Assembly: GCF_035083965.1 (NCBI RefSeq) | Contig: NC_089726.1 | Coordinates: forward strand, 19,969,501 to 20,033,500 | DNA: 64,000 bases | Direction: 5' to 3' | Origin: Branchiostoma lanceolatum | Taxonomy: Eukaryota; Chordata; Leptocardii; Amphioxiformes; Branchiostomatidae | Part shown: piece by piece, positions 1-64,000 of the stretch | Layout: every line of letters starts with the position of its first letter | Numbering within the stretch: position 1 is the stretch's first letter | Position numbers and translations under genes: made by a program | The notes under the pieces: generated by a model | Databases searched by the model: none | What the model was told of the DNA's origin: nothing | Seen by the model: the letters and a program-made list of their open reading frames with translations, nothing else

Positions 1-560
1 CTTGTTTATTCTTGTTTTTTCTTGTTCTAAGAAAATATATCTTTGAGCAAGCATATTATTCTGTGTACAAGAAAAAATAAAAGACCCTGTTTTGAGAAAA
101 TTCAAGAAACCCATATTTTTCTTGTGCAAAGAATTGTTTTCTTACAGACAATCGACCAATATTCCCAGAATATTTTTCTTGCGGTAAGAATAACACATTC
201 TTACGCCTAGATTGAATTTCTCGTTCTTGAACCTTGAAAACAGTTCTGAACTTAAGACTAAAATTCTTACACCTAGAATGTTTCTTGTAGTAAGATTGAT
301 ATTCTTTTACCAGTACCTTTCTGTCCTCTAGACTGCATTTCTTACACCTAGAATGAGTTTCTAGTACTGAGATTTAGGTTCTTTTACTAGGAATACCTTT
401 CTGTCCTCAAGTATACCTAGAATTAGTTTCTTGTTCGGCGTTTGAGGTTCCTGTACTAGGAATACCTTTCTTTCCTCAAGACTGGATTTTTAAAACCTAG
501 AATGAGTTTCTTGTACTAAGATTAAAATTCTTGCACCAGGAATACCTTTCTGTCCCCATG
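1..560. repeat. TTCTTG-rich imperfect tandem repeat at the left edge
   Basis: The first 240 bases are dense in CTTGTT/TTCTTG words. From about 260 to 560 a unit of roughly 60-80 bases recurs four times with the order 'cttacacctagaatg', 'tttcttgta', 'attctttta', 'aatacctttctgtcctc'. No open frame of note crosses it. The composition resembles the element at 44815-45306, so this may be the edge of a related mobile element, but the left end lies outside the window. Confidence 0.6.
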
Positions 561-2703
561 GCCATCATAGTGCATGGTGCGTATTTTGGAATGTTGTTAC
601 ATAGAGTGCATGTACTATACAGCAGCAGCAGCTACATGCCACTAAAGCAGACTGTCATCATTTTCCATTTTGTCTTTTCAGAATGAACAATACAGCTTAT
701 CAGGGCTAAAATATTTATTTTCTGCATACTTGTACATTAATGCATAATATATATTTTGTTAAATATACAATTATAATGAATATATGACTTTGTTTTTATT
801 GCAGATGGATGGTGGGAACTGTTTCCTTATGGAGACTACAACGGAAAGTACCCCGGTCTAAATAGGAAAGTTCAAAACGTGGTCCTTCTGATCTTTTTGC
901 ATAAATTATCAAAATGAACTGGAATTATTCATACATGAACAAGCCAAAACATTGATGAAGCAATGTACGGATAACAATCAGCGAAAAAAGTGAAAAGGGA
1001 GATTTTACTGAACAAAACATTTTGGGGTCATTTTTGACCCCGTTCAGTCATTTTAGTCGCAAAAAAAGGTTCGGGTGTTTGAGGCTTAAACGTTTCAATG
1101 AAAAAAGTAGTATTGGATCCCTCCGAGTGTACACTCTTAAAGAGTCCTGTTTAAAAAAATCATTGAGTCCCCAAATAATGTGTGTTTAGGTCGGCCATGA
1201 ATTCTCCTTTATCAATCCCAACTAATGTGAAAAGAATTTGAGATAAAAGCTTGTTTCTTATTGACAGGATTATGGGCAGGGATGCTTGAAATACAAAGCA
1301 AACCCTCTCCAGAAATACCGTTATTTGATACTTCTGGCAGCCATAAAAGGTGTGTTAAGCCTAATTCATGAATGAAAACAAAAAAAATCATTCCCTCTCC
1401 AAACAAAGACGAAACCGAAGAACCTTCCTAAGTGAAACAAGTTGTAGCTGGATTGACCGCGAGTACATCACCACAGATGTCGAACGGATAACGATTCACT
1501 TCAAATCATTAGCCAAGAGTGCAGCTTTATAGAATGACAATGCGCTGTTTTTGGTACATGTAATAGTTTTGCCAATTACACTCATAAGGCCACACCAATT
1601 TAGTTGGTTGGTTCTCGGAATTGTCCGCATCTTTTGTTTTTCCAAATTGAAAGGAAAATACACCAGACCCCCCATTTAGGTTATTTCCACTCACTACTTT
1701 ACTATACAGTTATTCAATGATTTTCTAGTCTTGGAAACTCACTCTTTACAAGCATTTTACTGATGCATTATTTTTTTAATCAATGTAGGGTATTGGTCCA
1801 CATCAATTCATATATAGCACAACGACACTTAAATCTTCTTTTTAAAATGTAAATAATTTCAACAAAATTTATTTTTCAGATAATCAAAGTTCATTTTTTA
1901 AAGCTGTAAACTAATCCTATCATTTTATAATGTGTAAGCCCTGATCTTTACCCCGGACATTTTACAAACACGTTTTAAAGTTTTTTCGCCGTCGCTCCAT
2001 ATTTTTTAAATGCCGAGAACAAACAATAAAAATTGGTGTGGCCTGAGCAGTTGATGTAAGAATGTGTAGCAAGAATTGAATTTTTTTTGTTCAATTCATT
2101 GGTATACCTGTTTTCATACAAATTGTATCTGTATTACGATTACTATATTGATGTTTAAAATCCCTGATCATATATGTCAGTTTAACACTGTCAAACTGAA
2201 ATACTTTGGCCAAAATCTATGGGAAAAAAGAAACCTACCGACACTATGTTTTTCAAGACCGTAATCAGAAACACAAGTGTTACATGACTTTCTGAGGCCC
2301 AGTTAGTTAGAATTTGGTGGTATCGACACGAGCATGATGATAAAGGTGCGAACTGTCTTTCCAATGTAGTCAGAGTCCACGTATTGAATATACCACTGAG
2401 TAGGGTTGGAAACACTTTTCAGTAGGTCCTACCTGCAAATTTCTTGCACCCGAGACAAACCTCAATCATCTGCACTACTTGGCAAGAAAAAGGAGATTTT
2501 TTAGAATCTTTAAAAAGATGATGGATCAAACTGGTAACCATCTAGAAACCCTTGGCATCTCGCTCCTTCATGTAGCATTTTCAGGTGGTTATAGCATCAT
2601 CAGTAACTGTTACAGCAAATCAAAATCTATATGCACATGTACACCCAGCACCTGGACCAGTGCAGCTTGGGTGCATGTCAAAATCAAAATCCATATGCAA
2701 AAT
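561..2703. other. Intergenic, no gene recognised
   Basis: AT-rich sequence with only short frames (under 75 codons) and no recognisable protein similarity, RNA fold or strong repeat. A tract near 780-850 (pyrimidines, then 'ttgcag' and a short open stretch) looks like a splice acceptor, but nothing identifiable follows it. Confidence 0.5.
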
Positions 2704-2705
2704 CA

Positions 2706-2839
<134 letters not shown>

Positions 2840-2840
2840 T

Positions 2841-3699
2841 GCTGACCAGCTGTCACCAACCAATCATATCGTTGCCTGGAGCCAAGAGGCAACGTCATTG
2901 GCTGGAAACCTTCCCTCCAACAACATGAGGAGTGTCTGATCGGCTGGCCAGCGCAGTGAAAAGGACGAATGGCAGGCCTGCTCACCAGGGCTGTTGCTAG
3001 ACATATGCAAATTCTTTCTTGCAAGAGAGGGTGTTTTGACAGTCCTGGCAATGTTTTGAGATAGTTACGTGTGGCTGAAAGACAGTTCAAACCTTTTTCT
3101 AGTATCATTGCTATCTTTAATACTTTCATTAAGCTGTAACTTTTAATCTTCAAGCAGATGTATGTAGGTTCAGAGCAGTGGAGGGAGGCGAATAGATGAA
3201 AATGTCTGCATCTAGAAAAATGCGCGAAAAGCATGCGTAAAGCACTGGTCTAAACCTTACATCTGCTTGGAGATTACAAAGCTTTCTGCCTTGCTTTTTT
3301 TGTTTGAAATCAGCGTTTGGCTTTATTATGCGCCATAGTTGGAATTTGACAATTACCTTCCCAAAATAACAGCAACCAGTGTCCTAACTTACATCACATG
3401 TCAGTCCTAATACAATGGAATTTGTTACTGCTTCAAGGATAGGGAAGTGAGAGAACTTGTAGCATTTACAAATGCAAGTGCCAGTAAGAAACCATCACCT
3501 GGTCAGCCTATAATGCAAAATGTTATCATCTTGTGTGCTGATACTGAATAACTTGTGCCCTCCTTGATAACAAGACCTGAGACAAAAGCAGCACTTGGGC
3601 AGGTTAGCCCACTAGACAAACATTGTGAAGGCTAAACAATATATGCAGGCGACTAGCCTCTGTACCTGGCTTCAGGGATGGACATGTTTTGGCTTATAT
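2841..3699. other. Intergenic, no gene recognised
   Basis: Unique-looking non-coding sequence. The longest open frame (minus, about 2836-3234) starts inside the microsatellite flank and has no recognisable domain. Confidence 0.5.
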
Positions 3700-4535
3700 A
3701 TATAAAACTGATATACAACTAGAAAGGCCGTCATTTGCCCCTGAGCAAATACAGCATGTTTAGCCATACTCCTCCCCATGCAAGAAGTGGGCTGTCCCAA
3801 AATAATACCTGGGCAAATCGAAATATTAACTGCATGTAGAAAGGCAACATTTGCGAGAGCATCATACTTCGCCAATCTCCCTCCCGATGCATAAATTGAC
3901 TGTTCCAAAATCACCCGTGCAAAAAAAATTCTCTCTACAAGTTCTGCGAGACCCCAAGAGCTTCTTACTGCAAAGGCTTGCGTGTGTTCCTGCAATATGA
4001 CCTCAGGTGACCTAAATAGAACACGCGTTCTTTGGCCAGTAGCAAATGGAACGCGGGGATCCTTAGATAGAACATAGATTCCTTGGCCAGCAGCAAATAG
4101 AACATGGAACGGGGATACCACTTTTGGCCTGTTTTTGGTCTGAAAATGGGCCCAAAAGTCCCCAAAATGAAGCATTCTGAAGTGATGTACACCAGAATTG
4201 TGATTGAAGTCCTGTAGGGACATGTTCAAGGCACCCTTGTACCGAATTTCAGGTCACTTGCTTGCAATACCAGGGCACAGGAGCCCAAAATATAAAAATT
4301 GTCTAAAAATGCCCCAAAAAACCTCCATAAAAATGATTTTAATGCCTGTTTCAACAAAATTAAAAAATCACCTAAGGGTATTTGCCATCTTTACCTACAT
4401 GCCAAATTTCAGGCCGTTTGGCCCAAAAATGACGGAGTAGATTCCATTTGAAGATATGGCAGAAGGAGAAGAAGAAGAAGAAGAAGAACGTGAACAAAAA
4501 CAATATGTTGAGCCATACTAGGTATGGCTAAACAT
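3700..4535. repeat. Probable dispersed repeat with internal duplication and GAA-rich tail
   Basis: The block at 3720-3830 ('agccatactcctccc' then 'ctgtcccaaaat') recurs in diverged form at 3840-3925, so the element is internally duplicated. It continues through a 'gcccaaaaatgacggagtag' stretch into a GAA-rich run at 4462-4490 and ends near the short palindrome 'agccatactaggtatggct'. A 185-codon minus frame crosses it and carries the same duplication, with no known domain. Best read as a non-autonomous mobile element of unknown class. Confidence 0.5.
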
Positions 4536-4598
4536 AATCAGAAAATGGCACATGATAATTATATATTATACATAATTATCATGTGCCATTTTCTGATT
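4536..4598. repeat. Perfect 27-bp hairpin
   Basis: Arms 4536-4562 and 4572-4598 are exact reverse complements separated by a 9-base loop. It directly abuts the repeat ending near 4535 and may be that element's terminal structure, or a small inverted insertion. Confidence 0.85.
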
Positions 4599-4944
4599 GT
4601 ATATCAGTTTTCCGATTGATACCAGTTTCAGACTTGTTGGTCTCAAAAAACATGTAAGATTAGAATACTGATATTGAAATTCAGAAAAACAGATATTGAA
4701 AATAGGAAAACAGCACATCATAAGTCCTGAAGCCCGCTATATGGAGGTTAGAAGGCAACCACCATTTTAACACCTGGTAACTGAGATTACAACTACTTGT
4801 CATATTGTTCTGCATCTATGGTTCGAATTCTACTGTTATCTTTGGACACAGAATGGATATCGAGCAACGTGTTAAAGCTAGAAAAATATCAGGCCATTGC
4901 TGCAAGATTGTCATCAAAATTCCTGAATGCTTAGCAATAAAACG

Positions 4945-5066
4945 TAGCCTGGGTGCCATCCTTTTTAGCTCTACTCTTTTTTCTCTGTTTCTTTCGTAGT
5001 CATGTGGCTATGGGAGCGACTGAGAGAATGGAGTAAAGCTAAAAGGGTACCGGTGGAACCCAGGCT
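4945..5066. mobile_element. Short foldback MITE with TAGCCTGG ends
   Basis: Left end 'TAGCCTGGGTGCCA' and right end 'TGGAACCCAGGCTA' are inverted repeats. Complementarity extends inward (TTTTAGCT..ACTC on the left, GAGT..AGCTAAAA on the right). There is no coding capacity. The same TAGCCTGG-type ends are seen at 20296-20700, 23398-23651, 28108-28366 and 54264-54376. Confidence 0.75.
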
Positions 5067-5414
5067 AAGGGAAACAAAGTTTTTTTTGTCATGTCTTTCT
5101 TTTACTCCAGTATGTCTGAGTGATGTTTGGTGAATGAATGAAATGCAACCAATGTAGGGACCTCGAGTATAATCTCAGGGCTAATCTCAGGTGCAACTGT
5201 TTAAATACTTTGTCTTCTTTACCAGGTTCATGCAGCATTTTCGCCATTCCAAAAATCACTTATAAAATCCATATCCCCACTTAGGTTAGTCAGATTCCAA
5301 TAAGAACCCAACAATAAAATTAGAAAAAATTATATATTCATTTTTAATTCTATAAGATTTCCACCCTCTCAACTAGGAAACGGTAATCCAGCCTCCCCAT
5401 ATTATACAAGGAAA
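5067..5414. other. Intergenic, nothing recognised
   Basis: AT-rich non-coding sequence between a MITE and a microsatellite. Confidence 0.5.
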
Positions 5415-5906
5415 ACTCACTTACTCACTCACTCACTCACTCACTCACTCACTCACTCACTCACTCACTCATTCAGACTCACTCACTCATTCAGACTCAC
5501 TCACTAGTCACTCACTCACTAAATCACTCACTCACCCAATCAATCACTCACTCACTCACTCATTCACTCACTCATTCAGACTCACTCATTCAGACTCACT
5601 CACTCACTCACTAGTCACTCACTCACTAAATCACTCACTCACTCACTCATTCAGACTCACTCACTCACTCACTCACTCACTAGTCACTCACTCACTAAAT
5701 CACTCACTCACTAAATCACTCATTCATTCAGACTCACTCACTCTCACTCACTCACTCACTCACTAAATCACTCACTCAATCACTCACTCTCAATCACTAA
5801 CTCACTCTCAATCACTAACTCACTCACACTCACTCACTCACTCTCACTCACTCACTCACTCACTCACTCACTCTCACTCACTCTCACTCTCACTCACACT
5901 CACTCA
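5415..5906. repeat. Long imperfect ACTC tetranucleotide array
   Basis: Nearly 500 bases of CACT/ACTC repeats broken by recurrent interruptions ('attcagact', 'tagtcact', 'aaatcact', 'tctcact'). The interruptions recur in blocks of about 90-100 bases, which suggests higher-order duplication of an originally simple repeat. Confidence 0.95.
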
Positions 5907-7110
5907 AAGAGTGATGCTCGCTCGCCCAGACAGCTTAGCCCGCTCGGGGTGTGGGTTTACGGCCTTGGATTAAATTAGTTCTCCGGTTCTCCCCCTAGTA
6001 AAGTATCACAATATGATAGGACTGGCAGTTCTTATCGAGAAATAGTGCTTCATAATAAAGATGACATACAGTGGACGAAACTATTGAAGTCTGAGGCCAT
6101 CACTAACATTTATCCAGTATGATGGCTCATCCTAGACAATTTATCACCAATACAACAAAATAAACCAGGGTAGTAATTCATAGAAGTAAATCAGGGTCTG
6201 TGATTTCACACCTTACATCAAGATCCATTTCATGCATTTATCTTACAACTGAGCAGGTCACTAGCAAAAGAAATTAACAAACACCTCACCCACAATGTAC
6301 ACACTATAGATACTTCACCGAGAATTGTGTCTTACGAACTCTTGTTCAGTTTGGTTTTGCTCAATACGTTCGTAATTTTCATATTCTTGAATAACTTTTG
6401 ACATTTTGTCTGAACCAATATCGGTTAAAAATATCCAAAACTGATAAGGTTCGCTATATAGTATGATGTGTCATTTTTAGAACATCAACACTTATGGGAT
6501 TCTATAAAACATATATATAGAACAACCTTTAACATAGGCCCAATTTGACCTTGTCCTTTTAACTGTAACGTTAGTACTAACGTTACACATCGTAGTCTAC
6601 TACTGTAATAGGCTACAGCTTTTTTCTGGGTGTAAAAAGAAGAAAAAAACTGTAGTCTACTACAGAAGTCTACTACACCCTCGGAGGCTGTAGTACTGCG
6701 CTTCGGCGAAAGTTCTGAGAGACTCAACGGTTGAACCGGGTGTGAAGCCAAACTGTAGTACAGAGGTTACAAGTAGACTACACTTCGAAGGCAACAGCCA
6801 TATTCGATCTGACATAAGTCGAACTGAACGCGTGTTCCATTTCGGGTCATCTGCGGTCATTCTCTAGTTTTCACTGTAAAACCAAGTATTTTCCATCAGA
6901 TAAAACCCCTACCTTTTCACAAATAAAAGCCATGCTGAAATTCACCCCCACGATTTTTCAAAGGTCACAATAGGTCACTACAGTTTCATGGCAATCCGGG
7001 AACAGTGGATGTCCAGGGCTTCCTGTCAGTGAGTATAAAGCGGACGTGAAGTTGTAGTGTACTACAGAAGTTGACTACGATGTGTAATGCTACAGTTTCA
7101 AAGAACAAGT
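5907..7110. other. Intergenic with GTAGTCTACTAC motif cluster
   Basis: No gene recognised. The stretch 5925-5985 is related, in reverse, to the element near 23540-23600. A 22-bp perfect palindrome built on TAACGTTA lies at 6565-6586. Between 6590 and 7070 the palindromic word GTAGTNTACTAC occurs at 6592, 6652 and 7054, with half-copies near 6667 and 6771. Confidence 0.55.
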
Positions 7111-8665
7111 GTGCCATAGTGTTCTCCGTGATATTCTAGATCCAATCCGTTACACTTGAAAAAAAGAAGAAGTTTAGTTTTGTCATTAAATGAGTACGCG
7201 GCGATTTCACTTCCTCAGCGGACACAATAATTATTATTATACACCATCTGAGGTAAGTTCTTTCCTTTCAATTCGACAACTTGCGGTAGTTTCAGTGTGT
7301 AAAATTGGAAATGTTTGCGTTGATCTTAATTTCATGGTAGAGTGAAAATAGAGTGTTCGCGGTGGTATTATTATAAACTAGTTTTCGGTAGAAACTGCAA
7401 ATGCAGGACTTGAATACTGTAAATGAGGAAATAGAGCGTTCGCGGTGATCGTAGTGAAGAAGTGAACAGTTGCATATTTTACAGTACACCGGCATAAAAC
7501 ACTCGGCATTCATTTTGGTACAAAACAGATGTGTATATGTTGAGAGTTCCTTCCCCCGATGCGAATTCTCGATAAGCTGACAAATTTCGATCCTATCTGA
7601 CAATAAGGTCGAAGGTCAAATATAAATTAGCGTCCATAACTATGAGGGGAGGAGGGGAGAGGGCAAGCCAGCAAAGATTCTCTAAATACACTTTCAAAAG
7701 ATATTAAACTTGCCGTTATACACATTAAAAGCTAGCTTTTAAGAGCCTATACAAAAATAGCACAAGATATCATACATTGTTAATTTTAATTTGAAGACGA
7801 ATCATCAGGACTCCCCCTTGTTTGATATAGAATCTTCCATCCGGTAATTTTGCATTATCGTGCCTGGTCTTGCGCTCAGGTGGCCAAACAACAACAATAT
7901 TTTCCCACAAGTAACATTTTCATCGAGTCGCCTGCGCCAGATATAAACTGTAAGTACATCTTGAGCAATGTTAGAAGCTACACAGGTTTTGGGAATATCG
8001 AATTCATGTTTTACGCGGCGATATTAGGCGATTATTGGGGTGGGTGGTGCATGGTGGGGTGAGTTTTGGAACCTCCTATCCTTTAAATCAACAGAGATGA
8101 GTGTCGGTTCTGTTCACATTTGTATAGTAAGGTGATTTGTATGATGGCGTCAGTCATGTTTACACACTTGTATAGTAAGGTGAGATATACAATGATAAGA
8201 ATAGAGCGGAACTTCACGATCATCATGTGGAAATTTCGAAACCAATTTAGTACGAAGGACCATAAGCACAGAGATATCTTGCGCAGTGGCGACACTTTCC
8301 ACACTGGTCCCAAACAATTTCCACAGTAGCATGAATGGGTCCTTTTCTCCTCTTACGGCTATTTTCTTTTTTAAAGCAGATTTTGGGATGAATAGTTGTA
8401 ATATTTCTGCCTGTAATGTTTTTCTTGGATTGGCTGCAATATAAGGGATCCCTGTTTTTATTTGCATCCGGGGTATCTGACGACTGTACATACGTAACAT
8501 AGGCAAAAGGATGTTAGCAAATCAGGTTACTGATAAACATTGAAATTTATTTTGATTTCTCTTTTGCCTAACAACTCCTTTTCGCCTAGCTACTATCAAC
8601 ATCATTGCGAATACTCGAAGGCAAGTTTTTTCTTCAAGCAATTTTTGTTTCTTTTCTTTGTTTAG
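7111..8665 (+). promoter_or_regulatory. 5' region and likely non-coding first exon of kelch gene A
   Basis: This stretch shares ordered blocks with the DNA upstream of gene C: 7119-7165 with 19968-20022, 7567-7620 with 23968-24035, 7860-7950 with 24272-24370, and 8248-8335 with 24797-24886. In both copies the third block ends at a consensus donor (GTAAGT after 7949 here, after 24368 in C), so it is probably a 5' UTR exon. The intron would run from 7950 to the pyrimidine-rich acceptor at 8664-8665, just before the coding start. No ATG-led frame in this exon continues into gene A. TSS and core promoter elements are not evident. Confidence 0.5.
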
Positions 8666-8667
8666 AA

Positions 8668-10383
8668 ATGGACGACAGCCCTGATCCTGAGGTGGATAGC
8701 TTTGTCGCGGCTTGGTTCTTCCAGGATTTGCGGAATCTGAGATCGAAGGGAGTGTTGGTGGACGTTACTCTATGTGCGGAGGGCAAAGAGATCCCCTGTC
8801 ACCGGTTGGTTCTCGCCGCCAGCAGCGAGTACTTCGAGGCCATGTTTGGTGGAGGACTCAGCGAGAGCAAGAAGGACAAGATAGAGATTGGAGGAGTGAG
8901 CGCAGAGGCATTACAGCAGTTGGTAGACTTCGCCTACACGTCTAGAATAACTGTAAACAATGACAACATCCAGCCCCTGTTTGTAGCCGCCAACATGCTG
9001 GAGTTTGTGCATGTACAGATGGCTTGCGAAAAGTTTCTCACAGAGAGCTTGAGCCCAGACACGTGTGTGGGAATCTGGGGACTAGCAGATAAGATGTCGT
9101 GTGAAGAGTTGTCTGACAAAGCCAGGCACTGTGCCATGAAAAATTTTGAACAGGCGTGCGCAACTGAGGAATTTCTTGAGCTACCCTTTGACCTCTTGTT
9201 GAGGTACATCTCAGATGACGGGCTTCAAGCCAAGAAGGAGGAGCAAGTTTTGGAGGTGGTCATGCTTTGGACAAGACATAATCTTGAAGAACGACAGAAA
9301 CACCTCAAGGAGTTGCTTCGATGCGTTTGCTTCTCACGTATGGACCGAAACTATCTTGAGAACATTTTGAAGGAAGACAAGGTGTTGGCAGCAGTTCGTG
9401 GAATCAAGCAGATGACAAAGAGCCGGTCGAAGAATGCAAGACCTCGCCAAATTCTTCAAAACGAAATTCTGGCTCTCGGTGGTGTGAAAGGAAGAGATAT
9501 ACATGGGAACATCATTATGAGCGAGAGCATCTACAGGCTTGAGCTTGATTCCCATTGCGTTGATAGCGATCCGCTGCCACAGCAAATTCGGGAAACCTTG
9601 GGCTTTGCAGCCTGTGTTCTTGACAATGACGTAATTGTAACAGGCGGGAGCATGTCTCTCCGTCAAGCATGGCGGTACAGGCCATCCCAGAAGAGTTGGA
9701 TGTGGCTGGGAGACCTGAAGAAAGGTAGACACTGGCACGGGATGGTGGTTTTACAGGGAAAGGTGTACGTCGTTGGTGGCCTTAGCGCACCAGATACCAC
9801 TGAAAGCATATCTGATGTTGAGGTGTACAATAAGAAGACCAACCGTTGGAAGAAAGTGGCACCACTGCTACAGGGAGCGAACTGTTTCGGCGTAACCACC
9901 TGTTGTGGAAAGATGTACATATTTGGCGGCGAGGTTAACGAGCACTACGACACTGATGCCGTTCAGTGCTACGACCCTGCTCAAAATGAGTGGACTTTCA
10001 AATTGCACATGCCAGACACAATGGCAAATATAAAAGCGTGCACAGTCGGCTCCAAGATCTACTTTGTTGGTGGAATGTTCACGTGTGTGTGGAGCTTCGA
10101 TCCCGAGACAGACGATTACGAGGAGTTGGCGGACAGACTGGTCCCGTGGGACCACTGTAGTGCCACGGTGTGCGGCTCGGAGATCTACATCACCGGCGGG
10201 AATGCACACCTGGGATCCCGCGGCCGGGCCTTGTACGACCTTACGGGGGACGATAGCTATCTGCGTATACAGAACCAGCCTACGGTTCAGTGTTACGACA
10301 CTGTCAGTGACACCATGGTCTGGGGTAAGGATCTACCAGTGTCACTGGATGGACACTGCACTATAACTATACCCAAAGTCTAA
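8668..10383 (+). CDS. Kelch-like protein (BTB-BACK-Kelch), gene A
   Basis: 571-codon intact frame in one exon. By family this is a substrate adaptor for a CUL3 ubiquitin ligase: BTB binds CUL3 and the Kelch propeller binds the substrate. Residues about 14-124 form the BTB domain (DVTLCAEGKEIPCHRLVLAA is typical), about 129-235 the BACK domain (EEFLELPFDLLLRYISDDGL), and from about 285 a Kelch propeller with recurring VTGG, VVGG, FGG and ITGG strands and W/Y partners. The start chosen is the Met in MDDSPDPEV, two bases after acceptor AG 8664-8665; a Met 63 bases upstream would translate the polypyrimidine tract. It is closest in style to the KLHL24/KLHL35 group, but orthology cannot be assigned by eye. 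Genes B and C are tandem paralogues. Confidence 0.93.
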   Translation: MDDSPDPEVDSFVAAWFFQDLRNLRSKGVLVDVTLCAEGKEIPCHRLVLAASSEYFEAMFGGGLSESKKDKIEIGGVSAEALQQLVDFAYTSRITVNNDNIQPLFVAANMLEFVHVQMACEKFLTESLSPDTCVGIWGLADKMSCEELSDKARHCAMKNFEQACATEEFLELPFDLLLRYISDDGLQAKKEEQVLEVVMLWTRHNLEERQKHLKELLRCVCFSRMDRNYLENILKEDKVLAAVRGIKQMTKSRSKNARPRQILQNEILALGGVKGRDIHGNIIMSESIYRLELDSHCVDSDPLPQQIRETLGFAACVLDNDVIVTGGSMSLRQAWRYRPSQKSWMWLGDLKKGRHWHGMVVLQGKVYVVGGLSAPDTTESISDVEVYNKKTNRWKKVAPLLQGANCFGVTTCCGKMYIFGGEVNEHYDTDAVQCYDPAQNEWTFKLHMPDTMANIKACTVGSKIYFVGGMFTCVWSFDPETDDYEELADRLVPWDHCSATVCGSEIYITGGNAHLGSRGRALYDLTGDDSYLRIQNQPTVQCYDTVSDTMVWGKDLPVSLDGHCTITIPKV

Positions 10384-10537
10384 GACTAACAGTAGTAGTA
10401 TAGCAGAGCTGGTAAACATGTTTTCATAGACAAAAGATGCAAGGTTTGTAACAATTATCTCTGAATGTACTTGAGCTTAAACTTAAACTCAAAGCACTAA
10501 GATGTGACCAAGTAGGTTTTAACCTCCTTAATGTGAC

Positions 10538-11284
10538 TAGCCTAGCATAGCAGGCTCACTGGGCCTTTGGGGGGGGGGGGGCTTATAATACACTTTTTCC
10601 AATTGACAGTTTACCTTAAATGTTTATGTATTGCAATGAACTTGAATCGTTAAAAATGCCTTGCTTAATTTCACAACACTTCGGTGTTTCGAGGAGGGAC
10701 AGTCGCAAAGCATGACGGGGGGTTTCCAGAAAAGGCTGGGCTGTCTACCTGGTCTGGCTAGCTGGCCTGTCTACCACTTCAGGCTTCTTAGATCCCCCTA
10801 TTCATATCCCCACAAAAGGTCAGACACTTTCTCAGTTGCTTAAACGTATAAAAAAGAACTACAACCATTACAATAACAATAAATTGAAGCTGACTTTAAA
10901 AACAGTTTATTCCATATTAAACTTCACAAAACTGAATAAAACTTAATATAGCACTTCAACTCAAACAATGACTAGTACCATTGTCCCAACTGTTTACATG
11001 CACACAACCATACTGTACCAGTGCAGACTGACAGCTCTTGCACTCATGTCACAAACTATACTTCAACTATTTCATCCCCACCATAATGAGGTCGCATGGC
11101 CAGCTGTTTTTAGAAGCTCTTGTTTCTGATGATTTCTTTTTGTACTGGGTCGTTTGTGCAAGCCCGTACCAGGTCTAATTTTAATGGGCAGGCTGCACAA
11201 ACGACCCAGTACAAAAAGAAGTCATCAGCAAAAAGTGTATTATAAGCCCCCCAAAAGGCTTAGAGAGCCTGCTATGGAGGCTAG
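10538..11284. mobile_element. 747-bp TIR DNA element downstream of gene A
   Basis: Ends at 10538-10602 and 11229-11284 are inverted repeats of about 55 bp (CATAGCAGGCTC, GCTTATAATACACTTTTT). The heptamer ATGTGAC flanks both sides (10531-10537 and 11285-11291), consistent with a 7-8 bp target-site duplication of hAT type. A second, internal foldback lies at 11128-11226 (33-bp arms around CTGGGTCGTTTGTGCA). No transposase frame, so non-autonomous. It begins 155 bases after the gene A stop and may affect its 3' end; the terminal poly-G run is at 10571-10582. Confidence 0.8.
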
Positions 11285-11400
11285 ATGTGACCTTGTATAG
11301 GTAGGACTTAGGTCGTGTATGACCTACAGTACATACAGGAGCGTGTCATTGTTTTTGTAGCTACAAGTTAGAGGTTTCTTGGAAAAGAACTTCAAGGTAG

Positions 11401-11530
11401 CAATTGTATAATCTCCAAGCAGATCTCCACGGTGCGCTGAAAATCGTATATGAGCTTCTCCTGGAGCTTCTCTGGCTAGCATATACGATTTTCGGCGCAC
11501 GGTAGAGATCTGCTTGGAGATAAGCAATTG
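11401..11530. mobile_element. Foldback element, AATCTCCAAGCAGAT family, copy 1
   Basis: Left arm 11401-11452 and right arm 11480-11530 are near-perfect inverted repeats (CAATTG..AATCTCCAAGCAGATCT..GAAAATCGTATATG). No coding capacity. Related foldbacks lie at 12537-12598 and 13987-14097. Confidence 0.8.
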
Positions 11531-12536
11531 TACATGGCCATGCACACCCTGACTTTGGATTTGAGAGTGATGTTCGTAGATATTTGATTTTGAGGAAAGT
11601 TTCTCTTGGTTACATGGTAGTGATACGATTGGACAATGGTAGGGAAACAACAAGCTACTAGTATGGCAATAACAGCATAACAGCCTCTGCCAAGAAATTT
11701 GAAATGGCTTCATTTCATGAGAATGTTTTATTTTCATTGTTGGCTTAATGACACGATGGCGCAACCACTGCGTAACTTACAGAGAAAGGTCTATTGATAG
11801 CAATGTCACTTAAGAGTTAACTGTTCTTAAGTAGTTATAGAACTTATAAGAAGTTGCTTTATTCTTTTCCTTGTCCCATAACTCCCTTCATATGTATTAC
11901 GTTCAAGATATGGAAATTACCACTTTATTAGAATGATTAGCAAAACTAACCTTATTTTTATTTTTTTTGTAATTGTAGGTACAATATTTTGCATCTTGTA
12001 TGTAAGACGGCTTACAATATATATTCGAACAACAAGAAGATTTCTTTTCTATAACATGCTACAAATGTATTGGTTGATAAGTACAATACGTTTATTACTA
12101 CATGTACTAAGCAATGTTCTTGAATTTTTATATTTTTTTAAATATTTTTTTAATTTGTTCGCTAACTACCATTAGAACATATATCTTTCTAAAGCGTGTT
12201 AAAGGCAAACTTATAGGATAGGTAAACTGTGCTAAAAGTTTACTATCTGTGTACTTCTTCCTTCAAGTTTATATATAGAAAACAACATGTAAAATAGTTG
12301 TATGAAAATAAAAGTTGATAATTATAATTTGTACTGTGTGTGTGACATTATTACAAAAGGATTTAAAACATGGTGGTATATCAACTGTTTGGACGCATCT
12401 ATTTATTCATGAATAGATGAATAAATCTAAGTCATCATAATGTATTCCTATACTTTCCTTCGATTAGACTACTTTCCAATAGACTATCATAGTTCGGTCT
12501 GCGTCCCGCACTTCCTAGACACCAATGTGCCAAGCT
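11531..12536. other. Intergenic, AT-rich, no gene recognised
   Basis: Only short low-complexity frames (for example Phe/Ile/Leu-rich 11933-12175). No domain, RNA or strong repeat identified. Confidence 0.5.
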
Positions 12537-12598
12537 AATCTCAAAGCAGATTTTTGGATTGCGGAAAGTAAAATCCGACCAATATCTGCTTTGAGATT
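12537..12598. mobile_element. Foldback element, AATCTCCAAGCAGAT family, copy 2 (short)
   Basis: Arms AATCTCAAAGCAGAT (12537-12551) and its exact reverse complement (12584-12598) enclose about 32 bases. It shares its ends with the copies at 11401-11530 and 13987-14097. Confidence 0.7.
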
Positions 12599-13070
12599 TG
12601 TTTATGTCCACATACTATTACTACATGTTGTGTGGTGCCTGTAGGATTATGATTTTTCGTGGTCATCTCCACACAAGCGAAACCCAGCACCAAGGACAGA
12701 TGATAATGTCCTTGTCCTTGACACCGCTTGTATATAATGTCCTTGCCAGCACCAAGAGAGCGCGTCTAGCGAGATAGGGCCATGTTGATTTGATTATACC
12801 AAGGAGGTTTAATCTAGATAAAACCTCCTTGTTTGTATGGATGAAATTAGAACGTGTATCAATTTTCGTCCATTTCCACCAAAAAAAGTTTTCAAAACTT
12901 CAGATCATGCAAGATAGCTATAAAATGAGCAAATAAATGCCGTAAAGTGCAAAAAGATATTTCGAAAAACGGATACTAATGTCTAGTGTACCAAACTCAG
13001 AGAAGAAGATGTGAAGAAAGACCAGAAATGAAGAATCCATTAATTGGCATACCATTGTTAGGCGGACAGC
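12599..13070. other. Intergenic, no gene recognised
   Basis: Non-coding. A small inverted repeat 'aaggaggttt..aaacctcctt' sits near 12801-12831; otherwise nothing recognised. Confidence 0.45.
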
Positions 13071-13711
13071 CCGACCAAAACGCCCATAAACACGTCAAAA
13101 GCCAGCCGGGACCACTCCTCTGCTTGGAGCTTTAATAGAGAGACAAAAAAAAAACACATCACAAAGTAGACAGCGCGACATTTAAACGCCTAAAACACGT
13201 CAAAAAACAGCCGGAACCACCCCTCTGCTTGGAGAGTAATGGCTCAGTCTTTTCTGAGAAATCTATCCAGACCGTGGGCGGCAGATGTATCAAGGTCATC
13301 TGAAGGTCATGCCGTGCGGAGGCGACTGCAGGAAGTTTGGTCCCATTGGGACTACTGGCAAACCTGGCCAACGCCATATGTGGGCATAAACACAAGTAAG
13401 GGGAGTTTCACAAACTTTTCGGGGAACGAGGTCAACACCATTTGGGTGTAAAAACTTGAGTGAAAAATTCCCTGACACTGACGATGTGAAATGGGTTTGG
13501 GGAGCTTACGATATATCATATATGTACTCTCACAGCATGCAGATGAGTGGGTCCGGCTGGTTTTTGACGTGTTTTTAATAGGTGTTTTTCTCGGGCTTTC
13601 TACTTTGTCATGTTTTTTTTGTTGTCTCTATAACCATGACAAAGTAGAAAGCCCGACAACAACGTCTAAAACAGTCATAAACAAGCCTGACCCACTCCCT
13701 TGTTTGGAGAG
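13071..13711. mobile_element. Cluster of ACACGTCAAAAxCAGCC / CTCTGCTTGGAGAG repeats
   Basis: Direct copies of one unit lie at 13071-13139 and 13168-13235 (ACACGTCAAAA, CAGCCGG, ACCxCTCTGCTTGGAG). A full foldback version sits at 13541-13711, its two halves meeting at the inverted repeat 'ctttctactttgtcatg..catgacaaagtagaaag'. Relatives occur at 21126-21248 and 37989-38074. No coding capacity; a MITE-like family. Confidence 0.7.
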
Positions 13712-13986
13712 TATCATCAAGGCTATATAAAACCTCCTTTGTATTATGTATGGGAGTTGCGCCATGCACATCATTTCCATTCAGATCCTCCAAGTCCTCC
13801 AAGGACATTGTATCCTATATAATCCTATTCAATGTCATTGGATCCGCCTCCTTGATCCATCTTATTCTATCCTCCTTGTCTGAACATGATGCCAAGAGAG
13901 TTCTTCCTCTCACTGTCAAGAGTTGTCCTTGTTCAACGTGTAAAAACCCAAAGGGGCGAGTATTTCGCAAGACGTGGAGAAACCAT

Positions 13987-14097
13987 AATCTCTAAGCAGA
14001 TCTACACGGGGGCAAAATCCAGGCAAAATCGTATTATGATATCTATTACGTCAGCTAGAGAATCTACGGGGGCCCCCGTGTTGATCTGCTTGAAGTT
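13987..14097. mobile_element. Foldback element, AATCTCCAAGCAGAT family, copy 3
   Basis: Left arm 13987-14013 (AATCTCTAAGCAGATCT..CGGGGGC) pairs with right arm 14072-14097 (GCCCCCGTGTTGATCTGCTT). Same end motif as copies 1 and 2. Confidence 0.7.
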
Positions 14098-15052
14098 GGA
14101 CATTTTGATAGAGAAACCACTTCCTGTGGTCAACCGGACACCAACGCCAACGCAACGGTCATTTCCAGGTAATAGCCGCAGAGCTTGGGTAGCGGACTTC
14201 TGTTTCTGAGAAACCTGGAATACGGGCTGAACTATAATAATCTAGGGGAAATCTATTGAAACCAATGAGCTCAATTTCATTTTTCAGACATTCTAGATTA
14301 AAAATAATTGATACAACCAAAGAGTGTATTAGTTTATATCACAAAACATATATTTCTTGATCAGAACTAGTCATGCTTTTAAATTTGAAATCAGTGACGA
14401 AAATGTTCCACCCTTGTTTTTATATAGAACATGACACGGTAACGTCATGTACATTTGCATGTTGGTGAAGGAGGCTTGCCTAGTCTTGATCTTCCTTTGC
14501 GAACGTCTTGACCGTTTGTCTCAAGTCTTTCTACATTTCTTCGTCTTGTCCGTGGCAGTAAAAGACAGTGAGTATATCAGTAGAACTAGAATATGTAGCT
14601 CATATCAAGAGCTCTTTGTTTTCTCTAGGAGGATAAGATAAGACTCCTTTGTTTTCGTGAGGCAGATTAAAGTGTTTTGCACTAGCGGTTCGGGGAGGGG
14701 GGCAATGCAACTTCGGGATGGATCATATCTTTCTATTTCATGAAGCGACGTAAGAAAGTTAAACCCCACGGTTTTCAACCCTGTATGGTCAGCAATATTC
14801 CTGTCTTAATTATGCAAAGTACTAGTAACTGTTCTGCTTTTAAGATATTTCACCCCAAGGGAGTGTTCAAGTATGTCTGTGTTTTATGCAAATTTTGCAG
14901 TTCCTCTACGTCTGAGGGTGGAGTTCATTATATCCCCCTCCCTATACAGGGAGGAAATATATTGTTCTTGCTGGCGTGTTATTCCTGTTTCTTCTTCTTT
15001 TTCATCTTCTTCTTCCGTCCAAAACCAAGTAGATGAAAGGTGATAGCTCTAA
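14098..15052. other. Intergenic, no gene recognised
   Basis: Short frames only; none has a recognisable domain, and splice-like signals do not connect to the kelch gene B frame. Confidence 0.45.
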
Positions 15053-16190
15053 TACTAGTATTGCAAAAAGTTACATGGGAGAGGTGAATACACCTAGACA
15101 CAAATTATGCTAATAAAGACCTCATTTGTATAATTTATGCAGTAATTTGTATTTCCCTTACAGTAAAAGCTATGGATGTCATATTGGAGGTGTAGGTACC
15201 TTTAGCAAGATAAATAGACCTGGATATGAATTATGCTAATGAGGAAGCCATTTGCATAATTCTCGCAGAAACTTGTATTTCCCTCACCATAAAAGCTACG
15301 GATGTCATATCTGAGATGTTGGTACCTTTAGGAAAGGTGAATACACCAGGGCATAAATTATGCTAATGAGGACAACATTTGCATAATATATGCAGAAACT
15401 TGTATTTTCTTTATGGTAAATGCCATGGATGTCATATTTGAGGTGTAGGTACCTTTCGGAAAGGTGAACACATCTGGACATAAATTATGCCAAAGAATAC
15501 CTCATTTGCATAATCTATGCTGAAACGTGTATTTCCCTTACGGTAACTGCTACGAATGTCATATTTGAGGTGTAGGTACCTTTAGGAAAGGGGAATACAT
15601 CTGGACATAAATTATGCTAATGAGGACAACATTTGCATAAATCATGCAGAAACTTGTATTTCCCTTACCGTAAAAGCTACGGATGTCATATTTGAGATGT
15701 AGGTACCTTTAGGCTTTAGGAAAGGTGAATACACCAGGACATAAATTATGCTAATGAGGACAACATTTGCATAATCTGTGCAGAAACTTGTTTTTCCTTT
15801 ATGGTAAATGCTACGGATGTCATATTTGAGATGTAGGTACCTTTACAATAGGTGAACACACCTGGACATAAATTATGCCAATGATGACCTTATTTTCATA
15901 ATTTATGCTGAAACGTGCATTTCCCTTATGGTATCTGCTGCGAATGTCATATTTGAGGTGAAGATACTTTTAGGAAAGGGGAATACACCTGGATATAAAT
16001 TATGCTAATGATGATCTCGTTTGTATAATCCATGCAGCAACTTCATATGTCCCTTACGGTAACTGCTATGGATGTCATATTGGAGCCAAGGTGTAGGTAG
16101 CTTTAGTAAAGGTGAATACACCTGGAGATAAATTTTGCTAATGAGGACCTCATTTGCATAATTTTATGCAGTGACTTCATATTTTATGTT
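15053..16190. repeat. Nine-copy ~129-bp tandem array upstream of kelch gene B
   Basis: The landmark 'catttgcataat' or a variant recurs near 15120, 15248, 15377, 15502, 15630, 15765, 15892, 16021 and 16151, a period of 127-135 bases (one copy has a short extra insertion). Each unit also carries 'aaattatgctaatga', 'ttgtatttccctta' and 'gatgtcatatttgaggtgtaggtacctttag'. The array ends about 60 bases before the acceptor of the gene B coding exon. ATTTGCAT is the POU/Oct octamer, present exactly in most copies. Confidence 0.93.
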
Positions 16191-16253
16191 CCAGTTACCA
16201 TGACTAGCATGAGAAGGTAAAGTCTGCTTTGTCTCTCTCTCTTTGTTAGGATT

Positions 16254-18007
16254 ATGGACGAGAACCGCTGTCCAAGGTCGACGACAGTCAACGGCTGTCA
16301 CGCCGCTTTGTTCTCCCAGGAACTGCAGGAAATGAGGTCGGAGGGTCAGCTGGTGGACGTGACGTTGTGTGCGGAGGGGAAAGAGATTCCCTGTCACCGT
16401 GTGGTTCTCGCGGCCAACAGCAAGCACTTCAAGGCCATGTTCAACGGAAGCCACAGCGAGAGAAGAAGGACAAGATAGAGATGGAAGGGGTGAGCGCTGA
16501 GATGTTACAGCTATTAGTTGACCACGCCTACTTATCCAAAGTCGACATCACAGAAGAAAACGTACATCCTCTGTTTGAAGCGGCGGACATGCTGCAGTTT
16601 AATGGCGTCCAGGGCGATTGTCATGACTTTCTACAAGGTCACGTGAACGAGGAAACGTGTTTGAAAATATGGATGTTGGCGGACAGGGCATCTGTATCAT
16701 TTACTGAGTTAGCCGAGACAGCGAAAAGCTGCGCTCTGAAATGGTTTGAAGAAGCGTGCGCAACCGTGGAGTTTCTTCAGCTACCGGTTCACTTACTGAA
16801 GACATACATCTCAGATGAGGGCCTTCTGGCCAGGAATGAAGAACGAATCCTGGAGGTGGTCATGCTCTGGGCAAGACATGACCTTAAGGAACGACAAAAA
16901 CACCTCAAGGAGCTACTGAAGTGTGTCTGCTTCTCACGTATGGACCAAGACTATCTCCAAAACATTCTGAAGACGGACAGGGTGTTGGCTAAGGTTCGAG
17001 GAATCAAGCAGATGACAAAGAGTCAGTCAACGCACGACAGACCTCGTCAAATTCTTCAGCAAGACTTTCTGCTTCTCGGCGGTTCTCGGCTTTTTCTTGG
17101 TGGTGAGACGGGGAAGGAGATGAGGTTGCATTTGAATAACTACATGTACAGACTCGGCCTTGATTCTCACTGTGTTGACAGAAGCCCACTGCCTGAACCC
17201 TTACAGGACAACAGGGGGATAGCAGCATGTGTTCTCGACGGTGACGTCATTGTGACGGGTGGTCACGAAACGCTGAACCAAGCATGGCGGTACAGACCGT
17301 CGTTGGACTCTTGGACGAAGCTGGGATGTCTACGGACGGGAAGATTCTATCACGGCATGGCAGTTGTGCAGGGACAGGTGTATGTCGTCGGTGGTTCCAG
17401 GCCAGTCCAATATCCAGACAGCATAGAGAGGTTGCCTGACGTTGAGGTGTTCAACAAAAGGACAAACCGCTGGAAGAAGGTCGCACCACTGGAGCTTGCA
17501 GTGAGCAGTTTTGGTATAGCTGCCTGTGGGGGAAAGATCTACGTATTTGGCGGCTCGCCCTATGTATACGACGGTGATGACGTCCGGGAAAATGAGACCG
17601 ATGCTCTCCAAGTCTACGACCCCTTGCAAAATGAGTGGACTTACGACTCAGTGTTGTCGTTGAAGATGACAAGCATACAAGCGTGCACAGTCGGCTCAAA
17701 GATCTACATTGTTGGCGGAAATTTAAAATGTGTGCTGTGCTTCGATCCCGATATACAGATTGTCACATTCATGGCGGATAGACTGTTCCCGTGGGACCAG
17801 TGCAGCGCTACCGTGTGCGGCTCGGAGATCTACATCACCGGCGGCAGGGTTCATCAGTACCTGACCACGGCAAACGGTACCGTGCGTAAGGTGACAAACT
17901 ACGGTTCGGTTCAGTGTTACAACGTGGACAAGGATACCATGGTCTTGAGTAAGGATCTGCCAGAACCACTGTACGGACACTGTACTGTAACTATAGATAA
18001 GACCTAG
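16254..18007 (+). pseudogene. Kelch-like protein gene B with a single frameshift in the BTB domain
   Basis: Starts at Met MDENRCPRST just after a CT-rich tract ending TTAG. The first frame runs through the BTB start (VDVTLCAEGKEIPCHRVVLAA) to about 16462, where genes A and C read GAGAGCAAGAAGGAC and B reads GAGAGAAGAAGGAC. One base is missing, shifting to the second frame. From there the BTB end, BACK and whole Kelch propeller stay open to the stop at 18005-18007, over 510 codons with no other lesion. Everything else is as conserved as in A and C. Either very recent loss of function, a null allele in a polymorphic population, or a base-call/assembly error. If the base is restored the length matches the family (about 584 residues). 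The upstream sequence is a satellite, not the A/C-type 5' region. Confidence 0.85.
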
Positions 18008-18200
18008 TCGGCACACTTGCCTCAGTCTCAACTGAATTGCCTGTTTGAACAGTACTTGTACGTGGACAATGACATTATGGTCAAATGCGACCGCCTGATT
18101 GGCCAATGAGTTAATCAATTTATCTGCCAGAACCACTGTATGGACACTGCACTGTAACTACAGATAAGACCTAGTCAGCACACTTGGCTCAGTCTTCTAA
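18008..18200 (+). repeat. Tandem duplicate of the gene B 3' end
   Basis: The last coding bases and early 3' UTR of gene B (about 17957-18037, CTGCCAGAACCACTGTA..GATAAGACCTAGTC) recur at about 18123-18200 with a few substitutions, an offset of 165 bases. The second copy lies after the stop and is not part of a frame. Confidence 0.85.
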
Positions 18201-18320
18201 GACTCTTAACCGACTTTCCTGTTTGGAGAAGATGTAACTGTGCCTGAGGATTGTTAAGATATAGCTGGATCTTAAGTTTTAAGAACTTATAAAATGTTTA
18301 GGTAATTGATGTGTCTGGTA

Positions 18321-18735
18321 GAGGCACAAAATAAGGACACCTGTCATACTACTACTGTACTGCAGAACTAGAGAGGCGCAAAATTAGGACACCTGTCATA
18401 TTACAACTGTACTGCAGAACTAGAGAGGCAGAAAATTAGGACACCTGTCATATTACTACTGTACTGCAGAACTAGAGAGGCACAAAATTAGGACACCTGT
18501 CATATTACTACTGTACTGCAGAACTGGAGAGGCACAAAATTAGGACACCTGTCATATTACTACTGTACTGCAGAACTGGAGAGGCACAAAATTAGAACAC
18601 CTGTCATATTACTACTGTACTGCAGAACTGGAGAGACACAAAATTAGGACACCTGTCATATTACTACTGTACTGCAGAACTGGAGAGACACAAAATTAGG
18701 ACACCTGTCATATTACTACTGTACTGTAGAAATGT
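18321..18735. repeat. 52-bp minisatellite, eight copies
   Basis: A unit containing 'aaaattaggacacctgtcat' and 'tactgtactgcagaact' repeats head to tail with a 52-base period from 18321, nearly identical between copies. There are no spacers, so it is not a CRISPR array. Confidence 0.95.
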
Positions 18736-20286
18736 TCCAACTGCAGAAACATTGAAACCTTCCTCTCCCCCCTAGCGCAAAAGTAAGTTCCTGTAAAAAA
18801 AAAAAAAAATGAATTGACGATAATCAGCCCATGGTTTGTAGATGGTGCTTTTTGTCAGGAAAGTTCTGCTTAAAGCCATGGGATGGGGACAAGGTGATAG
18901 GCAGAGAGGACAATTGATATATTAGATAGTCTTGTTGGATTTAAGAGGCTAAAAAAATCCAATTCAGTCATGTACCATAATAAGGGGGGTGTAGAGCCAG
19001 TCACGTTTGAGACTGCATTCTTAATACGTTATTATTTTCATCATTATTATGAGTATCATAAGTACTATTAGAACCATTAGCAGAAACAATAACCTTTTTA
19101 TTGTTACTAGTATTTACATAATGATTATCATTATTATTACTGTTATTAATGTTCTTATTATTGTCATTATTATTATTGTTATTTGAATTATCAGAAACAA
19201 CAACCTTTTTTTTTCTTTTTACCAAAAGAGTAACATTATGTAGAACGTTCTGTAGATTATGTGCTAATACAGTATTATGACACAATATCGCTACTTCTGT
19301 ATTTAATTCAGGTATTAGAATATTAAAACATTATATCTACTTACAAGTTGACTGTCTTATTGATGTTTCCAAACTACCTATTAAATTTATTCTTGAAATG
19401 GTGGGTTACAACTTAGATATTAGATATAATGTATAATCCAAAGACTGTTGTGCTCTTTGGTCGCCTTCTTAGCTTATCAATATTAATATTTATGACACTT
19501 GTGAGTCCTGAACTCAAACAGCAAAACTCGAGAAAAGAATACAGACCACAGAAATGCTAACGGAAGATTCTAGGCGGTGGTTTTAAGTTTGCGGCAGCGC
19601 TATAGTCACATACTGCTACAGAATTGGATGAAAATGATTGCGGTGGCTTTAAGTTCGCGGTGAAACGGTCGCTGCGAAAACCACGAACATAAAACTACCG
19701 CAAACATTTCTTCATTTACAGTATCACGTACAGAGACCGCATCTCAAAAGAGCGGTATAAAAAAACAAAAACTCAACTGCAGTGGTAAGGGCACGTTGAA
19801 CGGCCATCGGGACTAGCCAAAACTATCATGCAAGAAACCGTTCACTCGGTTCAGGGAGGAAGAAAGATAGCCTGGAGTCCAGCCTCCTTAGCTTTGGCCG
19901 AGAAAGACGATTCGTTAGGCGGCCGCTAGGAGCGCCTTTAATCTAAGAATGACAGAACAACCGAAGATTGTAGTGTTCTCCAATTCTAGATCCAATCCGT
20001 TACATTTTTTAAAAAAAGAAGTTTTTTCCTCAATAGCTGAGCAACTGGAAAATGCTTCACCTTTGTCCGGTAAGTGATGTGTTTTTTAGTATACCAATGG
20101 ACGGAGGAACTCGGAAAAATAGCAAATTCTTACAACTTCTTCCCGCCTTTGAATGCGCTATATACAATAACGATAGTTTCAAAAAAATCCGTATTGCGAA
20201 TACATTGGCACGAAACACTCGAGCTGAAGTCGCTATTTAAAAGTTAGGCTCTGCCAGACTTATTGATAACTACGCCGGTTATGGCG
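18736..20286. other. Intergenic with ATT-rich tract and relic of the A/C upstream block
   Basis: Contains a 14-A run (18795), a degenerate ATT/AAT trinucleotide tract (19021-19195), a dispersed 'gcggtggctttaagttcgcgg' repeat (19570-19725), and at 19968-20022 the most distal block shared with the gene A upstream region (CTAGATCCAATCCGTTACA). No gene recognised. Confidence 0.6.
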
Positions 20287-20709
20287 AGAATATCTTAGCC
20301 TGAGTACCAACCTCCGTAGTGACCGCTGGCTCAAAAGAATTCGCTTGCTAACCACGGAGTCTGACCCTGCGCGTATCCGTAACGGCTGTTAGTCAGATAT
20401 TCGTTCCGATTTTGAACGAGCTCGCTGATTGGCCCCATTCGTCTAAGCTCCCCCCATGCCACACTGTTCTTCGTAACGGGTAGGTTCTAAGAACTGTTGC
20501 CATGGCGATTCTTTCAAAACTGGACCCGAACAGGGCAATAGAGACACCTTGGAACGAAAAATGGCACCGAACGCAGCTCGAATTCCCCTCATTACGTGAT
20601 AATGAGACAGCCGTTACGGATACGCGCAGGGTCAGACTCCGTGGTTAGCAAGCGAATTCTTTTGAGCCAGCGGTCACTACGGAGGTTGGTACTCAGGCTA
20701 AGAATATCT
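20287..20709. mobile_element. 405-bp element with 94-bp perfect TIRs and 9-bp target duplication
   Basis: Left arm 20296-20389 and right arm 20607-20700 are exact reverse complements over 94 bases, starting TAGCCTGAGTACC. The nonamer AGAATATCT flanks both ends (20287-20295 and 20701-20709). A 9-bp duplication with long TIRs is characteristic of Mutator-like (MULE) transposons. The 217-base centre has no transposase, so it is non-autonomous. Perfect arms suggest recent insertion or template-copied arms. Confidence 0.93.
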
Positions 20710-21765
20710 ACCAGGTTATAGTTTGGCCACCATGACTCATTCTCGAAGGACATGTTAATCATTCCGTGAGCTGACTCTACGGGCCAATTCCCTTTTTAAT
20801 TTTTACCGCGTTCTATACTTGAAGCTCTCCATGCAAAGTTTGTAACTGGGATGGCATACATATACGTGTAGCATGAACTACTAGCAGTAGATAAAACAAA
20901 TCAAATCATATGCATTAGGCCACAGCAAGTAAATTTTATGGATGACAGCGCGCTCATTAATTTCGCCTGATTAGTGATTTTGAAAAAAAAAATCCTCCAG
21001 AGATGGTCAAAATGACGAGAAAGTATTGTCAAAATGTGAAAATATATCGTGTTGTAGTGACACTGGTGGGGTATAGACATGAATCGGTAGTTTGATAGTT
21101 GTAAAAGTCGATGTTAAACTAGCAACAATTTGGTCGCCAACGTTTTTGTCGGGTTTTCTATTTTGCCCCTTTTTCAAAGTTGTGTCGCTATGCAGTGTCA
21201 AAGACAACGTCAAAAGCAAGCCGGAGCCTTGAACCTCTGCTTGGGGAGTTAACGTAAGTCAGATACTAGTCTCTAATGCAGAATGAAAAGCCGGCTTGCA
21301 TGCGGCTGTGATACCATGTTTTGTCGATTCAAATCTTTACAATGTTAATGGTGGTTATTTTGAAAATTTATCCCTCTCGTAGATTGAGTCTGCAGAGAAT
21401 GTCATCCACAAAAATCACTTGCTGCTGTGTTATGTGTATGACTTAACTTGACCGGTATGTATTGAGCCATCAAACCTTTAATATATATTCCATTCCTTTC
21501 CACGCCAGTCCACGGCCACTCTTAATTCCGTCGATCACACCTGGCATTGAAAATCATCGATAGGCGTGCATGGCCGCGGGAAAATATCTCTATTTTCCTT
21601 CGCCGCCTCTGCGACTTTAATCCGAATGACTTTCGGACGTTTTCCCGACGCGTACGGTCCTTGGGTGCTCGATTTTGTCGTTGCCATTACGGCGGGATCG
21701 GGGCTAAACATCCTTGTGTCGAGTGCCGACAATGGTGGCACGGGGATAAATGTGTGGCTCTCATC
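20710..21765. other. Intergenic; includes a CTCTGCTTGGGGAG-family repeat
   Basis: No gene recognised. A diverged member of the 13071-13711 repeat family lies at 21126-21248. The frames at 21547-21765 are open only because they run into the adjoining 15-bp minisatellite. Confidence 0.5.
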
Positions 21766-22068
21766 TGAGCTCTCGGCCTCCGAGCTCTCGGCCTCCGAGC
21801 TCTCGGCCTCCGAGCTCTCGGCCTCCGAGCTCTCGGCCTCCGAGCTCTCGGCCTCCGAGCTCTCGGCCTCCGAGCTCTCGGCCTCCGAGCTCTCGGCCTC
21901 CGAGCTCTCGGCCTCCGAGCTCTCGGCCTCCGAGCTCTCGGCCTCCGAGCTCTCGGCCTCCGAGCTCTCGGCCTCCGAGCTCTCGGCCTCCGAGCTCTCG
22001 GCCTCCGAGCTCTCGGCCTCCGAGCTCTCGGCCTCCGAGCTCTCGGCCTCCGAGCTCTCGGCCTCCAG
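21766..22068. repeat. 15-bp GC-rich minisatellite (GAGCTCTCGGCCTCC)
   Basis: About 20 almost identical copies of a 15-base unit containing a SacI palindrome. As 15 is a multiple of three and the unit lacks stops, several frames on both strands stay open and give Ser-Glu-Leu-Ser-Ala or Glu-Ser-Ser-Glu-Ala repeats. Flanking sequence has no conserved coding signal or clear splice context, so it is treated as a non-coding minisatellite. Confidence 0.93.
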
Positions 22069-23397
22069 GGAAACAGGTGTCTTGAAGGGTGCTACAACAC
22101 GCACACCTACAGAACGATACATACAGGTGGTTAACAATGTACATGTACTGACAAACACTCGACGTTTTGAGAAATTGCGAAGCTGGATACTAAGACATGT
22201 CAAGCGCTAATCCCTTGGCAGATGTTGGGATGGAAGTTTGAACATTTTCTGACTGCTAAGCATTTTTATGGTCTTTTATACTCACACGGGATGGGTGCAT
22301 ATAACGGAAACCGGTTACATCCCAATCACAGTCCTAAACTCCAGAAGGCGGTGTTATTTTCCACTAGATTATGTATCAATGAATACATAATCAGCCGACT
22401 ATTTACAGAATTCTGCTTCAGGGGAATTACACAAGGTGTGTTTTTTTAAACAATATGATACTCACTAAACCCTTGCAGACCCTATCCATGTATTCCCTAT
22501 GTGTAAACATACATTTTTTATTGTGAATATTTTTGGCAAAGATGAGGGTGACAAAGCAAGACAAGTTTTTCTTAACCACCCTGACATTCTTTTTTGTAAT
22601 CTAACGTTTTTGTCATGCCTTGTCAGGCACATTGTAATAAGCCATAGGCTGAGGTTGTTTAATCTAATTAATCAGAAAATAGAGGGTCACCTGGGGAATT
22701 CGGTAGAATACTGAATGCTTTTTGATGCGCACGGGACTAGTGGGTACTTTATCGTATACTGTAAAGAGTACTCATTTTCACTTCCTAAAATCATCATCTT
22801 TTGGAAAATAATTCCCCCCTATGGACTTGAGGACTCCTTTTTCAAAGGGGTGAAAGAAAGAATCTCTTCTTTGCCGGGTGGCAGTTGTGATCTCCGAGTT
22901 AAAGATTCTGACTAAGGTGTCGAAGGTGACACCACCGACGTACCTCCGGATCCTTCTCCAAGAATGGGTACTTTCCTCTTCCTCGAGAGCTTCTTTAAGG
23001 GACAGAGGATACATGCGCACCCTAGTCTTGCCATCAAACCCGGCTTAGCTTCCGACTTTGATTCAGTGGTTCCCATGATTGAATTGTCTTCAACTTGATA
23101 AGACGACAAATTGACTAATTCACAGCTAACTTTAGATATCCATACCTTGTTCGACTGTGAACGGCCAGTGATAATAATTGTTCGAGAACAAATGTTGCGT
23201 CTTGGATTATGCTATTCGATCGGAGGGGTTTGTGTGTATTTTTTTGCTAGGAATCAAATTATTTTTCAAGGCAATTTTGAATGGGAGGGGGGTTGTTTTA
23301 TTTGCCAATCACGTCAAAGTATTAGCCTCTACCAGGCTCCGCGGATCGCTGGGAAAGTAGTAGAAATTGGTTAAATATAGTGTTCTTGCTAGATCTT
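22069..23397. other. Intergenic, no gene recognised
   Basis: Several frames of 60-90 codons on both strands, none with a recognisable domain or compelling splice sites. Confidence 0.45.
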
Positions 23398-23651
23398 AGC
23401 CTGGTCCCAGTCTCTACGGGTCGGCTTGGGTGTGTTTTACCGGGCCCAGTCTGCTATATTGACCCGTTTCTGTCAGATTGTCTTCTTAGCTTCTATAGAG
23501 TTTCGTAGCCACCGTAGTTTCGCCCCTAGCTGACTAAAGCCAAGGCCGTAAACCCACCTCCGGACGGGCTAATCTGTCTGGGCGGGCAGGCATCACTCCC
23601 AGCCCCGTAGAGAAACCGGGGAGCTCCCGACGGTATGGTGTCCAGGCTAGC
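23398..23651. mobile_element. Degenerate TAGCCTGG-ended element
   Basis: Begins 'TTAGCCTGGTCCCAG' and ends 'GTGTCCAGGCTAG', an inverted pair like those at 4945-5066 and 28108-28366. The internal segment 23545-23605 is the reverse of sequence at 5925-5985. Confidence 0.5.
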
Positions 23652-23959
23652 TATATATCTACGATCCATACCCATTGGCCTGGTGGGAAAGACATTTTAC
23701 ACGACCTTTCTCACTCCACCCAGGTGTATCAAAATGAGTATGTTTGCCCTCTGTACGTCACAGGCACTGTTAGAATAAGTTATAAAAACTTGAGTGCAGT
23801 GCCACGTCGTCCTTGTCTGTCCAAAAGCTAAGTAAAAAAAAAATGTTAAAGTTCCGTTTCAACCAATTCGTTATTCGACATTGAAGACGCTGACAAAAAA
23901 TGTCACACTTATCGCGTTGGGCATTTCCTGTGTTGTTTTCTATCCGTTTCCTTGCCAGA

Positions 23960-24368
23960 TGTGATTTCTCGATAAGCTGACAAATTTCGATACTATCACA
24001 GCCATCTGATTAAAAGACTGCAAGGTCGAAGGTCATACGTACATCAGGAGATATCCAACTGTCGAAGTCTTCGGGGGGGGGGGGCATAACCAAAGGACGA
24101 CAGTTTTATACAATATTAGCCTTTAACTGTACGAAACTACACTGTAACAGAGTTATAGTTTTGTTTATATATGTCGTAGAATGGTATAGAAATGGAACAT
24201 CTTCGTAATCTTCTTTCGGAGTTTGAATCTCCTGAAAAGTTACCCCCTGTTTCAAATATAGACTGTTCCGTCTTTGCATGTTCCCAGTGGAACAAACGTG
24301 TTTGCGATTCTCCCCACATAATTTCTGTTTTTCACGGAGTTATTACCAAGGACCAGACAATAGAAACT
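23960..24368 (+). promoter_or_regulatory. 5' region and putative first exon of kelch gene C
   Basis: Blocks at 23968-24035 and 24272-24370 match the region upstream of gene A in the same order. The second ends at donor GTAAGT (24369). Unlike in A, this exon has an ATG (24192) opening 59 codons that would join in frame to the exon beginning at 25257 (phase 0), adding 61 residues ahead of MDAHCGMDV. The added residues show no domain, and A lacks the ATG, so a 5' UTR exon is the safer reading. Confidence 0.45.
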
Positions 24369-25256
24369 GTAAGTAAAGTATGCCTAGGCTAGAAGCTCTG
24401 GCTGTGTGTGAATTATGTTGTGTTTTGGTTTTGGGGGGATGAAGTTATGGCACTAGCTAGCGGTTATTATTTTTTGGGGGGGGGGGGGGGGCAGCTATGT
24501 CTATGGAGTGGGTATGCAACTCTGCTATAACTTATACCTTGCTTATACTGCCGAACTGAATTGGTTGTTAAAATGTTAAGATAATTCCGATAACACAACC
24601 CAGAACTAAACCCAAAGTGAACTGTCCAGAATTCAACAGAAAGTGATACAGGGTCACTTTTCATTGATTGAAAATCTCATAAACAAAGACACAGATGTTA
24701 TAATTTCTACCTACATGGCAAGTAATTTACGTAAGAAGAGAGGAAGGTTAGATAATTTGCATATCAGAACGGTGGAAACAAAGCCACCAAAACTTGTAGT
24801 ACGAAGGCCCATAAGGACAAAACAAGAGACCAAAGCAGTGCCAACCATTTCCATTACCAGTGCCATACAATTTCCACAGTAGCATGATTACATGCTTTTC
24901 TTAAGGTTGTTTCTCAAATCAGATGTCGAGACATTAGAATTATGATAATTGTTCCTATAGTGCCAAGTTTCTTTGCATTGGCTAGTACAATCCAACAATG
25001 CAAGTTTTTTTTGGCAAAGCCTTAGGAGCGAGCCTAATCGTGATTGTATAGTATTGTGTGCAGTTTGCAAGAATTCTAGGAATTGTACGTACAGAAATTT
25101 GTTCTCGGGCATTTCAAGCCAGTAAAAATATTTGGAATGTTAGCAGTACAAAGGATAGAAAGTCATGCAGCCCCCCTGGTGACATTTGTCCTAGAAAACC
25201 TAGGCAGGCAGCCACATGTGTTAATCTAACCATTCTTGTTTCTTTTCTTTGTCCAG
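24369..25256 (+). other. Putative first intron of kelch gene C
   Basis: Bounded by GTAAGT at 24369 and a TTTCTTTGTCCAG acceptor ending at 25256. It contains a poly-G run (24477-24491) and the block 24797-24886 (AGTACGAAGGxCCATAA..CAATTTCCACAGTAGCATGA) shared with the gene A intron at 8248-8335. Confidence 0.5.
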
Positions 25257-25262
25257 AATAGA

Positions 25263-27020
25263 ATGGATGCGCACTGTGGAATGGATGTCTGTCCTGATAC
25301 ATCAGTAGACAGCTGCTTCGCGGGCTGGTTCTTCAAGTCATTGAGAAGTCTAAGATCGGAGGGTCTTCTGGTGGACGTGACGCTGTGTGCCGAGGGAAAA
25401 GAGATCCCCTGTCACCGCGTCGTTCTAGCAACTTGCAGCGACTACTTCAAGGCCATGTTCGGCGGAAGCCTCAGTGAGAGCAAGAAGGACAAGATAGAGA
25501 TGGGAGGGGTGAGCGTAGAGGCATTGCAACAGTTGGTAGACTACGCCTACACGTCCAAAGTCAACGTCACCGAAGAAAACGTTCGTCCTCTGTTTGTAGC
25601 CGCCAACATGCTGCAGTTTGCCCATGTGGAGACTGCTTGTGAAAAGTTTCTAATAAAGAGCTTGAGTCCCACGACCTGTATGGGAACCTGGGCACTTGGG
25701 CACAAGATGTCGTCCGAATGGGTGTCTGACAGGGCCAGGCACTGTGCCATCAAAAACTTTGAAGAGGCATGCAAGACTGAGGAGTTTCTCGAGCTGCCCC
25801 TCGACATCTTGGAGACGTACATCTCAGAAGACGGGCTTCATGCCAAGAAGGAGGAGCGAGTTTTGGAGGTGGTCATGCTCTGGGTAAGACATGATCTTAA
25901 AGAACGACAAAAACACCTCGAGGATCTACTTGAGAGTGTCTGCTTCTCAAGCATGGACCAAGACTATCTCAAGAACATTCTAAAGAAAGACAAGGTGCTG
26001 GGAAAAGTTCCTGGAGTCAAGAAGCTGACAGAAGATCAGTCTCTGCACAGAAGCCCTCGCGAAATCAGTCAAAATGACATTCTTGTTCTCGGAGGGGTTA
26101 AAGATCACTACTTGAACAGGACCATTAGTTTGAGCGAGAGAGTCTACAGGCTTGAGCTTGATTCTCATTGCGTTGACAGCAATCCGCTGCCGCAGCAAAT
26201 TCGTGACAGTCAGGGCTTTGCAGCCTGTGTTCTTGACAAGGACGTGATTGTGACAGGCGGGAACAAATCTCTCCGTCAAGCGTGGAGATACAGACCATCC
26301 CAGAAGTCCTGGAAGAGGCTGGCGTCCTTGAAGACAGGGAGATACGGGCATGGGATGGCAGTTTGCGAGGGAAAGGTGTACGTCGTTGGCGGTTGCAGCC
26401 ATACGACGTATATCAATACACACATTCTGTCTGACGTAGAGGTGTACAACGAGAGAACCAACCGTTGGAAGAAGGTGGCACCACTAGAGCTTGCAGTGAG
26501 CAACTTTGCCTTAACTGAGTGCAGTGGGATCCTCCACGTTTTCGGTGGAGTTATCGAACCCGACCGGCACACTAAGACTGACTCTGTACAGTGGTACGAC
26601 CCCACCTCTAATGAGTGGAGGTTTGGACTGCAGATGCCAGCGGCAATGGCGAACCTCATAGCATGCACAGTTAACTATGAAATCTACTTGCTTGGTGGAC
26701 CGTTAAAGTGTGTGATTAAATACATGCCCTGGCTGTATTACGAGGACTTGGCGGACAAACTGGCCCCGTGGGATCACTGCAGCGCCACAGTGTGCGGCTC
26801 GGAGATCTACATCACCGGCGGGCAGTCGGAACCAGAAATGGTAGAAGTGGAACGTTCTCAAACTTCACAGATTATTTCAAGCACTTCACATTTCCATTGT
26901 GACAACCACGCGACGGTTCAGTGCTACGACACCAACTATGACACCATGGTCAAGGTTAAGGATCTACCATTGGCACTGGATGGACACTGCACTGTAACTG
27001 TGCCCAAAGACTTAGACTAA
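25263..27020 (+). CDS. Kelch-like protein (BTB-BACK-Kelch), gene C
   Basis: 585-codon intact frame. BTB about 20-130 (VDVTLCAEGKEIPCHRVVLA), BACK about 135-240 (EEFLELPLDILETYISEDGL), Kelch propeller from about 290 with VTGG, VVGG, FGG, LGG and ITGG strands. The start chosen is the Met six bases after acceptor AG 25255-25256; the upstream in-frame Met at 25236 lies in the polypyrimidine tract. By family it is a CUL3 E3 substrate adaptor. Protein and upstream DNA are closest to gene A. The loop before the last VQCY strand is longest here (about 32 residues, Ser/Glu/Thr-rich) and unlike the same loop in A or B, suggesting different substrate specificity. Confidence 0.93.
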   Translation: MDAHCGMDVCPDTSVDSCFAGWFFKSLRSLRSEGLLVDVTLCAEGKEIPCHRVVLATCSDYFKAMFGGSLSESKKDKIEMGGVSVEALQQLVDYAYTSKVNVTEENVRPLFVAANMLQFAHVETACEKFLIKSLSPTTCMGTWALGHKMSSEWVSDRARHCAIKNFEEACKTEEFLELPLDILETYISEDGLHAKKEERVLEVVMLWVRHDLKERQKHLEDLLESVCFSSMDQDYLKNILKKDKVLGKVPGVKKLTEDQSLHRSPREISQNDILVLGGVKDHYLNRTISLSERVYRLELDSHCVDSNPLPQQIRDSQGFAACVLDKDVIVTGGNKSLRQAWRYRPSQKSWKRLASLKTGRYGHGMAVCEGKVYVVGGCSHTTYINTHILSDVEVYNERTNRWKKVAPLELAVSNFALTECSGILHVFGGVIEPDRHTKTDSVQWYDPTSNEWRFGLQMPAAMANLIACTVNYEIYLLGGPLKCVIKYMPWLYYEDLADKLAPWDHCSATVCGSEIYITGGQSEPEMVEVERSQTSQIISSTSHFHCDNHATVQCYDTNYDTMVKVKDLPLALDGHCTVTVPKDLD

Positions 27021-28107
27021 GAATGGGTTGATGGAATTAGCTGTCCGGTCCGATTGGCGGAAACAGCTGTCCGGTCCGATTTCGGGGTGGAAAAAACTGT
27101 CTGACTATTCCCGTGAGTGGTTGTGCCCCCTAGCAGAAATTAAGAAAAGTGCAAGCAGTCTGACGTGTTACCGCATGTCATGGCGTGAAGCACTCTCACT
27201 TATTACAATAGCAATGCTGGTGCACATGTCTCTACAACTGGATGATCTGTTCACACAAGACATAAAGTCTGTAACAATCACTACTTGATCCTATAGGACT
27301 TGGATGTGGACATGCTGTATTTCTGTATGTGATTTACGTGTAGGTAGGACATAGGCCATGTACAACCAACCTGATACCTCAAGATATGCAGATGTACCTG
27401 TAGCAAGATGCATTCCCTGAAACAGCTTATTGTGTGCCTCCATTATCCTCACATGGAAGTGCAAGATATTGGATGTAAAGACATAAGAGAGAGGTGGACA
27501 GACAGAAAAAAACTATAAAGAACATGTAAGAGAGAGATCCTCATTGTCACAGAGCAAAAGCTAATGTCTCCTAAAGGTTGACTTTCATCAACTTATTCAT
27601 TCATAGTTTGGCAAGTTATTTTATCATACTAGTTTTCAAATATAGACTGGACAAACGTTTAACAAACCTTACTAATCCAGTATGAGTTTATTACATGTAT
27701 TTTTGATATCGCTATCTCAGTATATGTCACAAATTCCTTTTTTAATCATTTTTATATCTTTTTACCTTAGAAATTCCTTTTTCTTTGCTAACTTTCATGT
27801 TCTCTAGCCATAAAGATAGATTTAGATATATGATACATGTACAATGTACTTCTACAGTAGAAAATATATGTTTATACCGCTCATAGCTTTTCATTGACTT
27901 TCCTTACGTGGCTGCAGACAGATGGCTTTGCTCTTCTTTTATCTACTGGTGCAAATTTGATGTTAGATGCATTGATTTCCGTAAAAGGGGAAATATTAGC
28001 ATTATGTAAAATGGGAATGTTAATTTTGTATTTTTCACGGTAATGTCTTCACCCCGAAGTTGAACCCATCGCGAACATATCCCCTTCTACAGTAACTTCA
28101 CGGCAGT
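27021..28107. other. 3' region of gene C and intergenic DNA
   Basis: Contains a short direct repeat 'ctgtccggtccgatt' (27040 and 27067). No gene recognised. A 3' UTR for gene C is expected here, but no poly(A) signal can be assigned with confidence. Confidence 0.4.
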
Positions 28108-28366
28108 TACCCTGGGAGCCAGACTAAGACCGGACCGCTATCGATTCCCGTCGGCGGCCCGAGACTATCAGCCCGCCCGTTCAAAGTTAATGCTCCGGGG
28201 AGTTGTAGCCCGGGGAGTGGACCGCGCCGTCAACTCTCGGGCTAGATCTCCCCCGATGCGCTAATCGGCGGGGTTGGAGCTCTGTGCCGCCGAAGGAACC
28301 GGCTAAAAATAACCGGCTAGAAGGCACCGGCTAAAAGGCCCGATAAACAGTCTGGTTCCCAGGGTA
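28108..28366. mobile_element. TACCCTGGGAxCCAGACT-ended MITE
   Basis: Left end TACCCTGGGAGCCAGACT and right end AGTCTGGTTCCCAGGGTA are inverted repeats with one mismatch. The interior is GC-rich with repeated 'ccggctaaaa' words and no coding capacity. Confidence 0.75.
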
Positions 28367-30549
28367 CGGTGGCCTCAAAACCACCGCAGATACCTAATTT
28401 TTTCCCTGCCGCGAAATCAAATTCCTGTGTACGAACATTCCCCTCTAACAGTAATATAATTACACAGTAATATAAGTGAAATTCATGGTTCAAATTGAAT
28501 CATAATCAACAAAAGATATCGTGTCCGGAATCAAGTACTAGTATTCACACCCCTTCTTTTTTCTAAAGTTTAGATTTCGTTAATCAAATCAAACCACAAT
28601 CTCTGTTGATTTACAACTGAATTGACTGATTTTGGGGTATGAATAATTTTCTTATTTACAGTATCTTCTTGTATTATGTTTTATTTTATGTACCACTAAG
28701 CTTATCTTTTTTGCGTTTCGGCGCATGCGCGCCGAAACGCTTTGTCCTGGCTTTTACCTTCAAGCAAGGACCAGGGAAGCTTGGTTCAACACTGTGTCGC
28801 ACACAATAAGACCTTATATGGCAATACGTTCTCAAATCCTTGTATAGCCGTTACCTTATATGGCAAGAGAGCACGAAAAGGCAGGCACGCTAGATTTGCA
28901 TGTGACACAGGACGGCGACCGCATGTAACTGCTACAACTGTTCGGAAATATCATTGCATTGTGGTTTCGGACTTTGATATCCTGAAAAATGACCATATTA
29001 CATCTATTCCACAAGATTGCAGAAGAAAAAAAATGATTTCGTCAAGAAAACGAGCAAAAATCGGCATAAATGATACCATATAGTGAGGTTATAGCATTAC
29101 GTCCAAAGTATGTAAATACGTACCGCAGCTCGGCCGATCTGGCAACGCGAAGCACTTCGGACCCAGAAGATCCGGGTTCGTGTCCGTGCATGAATTTTTT
29201 TTTTCTTTTTAGATATTGAATATCAAAAATATATATTGATATTATATTAATCTATCAATATCATATTTATGAATATCATTTTTTTCATTAATAAATAAAG
29301 AAATATTTTATATTTGTTATTTTTAAATATTCATTTAATATATACAAGGCCTTTGTCTTATGAATAGGACTTCATAGATTCCAAACCCGGCATTCGAATT
29401 TTTCTGTTCATTGTAATGGAAAATACCGTGCAGCGGCTCCTATGCGCGGTAAGATGATTCTTGCAAAACACTCGCCACTAAACTTTTATCCCCGATGTAA
29501 ACAGAGGCTCTTGATGTTGTTTGCAAAACAGCGATTCTTTGTTACAGTAGCAAATGCTCCATTGTTCAGTATCGACTTCATTCAGACAACACGGACGTGG
29601 AAAGTGGCGCCCCTCGGCACAAAACTATGGGAATTTTCATGAATTTTAGCAAAATTACCCAGGAAAATAAGGAAGAAATGTTGTAAATGCGGAAACCAGA
29701 ATAATACGGATGAGGTAGCTGTTGATTTGTTTGACATTTGGTAGTCATTTTAGATAGAACCTTAGCTGTTATGAACTTCTATTTCACTTAATTACCATAG
29801 TGCTGATGATTCAATGGTGCTTTTTCAAATTTTATGTTTTATTGCGTGCCATGTACATAATTACATTGATAGCTTTTATAATGAGCATATTATACATTTT
29901 ACAAATAAGCACAAGTTGTAGGCCAAGACCAGCTTTTTCAAAAGCACTTAAGTTAAGTGACGTAACTTCAAAATTACTTTCCCCAATCTGCCTTTCTCTA
30001 TTAAAACAGTACTCATTTCCCAAAATGACAATTTTTCTTATAGACTGAACAGCCCTTGAGTGACTTCCTCTGGCAGATTTTACTTCAAGTAAAGGGAAAA
30101 GACAATTCACACTTATAAACGTAGCCGAAACGCCAGCTTTTTTTAAAAGCTCTTGTTTATATTAATTTGATAAAAGATTTCGTACTTCACCCCCATGGGG
30201 TTGTTCCTATTGGTTATGTAGCCATAACGTCATAAGCGTCTTATTGTGGGTAACGTTAGTGAAGAAGAAAGCCATACACCAATGATCTGCCAATAATGAA
30301 TACTTCACTTGTAGGAATGATGGTATTTCGCTTTTTAAAAAAAGTTATTGTCAGTTCAATTTCCTATATGATAACAACGTTAATGCCCCGCTTTTCCCTC
30401 GGTGTTTACGGAGACATCCCGCGTTGTCACTGACATAACAAGAGTTCGGAGACAATATCTCCATCAAATATTTTGATTATGCAAATGTCCTCCACAGTTG
30501 CATTATATATGCTTGGTCAAGTGCACTTGTGGTATTTAAATGGGTAAAA
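28367..30549. other. Intergenic; palindrome and tRNA-like relic, no gene recognised
   Basis: Contains a 28-base inverted repeat (28713-28740, arms GCGTTTCGGCGC) and a tRNA-like segment (listed separately). Open frames (for example plus 28742-29083) have no recognisable domain. Confidence 0.5.
29118..29205 (+). repeat. tRNA-like Pol III relic
   Basis: A-box-like CAGCTCGGCCGATCTGG, an anticodon-arm-like hairpin (CTTC..GAAG with a 7-base loop) and B-box GGTTCGTGTCC are in the right order and spacing, followed by a run of T (terminator-like). Loop position 33 is not T and the acceptor stem is poor, so this is a tRNA pseudogene or SINE head. Confidence 0.4.
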
Positions 30550-31750
30550 TCCACGTGTCAAAGTGCACGTGAAAACTCCACCCCACAGGCCCAAAGCCTC
30601 CAAAACCTGGCCTTCAGCACCAAGGACGTCACCAACGCCCCCTAGCAGAATGTAACAACCTAGGCAGATTATTCGATACTTGGTTTTCTAACATCTTTCA
30701 TAGCACAAGTTAACTCGGAAATGTAGCGCTGCAGATAATTAGCATATGCATCCTAAGTAATCAGAGCGGATCATGTATCGGAACTGTTTAAACTTACTTT
30801 CACTGGTGTAAGCGCATGATGGTGGTAGGTTTAAACACAAGCTATCTCGAAGAATAATGAATGGTTTATAGTTTATGTTTTAAGGCCGCAGTCAAAGCTT
30901 CAACAATACAAAGCTCTGACACTCCTTTGTCGTTTTTATCACCCACGTATTTTCTGATTCGAAAGATAGAAGGTGGGAAGCAACCATATGCATCTTCAAG
31001 CGCCAACAGCGAGCACAGCGGCAGAGCTAGGGAAAGAAAACAATTTCTACGCTTCCAGACATTTCCATTAGAGCTAGCTCCCACGGGAGCCTACACAGCA
31101 GTACAGTGACTATTTGCATTCCATGCAGTCACGCCACCTTGGCAGTGGTATTTGCATATACGTCACGGATGTTATCTGTTATCTTCATCAAACTCAGCGT
31201 CATCACTATTTTCTCCACCTTGCCACCGGCCTCGAATTAATAACATAAACTAAAAACGCGGAAGTTTTCACCAAAACAGAGAGGAAGTCGTACAAACAAA
31301 TGAGCTTTAAGGCTTAAACAGCGCGTGACAAACGGAACCAAGTTTCACTAAACACTAGGTCTGGGGTCACTTTGCAGTGGACAATAAATTAGTAACATCT
31401 ATCCATGTAGATGAATACTGCATTAAAAACTTCATCATGAGACTGCAGTTTTGATATAGATCGCTAGAGAGCAGGTCACGTTCAGACCCTCCTTATAGTG
31501 TACAATTGGTGTTTTGTAAGAACATTTCCATCAATTTATGATCAGAGATAATCCCCGAGATGAGAGATAATCCTTACCGGAGGTCATCGTGCACATACGT
31601 TGCTGTTAAGCTTTATACAAAGCGCACACCTACAGTCCGTAGTACTCCGTACCCGCGATTAACGCCGGACCGTAAATTGGCAAGACCTCAGAAAGTCATG
31701 GGTTTAACAATAAAGTTTATTGCATATTCATGCCCAACGGAGGGCTAAAT
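30550..31750. repeat. Segment paralogous to about 38755-40080
   Basis: Landmarks recur in the same order: CAAAGTGCACGTGxAAACT (30557 and 38762), ATCCTAAGTAATCAGAGCGG (30750 and 39107), GGTTTAAACACAAGCTATCT (30828 and 39189), AGAACATT..GATCAGAGATAAT (31520 and 39477). The right-hand copy is interrupted by a large inverted-repeat element. No gene recognised within it. Confidence 0.75.
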
Positions 31751-32044
31751 CGAATTGCGTAAATTCCAGCATGAATACACGGTATTCTTGTTATCTATAT
31801 ATACACGCCCTGATATACATGATTGGTTTTAGACACGCATTGTTTTACCATACCCGTAGGTTGTTACGTGAAAGGAATCACAGTTTGAAATAGTAGATCC
31901 TGATAAAGGCGAAGACTGTCATATTGTGTCTGGATGATCTGATTATTTTTCGACATAACTAATTTCCTTTAGCACGAATTCTGCTGTTCAGATGACGTCG
32001 GTGGAAACTTCTGTTGTTCAGGTCATCCGGCAGATCGCTGAGAA

Positions 32045-33023
32045 CTAGCGTCTTCTTCGATCGTCTGTGTACAAAAAAATATCTGTATAAGGGACAAGTA
32101 CCAACTGCAATGCATAATTAGTTGAAACCATGAATAAACATATCCCAGGGACAGCCATCATATATTTTTGGAAATCTGTAGTACTCTAAGCAACACCATA
32201 ATCCGAATCAACCGTTTTGTCGTCAAATATACAGAAAGATTGGTTATAAAAGTAAAGGTAGACGAGCGCAACTTGATCGTTATCAATATTTTGTGTCTAG
32301 ATCTTGTCAATGTGGTTACCGATGCATTTAAAATGTGAATAGCTCCTTACACTGGTCGCACAACGAGCCATGCTGACGACCAACGTTAGCGGTTTCCATG
32401 AAAATGTGGTAAATCACATAGAGTGGGCTAGAAAGGGTAAATAGGACGAAATTGGTCTCGTGGTCTTACGGCGACAAGTGTGAAACTAGACTGACTGATT
32501 ACCTTTTTTAAGATCCGCGAGCATGTTCTCCAAATCCATGTCCTTCAGTCCCCGTCTGTCCAACTGTTCAGGCTGTTCATCCAGTTCTTCCAGGAGCGAC
32601 CTCGCCTCTTCCACAACCTCCCTCAGCTCTAAGTCAACTGGAAGGAGAAACGGGAAGGTACATATTACTATAGTTACATATAACGCTGGTGCTGCATCAC
32701 ATGAATGCACGAATTCAATCTTCAAGAACATTTTAGACACTAAAACGAGTGTGACGTCGTGGAATGTATCTCAGCTCTCTATAAAAGGTTTTGTTCTGCG
32801 TGCGATGCTTGAACATTGTATTAGCAATCCTTAGCCAACCAGAGAAAATCTAGACAAAATTGAATTGTCCGTCTGAATGTTTGTGATGACCAAACGTACC
32901 ATCATCGGCATCGCGTTTACCGCTCCTTCTGCGCCTGCGTCGGCGCCTCCATCCCTCGGAGTCGTCGATCAGCGTTGCCACGACAACTATCGTTACAAGC
33001 AGCATGCAAACGAACAGCTTCAT
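32045..33023 (-). CDS. Secreted Arg-rich amidated-peptide precursor, copy 1
   Basis: Spliced minus-strand gene. Coding exons 33023-32900, 32637-32503 and 32064-32045 join in phase (1 then 1) to 92 codons; non-coding exon 1 ends at 33284 and exon 2 starts at 33036, all with GT-AG sites. Residues 1-19 are a signal peptide (MKLFVCMLLVTIVVV..). Then come DDSEG, Trp25, eight Arg (26-33), Ser34, and Gly35-Lys36-Arg37, a standard prohormone cleavage plus C-terminal amidation signal. Residues 38-86 are an acidic, helix-prone propeptide (LREVVEEARSLLEELDEQPE), and the C-terminus is DDRRRR. Signal, short cationic core and acidic pro-region is the layout of antimicrobial peptide precursors, but function is inferred. 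A later AG in the last exon would instead give about 28 other residues ending at 31959. Confidence 0.7.
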
Positions 33024-33283
33024 GATGTAGTTTGAACTGTAGAGGAAAAAAAAACACAATCTTGATTAGTCGGGTCTTGCTTGCCTTTTTTGACGTCCTA
33101 GAAACGGAGGCAAAACTATCCCTAGGTTGTTTGAAAACGTTACAACATCAGTAATTGTTAAAAGACAGAGCCGAAACATATACAACAGTTTTATCATTGT
33201 GGTAACCTGCTACGAAAACATTCATTGAGACCAATGCATTGTAGAAAACCATGCCCTACAGTTGGTAAAAGCATAATACTTAC

Positions 33284-33402
33284 AGAATTCCTGGACAGGT
33301 AGATCACGGTACGACGTCTCTCAGATGTCAGGCTGGAGGGACTGAATGAGGAGAACTCGCGGAATGGCAATATATACTCCAGGGTAAGACAATTATGCAA
33401 AT
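33284..33402 (-). promoter_or_regulatory. Promoter and non-coding exon 1 of peptide gene copy 1
   Basis: On the minus strand an ATGCAAAT octamer (33395-33402) precedes a TATATA box (33371-33376) by about 19 bases. A start near 33347 would give a non-coding exon ending at donor GTAAGT (exon end 33284). The arrangement is unchanged in copy 2. Confidence 0.65.
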
Positions 33403-33976
33403 GCGTCATTGTATTGATGTAGGTGGTGACTTAGTGTTCCTTGTCTGTTGATGATACTGCTATGGGCGTGTCGTGCCTGCTTAAAGACACATGTGAAAAG
33501 ATGATACACATATGGCAAAGAAAATTGTCTGTCAATGGTAGAGACGTGTCATACTGAAAAAGAAATAGAGAAGACAACTATAAAAACACACGTTTATGAA
33601 AGGAAATGGCATCTGTGCGTGAAATCAGCATACAATGTACAGAAAACCAACAGACAACTTCCTTTGCTTGGTCGTGTCTTGACCTAACTATAGAATTCAG
33701 ATTGGACACGTACGATTGAATTGGGCAGAGTGTGTGAGTAGTCTTGGCGCCGGAAATCGTTCAAACAATATATATTGTGGTATGAAATAGTTAAAACGAA
33801 AAGTGAAGTCTTTATTGTACAGGGTACACAGAATAACACACGAGCGTGCGAAACTGCATAGTATGTGTTTTATTGGACTGAAAAAATAACTCTTGCAACT
33901 TTTAAATAACAATTGTTTGTACACTTTTTTAAGTGTCCCCAAATTTGAATTTTGAAATTCCACTAAGTATTCAACC

Positions 33977-34200
33977 CCCGGGCCCTTTGTGAACTTTGTT
34001 GATCTCACCATTTCAGAGAAGACCAATTTTGTGAAGTTTATTCAGGAAGCGGATGGGATCGGCACTGCAGAAAAGGCTCTGATTGTGACAGTCAAGGATC
34101 ATATCTTTAGAAGCCGCAAATATTTATGCAGCGCTCACCCGGAATCTTCCGATTTCTCTTTGAAAACTTCTTGCAGACGTCTTCTTGAGACCCACAAATG
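33977..34200 (+). other. Duplicated open frame of unknown nature, copy 1
   Basis: A plus frame containing NFVDLTISEKTNFVKFIQEA continues about 70 codons. It recurs at 37556-37775 with several amino-acid changes and a three-base deletion. No known domain recognised; it may be a decayed exon. The following text 'ccctagcggctttctatg' recurs near 34685, 34800 and 37788. Confidence 0.3.
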
Positions 34201-34405
34201 ATTTTGGGCCCCCTAGCGGCTTTCTATGTTACTGCAGATGAACTTCGGGTTTTGATTGGTAACATTGAATAACTGAATAACTAGACCCGGCTACCATTTT
34301 TAATCATCATAGTACTTTTTTATACTTTCAGTGAAGTTTATCTAGGAAGCTACAGTCCACTTCTTACACCAATAAATGAATAAACAAATAAATAAAACAT
34401 AATCG

Positions 34406-35324
34406 TAATGTTAGGTGAAACGCATTGTACATTTGTAGGCAGTCCTTTGTTTCAATACAGAAGATGTTAGCTTTCTGATGGATCCGTATTTGCATTCGCA
34501 TTCACTGGTGAAAAATCAGTTTTCATAATCATTACATTAGTCGAGAAGGTTATCTTTTGCATAGCGTTCTTGTGTGTGTGTGTCCTTCTGTCAACACGAT
34601 GACTCAATAATGGCTGCGTGTATTCTATTTATACTTGGTAGGTAGGTGGGTCTTCTTGAGACCTCAAAATGATTTTGAGCCCCATAGCGGCTTTCTATGG
34701 TACAAAGGAGGTTTTATATCTCGTGTTCTGGAGATGCTCAGGTCATGACAATTTAGTGGCAGGTAGGGAGGGAGAGTAAGTCGTGTGGGTTCGGGCACCC
34801 TAGCGGCTTTTTAAACTTACGTTTCACAGGACTTCTCGAAGGACTGCCAACAAACGCATAATGTGCGTTTCATCTAACGATTGTGTTTAGAAAGTTGTAA
34901 GAAAACGAAGAGGGTTGTAGAGCAGATAAGCTTTTTCTATGTGAAGGGAATGGCTCAAATGTGTTTTTGATATGTTTTCGATAATGGGTGCACGTGTATC
35001 GAAATAAAGGAAGAGATGATATAAGATGCTAGCCGTGTGTAGTTATTAAGCGTAGTTTTCAAAGAAGAAAATACGAAAAACACTGAAATATTGATGTATA
35101 CAGCAGTTGTATTTTACATACAAAGATCGTTGATTTGCACATTTCTACAATACTAGCCCTTTGTGGAAATACGGATAGTCGATACTATTGCTATTTTAGT
35201 GGGTGGTTTTAAGGTACAGGCTTCCTCTTTAAGTGTAAACACATGTAGATAAATAGATAGAATAAATCAACTCACAATGATTTTTTTCAATTCGATTTAT
35301 TGAACGATCACGTATCAGTGCACA
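34406..35324. other. Spacer between the two duplication units
   Basis: Non-coding. It contains extra copies of the 'cccctagcggctttctatg' motif (34685, 34800). No gene recognised. Confidence 0.5.
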
Positions 35325-35620
35325 GAATTGTGTATATCCCAGCATGAATACACTGTGGTATTCTTGTTATCTATATATACACGCCCTGATATACATGATT
35401 GGTTTAAGACACACATTGTTTCACCATATCCGTAGGTTGTTACGTGAAAGGAATCACAGTTTGACATAGTAGATCCTGATAAAGGCGAAGACTGTCAGAT
35501 TGTGTCTGGATCATCTGATTTTTTTTCGACATAGCTAATTTCCTTTAGCACGAATTCTGCTGTTCAGTTGACGTCGGTGGAAACTTCTGTTGTTCAGGTC
35601 ATCCGACAGATCGCTGAGAA

Positions 35621-36600
35621 CTAGCGTCTTCTTCGATCGTCTGTGTACAAAAAAATATCTGTATAAGGGACAAGTACCAAATGCAATGCATAATTAGTTG
35701 AAACCATGAATAAACATATCCCAGGGACAGCCATCATATATTTTTGGAAATCTGTTGTACTCTAAGCAACACCATAATACGAATCACACGTTTTGTCCTC
35801 AAACATACAGAAAGATTGGTTATAAGAGTAAAAGTAGACGAGCGCAACTTGATCGTTAACAATATTTTGCGTCTAGATCTTGTCAATGTGGTTACCGATG
35901 CATTTGAAATGTCAATAGCTCCTTACACTGGTCGCACAACGAGCCATGCTGACGAACAACTTTAACGGTTTCCATGAAAATTTGGAAAATCACATAGAGT
36001 GGGGTAGAGAAGGTAAATAGGACGAAATTGGTCTCGTGGTCTTACGGCGACAAGTGTGAAAAATAGATTGACTGATTACCTTCTTCAAGATCCGCGAGCA
36101 TGTTCTCCAAATCCATGTCCTTCAGTCCCCGTCTGTCCAACTGTTCAGGCTGTTCATCCAGTTCTTCCAGGAGCGACCTCGCCTCTTCCACGACCTCCCT
36201 CAGCTCTAAGTCAACTGGAAGGAGAAACGGGAAGGCATATATTACTATAGTTACATATAACGCTGGTGCTGCATCACATGAATGCATGAATTTAATCTTC
36301 AAGAACATTTTAGACACTAAAACCAGTGTGACGTCGTGGAATGAATCTCAGCTCTCTTTAAAAGGTTTTGTTCTGCGTGCGATGCTTGAGCATTGTATTA
36401 GCAATCCTTAGCCAACCAGACAAAATCTAGACAAAATTGCATTGTCCGTCTGAATGTTTGTGATGACCAAACGTACCATCATCGGCATCGCGTTTACCAC
36501 TCCTTCTGCGCCTGCGTCGGCGCCTCCAGCCCTCGGAGTCGTCGATCAGCGTTGCCACGACAACCATCATTACAAGCAGCATGCAAACGAACAGCTTCAT
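35621..36600 (-). CDS. Secreted Arg-rich amidated-peptide precursor, copy 2
   Basis: Same structure as copy 1: coding exons 36600-36477, 36214-36080 and 35640-35621, exon 2 starting at 36613 and exon 1 ending at 36860, 92 codons. Relative to copy 1 the signal peptide changes Thr-Ile to Met-Met (residues 11-12) and the propeptide changes Lys-Lys to Glu-Glu (85-86). The Trp plus eight Arg plus Ser-Gly-Lys-Arg core is identical in protein although its coding DNA carries two silent changes (Gly24 and Ser34). The Arg codons are mixed (AGG, CGC, CGA, AGA), so the run is not a simple DNA repeat. The alternative longer C-terminus would end at 35535. Nothing points to loss of function. Confidence 0.7.
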
Positions 36601-36859
36601 GATGTAGTTTGAACTGTAGAGAAAAAACAAAACAATCTTGATTAGTCGGGTCTTGCTTGGTTTTTTTAACGTCATAGAGGCGGAGGTAAAACCATTCCTA
36701 GGCTGTTTGAAAACGTTACAACATCAGTAATTGTTAAAAGACAGAGCCGAAACATTTACAGCAGTTTTATCATTGTGGTAACCCGCTAAGAAAACATTAA
36801 TTGAGACCAATGCATTGCAGAAAACCATGCCCTACAGTTGGTAAAAGCATAATACTTAC

Positions 36860-36979
36860 AGAATTCCTGGACAGGTAGATCACGGTACGACGTCTCTCAG
36901 ATGTCAGGGCTCGAGGGACTGAATGAGGAGAACTCGCGGAATGGCAATATATACTCCAGGGTAAGACAATTATGCAAAT
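36860..36979 (-). promoter_or_regulatory. Promoter and non-coding exon 1 of peptide gene copy 2
   Basis: TATATA at 36948-36953 and ATGCAAAT octamer at 36972-36979 (minus-strand gene), with donor GTAAGT just below 36860. Spacing is identical to copy 1. Confidence 0.65.
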
Positions 36980-37555
36980 GAGACATTGTATTGATGTAGG
37001 TGGTGACTTAGTGTTCCTTGTCTGTTGATGATGCTGCTATGGGCGTGTCGTGCCTGCTTAAAGACACATGTGAAAAGATGATACACATATGACAAAGAAA
37101 ACTGTCTGTCAATGGTAGAGACGCGTCATACTGAAAAAGAAATTGAGAAGACAACTATAAAAACAGACGTTTATAAAAGGAAATGACATCTATGCGTAAA
37201 ATCAGCATACAATGTACAGAAAACCAACAGACAACTTCCTTGGCTTGGTCGTGTCTTGACCTAACTATAGAATTCAGATTGGACACGTACGATTGAATTG
37301 GGTAGAGTGTGTGAGTAGTCTTGGCGCTGGAAATCGTTCAAACAATATATATTGTGGAATGAAATAGTTAAAACGAAAAGTGAAGTCTTTATTGTACAGG
37401 GTACACAGAATAACACACGAGCGTGCGAAACTGCATAGCATGTGTTTTAATGGAGTGAGAAAATAACTTTTGCAACCTTTGAATAACAATTGTTTGTACA
37501 CTTTTTTAAGTGTCCCCAAATTTGAATTTTGAAATTCCATTAAGTATTCAACCCC

Positions 37556-37775
37556 CGGGCCCTTTGTGAACTTTGTTGATCTCACCATTTCAGAGAAGAC
37601 CAATTTTGTGAAGTATATTCAGGAAGCGGATGGGACCGGCACTGCAGAAAAGGCTCTGATTGTGACAGTCAAGGATCATATCTTTAGAAGCCGCAAATAC
37701 TTATGCAGCGCTCACCCGGAATCTTCCAATTTCTCTTTGAAAACTTCTTGCAGTCTTCTTGAGATCCACAAATGA
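37556..37775 (+). other. Duplicated open frame of unknown nature, copy 2
   Basis: Paralogue of 33977-34200. Substitutions between the copies are mostly replacement changes, plus one in-frame deletion near the end, which argues weakly against strong coding constraint. Confidence 0.3.
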
Positions 37776-37988
37776 TTTTGGGCCCCCTAGCGGCTTTCTA
37801 TGGTACTACAGTGGAACTTCGGGTTTTGATTGGCAACATTAAATAACTGAATAACTAGACCCGGCTACCATTTTTAATCATCATTATACTTCTTTATACA
37901 TTCAGTGAAGTATATCCAGGAAGCTACAGTCCACTTCTTGCACCAATTAATACATAAATAGATAAATAAAACACAATCGTAAAATCGT

Positions 37989-38074
37989 AATCGAAAAGGG
38001 GACAAAATGGAAAGCCTGACAAAAACACCTTAAAACACGTCAAAAACCAGCCAGACCCACTCCTCTGCTTGGAG
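37989..38074. mobile_element. Single copy of the ACACGTCAAAA / CTCTGCTTGGAGAG repeat
   Basis: 'aaaacacgtcaaaaaccagc' followed by 'cactcctctgcttggagag' matches the cluster at 13071-13711. It sits exactly at the right edge of the duplicated unit. Confidence 0.65.
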
Positions 38075-38394
38075 AGCACACTGCACCAAAACTGCACCAC
38101 TGCTAGGTACGGAAAAGTCACATGTACTATGTGTAGGATATGGAATAAAGATTTATTCTATTCATATATTGATCACTCTCCATAATAAGCCTTGCTTATT
38201 TGGCGAAGATAATGTGTTCGTGGAACTCTAGTTTTGTATAAAAAAGAGAGATGGCTAAGGATCATACTTATGACGTTCTTTATTGCTCATGAGAACAGGC
38301 TTTTGTATAATACACCTCGACATGTGGACATGACCCAAACTGGACGATAACTGGTCCTGCACGATAATTGGTCATGTTACGTTACCCCACAGAC

Positions 38395-38700
38395 ACAGAT
38401 GGGCCCAAAGCATAAATGTCTCATGTTTTACAAAGTATTGTCTTAATCATTATCTTTTCATTGGACTTTTGCTTTTTACCTAAAACAGCTGAAAAAGAGA
38501 AAATTCAGACATACATATGTTGACATGCAATAGTAGTAGACACTAGAAGGCGCCTTAGACGAAATTCTTCTTACCTTAACACTTGTAGATTTTTATATAA
38601 ATCCTATGCAAAGTAAAGAAATCCACTGACCATACGAACTTTTGCCCGCCCCTCCAGTTGCCTGTGACACGTGTTAATGTTTGGTCTGGAAATAATCATA
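38395..38700 (+). repeat. Diverged copy of FABP intron 1 sequence
   Basis: Landmarks 'tgggcc.aaag.ataaatg', 'gacatacat.atgttgacatg' and 'ctccagt.gcctgtgac' align in order with 43310-43560 inside intron 1 of the FABP-like gene. No FABP exon is recognisable nearby. Confidence 0.6.
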
Positions 38701-38794
38701 TATGATTGTATCGCTTGTTGTAAGACGTTAAGTGGCATTTGAACGTGTAAGATCTACGCCTCAAAGTGCACGTGGAAACTTCACCCCACAGGCT

Positions 38795-40008
38795 AGTGCT
38801 GCGTACCTAAACGTAACATCAGGTACAGGTACAGGTACCGGGACAGAGGTTTAGGTACAGGTCCGGACCTGTACCTGTACCTAAACAATTTGAAAAATTA
38901 ACATGCGTTCTTCTGAACTTTTTCAATAATGACAGAAACATCAATAAACTGTTTTCAACTTGTCAGTATCTTTATTCAAAGAACATACTAGGTTTCCTAC
39001 CGCCAAACTCCCTTTGCCTTGCTATCAAAACTCCCGGCCTGCCGGAATAATCTGTTGCATATTAGTTATGCTCGGAAATTAAGTGCTTCAGATAATTCGC
39101 ACATACATCCTAAGTAATCAGAGCGGATCATGTATCGGAACTGATTAAACTTACTTTCTCTGGTGTATGCGCATTAATGATGGTGGTAGGTTTAAACACA
39201 AGCTATCTCGAAGAATAATGAATGGATTTTATGGCTTACCTTTCAATGCCTTGGCCAAAGATGTAATGAAATACAAAAAGAACCAATCTCTGACACTCAC
39301 ATTTGTCGTTTTTATCGTCCACATATTTTCGGATTCGAAAGATTGAAGGTGAAAAGTGACCTGCAATTTTGATATGGATCGCTAGAGGCCACTATCCGGG
39401 TGTTGCACGCTGGTGGCAGGTCGCATTCAGAACACAATAGAACAGACCCTCTTAGTGTGTAATTGGCGTTTTATAAGAACATTCCCAACAATGTAGGATC
39501 AGAGATAATCGCGCGACATGAGAGATACCCCTTGCATATTGCTGTTAAACTCTGTACAATAGTGCTGCGTACCGGTACTGTGTACTCTGTACCGGTATTG
39601 TACCGTAAAAATGGATTAAGGACAGGTCCAAAATACCGGATCATGAAGTACCGGTACTGTACCAAAATAGATTTACACAAAGTACATTATGTTTATTTTG
39701 TGCACCACCAAACGTGACCAAAGTGACACCTTGGATCAGCGTAACTAATATGCAACAGATCATTCAGGCAGGAAGGGAGTTTATATAGCAAGACCAAAGG
39801 AGTTTGGCTGTAGAAACCTAGTTATGTTCTTTGAATGAAGATACTGACAAGTTGAAAACAGTTTATGTATGATTCTGTCATCATTGAAGAAGTTCAGAAA
39901 AGCTCATTAAATTTTTCAAATTGTTCAGGTACAGGTACACGTCCGGACCTGTACCTAAACCTCTGTACCAGTACCTGTTCCTGATGTTACGTTTAGGTAC
40001 GCAGCACT
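38795..40008. mobile_element. 1.2-kb inverted-repeat structure with ~270-bp arms
   Basis: Left arm 38795-39070 (AGTGCTGCGTACCTAAACGT onward) is the diverged reverse complement of right arm 39738-40008. The interior (39071-39737) is sequence shared with 30720-31560. Arm tips are rich in 'ggtacaggtac'. A further partial copy of the tip occurs at 39562. No transposase frame. Confidence 0.8.
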
Positions 40009-41858
40009 ACTGTACACGCGCACACCGCACAGTCCGTACCGCCCATTGCTATTTCAGAACGTCATGGGTTTAACACGACAAATACGAAATTTGGTGCCAA
40101 AACCTTGTTTCAATGGCGTGGCTGACATGTTTACAAGTTTTCCAGTTTCCCTCCGATCTCCCATCACGATGCTGTCCCGGAAATTCCTCAGCACCAAGGA
40201 CAGGGGAGGGCGGCTGATTTACGTGTTGTTATGGACAAAAGATTAGAGCAGCTGTTAAACCACATTGCATTGCCGCATTGCACTACCGTGGACTCATTAA
40301 TCATTTACGGTGCAGAGGTGAAATGGGCACTATAGAGGTGTACAGTTTATGTTGGGCAACCCAAAGAAGACCATGCAGTAGCGACCTCTAGCGACCTAGC
40401 TCAGAAGCGCAGTCTCAACTGTCGGCGTCGTTAACGCATGACTATGTTTTTCATCACGGCTTTAGATGACTACCATATTTTTTCTTATTGTACAGGCCAT
40501 GATATATGTGATTTCGGTGAAAGCAAAAATCACTAAGACTTTTGAAAATGCTTCAGAGCTGAGCTTGTTGAGTTCAAATTGGCCTGTAAAGTTACTTCTG
40601 AAAGGCATATGCGATTTGTCAAAATTAATTTCAATGCTCTAGTCATAAACAAGCATTTATACATTCGATGATAAGTGATTCGAGACTTTTGATGCTCTTC
40701 TGGCTCTCACCTGTGGCTTAACTTAAGAACTGCAGTAGTAATTGATTAATCGATTGTGTTGAACGACATACTGTAATTCACTTTTTTTCACGGTAGCAAA
40801 ATTTCAAGGTGTAAGGAAAATGGACATTTTCACTAAACGACATACTGTAATTCACTTTATTTTCGCGGTAGCAAACTTTCAAGGTGTAAGGAAAATGGAC
40901 AATTTCACTGAACTTAAACTTCACGGTGGCAGCAAGTAATTTACAGAACAGATGTGAGAAGGAATCATAAATATTAACAAAATGTCTTTTCACGGTGATG
41001 ATATGTTCACGATACAGAGGTGACAGTGAAAACAGCGAACATAAAGGTTAAAGAAACACGAATAACAGTAACGAAGACCATGCGGTAGCGACCTCTATCG
41101 ACAGAATTTTACTTTGCAGCAACATTAAACTTCCGGCCCAAGCGTTATGTACAGAATGGATCAGGAAAAATGGAATGATGAGAATTTACAAGAATACCAT
41201 AAAGAAATAAGGCAACATTTGCGTACACATGACTCCTGTACAAAGATAAAATTCCAACATTTTTTTACTATAACAAGGGAAAAAACAAACCTCTACTTTG
41301 GGAATTCCAACCTACGACACAGATCAAATACTAAAAAAAAAACTACGAGAAAGGCTGTCAAATCGGTCTTTCGCTAGCTATAGCTATGTCTTTTTGGCGC
41401 TTGAAACGATATGCGGTCCCCCACAGGCCCTGCCCCCATAGCAAGCCGCTTAAAAGACCAAGAATTGCCTCATGGTAGACCGAAAAGTTAATGATTACCA
41501 TACGTTTGTCCTCGCTGAACAAAATTGACCTTGTGTAGCAAAGACTGGAAATACGTGTTGTGGCATTTACAACATAAGTCTTTGATATTTGTTCTTCATT
41601 TAGTCATTCGACCATGCGACCGATGGTATCAGTCATTGACATTCGTTAGTCAACAAGTCATTCGACCTAGCGATCGTATGTGTGCCTATATATAGCCTCG
41701 GAACGTATGCCCGTATTTGGCATCTAGGCCCATATAAGGGGAACTCTCGTTGCAACAAGTTGTGCAACCCACGTTTCCACACACCTGAGCGCACCTACAC
41801 TAGACCAGACCGTCTTCACGTTCTCTCTCACCTGAGTCGCCGAAAAAGCCCCCACAAG
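40009..41858. other. Intergenic upstream of the FABP-like gene
   Basis: Contains a two-copy 74-bp tandem repeat (40763-40912, 'acgacatactgtaattcac') and a repeated 'gaagaccatgc.gtagcgacctcta' (40369 and 41077). No other gene recognised. The FABP promoter and 5' UTR should lie within the last few hundred bases; 'ctatatatag' at 41687-41696 is a possible TATA box. Confidence 0.45.
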
Positions 41859-44800
41859 ATGCCTTTTCCTGTGGAGAAATCTTGCGGAACATGGAAGCAC
41901 CACAGTCATTCGGACAACTACCCCCAGCTAATGGAGAAACTTGGTACGTGTATAGTTTTATATATGTAGTTGACTCGTTGTCAAGAAAGATGAATTAATG
42001 GATTGACTATGGATGATATATAGACCATCGAGTTTCTGTTGAAAAAATCAGCTTGGGAGTTGCATCTTACGGCAAAGATCTAATAAAACGTAATAAAAAA
42101 AATTATTAAAAATACCAATAAAACGTAAGCCCTCCCTGTTGAAATCGCCGTTGATTTCTTTGCAACTTTGCACACAAAAACTCTGTCCACCGAAAGACTA
42201 TGTATTACCAACTAGAACTAAACTAAATGTTTTGTTCTGCCCAAGATTTTGTCAGTGTCACAACAATTGTAACGCTCCTTGTGATCTCGCTAGCGCTATA
42301 TAGCGAGTTCGCCCCCCCCCCCGAGATCTCGCTCCCCTCTCTAGCGGAGAAAATAACTAGCGTCACCGACCCCCCTCGCCCATATTCATTAGCCGTAATC
42401 TATGTAGCTGTTCAGTAACGTAACATCGTTTTTATCACTTAGCTTATGGATAAACGTAACGTTAAAGGCATCCAGAGCATTTTATGAGGGTTGAAACTTG
42501 AATAAAATAACTCAAATTTCTTGTCATTCCTACGCATAGTAATTTTCAATAACAGTATACCATTACATATTGACATTAAAGGAGCAAAGATAGGATGTCG
42601 TTGTGTGGTGAGAACTGATAGAATATACAAGCCCTAATAGACTGATCCTGACGGTCCACCACAATTAGCGTTTCGACCAATGAGAGGGTGACTGCATGTC
42701 CGTCAAATATTTTCATTTTTATGTTTTATTTTGCATTTGTACGTTTTGACGGAGGTGGGCGGGGCTATGGGATCGGTATATTTACACTAGGCGCGTGAAA
42801 CTAAAAGATCACCATGTAGCTTATTTTTGTGCCGCTTTTGAGCACTTTTGATAAGAAATCCGCACGTAAATGTGGTAAACAGCGGCAATAAATGTCAATT
42901 TCATAAAGATTACAGCAACTAGAATATTTCCAGTTTTCAAGTCTCATAAAATGCTCTGGGTGCCTTTAACATACAATGCGTGACACCAAATGGACTGGAT
43001 CCTAGGGGATGTTTTTAGTACGTCACTTCATCTGGGCTGACAAGTTGTTTTCAGTAAACGAACGTCCGTGCCAGGTATCTCAATGGTCGGGTGAAAAGTT
43101 CGACCTAAACTTTGCTTGACCCAAAAGAGGCAACTAATATCCTCGGGGTCATCAGTTCATTTTGAACTCTGGTTGACCTATATCGATTTGAACTAGAGGT
43201 CAACGACCTGAAACATTCGCCAGCAAATTGTCACAGATAAACTTCTACTTAATCAATCTTATTCGAGTTGGTTGCCCCCCCCTCCCCCTCCTTAAGTACA
43301 GTTGGGCCTAAAGAATGAATGCCTTATCATTACAAAGTGTCGTCTTATTTATTATCATTTCCTTGGCTTTTGTACTGGATAGAAATAAAGCAACTGAAAA
43401 AGACATGATACAGACATACATAATATGTTGACATGTAATATCTTACTTTTAGTACTTGTAGACTTTCAAAGAAATCGTATCCGAAACAAAGAAATACACT
43501 AACAATGCGAATTTCTGATCGCATCTCCAGTCGCCTGTGACGTGTGCTGATGTGCTGTTTATTTTTATTTTTCTACTTTGGTTTTTGACAGACAAGAACG
43601 ACATGGCACTGCACTCAAGTTTTTTATAACTTATATTAACAGTGCTACGCGTACAGATAACAACATACCCATTTTAATTTTTATACACCTGGGCGAAGTG
43701 AGGAAAGTCGTGTAAAGTGCCTTTCCCAAGGGCACAACATCGGTGGCGTCAGGGGATTCGAACTCGGGACCTGTTGGCTCTGAGTCCAACACCCTGCCGA
43801 TACGCCACACGACCCCAATGTGCTGTTTACTTGCAGGAGTTCCAGCCGAGATGGTTCAAAAGATACAGGAGACAACGATCCCCGTCAATCATTCTCTGTC
43901 AGGCGACAAGTTCACGTCTAAGTTTGAGTTCATGGGGAAAACACTTGAGAACACGTTCACCTTGGGAGTGGAGGGCGAGGAACATGATCCAACTGTCGAC
44001 AGGAAGAGAAAGGTGAGGTACAGAACTAACGAAGATGACAGTAGATTTCTGTACCGTAACATATCATCAAAATAACCATGGCTATAATGATAACTTAATT
44101 ACGCAACTAGTGTATAAGAAACGACACGTTGATGAAGGTTAAACATCCAGGTAATAAGATACGCCAAAAGATCATTTACATATCTATTCAGAGTTTGGTA
44201 TAAAACCTGGTGTTCTCAGTCCTATCTTTAGTCACTGACGAAAGACAGTGGATACTGTCTGAAACGTCTGACTGTTTCAAAACCTATCCAGTTGCTTGAG
44301 TAATTATTTTTGGCGTATAAGAAACGACGTTTGGCAACTTTGAATTTATAACGTTTGTAGGAAATAACTCTACTTTGCAGGAGACTACGTACTCTAATAT
44401 ACATGTAGTATGAGACTGAGTTTGATACTTGTGCATTACCTTGTAAAGTTTCCAACACTTAGGCTTTATAAAGTTATGTTTTGTTCTACATTTACAATGT
44501 ACATGATATATACTTAGATTGGGTCCTTTTGTCCATTGGGATGAATGTGGTAGAATAAAAAAAAAACAATGTAGTAGTCTCTCCTTGTAAAAAATCATTA
44601 TGAAAGGTGATGTTACCGACTGCGTGTGTAAACCTATGAAATAAAACAGCTTTTTCTAACTAAAATGTGTATTTCTAACCCAAAATGTAGCAGCAGAAAA
44701 AATGAAGTAACATTTATTCAATGTGTTTCTAGTTCTAAAACTGTGTGAAGTTTTGTCGTGGTGCAACAAGGCTATCGATAGTTACAGGATATAATCATAT

Positions 44801-45657
44801 ATGTATGGAATAATACACTACCAAAAATAATTTTTCTTGCTTTTCTAGTTTTCTTGTTTTTCTTAACTCGTGGACAAATCTTATTATATCAAGAATTTCA
44901 AGAATGAATAAAGAAGAAAAATTGAAGAATTTGTCTGATCGCTTCCATGGAAATTCTCACCACAAGGAACACTTTCCTAATTCTATTAAGTTAAGAAACT
45001 ATTTCTCAACAAGTTTTTAACCATCAAGAATTTATAGAAAATCGAGTCTAAATTTCTTGTTTTTATTAACTTCGAGATTATTTTTCTTGTTATGTTAAGA
45101 AAACATAAGATGATTTTTTCCCCTTCCTTGAATTATCTTGCTTCAACTTCAAGACAAATTATTTTCTGAGAAAAATTACTGAAGAAAGAAATTCTTAACT
45201 CGTGGACTAAAGAGTTTTCTTAAACACAGAAAGTTTTCTTATTTTCAGAATTTTTTCTGTGTATAAGAAGTAACAAGAAAAACAAGAAAACACATTTTTG
45301 GTAGCGTACTTCCTGGGCCGCCTTAACCCAACAGAGTAAAAGATAACAGACACCGCACCTCCCTAACCTGTCCTTCAGGTAACGTACACCATCGACGGAG
45401 AAAACCTGGTTTCCGTGTACGCTGATCATGATGGGAAGGGAACTCCTATGCGCGTCAGCCGCCATTTTGTTGATGATGACACCATCCACATAGTGAGTCT
45501 TCTGAAGTGTACAAAAAAGTAGCTTTTCTAAGGATTCAGCTCGGGTCATTCAACTTTACAAATCTATAAACAAACACTTGATGATATATTATTCACTTAT
45601 TTTCAGGATGTCACCGTTGGTGATCTCGATGGCTGGACAATTTCCAAGCGCTGCTAG
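41859..45657 (+). CDS. FABP-like intracellular lipid-binding protein
   Basis: Four exons: 41859-41943, 43837-44012, 45379-45492 and 45607-45657, all GT-AG, phases 1, 0, 0, joining to 141 codons. This is the standard FABP exon plan (exon 2 of 176 bases against the usual 173). Exon 1 has the family start (GTWK, DNY, LMEKLG). Exon 2 has the helix-turn-helix and strand B-E pattern (GVPAEM, FTLG, DRKRK). Exon 3 is VTYTIDGENLVSVY. The product should bind fatty acids or retinoids in the cytosol. Oddity: the C-terminus reads GWTISKRC and stops, so the usual Arg-x-Tyr carboxylate-binding pair is absent, and exon 3 is about four codons longer than typical. Introns 1 and 2 are filled with a MITE, a SINE and a TIR element. 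Confidence 0.88.
42462..42969. mobile_element. TTAA-flanked MITE, copy 1 (FABP intron 1)
   Basis: Element 42466-42965 with TIRs AGGCATCCAGAGCATTTTAT / ATAAAATGCTCTGGGTGCCT, flanked on both sides by TTAA. TTAA duplication suggests piggyBac-type mobilisation. No coding capacity. Confidence 0.88.
43680..43814 (-). mobile_element. tRNA-derived SINE in FABP intron 1
   Basis: Minus strand begins GGTCGTGTGGCGTATCGG (A box) and has a clear B box GAGTTCGAATCC and an anticodon-stem-like TTGG..CCAA. A tRNA-unrelated body ('gttgtgcccttgggaaaggc') and an AT tail follow. The insertion ends about 20 bases before the exon 2 acceptor. Confidence 0.8.
44815..45306. mobile_element. TTCTTG-rich TIR element in FABP intron 2
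   Basis: Left end CTACCAAAAATAATTTTTCTTG pairs with right end 'aagaaaacacatttttggtag'. 'cttaactcgtggac' occurs at both sides of the interior. Low-complexity CTTG/AAGA composition resembles the first 560 bases of the window. No coding capacity. Confidence 0.65.
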
Positions 45658-47727
45658 ACGTCCGAGAGGACGATGACCCCTGCGCATGCGGACTAGACAA
45701 GCTGACAGTCGGCTTTGCTAAGATTTTTTTAGTGTTTTGTTCTTGATTGTTACACGCATTTCAATGGATAAGTATAACCATTGTAAAAAGCACGTCTCTG
45801 GGTCAGAGTACTTTGGAACCCCGTCTAGTGTTCCAAAACCTGGTCTTCAACACCAAGGACAACGTCCCCTAGCGGAATATTCCATGACTGCAAGTTGTGC
45901 GGAATTCGGTTTTCTGACATATTTCTTATTAACGTAGATACTGTCGAAATTGTAACGTTGTGGATGAATCACACATACACCCTATGTACTGTAATAATAA
46001 GCGGATTACATTATTAAACTGCTTTCATCATTGCTTCCAATGGCGTGTGCTTTAATTATTCTGTTTGACTTGGGCACGAGACACCGCAAAGGGTGATGAA
46101 TTGCTTCTTATGATTTGTGTTTATCGGCCTGACTCAAGTATACAAAGAGAGAGAGAAAGGTCAATCGCAAAAAAAAATCAAGTAATGTTCTACCTTTACC
46201 TTTAATTTCAACATTTACTTTTATTTCAGAAATTAAATTCTTCAAAATCTTCAAACACAAAGATACTGATACTTCTTTCTTTATCGGTATCCCCTCGCAA
46301 CTGTTATCGTTATCACGAATTTCCCATTTAGACGATTTTAGCCAATAAAATCACATAATGACATCATAAATACGTCATATTACGTCATAACGACACCAAA
46401 AGTACAGGAGTGATATTTACATGCATAACACCCCCTAGGCCCTGCAAATTTGGTGATCATGCACTATACCGTTTGGAAGTTATGAGGGGGAGGGGGGCAA
46501 AAAGCTCAGTCTAGATAGGGTTAAGCTTTGCACCCCAGTGTTGTGTACGGATTAATCCAGGAAAGACTGACTGAGGGGTGGAAAATTAGCAAAATCCGTC
46601 AACACATTATTGAGGTTTTCTCTTTCAAAGTTTGAAACAAAATCCTGCAGTTAAAAAAAGCCACTAGACGTACCCTCCCTTCCAAGAACAATCTGCCTCT
46701 AAAAATCATGACCATAGCATGTCCATAATTTTATTCTTTTTTTTCTGCAGAAAATATTTCTAGTATGATGTTCTCCAATAAGAATTTCTAGAAAAATTAT
46801 TTCTCGGTCTTACTATAAGATGTGTTTTTTGTTTGGTCCAATGTGGTATTATAACAGATTCTTTCCTTACGAAATTTTTTGTTGAAAATCTAATTCGAAA
46901 TTTTATTGCAAGTTCTTGCCCGTAAGCTAATTGCAAGTAACATGAAAGGACGGACAGAAAATGGGGGGGAGGGGGCGCCATAGACTCTCTGTAACATATG
47001 ATCGATTGCTAACCGAGTCACGTGTCCTATCTGCATAACGTGACGTCACAAAAGCAGTGGATTGCTCATTCCTCGACAAAGACTGGAGCCGATCAGTCGA
47101 TTTGGGTAAGTCCAATTTTTGTGTTGGCAATTGCAGTTCAACTTTCATTCAATATGACCTAGTCTTTTAGAGGCCAAATTGAACATGTATGATGATTTTA
47201 CACAAATTACAATGGGAAAAATACACGAATTATGTGAATAATTTTCACGGAATCCCGTATGTAACATAAAAAAAAATATCATGAACCTTCGATTGTACCT
47301 CAGTGCTGATATTTTGAAAACAGGATCTATACACGGATGTGTGAAACGTAGAGCGAACAAAAAAGAGCTAGATTTCGCAACAGATGTAATAATACTATGG
47401 CTCCCTGTTTAAAGAACGTGTACAATCGACACGAAATTGACTCAATGTTCAATGATAGTAAAGGCCTTTAGTCAACATTAAAACGATCTTTAATGTCAAA
47501 TCAAAGACGCAAAATGACATCATGTTAGTTAAAATCCCCCCACGCCATAAGGTGTATAGGGCGGAACCAATCTCCGTTTCATAGCCCTGGGCCACACTGG
47601 TGCGCAATCACTGCAGCATATGGCTAGTCCACTGGCAGTGGAGGTTGTTTAACTTCCATACTATGTTTCAGAAGTATGTACCATTTTTACAAAGTCTTTG
47701 GTATGACTCCATGCGTCTTTTATCCAG
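45658..47727. other. FABP 3' UTR and intergenic DNA
   Basis: The 3' flank (45800-45900) contains 'ccaaaacctggtcttcaacaccaaggac' related to 30590-30650 and weakly to 40190. The rest, to 47727, has no recognisable gene. Confidence 0.45.
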
Positions 47728-47830
47728 ACGTGTCCTACCCGGGCACGAACTCGGGCCTTCTGTCTCCTCATAATTTGAACCAGATGTGGTAAGTGACAGA
47801 AGCGCAGACCACTACACCACAGGGACACGC
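47728..47830 (-). repeat. tRNA-like element with enlarged anticodon loop
   Basis: On the minus strand a 7-bp acceptor-type stem (GCGTGTC..GGACACGT), A-box-like TGGTGTAGTGG, a 7-bp stem TTCTGTC/GACAGAA closing a loop of about 30 bases, and B-box-like GAGTTCGTGCC occur in tRNA order. A tRNA pseudogene with an intron-like insertion or a SINE head; not called as a functional tRNA. Confidence 0.45.
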
Positions 47831-48607
47831 CAAACGACATTATGAGCGAAGGACTAAATTAAAAAAAAAACAATGAAATGATTTGGGACCTACCCCAAAA
47901 TTTTCGGCTGAATCCCACCAACCTAGCTTTGTTTACTAAATGGACCCGTCTACTGCTACTTCCGGGAGATGACGTCAGAGACACGTGACAGTGTAGTAGT
48001 GAAACAGAACGCGACACAGAGATTATACTTTTAAGGTCTCATTCATGTAGGACTCCGAGTGGGTACCCCAAAAAGTAAACGGTTGCATGGACTGGTGTTT
48101 ATAGCTGTGAGAAAAAAACAATAGAAGATGATGAGCTTTAGCAGCAAATAAAGCAGATCCTGTCTTTTCAAAGATAGGCCGTGTTTTTTAAGTCTCGCGA
48201 CGATCGCCATATCCTGCTTTTATCAAACCTACATCATCAGATATCTTGATGGATTTTCGATGTACAGCATTTCTGTTTGATAACAAAGGAAAAGATACGT
48301 AGTTACGTAGCCAGTTGGAATATTTCTTTTACACGTCCAACGGCATTTTCCAACGTTGCATGAAGGTTTCCCTGCATGAGAGGTTCTCTTTTCTATGTAT
48401 GTATCTGTATCTGCACAACCGATATAATTCAAATTAACCGATTTTGAAAAGTGGCGATCTTAGTGTACTAGACGAAAAAACGATGTGTCGTATTCTACAG
48501 GACATATTCATTGAATGTAAAAGTCAAAGATGCCCCTTTGCTTGTTTGTTTATTTATTTTTATTTTGTTATTTTATTTCACGTAAGCCTGTGCCTCTGTT
48601 GACAGTT
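47831..48607. other. Upstream region of the NXPE-family gene
   Basis: No gene recognised. The 5' UTR and promoter of the following gene are expected here, but no confident core element is visible. Confidence 0.4.
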
Positions 48608-51600
48608 ATGAACCGCGGGTGGAGGAATACCGTTCTGGTGGTGCTCTCCGCCGTCTGGATCATTTTCATTACGAAGAAGATTACGGTACGACTTTTTCGT
48701 GTTGCTATGGCGTTGCTATGGTGTAATCACTGTCCGCCATGTTGAATAGGTAAACCTGGAAATCGTTATGTGACTACAGTTTCGTGCAAGCACACTAAGA
48801 TGGCAGAATACAGTTTTCGGTCCATGGGGATTTCTATATAGTTATGGGCCACAAGGTGACTGGCTTCGACGTTGTAAAAATCATAGTGGGGTGCACTTGA
48901 GAAATACGGAAAACGAATAAATGTTTGAGTTTAGGGTAAAATCTACAAATGTCTCAAAAACCAAAACATTCTGTCGGCGTATCGGCTCCTCACGCCCACT
49001 TTGAAACAGCGCTCTGCGGGGGATCACTGAACTGCAGCCGACTCACCCCGAGAGGCGGTTGAATAAGAAGGCGCATTTATACACAAAGCGGAAAAGGTCC
49101 ACTATTCAAATCCTACAGTCTAAAATCCGACATATATGTACACCACACAGCACAGTAAACACATGGATGCCTCTCACATGCAGCTTTCTACCCAGTCTTC
49201 AAGAGTTTGGGCCGCACTACATTTTGTAACTGTGTTCTGCGACCTTAAACGCGTGCAAATTCACGGATCTAAATCTTCCAGATTCAACCAAGCCGCCATC
49301 TTATCTATCGATCATCGTTATATATCACGTGGCCATACCGACCTCATATTGGTAGGAGTGCGACATTATCAACTACATTGTACAGCAGAATCCGCTTAAC
49401 TGCACAACCCATTTATCAGCGTTTTTGGTGCAATTATCCGGCTGGTGCAATAATGCTGGACCGCAACACCAGCAGTTAGTCAGAAACACTTACTAGCACA
49501 AAGAAATCAGACGAAATTATGCAGTTAACTTAATTTACATATATAATGTAACAGTTCTTGCGCTATCATACCTCATAGAACCAGAAAAATATTGAGTTCA
49601 CAGTTCCAGTTGCAGGGTTTACAAACATGTACTGATATTCTTACATGGCTGTGGTACATGTGGTTATAATTCCAATAAAGATTTTTAAATCAGTGGCTAG
49701 GTACACATGTAGAAAGAGAAAATATGCTTGATTCGCACAGCAAAGAAACTCCGACTGTAACGTTATGTCTAGAATAATGACTTTGGTCTTTTTAGTTTAA
49801 ATGACGGTAGGTATGACTAATACAAACTTGACACCTTATCTACAACTTAAGTCAACAAATTACATTGTAAGTCTCACACTCGTGTAAGTGAATGCAAAAA
49901 CAAAAGATAAAAAGGCGCTGATAGCGTAAAAGCACAACAAGGAGGATCTACGGTGGTCAGAAATCAAACTGAATCTTAATCTACATTTAGCGAACACTAC
50001 TCCGCATGTAATGTATTTCTGAAATACAGCACATGCGGAGTTACCTTCTTATCCACAACTTGTTTCCACGAATTACACTGAAAAATCTGTCGTAAAATGG
50101 CCAAATAAGGAACAAAATGGCGTCGATAGCACCTCTACAGAAACGTCAGCATCCCATCAGCCATTACATGACACCTTAAAATAGATTGATAGAAACATTA
50201 GTGTTAGAATTACATACAGTTTTAAAATTGGTGGAAAATAATGATTGATATTATGATGTTGCATTGTCTTAAAAATAATTTTGAAAAGGTTAAAGGCATC
50301 CAGAGCATTTTAGAGGCTTGAAACTTGAATAAAACCCCTCAAATTTCTAGTCATTCCTACACATAGTGAGTTTCAATAAGACTATACCATTACATATCGA
50401 CGTTAAAGGAGTAAAGATATGATGTCGTTGTGTGGTGAGAACTTATAGAAGATACAAGCGCTAATAGACTGATCCTGACTGTCTGTCACAATTGGCGGCT
50501 CGACCAATGAGAGTGACTATATGTCCGTCAAATGTTTGCATTTGTATGTTTTGATTTTCCTTTTTATACATTTCAACGGAGGTGGGCGGAGCTATGGTAT
50601 CGGCCTATTTACACTAGGCGCGTGAAACTTAAAGATCATTATGTCATGAACAGTGGCATTAAATATCAAATTCATAGAGATTACAGCAACTCGAATATTT
50701 CCAGTTTGAAGCCTCTAAAAATACTCTGGGTGCCTTTAAAGGCAAGTCATACCTGACACTGAAAGGCCTGGAGGATGCCGCCATTGGCTGCCGCAGCAAC
50801 CCTGGCTGCCTCCTTCCTCCTTGCCGCCTTGTGCTGATCAGACTTCCAGTGTTGGTTGACGCAGTCCTTTCTCATGCCGACAACGGGGTCTTTTGACCAC
50901 CACATTCTCCCATTGTGCTGTGACTGGTTGTGCCGCCTACAGGTGCTGCACAGCATCCCGATGACTTCTTCTCCGTTAGCCTCACCGTAAACGGGCACCA
51001 ACCAGTGATACTTTGGGATGTCCATCCATTCGGGGTCCCATCCCACTTTGTGCTTGGATGTCCTAAATTAAACATATCGTTGAAGAGGTTCATCAGTCAC
51101 GTATAATAACAATTACAAGAATATTTCTCAAACAGTGACTTAAAAAGGTAGCGAAATAAGCACCTCCAAATTTTCGACCGACGCCTTCTGTACGTCTTGT
51201 TCACGGAGTGACCTAGTCTCGCGAGAAACACGAGTCTCGCGAGAACACGATCCTCACAAGTCTCGGCCTAGCCTCGTGTTCTCGCGAGACTAGCTCACTC
51301 CGTGAACAAGACGTACAGAAGACGTCAAAAATTTGGAGGTGCTTATTTCGCTACCTTTTTAAGTCACGTTTTGAGGAATATTGCTGTAACTAAATTAAAG
51401 ATGAAAATACGTTTGTGAAGGTTAGACACCCAGGTAAACGACATATAAAGAGAATTCAAACTGGATGAAAAATCGGAGATTTATTTCCGGACGTTTCGAG
51501 TGACATCCATCACTCTTCTTCGGCGTCACTAAAATGAACTAGCAGAACTAACCAGTGCTTATTTACAATAACTAGAAAAACCGGTGTTACATAGCAAATC

Positions 51601-54600
51601 ACACAGTCGTCATGCATAATCGTCATTGAAATGTAGAATTAAGTTGGGAAGTTTCCTATATATATGATCAGACAACACCATGGAAACAGCTATTGTCCTT
51701 TGGGTGGGGGTAGGGCGGGGTGAGAGAATTTTTGTCAGCAACACTTAAAGCAACTCTAACATTTACACGACAAGGCATTTTATATACATGTATTGGGATA
51801 AAGGGCACACCACAAAGTGTGAAATGTCAAGAAGATTTGGCTTGGCTTGAGTATATCAACAAAAGACATGGCTTGGGTATCTTCAAGTCGAAATAAATAT
51901 GAATTGAATGTGTCAATTATATTTACAATACAAAGCGTATTACAGGTTGGGATAAAGGACCCAAGCAACATGTGTGAAATGTTCACCACAAGGTGTGAAA
52001 TCAATGCTTGGGCTTGGCTATCTTCAAAGACAAACGGCTTGGGTATCTTAAAGTTGAAATTAAATTCATTCAAAGCGTCAATGTTGCAACTATTCAGCAA
52101 CATAATTCTAGCAACCTTATGTGGAATATACTTGTGCTTGTAACATTTCATACAACCATCCATACAGTTACTACATTTAGAGGTATTCTCCCGACCTTGC
52201 AAATTATTTTTGAGCAAACATAGATCGATTTCGTTTTCATAGATTTAGAATCATTGCAAAAATTGATTTTCTTTAAATACAATAATCATCGGTCTCGAAA
52301 TGATCTTTTAAAAATATGGTACCGTTTGAAATTCGCCTTCCTTTTAGCAACTTTCTTGGTGATGTCATTCTTGTTAGCGGTGACCCGCTCTGTGCCGCCG
52401 AAGGGCCGCAAAATGGTCTCCGCGCTGCCCGAGGCCGCCGTATTTCGCTCCTCGGAACTGCCCCCCCCCCTCCCACTTTGCCGCTTCGTCGCTGGCTCGT
52501 CATCGGCAACACGATCTGTGGCTACCGCCAAAGACGCGGCAAAGAACGCGGAGATCTTCCCCTGGCCGTTAATGGGCTTCGCGTAGCGCTTGCGTTTCGG
52601 CATAGTCAGATCGTCTCGATATAAACAAAGTCAGCTGAAGTTGTTTATGTGGAAATCCCCGCGCGGGAAATGGCCTATAAAGCCGTCATACGCGGACCGA
52701 GATTCTACCAATAAAATCGCTCCATTTTGTGCGTCACGTTTGAATCGACCAATAAGACGGAATAATGAACTCTCGCGAGATTTGATGACGAGTTGTTGCG
52801 TTGCTTCGCGTGAAAATGGCGTCCATCTTTGTTAGCGAGCCCTGGCGACAAAATTGAACCCGTCCCGATGTTGTTGTTTTTTGCGACGTTATCAGCGAAA
52901 ATATGATAGGGAAGACCCTAAATTTGAAAAATTTGGGAGTGGCGCTGGGAATTTCAGGAGAGGTGCAGCGCCCTTGTACCATTGCGTAGGGTAGGCGTGC
53001 GTTTCTTAATGGTGACGACACGCCCCGTGACCCGCCCGGGACCTCCCATTCGATTCCTATCAACGTGGCTGTCATTGGAGAACGCGTTCTTTTGTTACTC
53101 AAACCAGTTTCAGACATATTGGCGGTATTGCGCCTTTACACGGGCAGGTATCGGCTCATTTGTACCGCGTTTGCCAATTTTTCAATTAATAGCGCAACTT
53201 TTTTAGTTAATTTGTCGAGGATTTTTGAAAAAAAATGAGGTAGTTATCCGGCATTGGTGCCAAAGCGCCGTACAGATATGCGGAGTCACAAACAATGCAC
53301 ATGTATGAAGCATTTTCTATTACTAGTATATAATGGAACCGGTTTGGGATTTTTGGATTAAATGGAATGTACGTTAATCTGAGGTGCAATTAAGTGGCTT
53401 CTGCTGTGCCATTATTTGATAAAGTATTTAATTAAAACATGGCGGTGGTGTTATTTTCCTCATGTAGACCTGGAAAGGACATGATAAAATCCCGACACCA
53501 ATACCAAAGCCACGGGTCTTTGTGGGTACCAAGAGGTCAAACAACACGAATCTGGGACCGTCCATCATTGAGAAGGTCGAGCCTCGTCTTCGTGAGCAAG
53601 TCACGTGCCCAAACAAAACGGAGGTCGTCGTCTTAAACAGGGACCAGCTGTACCGCCAAGGAGACGTCCTGGAGGTGAGAGTAACGGCACGTGACGTAGA
53701 GGGAAGACGGAAGACGCACGGCGGAGACTTCTTCCGGGCCAGGCTGATCGGGAACCGCTCGCTGCAGGAAAGTAGTGCTGGCCACGTGACCGACCACGGT
53801 AACGGCACCTACACTGTGCAGTTCCCGCTCTACTGGGTAGGGGGCGTCTCGGTACGTGAAAAATGTTGTGGCTGTGTCAGGCCGTGAATTTTCACAATAT
53901 TTTCCCATATCAACAGCTTGGCGTCCTTATCTCGATTGGAATAAGGCCTGGTACGGAGCTCGCTTCGGCAGCCGCTCGCTTACTTAAGCCCCCCTCTCAC
54001 TGGACCCGCGGCACGCTGGCGGCGTCGCTGCGTCCTAAACTGGCTTTGTGTTACCCTTGACTTTATAATGGGAATATCATGCAAAATGTACACGTTCTAC
54101 CAAAAAGACAACAAAACACACAAAGCTTCGTTTTTTGTCGATGAAATTCGTTGAGTGCTTTGTCAACTCGATCGGTCGCAGCGACGCCGCCAGCGTGACG
54201 TGGGTCCAGTGAGAGGGGGGCTTAGGATGCTCGAGAAATTATCATGCAGTCAGCACGGGTTCGTAGCCTGGAGTCCAGCCTTGTTCGCTTTGGCACGCTC
54301 CCAAAGATCAGCTAGTCTGCCAGGCTAGCGGAACTCTAGGAGCCGGTAAAAGCTAACAAGGCTGGACTCCAGCCTACAATTTTGGGCAATTCAAAGCAGT
54401 ATTGACACCGCGATGCCCACAATAACTTGTTGGATTGTCGCATGTGGTACCAAGTATGTCTACATTGCCCTATGTTTTTGGCAGTGCAATTCCGTAACTT
54501 TTCTAATCTAATTTTTATTTTGTGAATTGAAACTGTCCTGTGTCATTCCCGGTAGGTCCGGATCCAACTCGTCCACCCGAGCGAAGCAGTCAGGGTTCTC

Positions 54601-57600
54601 CAGCAAGTGCGAGAAGTTCCAAACAAGAGAACCTTCTACTGCACTTTTGTCGGTGTAAAAACAGGCATCACAGAAGAGCGTCAGTGCTTCAGTTCTCCCT
54701 ACCCCAAACTTCCGGCCCATCAACAGTGCGATTTCTCAAAACCGGACGCGAACGGAACTTGGTTCTGTGAGAGACCGGAGAACCTCCCGTGCGACAGCAT
54801 CTTGAAGTGCAGGTGGCTGCGCACGGGATTTGGGAATGTACTGGGCCTTGCGTCTACAGAAGAGAAGAAATTCTTCAGAGAGTAAGTCCCACAAGATGCC
54901 CCATACAAGTACATAAGTAAGGCTACAACAAGTAGATTGTATGGATGGCATCCTCTGCAGCGCATGCGATTTTAATGCAAGAGGGCGAAAAAAGATAAAT
55001 TTTCAGTATTGACACCATAAACGTTGTAATAAGAATTGAAGCGACAAAACAGTATTACAGCTAACACGTCTTTTATTTCTGTATTTAAAGGCATCCAGAG
55101 CATTTTATGAGGCTTGAAACTTGAATAGAAGAACTCCAATTTTCCTACCCACAGTAAGTTTCAATGACACTATACTATAACATATTGACATAAAGGGGCA
55201 AAGATACGATGTCGTGTGGGTGAACTGAGAGAAAACCCAAGCCCTAATAGACTGATCCTGGGTGTCCATCACAATTAGCGGTTCGACCAATGAGAGAGCG
55301 ACTGCATGTCCGTCAATATATTGCATTTTATGTTTTAATTTTGCATTTCTACATTTGACGGAGGTGGGCGGAGCTATGGTATCGGTCTATTTACACTAGG
55401 CCCGTGAAACTTAAAGATCACCATGTAGCTTATTTTTGTGCCGCATTTGAGCACTTTGAATAAGAAATCCGCACGCAAAGGTGGGTAACAGTGGCATTAA
55501 ATGTCAATTTCATAAAGATCTCAGCAACTAGAGTATTTCCAGTTTGTAAGCCTCAAAAAATGCTCTGTGTGTATTTAACACAAAGTGACACAAGTGTGGT
55601 AGACTAGTTTCACTTACCATGGTGGCAACTGCACTCCTGGCCACCTCACCAGTGTCACTTCTATAGAAATACAATCAAGGCTACCACGTAACATATTTTC
55701 ACATTTTTGGTACCTTCTTGTCGTGTCAACCAGTTAACCCTATCTGGAGGGAACAAAATTTCTTGTTCTTTTTATTTTTCAAAATCAGGTCGCTTATCTC
55801 ATCCATAGCATTCACTTGCTTTGGTCTTAATGCAAGTTGATTAAAAGATTTTGGTACATAACCAATGTATTGTTATCATCTGCCAAAGTCACGGTCTACC
55901 GCCGATCACCTTCCTCAAGGCAATATTGGCTGGTTCTACTTCACACTACAGCTAGGTGTCGCTGCAGTGTGAAGTAGAACAGGTAGGTGTCGCTGCAGTG
56001 CGCAGAATGCGGTCCCAAGCGTGATTTAGTTTTTATCCCCCTCGTCATGGTTCATTGCAAGTTCATACATGTAAATATACTTGCATGAATGCGATTATCA
56101 TTTTTCAATTCAAACATATCGAAAACACGGCGGTCGGGTGCTAAGGTCAACTTTCCACTGAATGGGAGGGTGTCAGGTCACCGGGACTACCACGCCGTCC
56201 GCGGGGGAGCTGTAACATCCTCTAAAAGATCATGATAGTTAGAGAAAACGCACGTGTTTCGCCAATTGTAAATGAAATTAGCCAATGGCAATGTCTATCC
56301 CTCAAATTCTGCCGTTTTACGCATGTTGCTTAATTTTGTCGGAATATTTTCTTAAATACGCCAAATTGGCTGTTTTAGGATGTGTTTTCAGTGGACAAAG
56401 TACTAATAACAAATTGGTTTTAAAAAGTTGGTTCTAAACGTGACTAAAATCCTAGTCTTGTATATTCCGGACAATAACAGTACTGTTGAACTTTCTGTCT
56501 TTGGGATTTTTAATCTTTCATTTAAATCATTTCATCATTTCTACGGCCGAAACAAGGTCGGAAAATACATTTTTTTTTAATCAAACAAAATTTTCCTCCA
56601 TATCTAAAAAAACACAAACTGAGACAGGAGATATCAATTCTCGATAATTTAAACACTCAATGAATAAGTTTGAACGCTTTTTGCTCGAGTTTTTCATACC
56701 AGCTTGGAAAAATGTCATGCCTCACGCATAGGGGGAGGGGGTACTTGATGCCGGCGTAAACAAGTCCTGCAACATTCAAGGTCATCAACAATGGCACCAG
56801 TAGCTTGGTTATATGTTACATATGTCAACAACAAAATGACAGCAAAGATATACTGTTCAGAAAATGGTTTGCATTTGTAATAAAGAGTGTTTTCATCTTA
56901 TGGAAGGCACATCGGAAAGAAAGGGCGTTTTGGCGCGGATTTACAGTGAAAACCTGCAAATGACTGCGAGTGACCCCGAATAGAACGTCCGTTCTATTCA
57001 AATAAGTCACTTCGAACGAGGTCTAAAATAGCTCTAGTAAAAGATTGTTAATGAATAAAGCAGATGTTGACGGATGAAACAACGTTGTTCTCTTCACTGT
57101 CACGCATGCGCAGGCCGTATCTGGAAGAAGAACTAGAAGCAAGACCCTCGGTTCCCATCCGCGTCTATCCGCCAGGCATCCCTAGTTCAGCAAATCTTCC
57201 TCCGTGTCCTGGGAACGTGTCTGACTCTCTGACCCCGGGTACCCAGGGACATTGGTCACGAGGGGTTTGGAAGTCATCCATCTGCAACGTGCGAGTTTTT
57301 AAAACAACGGACGTCCAACGGTGCCTGGCAAATAGGACCGTATACTTACATGGTGCGTCGTGTGCTTGGTGTATTTTACCTCAAATATCAGATGACTCAG
57401 ATGACATATTGTGTAATATAAGTTACCTACGTAATGTGAACCTAAGTTTTTGCTTTGTTAACGATTTAATTTGGAGCTCAGCCTTGGGCATTTTTTCCAT
57501 ATGCGCTTCAGTTTTGTGCTGTTTTTTGTTTCTTCTATGTATTCTAGTCTAACGTTACGTTTTGTGTACGCCTTCATGCTTTGTTAAAGTTTGTATTGAA

Positions 57601-57682
57601 TTTTGAATATTGTCAACATGGCTAACCCTTTGCAATAGCCATCGGCTAGTTGGGTAGCCCTGGCTGTACTTTTTAACATCCA

Positions 57683-57733
<51 letters not shown>

Positions 57734-60118
57734 TCAAATCAATGTTACAGCAACGGACCAGGAATTTCAGTGTCCTGCAACAGTGGGGTTAAATTCGAAG
57801 CGCCACCAACTGACCAGTTAAGACAGTCAAGTTGGTGAAGGTTGGTTAGTGCTAGGCTTAAAGGTCCGGACCAGTTAGACTATTCAGTTGGTGGCGCTTG
57901 AACCCCACTGTTACAGTTTAAAAACGCCGCTTTTGTGGCTCAGCTGTCTCTCTCATCCTATAAGTCACCTCACAGTTCCAAATGCGCATGAGCAACCGCG
58001 ATGAACTGTGGTCAAAGGTCAATGCTACAGTCCAAGGCGGGCCCCGAAGCCACAAATTTGTCCCGGTGGACTGTCGGGTATATGGGGGGGGGGGGGGGGG
58101 GGAGATTTTAAGGCCGGGTTGAAATGATTCGGGGTCCCGGCTAGGCCAAAAAAATAGTCCGTCAGTCGCAAGGCAGTCCCACGGGGTCCGAAAGACTGAA
58201 GTGCCAAAATATAACCCGTAAACTACCCGGTGGGGCCCTTTCTTCAATTATGACCTTAGCATTTGACGTGCTGGCCACGCGGATGTTGTTTTTGTCACCA
58301 GGGCCCTGATCTTACCCAAAATACCGTACAGCACCGCACTGGGATTGCAAGATGGCTTATTGGAAATAGTTTCAGTCATTAAGGCAATTTTCCAGTCACG
58401 GTTGCAGTCAGATGTGCAAAGACTAGGTGTGACAGGTCATTCAGTGTAATATAACCAGCTGTCTCCGCGCCGCGTACCTGCGAAGCTGGTGTGTTACGCC
58501 GAATGGCGGTTATACCGACCACACAGATACACTGTACAGATACAATTGAGATACAGCACACTGTTCGTTGCACGAAGGGAGTTAAGTATCTCAATTGTAT
58601 CTGTACAGTGTATCTGTGTGGTCGGTATAACCGCCATTCGGCGTAACACGCCAACTTCGGTTGCACATGTCGACTAGAGTTGAAGAAATTTTCACTTCAT
58701 AGAAAGTTGATACAGAGAAGGATGGCGAAGCCTAGTGAAGACTAGTCGTCTCTACGTACCAAGTGCTCGTGCATGAGTGAGTGAGTGAGTGAGTGAGTGA
58801 GAGAAACTTCATTATGTACAGCCAAACATAATAGTGTAAACTTCTGCGAAAAGGCCACCTTGCCATTGTAAATAAATAAATAAATAGACTATGTCAATCG
58901 TTGCCATTCTCTCCAAGTCCATAGAGTGGTCACCATAAACATTTTAGACTAGCTATAGTGTAAACATCGCGACTGTCTTTCTTGTCACGAACAATAGGAG
59001 AGTAACTATCTATATCTATAATTTTAAAATGCGCTTTTTTCCATTGAAAGGTGACTCAACTATACGACAGTGGTTCGAAAGATTAGTGGCGATTCTACCA
59101 CTACGGAATGTCGAACCGAACTCTCATGGTTTGTCAACTACTTATTTATTTACGTTCAGTTATGTATAAACTGGACCTATTTTCAATTAATTGAAATGTC
59201 ACCCTTCAAGTTAAATCGATTTACATCTCCGGTAACTCAAAACCAAGCCCTTAAAGATTTGATTCGGTTTTGATTTCTTAATGGCGTGTTCACAAGTCTT
59301 TGTCAGTGCCATTTTATTGTTCCTATATGTATTTCGGTGACTTGTAGCTCAATAGAAGACATCTCAGTGACGTGACTGTCAGGCACTTTTAGAAAACCGC
59401 TATTGCATTGCATTGATTGATTGATAAAGAGGCGAAGCCCAAATTTCCGATGAAAATTAATAGGCTTCTAAACGTACAGGCTGTGCTTTCACGGGTTGCA
59501 GTTTATCGATCTGCATATAGCGACACCACTGTTTGTTCGTCACCCCAACTGTATTTTTTTCGTTATGCTGGTTTTATGTATGATATGCCATTTATAGTTG
59601 TGAAAAGTGGAACGTCGGAACGTTGGAACGTCGCTGTCCACTTCCGGTTTCACCACGAGCCCCTTCAAGTACAGATGGCGGCTCTCTTCTCCGACATGAT
59701 ATACGCTGCAGATCATCTGGACTCCATTCAGGGAGGGCCGAACACGGTTGTGGTCCTGAGCCTGTGGGCTCACTTTACCGCGGAACCGCTGGACATGATC
59801 CGGTCGCGACTGCACGCCATACGGCACGCCATCCACCGCCTCCAGCGGAGGGACCCGGGCACGCACGTCTTCATCAGGACGGGGACCACGCGGGAGCACA
59901 AAGGTCAACAACTCGTGTTTTACTTGAAGGGGAGCGACTGGCTGGCTTACCAGATCACGGAGGTGATACGAGAGATGTTCCGGACGGACCCAGACGTGGT
60001 GGTGTTGGACTTTTGGGACATGACAGTCTGTCAGTGGGGCAAAGACAACGTGCACCCAGATCAAACTGTGGTGGACAATGAACTCAACATGCTGCTGTCT
60101 CACGTCTGTCCCAAGTAG
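48608..60118 (+). CDS. NXPE family member (neurexophilin and PC-esterase domain protein)
   Basis: Six exons: 48608-48685, 53468-53851, 54556-54881, 57114-57352, 59051-59128 and 59598-60118. All have GT-AG ends and compatible phases (0, 0, 2, 1, 1), summing to 1626 bases, exactly 541 codons plus stop, the usual NXPE size. Exon 1 is a type II signal anchor (TVLVVLSAVWIIFI). Exons 2-3 form the immunoglobulin-like neurexophilin domain (TYTVQFPLYWVG, FYCTFVG). Exons 4-6 form the PC-esterase domain with LANRTVYLHGDSTIRQWFE (Ser345 created across the exon 4-5 junction), LSLWAHFTAEPLDMIRSRL, and DNVHP (Asp518, His521), the expected catalytic set. Expected location is the Golgi or secretory lumen. Introns carry several MITEs and an antisense gene. 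The exon 5 donor (59129) is inferred from phase and the exon 6 acceptor from its pyrimidine tract. Confidence 0.88.
49000..50289 (+). other. NXPE intron 1, left part
   Basis: No exon recognised. A small inverted repeat 'actccgcatgt..acatgcggagt' lies near 50000-50041. Later exons of the antisense TTF-type gene could lie here or further left, but none was identified. Confidence 0.4.
50290..50739. mobile_element. TTAA-flanked MITE, copy 2 (NXPE intron 1)
   Basis: Element 50294-50735, same TIRs as copies 1 and 3 and TTAA on each side. It has an internal deletion relative to copy 1 near the 'cttatttttgtgccgc' segment. Its edge lies 14 bases from the donor of the antisense gene's exon 2. Confidence 0.85.
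50753..52603 (-). CDS. TTF-type zinc-finger protein, first two coding exons (partial gene)
   Basis: Minus-strand gene nested in NXPE intron 1. Exon 1 is 52603-52323 (MPKRKRYAKPINGQGKISAFF), exon 2 is 51062-50753, joined in phase 2 across GT-AG sites to 197 codons and ending in phase 0 at donor GTATGA. Residues 14-21 (QGKISAFF) fit the PCNA-interacting PIP-box pattern, preceded by a basic nuclear signal. Exon 2 has the TTF-type finger found in hAT-transposon-derived proteins (GWDPEWMDIPKYHWLVPVYG, CSTC, then C..HWKSDQH). Such domesticated proteins (ZNF862 and KIAA1586-like) have more exons or a long last exon; none was identified leftward, so the gene is incomplete here or truncated. Confidence 0.65.
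51135..51367. mobile_element. Foldback element carrying three TCTCGCGAGA motifs
   Basis: Arms of about 95-100 bp (51135-51234 and 51268-51367; GTGACTTAAAAAGGTAGCGA..) are inverted repeats with few mismatches. TCTCGCGAGA occurs at 51217-51226, 51235-51244 and 51280-51289. It lies in the intron of the antisense TTF-type gene, 70 bases upstream of its exon 2. Confidence 0.88.
51793..52070. repeat. Imperfect two-copy direct repeat
   Basis: 'ttgggataaagg.c.c' through 'ggcttgggtatctt.aag' occurs at 51793-51895 and 51949-52070. The minus frame of 145 codons across it repeats the same words and has no known domain. Confidence 0.6.
52604..52800 (-). promoter_or_regulatory. CpG-rich promoter of the antisense TTF-type gene
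   Basis: Directly upstream (minus strand) of the ATG at 52603: an E2F-like GCGCGGGAAA (52661-52670), two CCAAT motifs (near 52709 and 52749) and a perfect TCTCGCGAGA (52771-52780), the motif bound by BANP in vertebrate CpG-island promoters. E2F-like and PIP-box features together hint at S-phase expression, which is an inference. Confidence 0.55.
53985..54224. mobile_element. 240-bp MITE with ~48-bp TIRs (NXPE intron 2)
   Basis: TAAGCCCCCCTCTCACTGGA at the left pairs with its complement ending at 54224. Arms continue through 'cgctggcggcgtcgctgcg'. No coding capacity. Confidence 0.88.
54264..54376. mobile_element. 113-bp MITE, TAGCCTGGAGTCCAGCCT ends (NXPE intron 2)
   Basis: TAGCCTGGAGTCCAGCCTTG and its exact complement bound a short GC-balanced core. 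A solo relative of the end occurs at 19870. Confidence 0.85.
55085..55578. mobile_element. TTAA-flanked MITE, copy 3 (NXPE intron 3)
   Basis: Element 55089-55574, same family as 42466-42965 and 50294-50735, TTAA on both sides. The right TIR tip is slightly diverged. Confidence 0.85.
55579..57113 (+). other. NXPE intron 3, right part
   Basis: No exon recognised. A small inverted repeat 'gttctacttcacact..agtgtgaagtagaac' lies at 55932-55979 with a direct repeat 'aggtgtcgctgcagtg'. Confidence 0.45.
57683..57742. repeat. AATC microsatellite
   Basis: About 12 copies of AATC followed by AAATC variants, in NXPE intron 4. Confidence 0.95.
57779..57912. mobile_element. 134-bp MITE with AACAGTGGGG ends (NXPE intron 4)
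   Basis: AACAGTGGGGTT..GCGCCACCAACTGA pairs with TCAGTTGGTGGCGC..AACCCCACTGTT. Confidence 0.85.
58084..58104. repeat. Poly-G run
   Basis: About 19 consecutive G in NXPE intron 4; a potential G-quadruplex-forming tract on the sense strand. Confidence 0.95.
58479..58662. repeat. Hairpin with 64-bp perfect arms (NXPE intron 4)
   Basis: 58491-58554 is the exact reverse complement of 58586-58649. Imperfect pairing extends about 11 bases beyond each outer end, and the loop is 31 bases. Frames on both strands read the same peptide because of the palindrome and are not real. Confidence 0.93.
58775..58802. repeat. GAGT microsatellite
   Basis: Seven GAGT units within NXPE intron 4, followed at 58871 by a short AAAT tract. 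Confidence 0.9.
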
Positions 60119-60450
60119 AGGGGTGAGCGAAGCAAACTCGGTGGTTTATTATATAGTTATATGTCATTGACCACGCGCTATGTCACCGTAGACACCGAGG
60201 GAAAAGTGGGTCATTAAAGTTATCATGTAGGCACTTTGACACTGATATTGTTTAAAAGTTGAAGTCATCACTACAATTGTGCATTACTGGCCGATCACAA
60301 GTCTTCATTAAGCCAAGCTTATGACGCTATGGCTGTATAACTAAAAGTATACACAATGTGCATGCAGCAATTAGGCGAAAGTAATATAATAGTCAGTGGT
60401 TTATGAGCTGGTTTTAGGTCACTGGACAGGCATTGTGTCAGAGGCAATGT
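60119..60450 (+). other. 3' flank of the NXPE-family gene
   Basis: Presumed 3' UTR and intergenic sequence. No further gene signal. Confidence 0.45.
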
Positions 60451-60530
60451 GTTTTGGTCACTTGGAGTTTGGAAGTCATCCATCTTTGACGTGCAATTTT
60501 CAAAATAACGGAAGTCCAACGGTTCCTGGG
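60451..60530 (+). pseudogene. Relic of NXPE exon 4
   Basis: 'ggagtttggaagtcatccat', 'gacgtgcaattttcaaaata' and 'cggaagtccaacggttcctgg' align over about 75 bases with 57251-57329 inside NXPE exon 4. Substitutions destroy the conserved Cys/Asn pattern, and the segment ends in a 12-base repeat where LANRT would follow. A solo decayed exon, so a former tandem NXPE copy is implied. Confidence 0.75.
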
Positions 60531-60532
60531 CA

Positions 60533-60580
60533 GCAATGCCGCAGCAATGCCGCAGCAATGCCGCAGCAATGCCGCACCAG
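60533..60580. repeat. 12-bp GCAGCAATGCCG tandem repeat
   Basis: Four copies, directly after the NXPE exon relic. Confidence 0.95.
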
Positions 60581-61045
60581 ACCCGGTATTTTGATGTTGA
60601 CAATTCTAGGCTACGCTGTTATAGTGAACCTTTCTCTCGCCCTATAAGCTTCTGGTTCGGAATCTCATCAGACCCTATGATATGAATTATATACGATAAA
60701 GGTCTTATACCTACATAAGGCTGTGATAATTATCTTCATGTGTAAAATAAGGATAGAATAAGAACAGGATGTCATCATAGCTTTAAGTGATACATTTACT
60801 GTGTTGGTCTCCAATTGTACATTGGAAGAAGATGACATGTAAAGTTACGAAACTAAAAGAAAAATTACTACATATATTCTATATGTTTGACATGTTCATT
60901 AACATACACGTAATACATAGTGTCTTATTGATACCGTGTTTGTCAGTGAACGCTAGCTTTAAATTTTCTTAGAAGTACATGTAGGTTTATTTCTTACACC
61001 TACAAACTGTAGAAAGTGATATTACTCACAATGTAAACAAACATC
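60581..61045. other. Intergenic, nothing recognised
   Basis: AT-rich non-coding sequence. Confidence 0.45.
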
Positions 61046-61405
61046 AGTGTGAAAAGCAGGGTTAGCTATATGAACATCAACACTTGTGTTGGTGAGAACA
61101 CCAATGTTCATGTGAACACCAGTGTTAGTGTGAACACCAGGTATAGCGTGAACACCAGTGTTAGCGTGAACACCAGTGCTAGTGTGAATACCAGTGTTAG
61201 TGTGAACACCAGTGTAAGTGTGAACACACAGTGTTCGTGTGATTATCAGTGTAAGTGTGAACACCAGTGTTAGTGTGAACATCAGTGTTAGTGTGAACAC
61301 CAGGATTTGTTTGAACATCAGTATTTGTTTGAATATCAGTGTTTGCATATAATGAAAGGCAGACAGTATGAGCTTCAGCGTTCGTATGAACATCAGTGTT
61401 AGTTT
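61046..61405. repeat. 18-bp degenerate minisatellite (GTGAACACCAGTGTTAGT)
   Basis: About 18-20 head-to-tail variants with an 18-base period, so frames on both strands stay open and give Asn-Thr-Ser-Val-type repeats. A solo pair of units recurs at 62320-62355. Confidence 0.9.
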
Positions 61406-61720
61406 TAAGTATATAAAGTATATTCTGTAGAAGTTCTTGCCTACAAATAAGCTATTGTTTATTTGGAAATGTATAGATACCCCACTGTGTTCATTCTGCC
61501 ATGAAGGGGGTGAATCATACCTGCATGTCTTTTGGGAATGTCAGAATTTAACCCTCTTTTGGAACAAAGCAAAACCTGGTATTAGCGTAAAACAGCTAAA
61601 TATTTACTGTTAAATGGATTTGATGTTATTTTTTGTGCTTTGGAACTCCCCCCCCCATTGAAAATTTAATAATGTTACTAGCCAAGATTTATATGTATAT
61701 ATATATATATGATATAGGAG

Positions 61721-62799
<1,079 letters not shown>

Positions 62800-63912
62800 G
62801 TATTTTTAAGAATGCCAAAAACTCTGTATTCCAAGATGCGATACACTTCAAACTTGTTGTGTACATTCCTGAATATATGATAGTCACTCGGCTGTTTTTG
62901 ATAGCGTATCAAATGAACTGTTAGCTAGAAATTCGGGCCAGAAGATGGCTCAGTTATCATAGACGCCATTTTACCTGGGTATGGGACCTACAAAAGGCTC
63001 CTCACTATAGTGCCAAAATCTCTGTCCTCCATAACACCAGCGACTTCAGAATTTGTGTGTACATTCCTGAATATATGATAGTCACTCGGCTATTTTCGTT
63101 AGCGTATGAGATTAACCGTTAGCGAGAAATTCGGGCCAGAAGATGGTTCAGTTCTCATAGACGCCATTTTACCTGGGTATGGGACCTACAAAAAGCTCCT
63201 CACTATAGTGCCCAAATCTCTGTCCTCCCAAACACCAGCGACTTCAGACTTTGTGTGTACATTCCTGAATATATGATAGTCACTCGGCTATTTTCGGTTA
63301 GCTTATCGCGACAACCGCTAGCGAGAAATTCGGGCCAGAAGATGGTTCAGTTCGCATAGACGCCATTTCGCCTGCCATAATGGTGACCTACATTCAACTC
63401 CACTCTAAAGTGTCAAAATATCTGTATTCCAAGATGTGAGCGACTTCAAACTTTTTGCGTACATTCCTGAATATATGATAGTCATTCGACTGCTTTCGTT
63501 AGCTTATAGAGTCAACCGATGGCGAGAAATTCGGGCCAGAAGATGGCTCATTTCTAATCGACGCCATTTTGCCTGGATGTTTACATAATGGACTGACCTA
63601 CATTCAACTCCACACTAAAGTGCCAAGATCTCTGGATTCCAAGACCTTAGCGACTTCAAACTTTTTCTGTACATTCCTGGATATATGATAGTCACTCGAC
63701 TGCTTCCGTTAGCTAGGCACATCAACCGTTAGCGAGAAATTAGGGCCAGAAATGGGCTATGCAAGCAGACGTGCTGATTTGTCATGGACTCCATTTTTTT
63801 TGTTATTGACATTTGGTCTGCGCTAAATTCAACTCCTTACTTAACTTCTCAAGTACCCGAATCTCTGTATTAGACTTCAAAATTTTTGTGTACATTCCAG
63901 GATATATGATAG
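62800..63912. repeat. ~200-bp satellite-like tandem array, five to six copies
   Basis: The anchor 'gtacattcctgaatatatgatagtca' (never more than a few changes) recurs near 62860, 63059, 63258, 63459, 63670 and 63889, with 'gagaaattcgggccagaaga' and 'gacgccattt' at fixed offsets. Period 199-219 bases. The last copies are the most diverged. Confidence 0.92.
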
Positions 63913-63951
63913 TCAAGCTTTATGATTGTTTTAACAATCATATAGCTTGAC
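63912..63951. repeat. Hairpin terminating the satellite array
   Basis: GTCAAGCTTTATGATTGTT pairs with AACAATCATATAGCTTGAC (18 of 19), with a two-base centre. It interrupts the final array unit right after 'atatgatagtca', as an insertion or array boundary would. Confidence 0.8.
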
Positions 63952-64000
63952 ACAATTTCTCGCAAACTCTATAACTATAACTTATAGTTAAAAGCTTTCA

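What the first reader, a model, noticed from the sequence alone, without database searches (positions are those of the whole stretch)
32045..33023. Candidate new peptide: precursor for an amidated Trp-(Arg)8-Ser core
Seen: signal peptide, then Trp25, eight Arg, Ser, Gly-Lys-Arg, then an acidic pro-segment, across three coding exons with compatible phases. Known: Gly-Lys-Arg is the classic amidation plus dibasic cleavage signal, and a cationic core with an acidic pro-region is typical of antimicrobial peptide precursors. Inference: a secreted oligo-arginine amide, possibly antimicrobial, cell-penetrating or a neuropeptide. I do not recognise this family.
Basis: partly seen in the sequence, partly recalled or inferred. 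Interest (0 to 1): 0.85.

Follow-up and report, generated by a model that had tools for sequence, protein, structure and literature searches.

The report
Tandem genes for an octa-arginine peptide
Two neighbouring animal genes appear to encode a small secreted precursor that would release a peptide made almost only of arginine (Trp, eight Arg, Ser, amidated end), laid out like known antimicrobial peptide precursors; no transcript or peptide has been seen yet.

Summary
On the minus strand a four-exon gene (exon 1 untranslated) gives a 92-residue precursor: signal peptide, Trp-Arg8-Ser, Gly-Lys-Arg, acidic helical tail, with TATA box, good splice sites, no upstream ATG in the predicted message and a poly(A) signal. 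A second intact copy lies at 35.6-36.9 kb (95.1% DNA identity; 88 of 92 residues identical; core and GKR unchanged). Exons diverge less than introns (8/356 versus 51/946, p = 0.016), but CDS alone is borderline (p = 0.053) and dN/dS uninformative. No relative appeared in Pfam, PDB, viral or prokaryotic DNA; no animal genome or RNA was searchable. Best reading: an amidated oligo-arginine defence peptide masked by its acidic tail, working like tachyplesin or piscidin precursors without shown homology. Doubts: the signal cleavage site is ambiguous (Gly24 or Ala16), and convertases could shred the Arg run. Octa-arginine inhibits furin at nanomolar levels, so an endogenous convertase inhibitor is the boldest reading not excluded. 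New variant of a known kind; moderate interest.

The parts
33395..33402 (-). octamer ATTTGCAT, 18 nt upstream of the TATA box (gene A)
   Evidence: same in gene B; role inferred
33371..33376 (-). TATA box (TATATA), gene A
   Evidence: initiator-like TCATTC has its A 29 nt downstream of the first T (counted by eye in the promoter sequence)
33284..33347 (-). exon 1, untranslated, gene A (start inferred from TATA/initiator spacing)
   Evidence: donor TTCT|GTAAGTATT, 91.9 percentile; 1 of 64 sites and 1 gap column differ from B
32900..33036 (-). exon 2, gene A: 13 nt 5'UTR, ATG at 33023, signal peptide, Trp-Arg8-Ser, Gly-Lys-Arg, Asp-Ala-Asp-Asp
32922..32951 (-). codons of the Trp-Arg8-Ser core (residues 25-34), gene A
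32913..32921 (-). codons of Gly-Lys-Arg, predicted amidation and dibasic cleavage signal, gene A
   Evidence: sequence; function inferred
32503..32637 (-). exon 3, gene A: acidic amphipathic pro-segment
   Evidence: model of 44 residues: helices 3-20, 27-31, 35-43, mean pLDDT 74.7
32045..32064 (-). coding part of exon 4, gene A: Asp-Asp-Arg4-stop
   Evidence: 0 of 20 sites differ from B
31716..31721 (-). poly(A) signal AATAAA, gene A, just outside the duplicated unit
36972..36979 (-). octamer ATTTGCAT, gene B
36948..36953 (-). TATA box, gene B
36860..36924 (-). exon 1, untranslated, gene B (start inferred as in A)
36477..36613 (-). exon 2, gene B (ATG at 36600): signal peptide, Trp-Arg8-Ser, Gly-Lys-Arg
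36080..36214 (-). exon 3, gene B: acidic pro-segment
35621..35640 (-). coding part of exon 4, gene B, ending in the stop
35296..35301 (-). poly(A) signal AATAAA, gene B, just outside the duplicated unit
31752..34408 (.). duplicated unit, copy A
   Evidence: 95.1% identical to 35325-37982
35325..37982 (.). duplicated unit, copy B

Best explanation
Two tandem genes each encode a secreted precursor that is routed by its signal peptide, cut at Gly-Lys-Arg by a dibasic convertase, trimmed by a carboxypeptidase and amidated on Ser, to release a very short, highly cationic peptide, Trp-Arg8-Ser-amide (or an N-terminally longer form). The acidic helical tail (-9) balances the core (+8) and keeps it harmless and partly protected until processing. 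Outside the cell the peptide would bind anionic microbial surfaces, LPS or nucleic acid, with Trp anchoring it in the membrane, as a defence peptide. Shown by computation: gene structure, paralogue, charge layout, helix prediction. Inferred: expression, cleavage sites, amidation, masking, target and defence role.
For: Coherent four-exon genes with TATA box, splice sites, first ATG (checked for A) and poly(A) signal in two copies. Both frames intact: 0 gap columns in 279 CDS sites, 9 gap columns in the rest of the aligned unit. 5'UTR plus CDS differ at 8 of 356 sites, introns at 51 of 946, p = 0.016. Core and GKR identical in both copies. The order signal - basic core - G-basic-basic is rare by chance (2 hits in 60 simulated windows). 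Comparable layouts: piscidin precursors run signal - mature peptide - C-terminal prodomain and their genes usually have four exons, the first a 5'UTR exon (PMC2830478, PMC7369796, passages); the tachyplesin precursor is listed among those with Gly-Lys or Gly-Lys-Arg amidation signals (PMC4805251, passage). The exon 3 segment is amphipathic (16 of 2000 shuffles reach its moment) and helical in the model.
Against: No RNA or peptide evidence. Conservation of CDS alone is borderline (7 of 279, p = 0.053 against introns, 0.072 against all non-exon sequence counted), and 4 of 7 coding changes alter the protein, no clear deficit against random change (mean 4.99; P of 4 or fewer = 0.32). Trp-Arg8-Ser is neither an amphipathic helix nor a hairpin. 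L-nona-arginine can be cleaved by furin (PMC11394684, passage), so the enzyme needed at GKR might destroy the core. The signal cleavage site is ambiguous and in copy B the site upstream scores higher. Neighbouring genes (KLHL, NXPE) say nothing about immunity. Only two, nearly identical copies are in the window, without the core diversity often seen among defence peptides; the rest of the genome could not be searched.
Confidence: 0.48

Rival explanations
1. Endogenous proprotein-convertase inhibitor: the released oligo-arginine, or the Arg run in the intact precursor, occupies the acidic substrate cleft of furin-like enzymes and tunes or blocks them.
For: Octa-L-arginine inhibits furin with Ki 0.061 uM and PACE4 with 0.15 uM (PMC11394684, table passage); nona-D-arginine amide 1.3 nM and Trp-bearing cyclic oligo-arginines 0.10-0.98 uM (PMC4482483, passages). 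The core is the natural-peptide equivalent of these synthetic compounds.
Against: L-polyarginine can be cleaved by furin, and terminal blocking lowered the potency of other hexapeptides (passages); PC1 is inhibited far less, 5.1 uM by octa-arginine. No family matched in Pfam. Nothing links the gene to convertase-bearing cells.
Confidence: 0.12
2. Neuropeptide or peptide hormone precursor giving an amidated basic peptide and acidic linking peptides.
For: GKR amidation signal and further dibasic sites (Arg69-Arg70 in both copies, Lys85-Lys86 in copy A).
Against: The KK site is EE in copy B; a single, non-repeated core without a neuropeptide motif known to me; eight Arg in a row would be a poor convertase survivor; no Pfam match.
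Confidence: 0.1
3. The Arg run is only a processing site: the signal peptide is cut after Ala16, convertases cut within Arg8 and at GKR, and the product is the acidic helical peptide 38-68 or 38-92.
For: Ala16 scores close to Gly24 in copy A and higher in copy B; an Arg run is an extreme furin-type site; the exon 3 segment is an amphipathic helix in the model.
Against: Four basic residues suffice for furin (general knowledge), so eight plus GKR is excessive; the Gly before Lys-Arg would have no purpose.
Confidence: 0.14
4. Arg run as a cis-acting brake: the nascent Gly-Trp-Arg8 stretch slows translation, as in the human PTPRJ signal peptide.
For: The human PTPRJ extended signal peptide holds RRTGWRRRRRRRR, reported to attenuate translation (PMC7725344, passages).
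Against: In PTPRJ the run lies in an N-terminal extension before the hydrophobic segment; here it follows the hydrophobic segment and is followed at once by an amidation-type site; the proteins are otherwise unlike.
Confidence: 0.03
5. Not a functional gene: chance exons, a dying duplicate, or one gene duplicated falsely by merging two haplotypes.
For: No transcript; protein-level constraint not shown; 5% divergence is of the order of allelic divergence in lancelets (recalled).
Against: Intact frame and all splice sites in both copies; chance scan 2 hits in 60 simulated windows; the spacer, the sequence before A and that after B show no allele-like match to one another, apart from a 54-bp repeat within the spacer, so a false duplication is less likely, though not excluded.
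Confidence: 0.13

Closest known systems
Tachyplesin/polyphemusin precursors (horseshoe crab)
   Same: Gly-Lys(-Arg) amidation signal (passage); signal peptide, short Trp- and Arg-containing basic core and acidic C-terminal segment (recalled; the 1990 precursor paper was not read)
   Different: Tachyplesin is a disulfide-locked hairpin (recalled); this core has no Cys and is an Arg homopolymer; no sequence relation shown
Piscidin/pleurocidin family (teleost fish)
   Same: Usually four exons with untranslated exon 1, signal peptide in exon 2, mature peptide directly after it, C-terminal prodomain (passages)
   Different: Piscidin mature peptides (22-65 residues in sea bass) are amphipathic and encoded by exons 2-4 there; here the whole core sits in exon 2 and is not amphipathic; no Pfam match
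Styelins (tunicate Styela)
   Same: Chordate; layout signal - GW... core - acidic tail (recalled)
   Different: Longer, cecropin-like peptides (passage); not compared by sequence
BjAMP1 (lancelet Branchiostoma japonicum)
   Same: 24-residue signal peptide, 97 residues, acidic region, dibasic site, acidic overall pI
   Different: Opposite order: acidic region first, cationic peptide at the C-terminus (NLCASLRARHTIPQCRKFGRR); the full precursor is not in the text read, so it was not aligned
Synthetic oligo-arginines (octa-L-arginine, nona-D-arginine amide)
   Same: Runs of Arg, some amidated; cell-penetrating and furin-inhibiting (passages)
   Different: Man-made; the listings of the paper searches run (two listed 15 of 30 and 15 of 79 papers) showed no gene-encoded secreted octa-arginine amide, which is a weak negative

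Membership tests
Amidated cationic peptide precursors with acidic pro-tail (tachyplesin-like layout) | signal peptide, basic core, Gly-basic-basic, acidic tail in this order | tested here: met
   exact signal cleavage site ambiguous; amidation itself not testable
Tachyplesin/polyphemusin family | four Cys forming a two-disulfide hairpin core (recalled) | tested here: not met
   core WRRRRRRRRS has no Cys
Piscidin family | sequence match to the family | tested here: inconclusive
   no piscidin/pleurocidin-type Pfam hit for either copy, but HMMER's filters drop most weak hits and no member was aligned directly; that Pfam holds such a model is recalled
Piscidin family | four exons, exon 1 untranslated, signal peptide in exon 2 | tested here: met
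   predicted structure against passages of PMC7369796
Piscidin family | amphipathic mature peptide | tested here: not met
   core is Trp, eight Arg, Ser
BjAMP1 | cationic peptide C-terminal to the acidic region | tested here: not met
   order reversed
Neuropeptide precursors | expression in neurons or endocrine cells and a receptor | not testable with these tools
   no expression data available
Endogenous convertase inhibitors | inhibition of furin-like enzymes by the peptide | not testable with these tools
   literature on synthetic octa-arginine only
Antimicrobial peptides | microbicidal activity and immune expression | not testable with these tools
   no assay or RNA data

The most novel reading that the evidence does not exclude
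A chordate genome encodes, in two tandem genes, a natural octa-arginine amide: a gene-encoded counterpart of the synthetic R8 cell-penetrating and furin-inhibiting peptides, kept inert by an acidic helical pro-segment and released as a convertase inhibitor or cell-entering defence peptide.
Probability: 0.15. Interest if true: 0.8.

Novelty: new variant of a known kind. Interest (0 to 1): 0.55.

Why it matters
If the core is released intact it would be a strikingly plain case of a natural homo-arginine peptide, the very chemistry that is used synthetically for cell entry and furin inhibition. It would pose, and let one test, how a cell carries a run of eight Arg through the secretory pathway without its own convertases destroying it, and would add a new layout to the few antimicrobial peptides reported from lancelets.

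Tried and rejected
Own-genome search failed because no genome is held for the window. Pfam gave only hits below the curated cut-offs: copy A Conotoxin 0.2 and YxzE 0.29; copy B FAM192A_Fyv6_N 0.089, DUF4400 0.16, HemY_N 0.17, Conotoxin 0.23. PDB sequences gave two chance-level hits, E 0.36 and 7.1. Viral and prokaryotic DNA scans matched short patterns (26 and 412 stretches) but found no relative by tblastn; these collections are not of animals, so this is no evidence on lancelets. A further diverged gene copy was sought by tblastn of both coding exons and blastn of the unit against the window, and not found. The idea of a second active peptide GLKDMDLENMLADL between RR and KK was dropped because KK is EE in copy B. 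A simple-repeat origin of the Arg run was rejected on its codon mixture. One search used exon bounds off by 1-3 nt and printed an out-of-frame translation; correct it, and the p-values (0.015 and 0.072) are superseded. Fold searches were not run: the only model is a 44-residue segment.

Full report
Observation. Reading the minus strand at 33.4-31.7 kb gives a gene with four exons. Upstream lie an octamer (33402-33395) and a TATA box (33376-33371); an initiator-like TCATTC has its A 29 nt downstream of the first T of the TATA box (counted by eye), which puts the start near 33347. Exon 1 (33347-33284) is untranslated. Exon 2 (33036-32900) opens 13 nt before the first ATG of the predicted message. 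Exon 3 is 32637-32503; exon 4 starts at 32064 and carries the stop at 32047-32045. AATAAA lies at 31721-31716. Both coding introns are phase 1.

More than chance. A scan of six frames for a hydrophobic start, a basic core (net +4 or more) and Gly-basic-basic found 5 Met starts in the window, all reading into exon 2 of two genes; 60 order-3 Markov windows gave 2 hits and none with net +7 or more. The Arg run is written with four different codons (AGG, CGC, CGA, AGA); its two halves look partly alike (AGGCGCCGACGC / AGGCGCAGAAGG), so it may have grown by a 12-nt duplication (inference).

A second gene. The unit 31752-34408 recurs at 35325-37982 with 95.1% identity. Gene B keeps promoter, all splice sites and frame. 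Of 92 residues 4 differ: T11M and I12M in the signal peptide, K85E and K86E near the end. Trp-Arg8-Ser-Gly-Lys-Arg is unchanged. Substitutions: 5'UTR plus CDS 8 of 356; introns 51 of 946 (Fisher p = 0.016); CDS alone 7 of 279 (p = 0.053 against introns); other non-exon sequence including the 3'UTR but leaving out the 100 bp before exon 1, 111 of 2197 (5'UTR plus CDS against this p = 0.020, CDS p = 0.072); the 100 bp before exon 1 differ at 2 of 100. dN 0.019, dS 0.050; 4 of 7 coding changes alter the protein against 4.99 expected at random, P = 0.32. So the transcript structure looks preserved, while selection on the protein is not shown. A false duplication from two haplotypes is a concern at 5% divergence (allelic divergence recalled), but the spacer 34409-35324, the sequence before A and that after B do not match one another as alleles would.

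Anatomy of the precursor. Residues 1-24 are signal-like. With a recalled von Heijne matrix the best cuts are after Gly24 (4.79) and Ala16 (4.45) in A, and after Ala16 (3.87) and Gly24 (3.09) in B; the site is undecided. Residues 25-34 carry +8; residues 38-92 carry -9, pI 4.3. The exon 3 segment is amphipathic (moment 0.52 over 21 residues; 16 of 2000 shuffles reach it) and modelled as helices 3-20, 27-31 and 35-43 of the 44 residues folded, mean pLDDT 74.7, from a single sequence.

Relatives. Pfam at E up to 10 and PDB sequences gave chance-level hits only. Viral contigs and prokaryote genomes gave none, as expected for an animal gene. Of nine other reading frames of the window scanned with Pfam, three are KLHL genes open without introns, three match NXPE-type domains (one of them, 57055-57549, only weakly) and three match nothing.

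Mechanism. Best supported: secretion, cleavage at GKR, trimming and amidation give Trp-Arg8-Ser-amide (or an 18-residue form), masked in the precursor by the acidic helix, and used as a defence peptide. The layout resembles tachyplesin-type and piscidin-type precursors (passages read; the tachyplesin tail is recalled). Sea bass piscidin genes also have an untranslated first exon and the signal peptide in exon 2. The Arg run is the difficulty: furin can cut L-nona-arginine, yet octa-L-arginine inhibits furin at 0.061 uM (review passages and table). That makes two rivals serious: an endogenous convertase inhibitor, and an Arg run that is merely a cleavage site. A text search for motif strings found one paper, on PTPRJ, whose human signal peptide holds Gly-Trp followed by eight Arg and acts as a translational brake; I take this as convergence of sequence, a weak rival.

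Known or new. Searches of the main texts of an open-licence library (for lancelet peptides and the motif; 19 and 35 for oligo-arginine) showed no lancelet precursor of this kind. I saw listings, all 18 but only 20 of 123, 15 of 79 and 15 of 30, and passages or named sections of eight papers; supplements were not searchable, so absence from print is weakly supported. The lancelet peptide BjAMP1 has the reverse order, acidic first and cationic last (PMC4683396, abstract, one results section and passages). Membership in tachyplesins, piscidins or BjAMP1 fails on a defining feature of each; it works like them at most. I rate it a new variant of a known kind. Confidence that it is a real secreted-peptide gene is about 0.85; that the core is the product and a defence peptide, about 0.48. 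On checking I raised the odds of the non-functional rival from 0.10 to 0.13 so that they sum with 0.85.

Noticed in passing
30529-31575 and 38732-39533: Co-linear older direct repeats (82-84% in the main pieces) flank the two-gene block, suggesting a larger ancient duplication; no third gene copy was detected beyond it in the window.
   Followed up: partly
38794-40009: Inverted repeat, arms about 280 bp and 88% alike, perhaps an inserted element in the older flank copy.
   Followed up: no
8590-10380, 16250-18004, 25230-27017: Three KLHL-type (BTB-BACK-Kelch) reading frames open without introns, in tandem on the plus strand; the BTB match of the second is partial.
   Followed up: partly
53468-60115: Reading frames on the plus strand with Neurexophilin and NXPE4_C matches, probably exons of an NXPE-family gene.
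   Followed up: partly
21689-22138: 15-bp minisatellite of over 20 units, open in several frames on both strands.
   Followed up: no
33395-33402 and 36972-36979: Octamer ATTTGCAT 18 nt upstream of TATA in both genes; 18 such octamers in the window on both strands. Could point to POU-factor control.
   Followed up: no
32045-32064: The predicted precursor ends in Asp-Asp-Arg4, a second Arg run of unknown use, identical in both genes.
   Followed up: no
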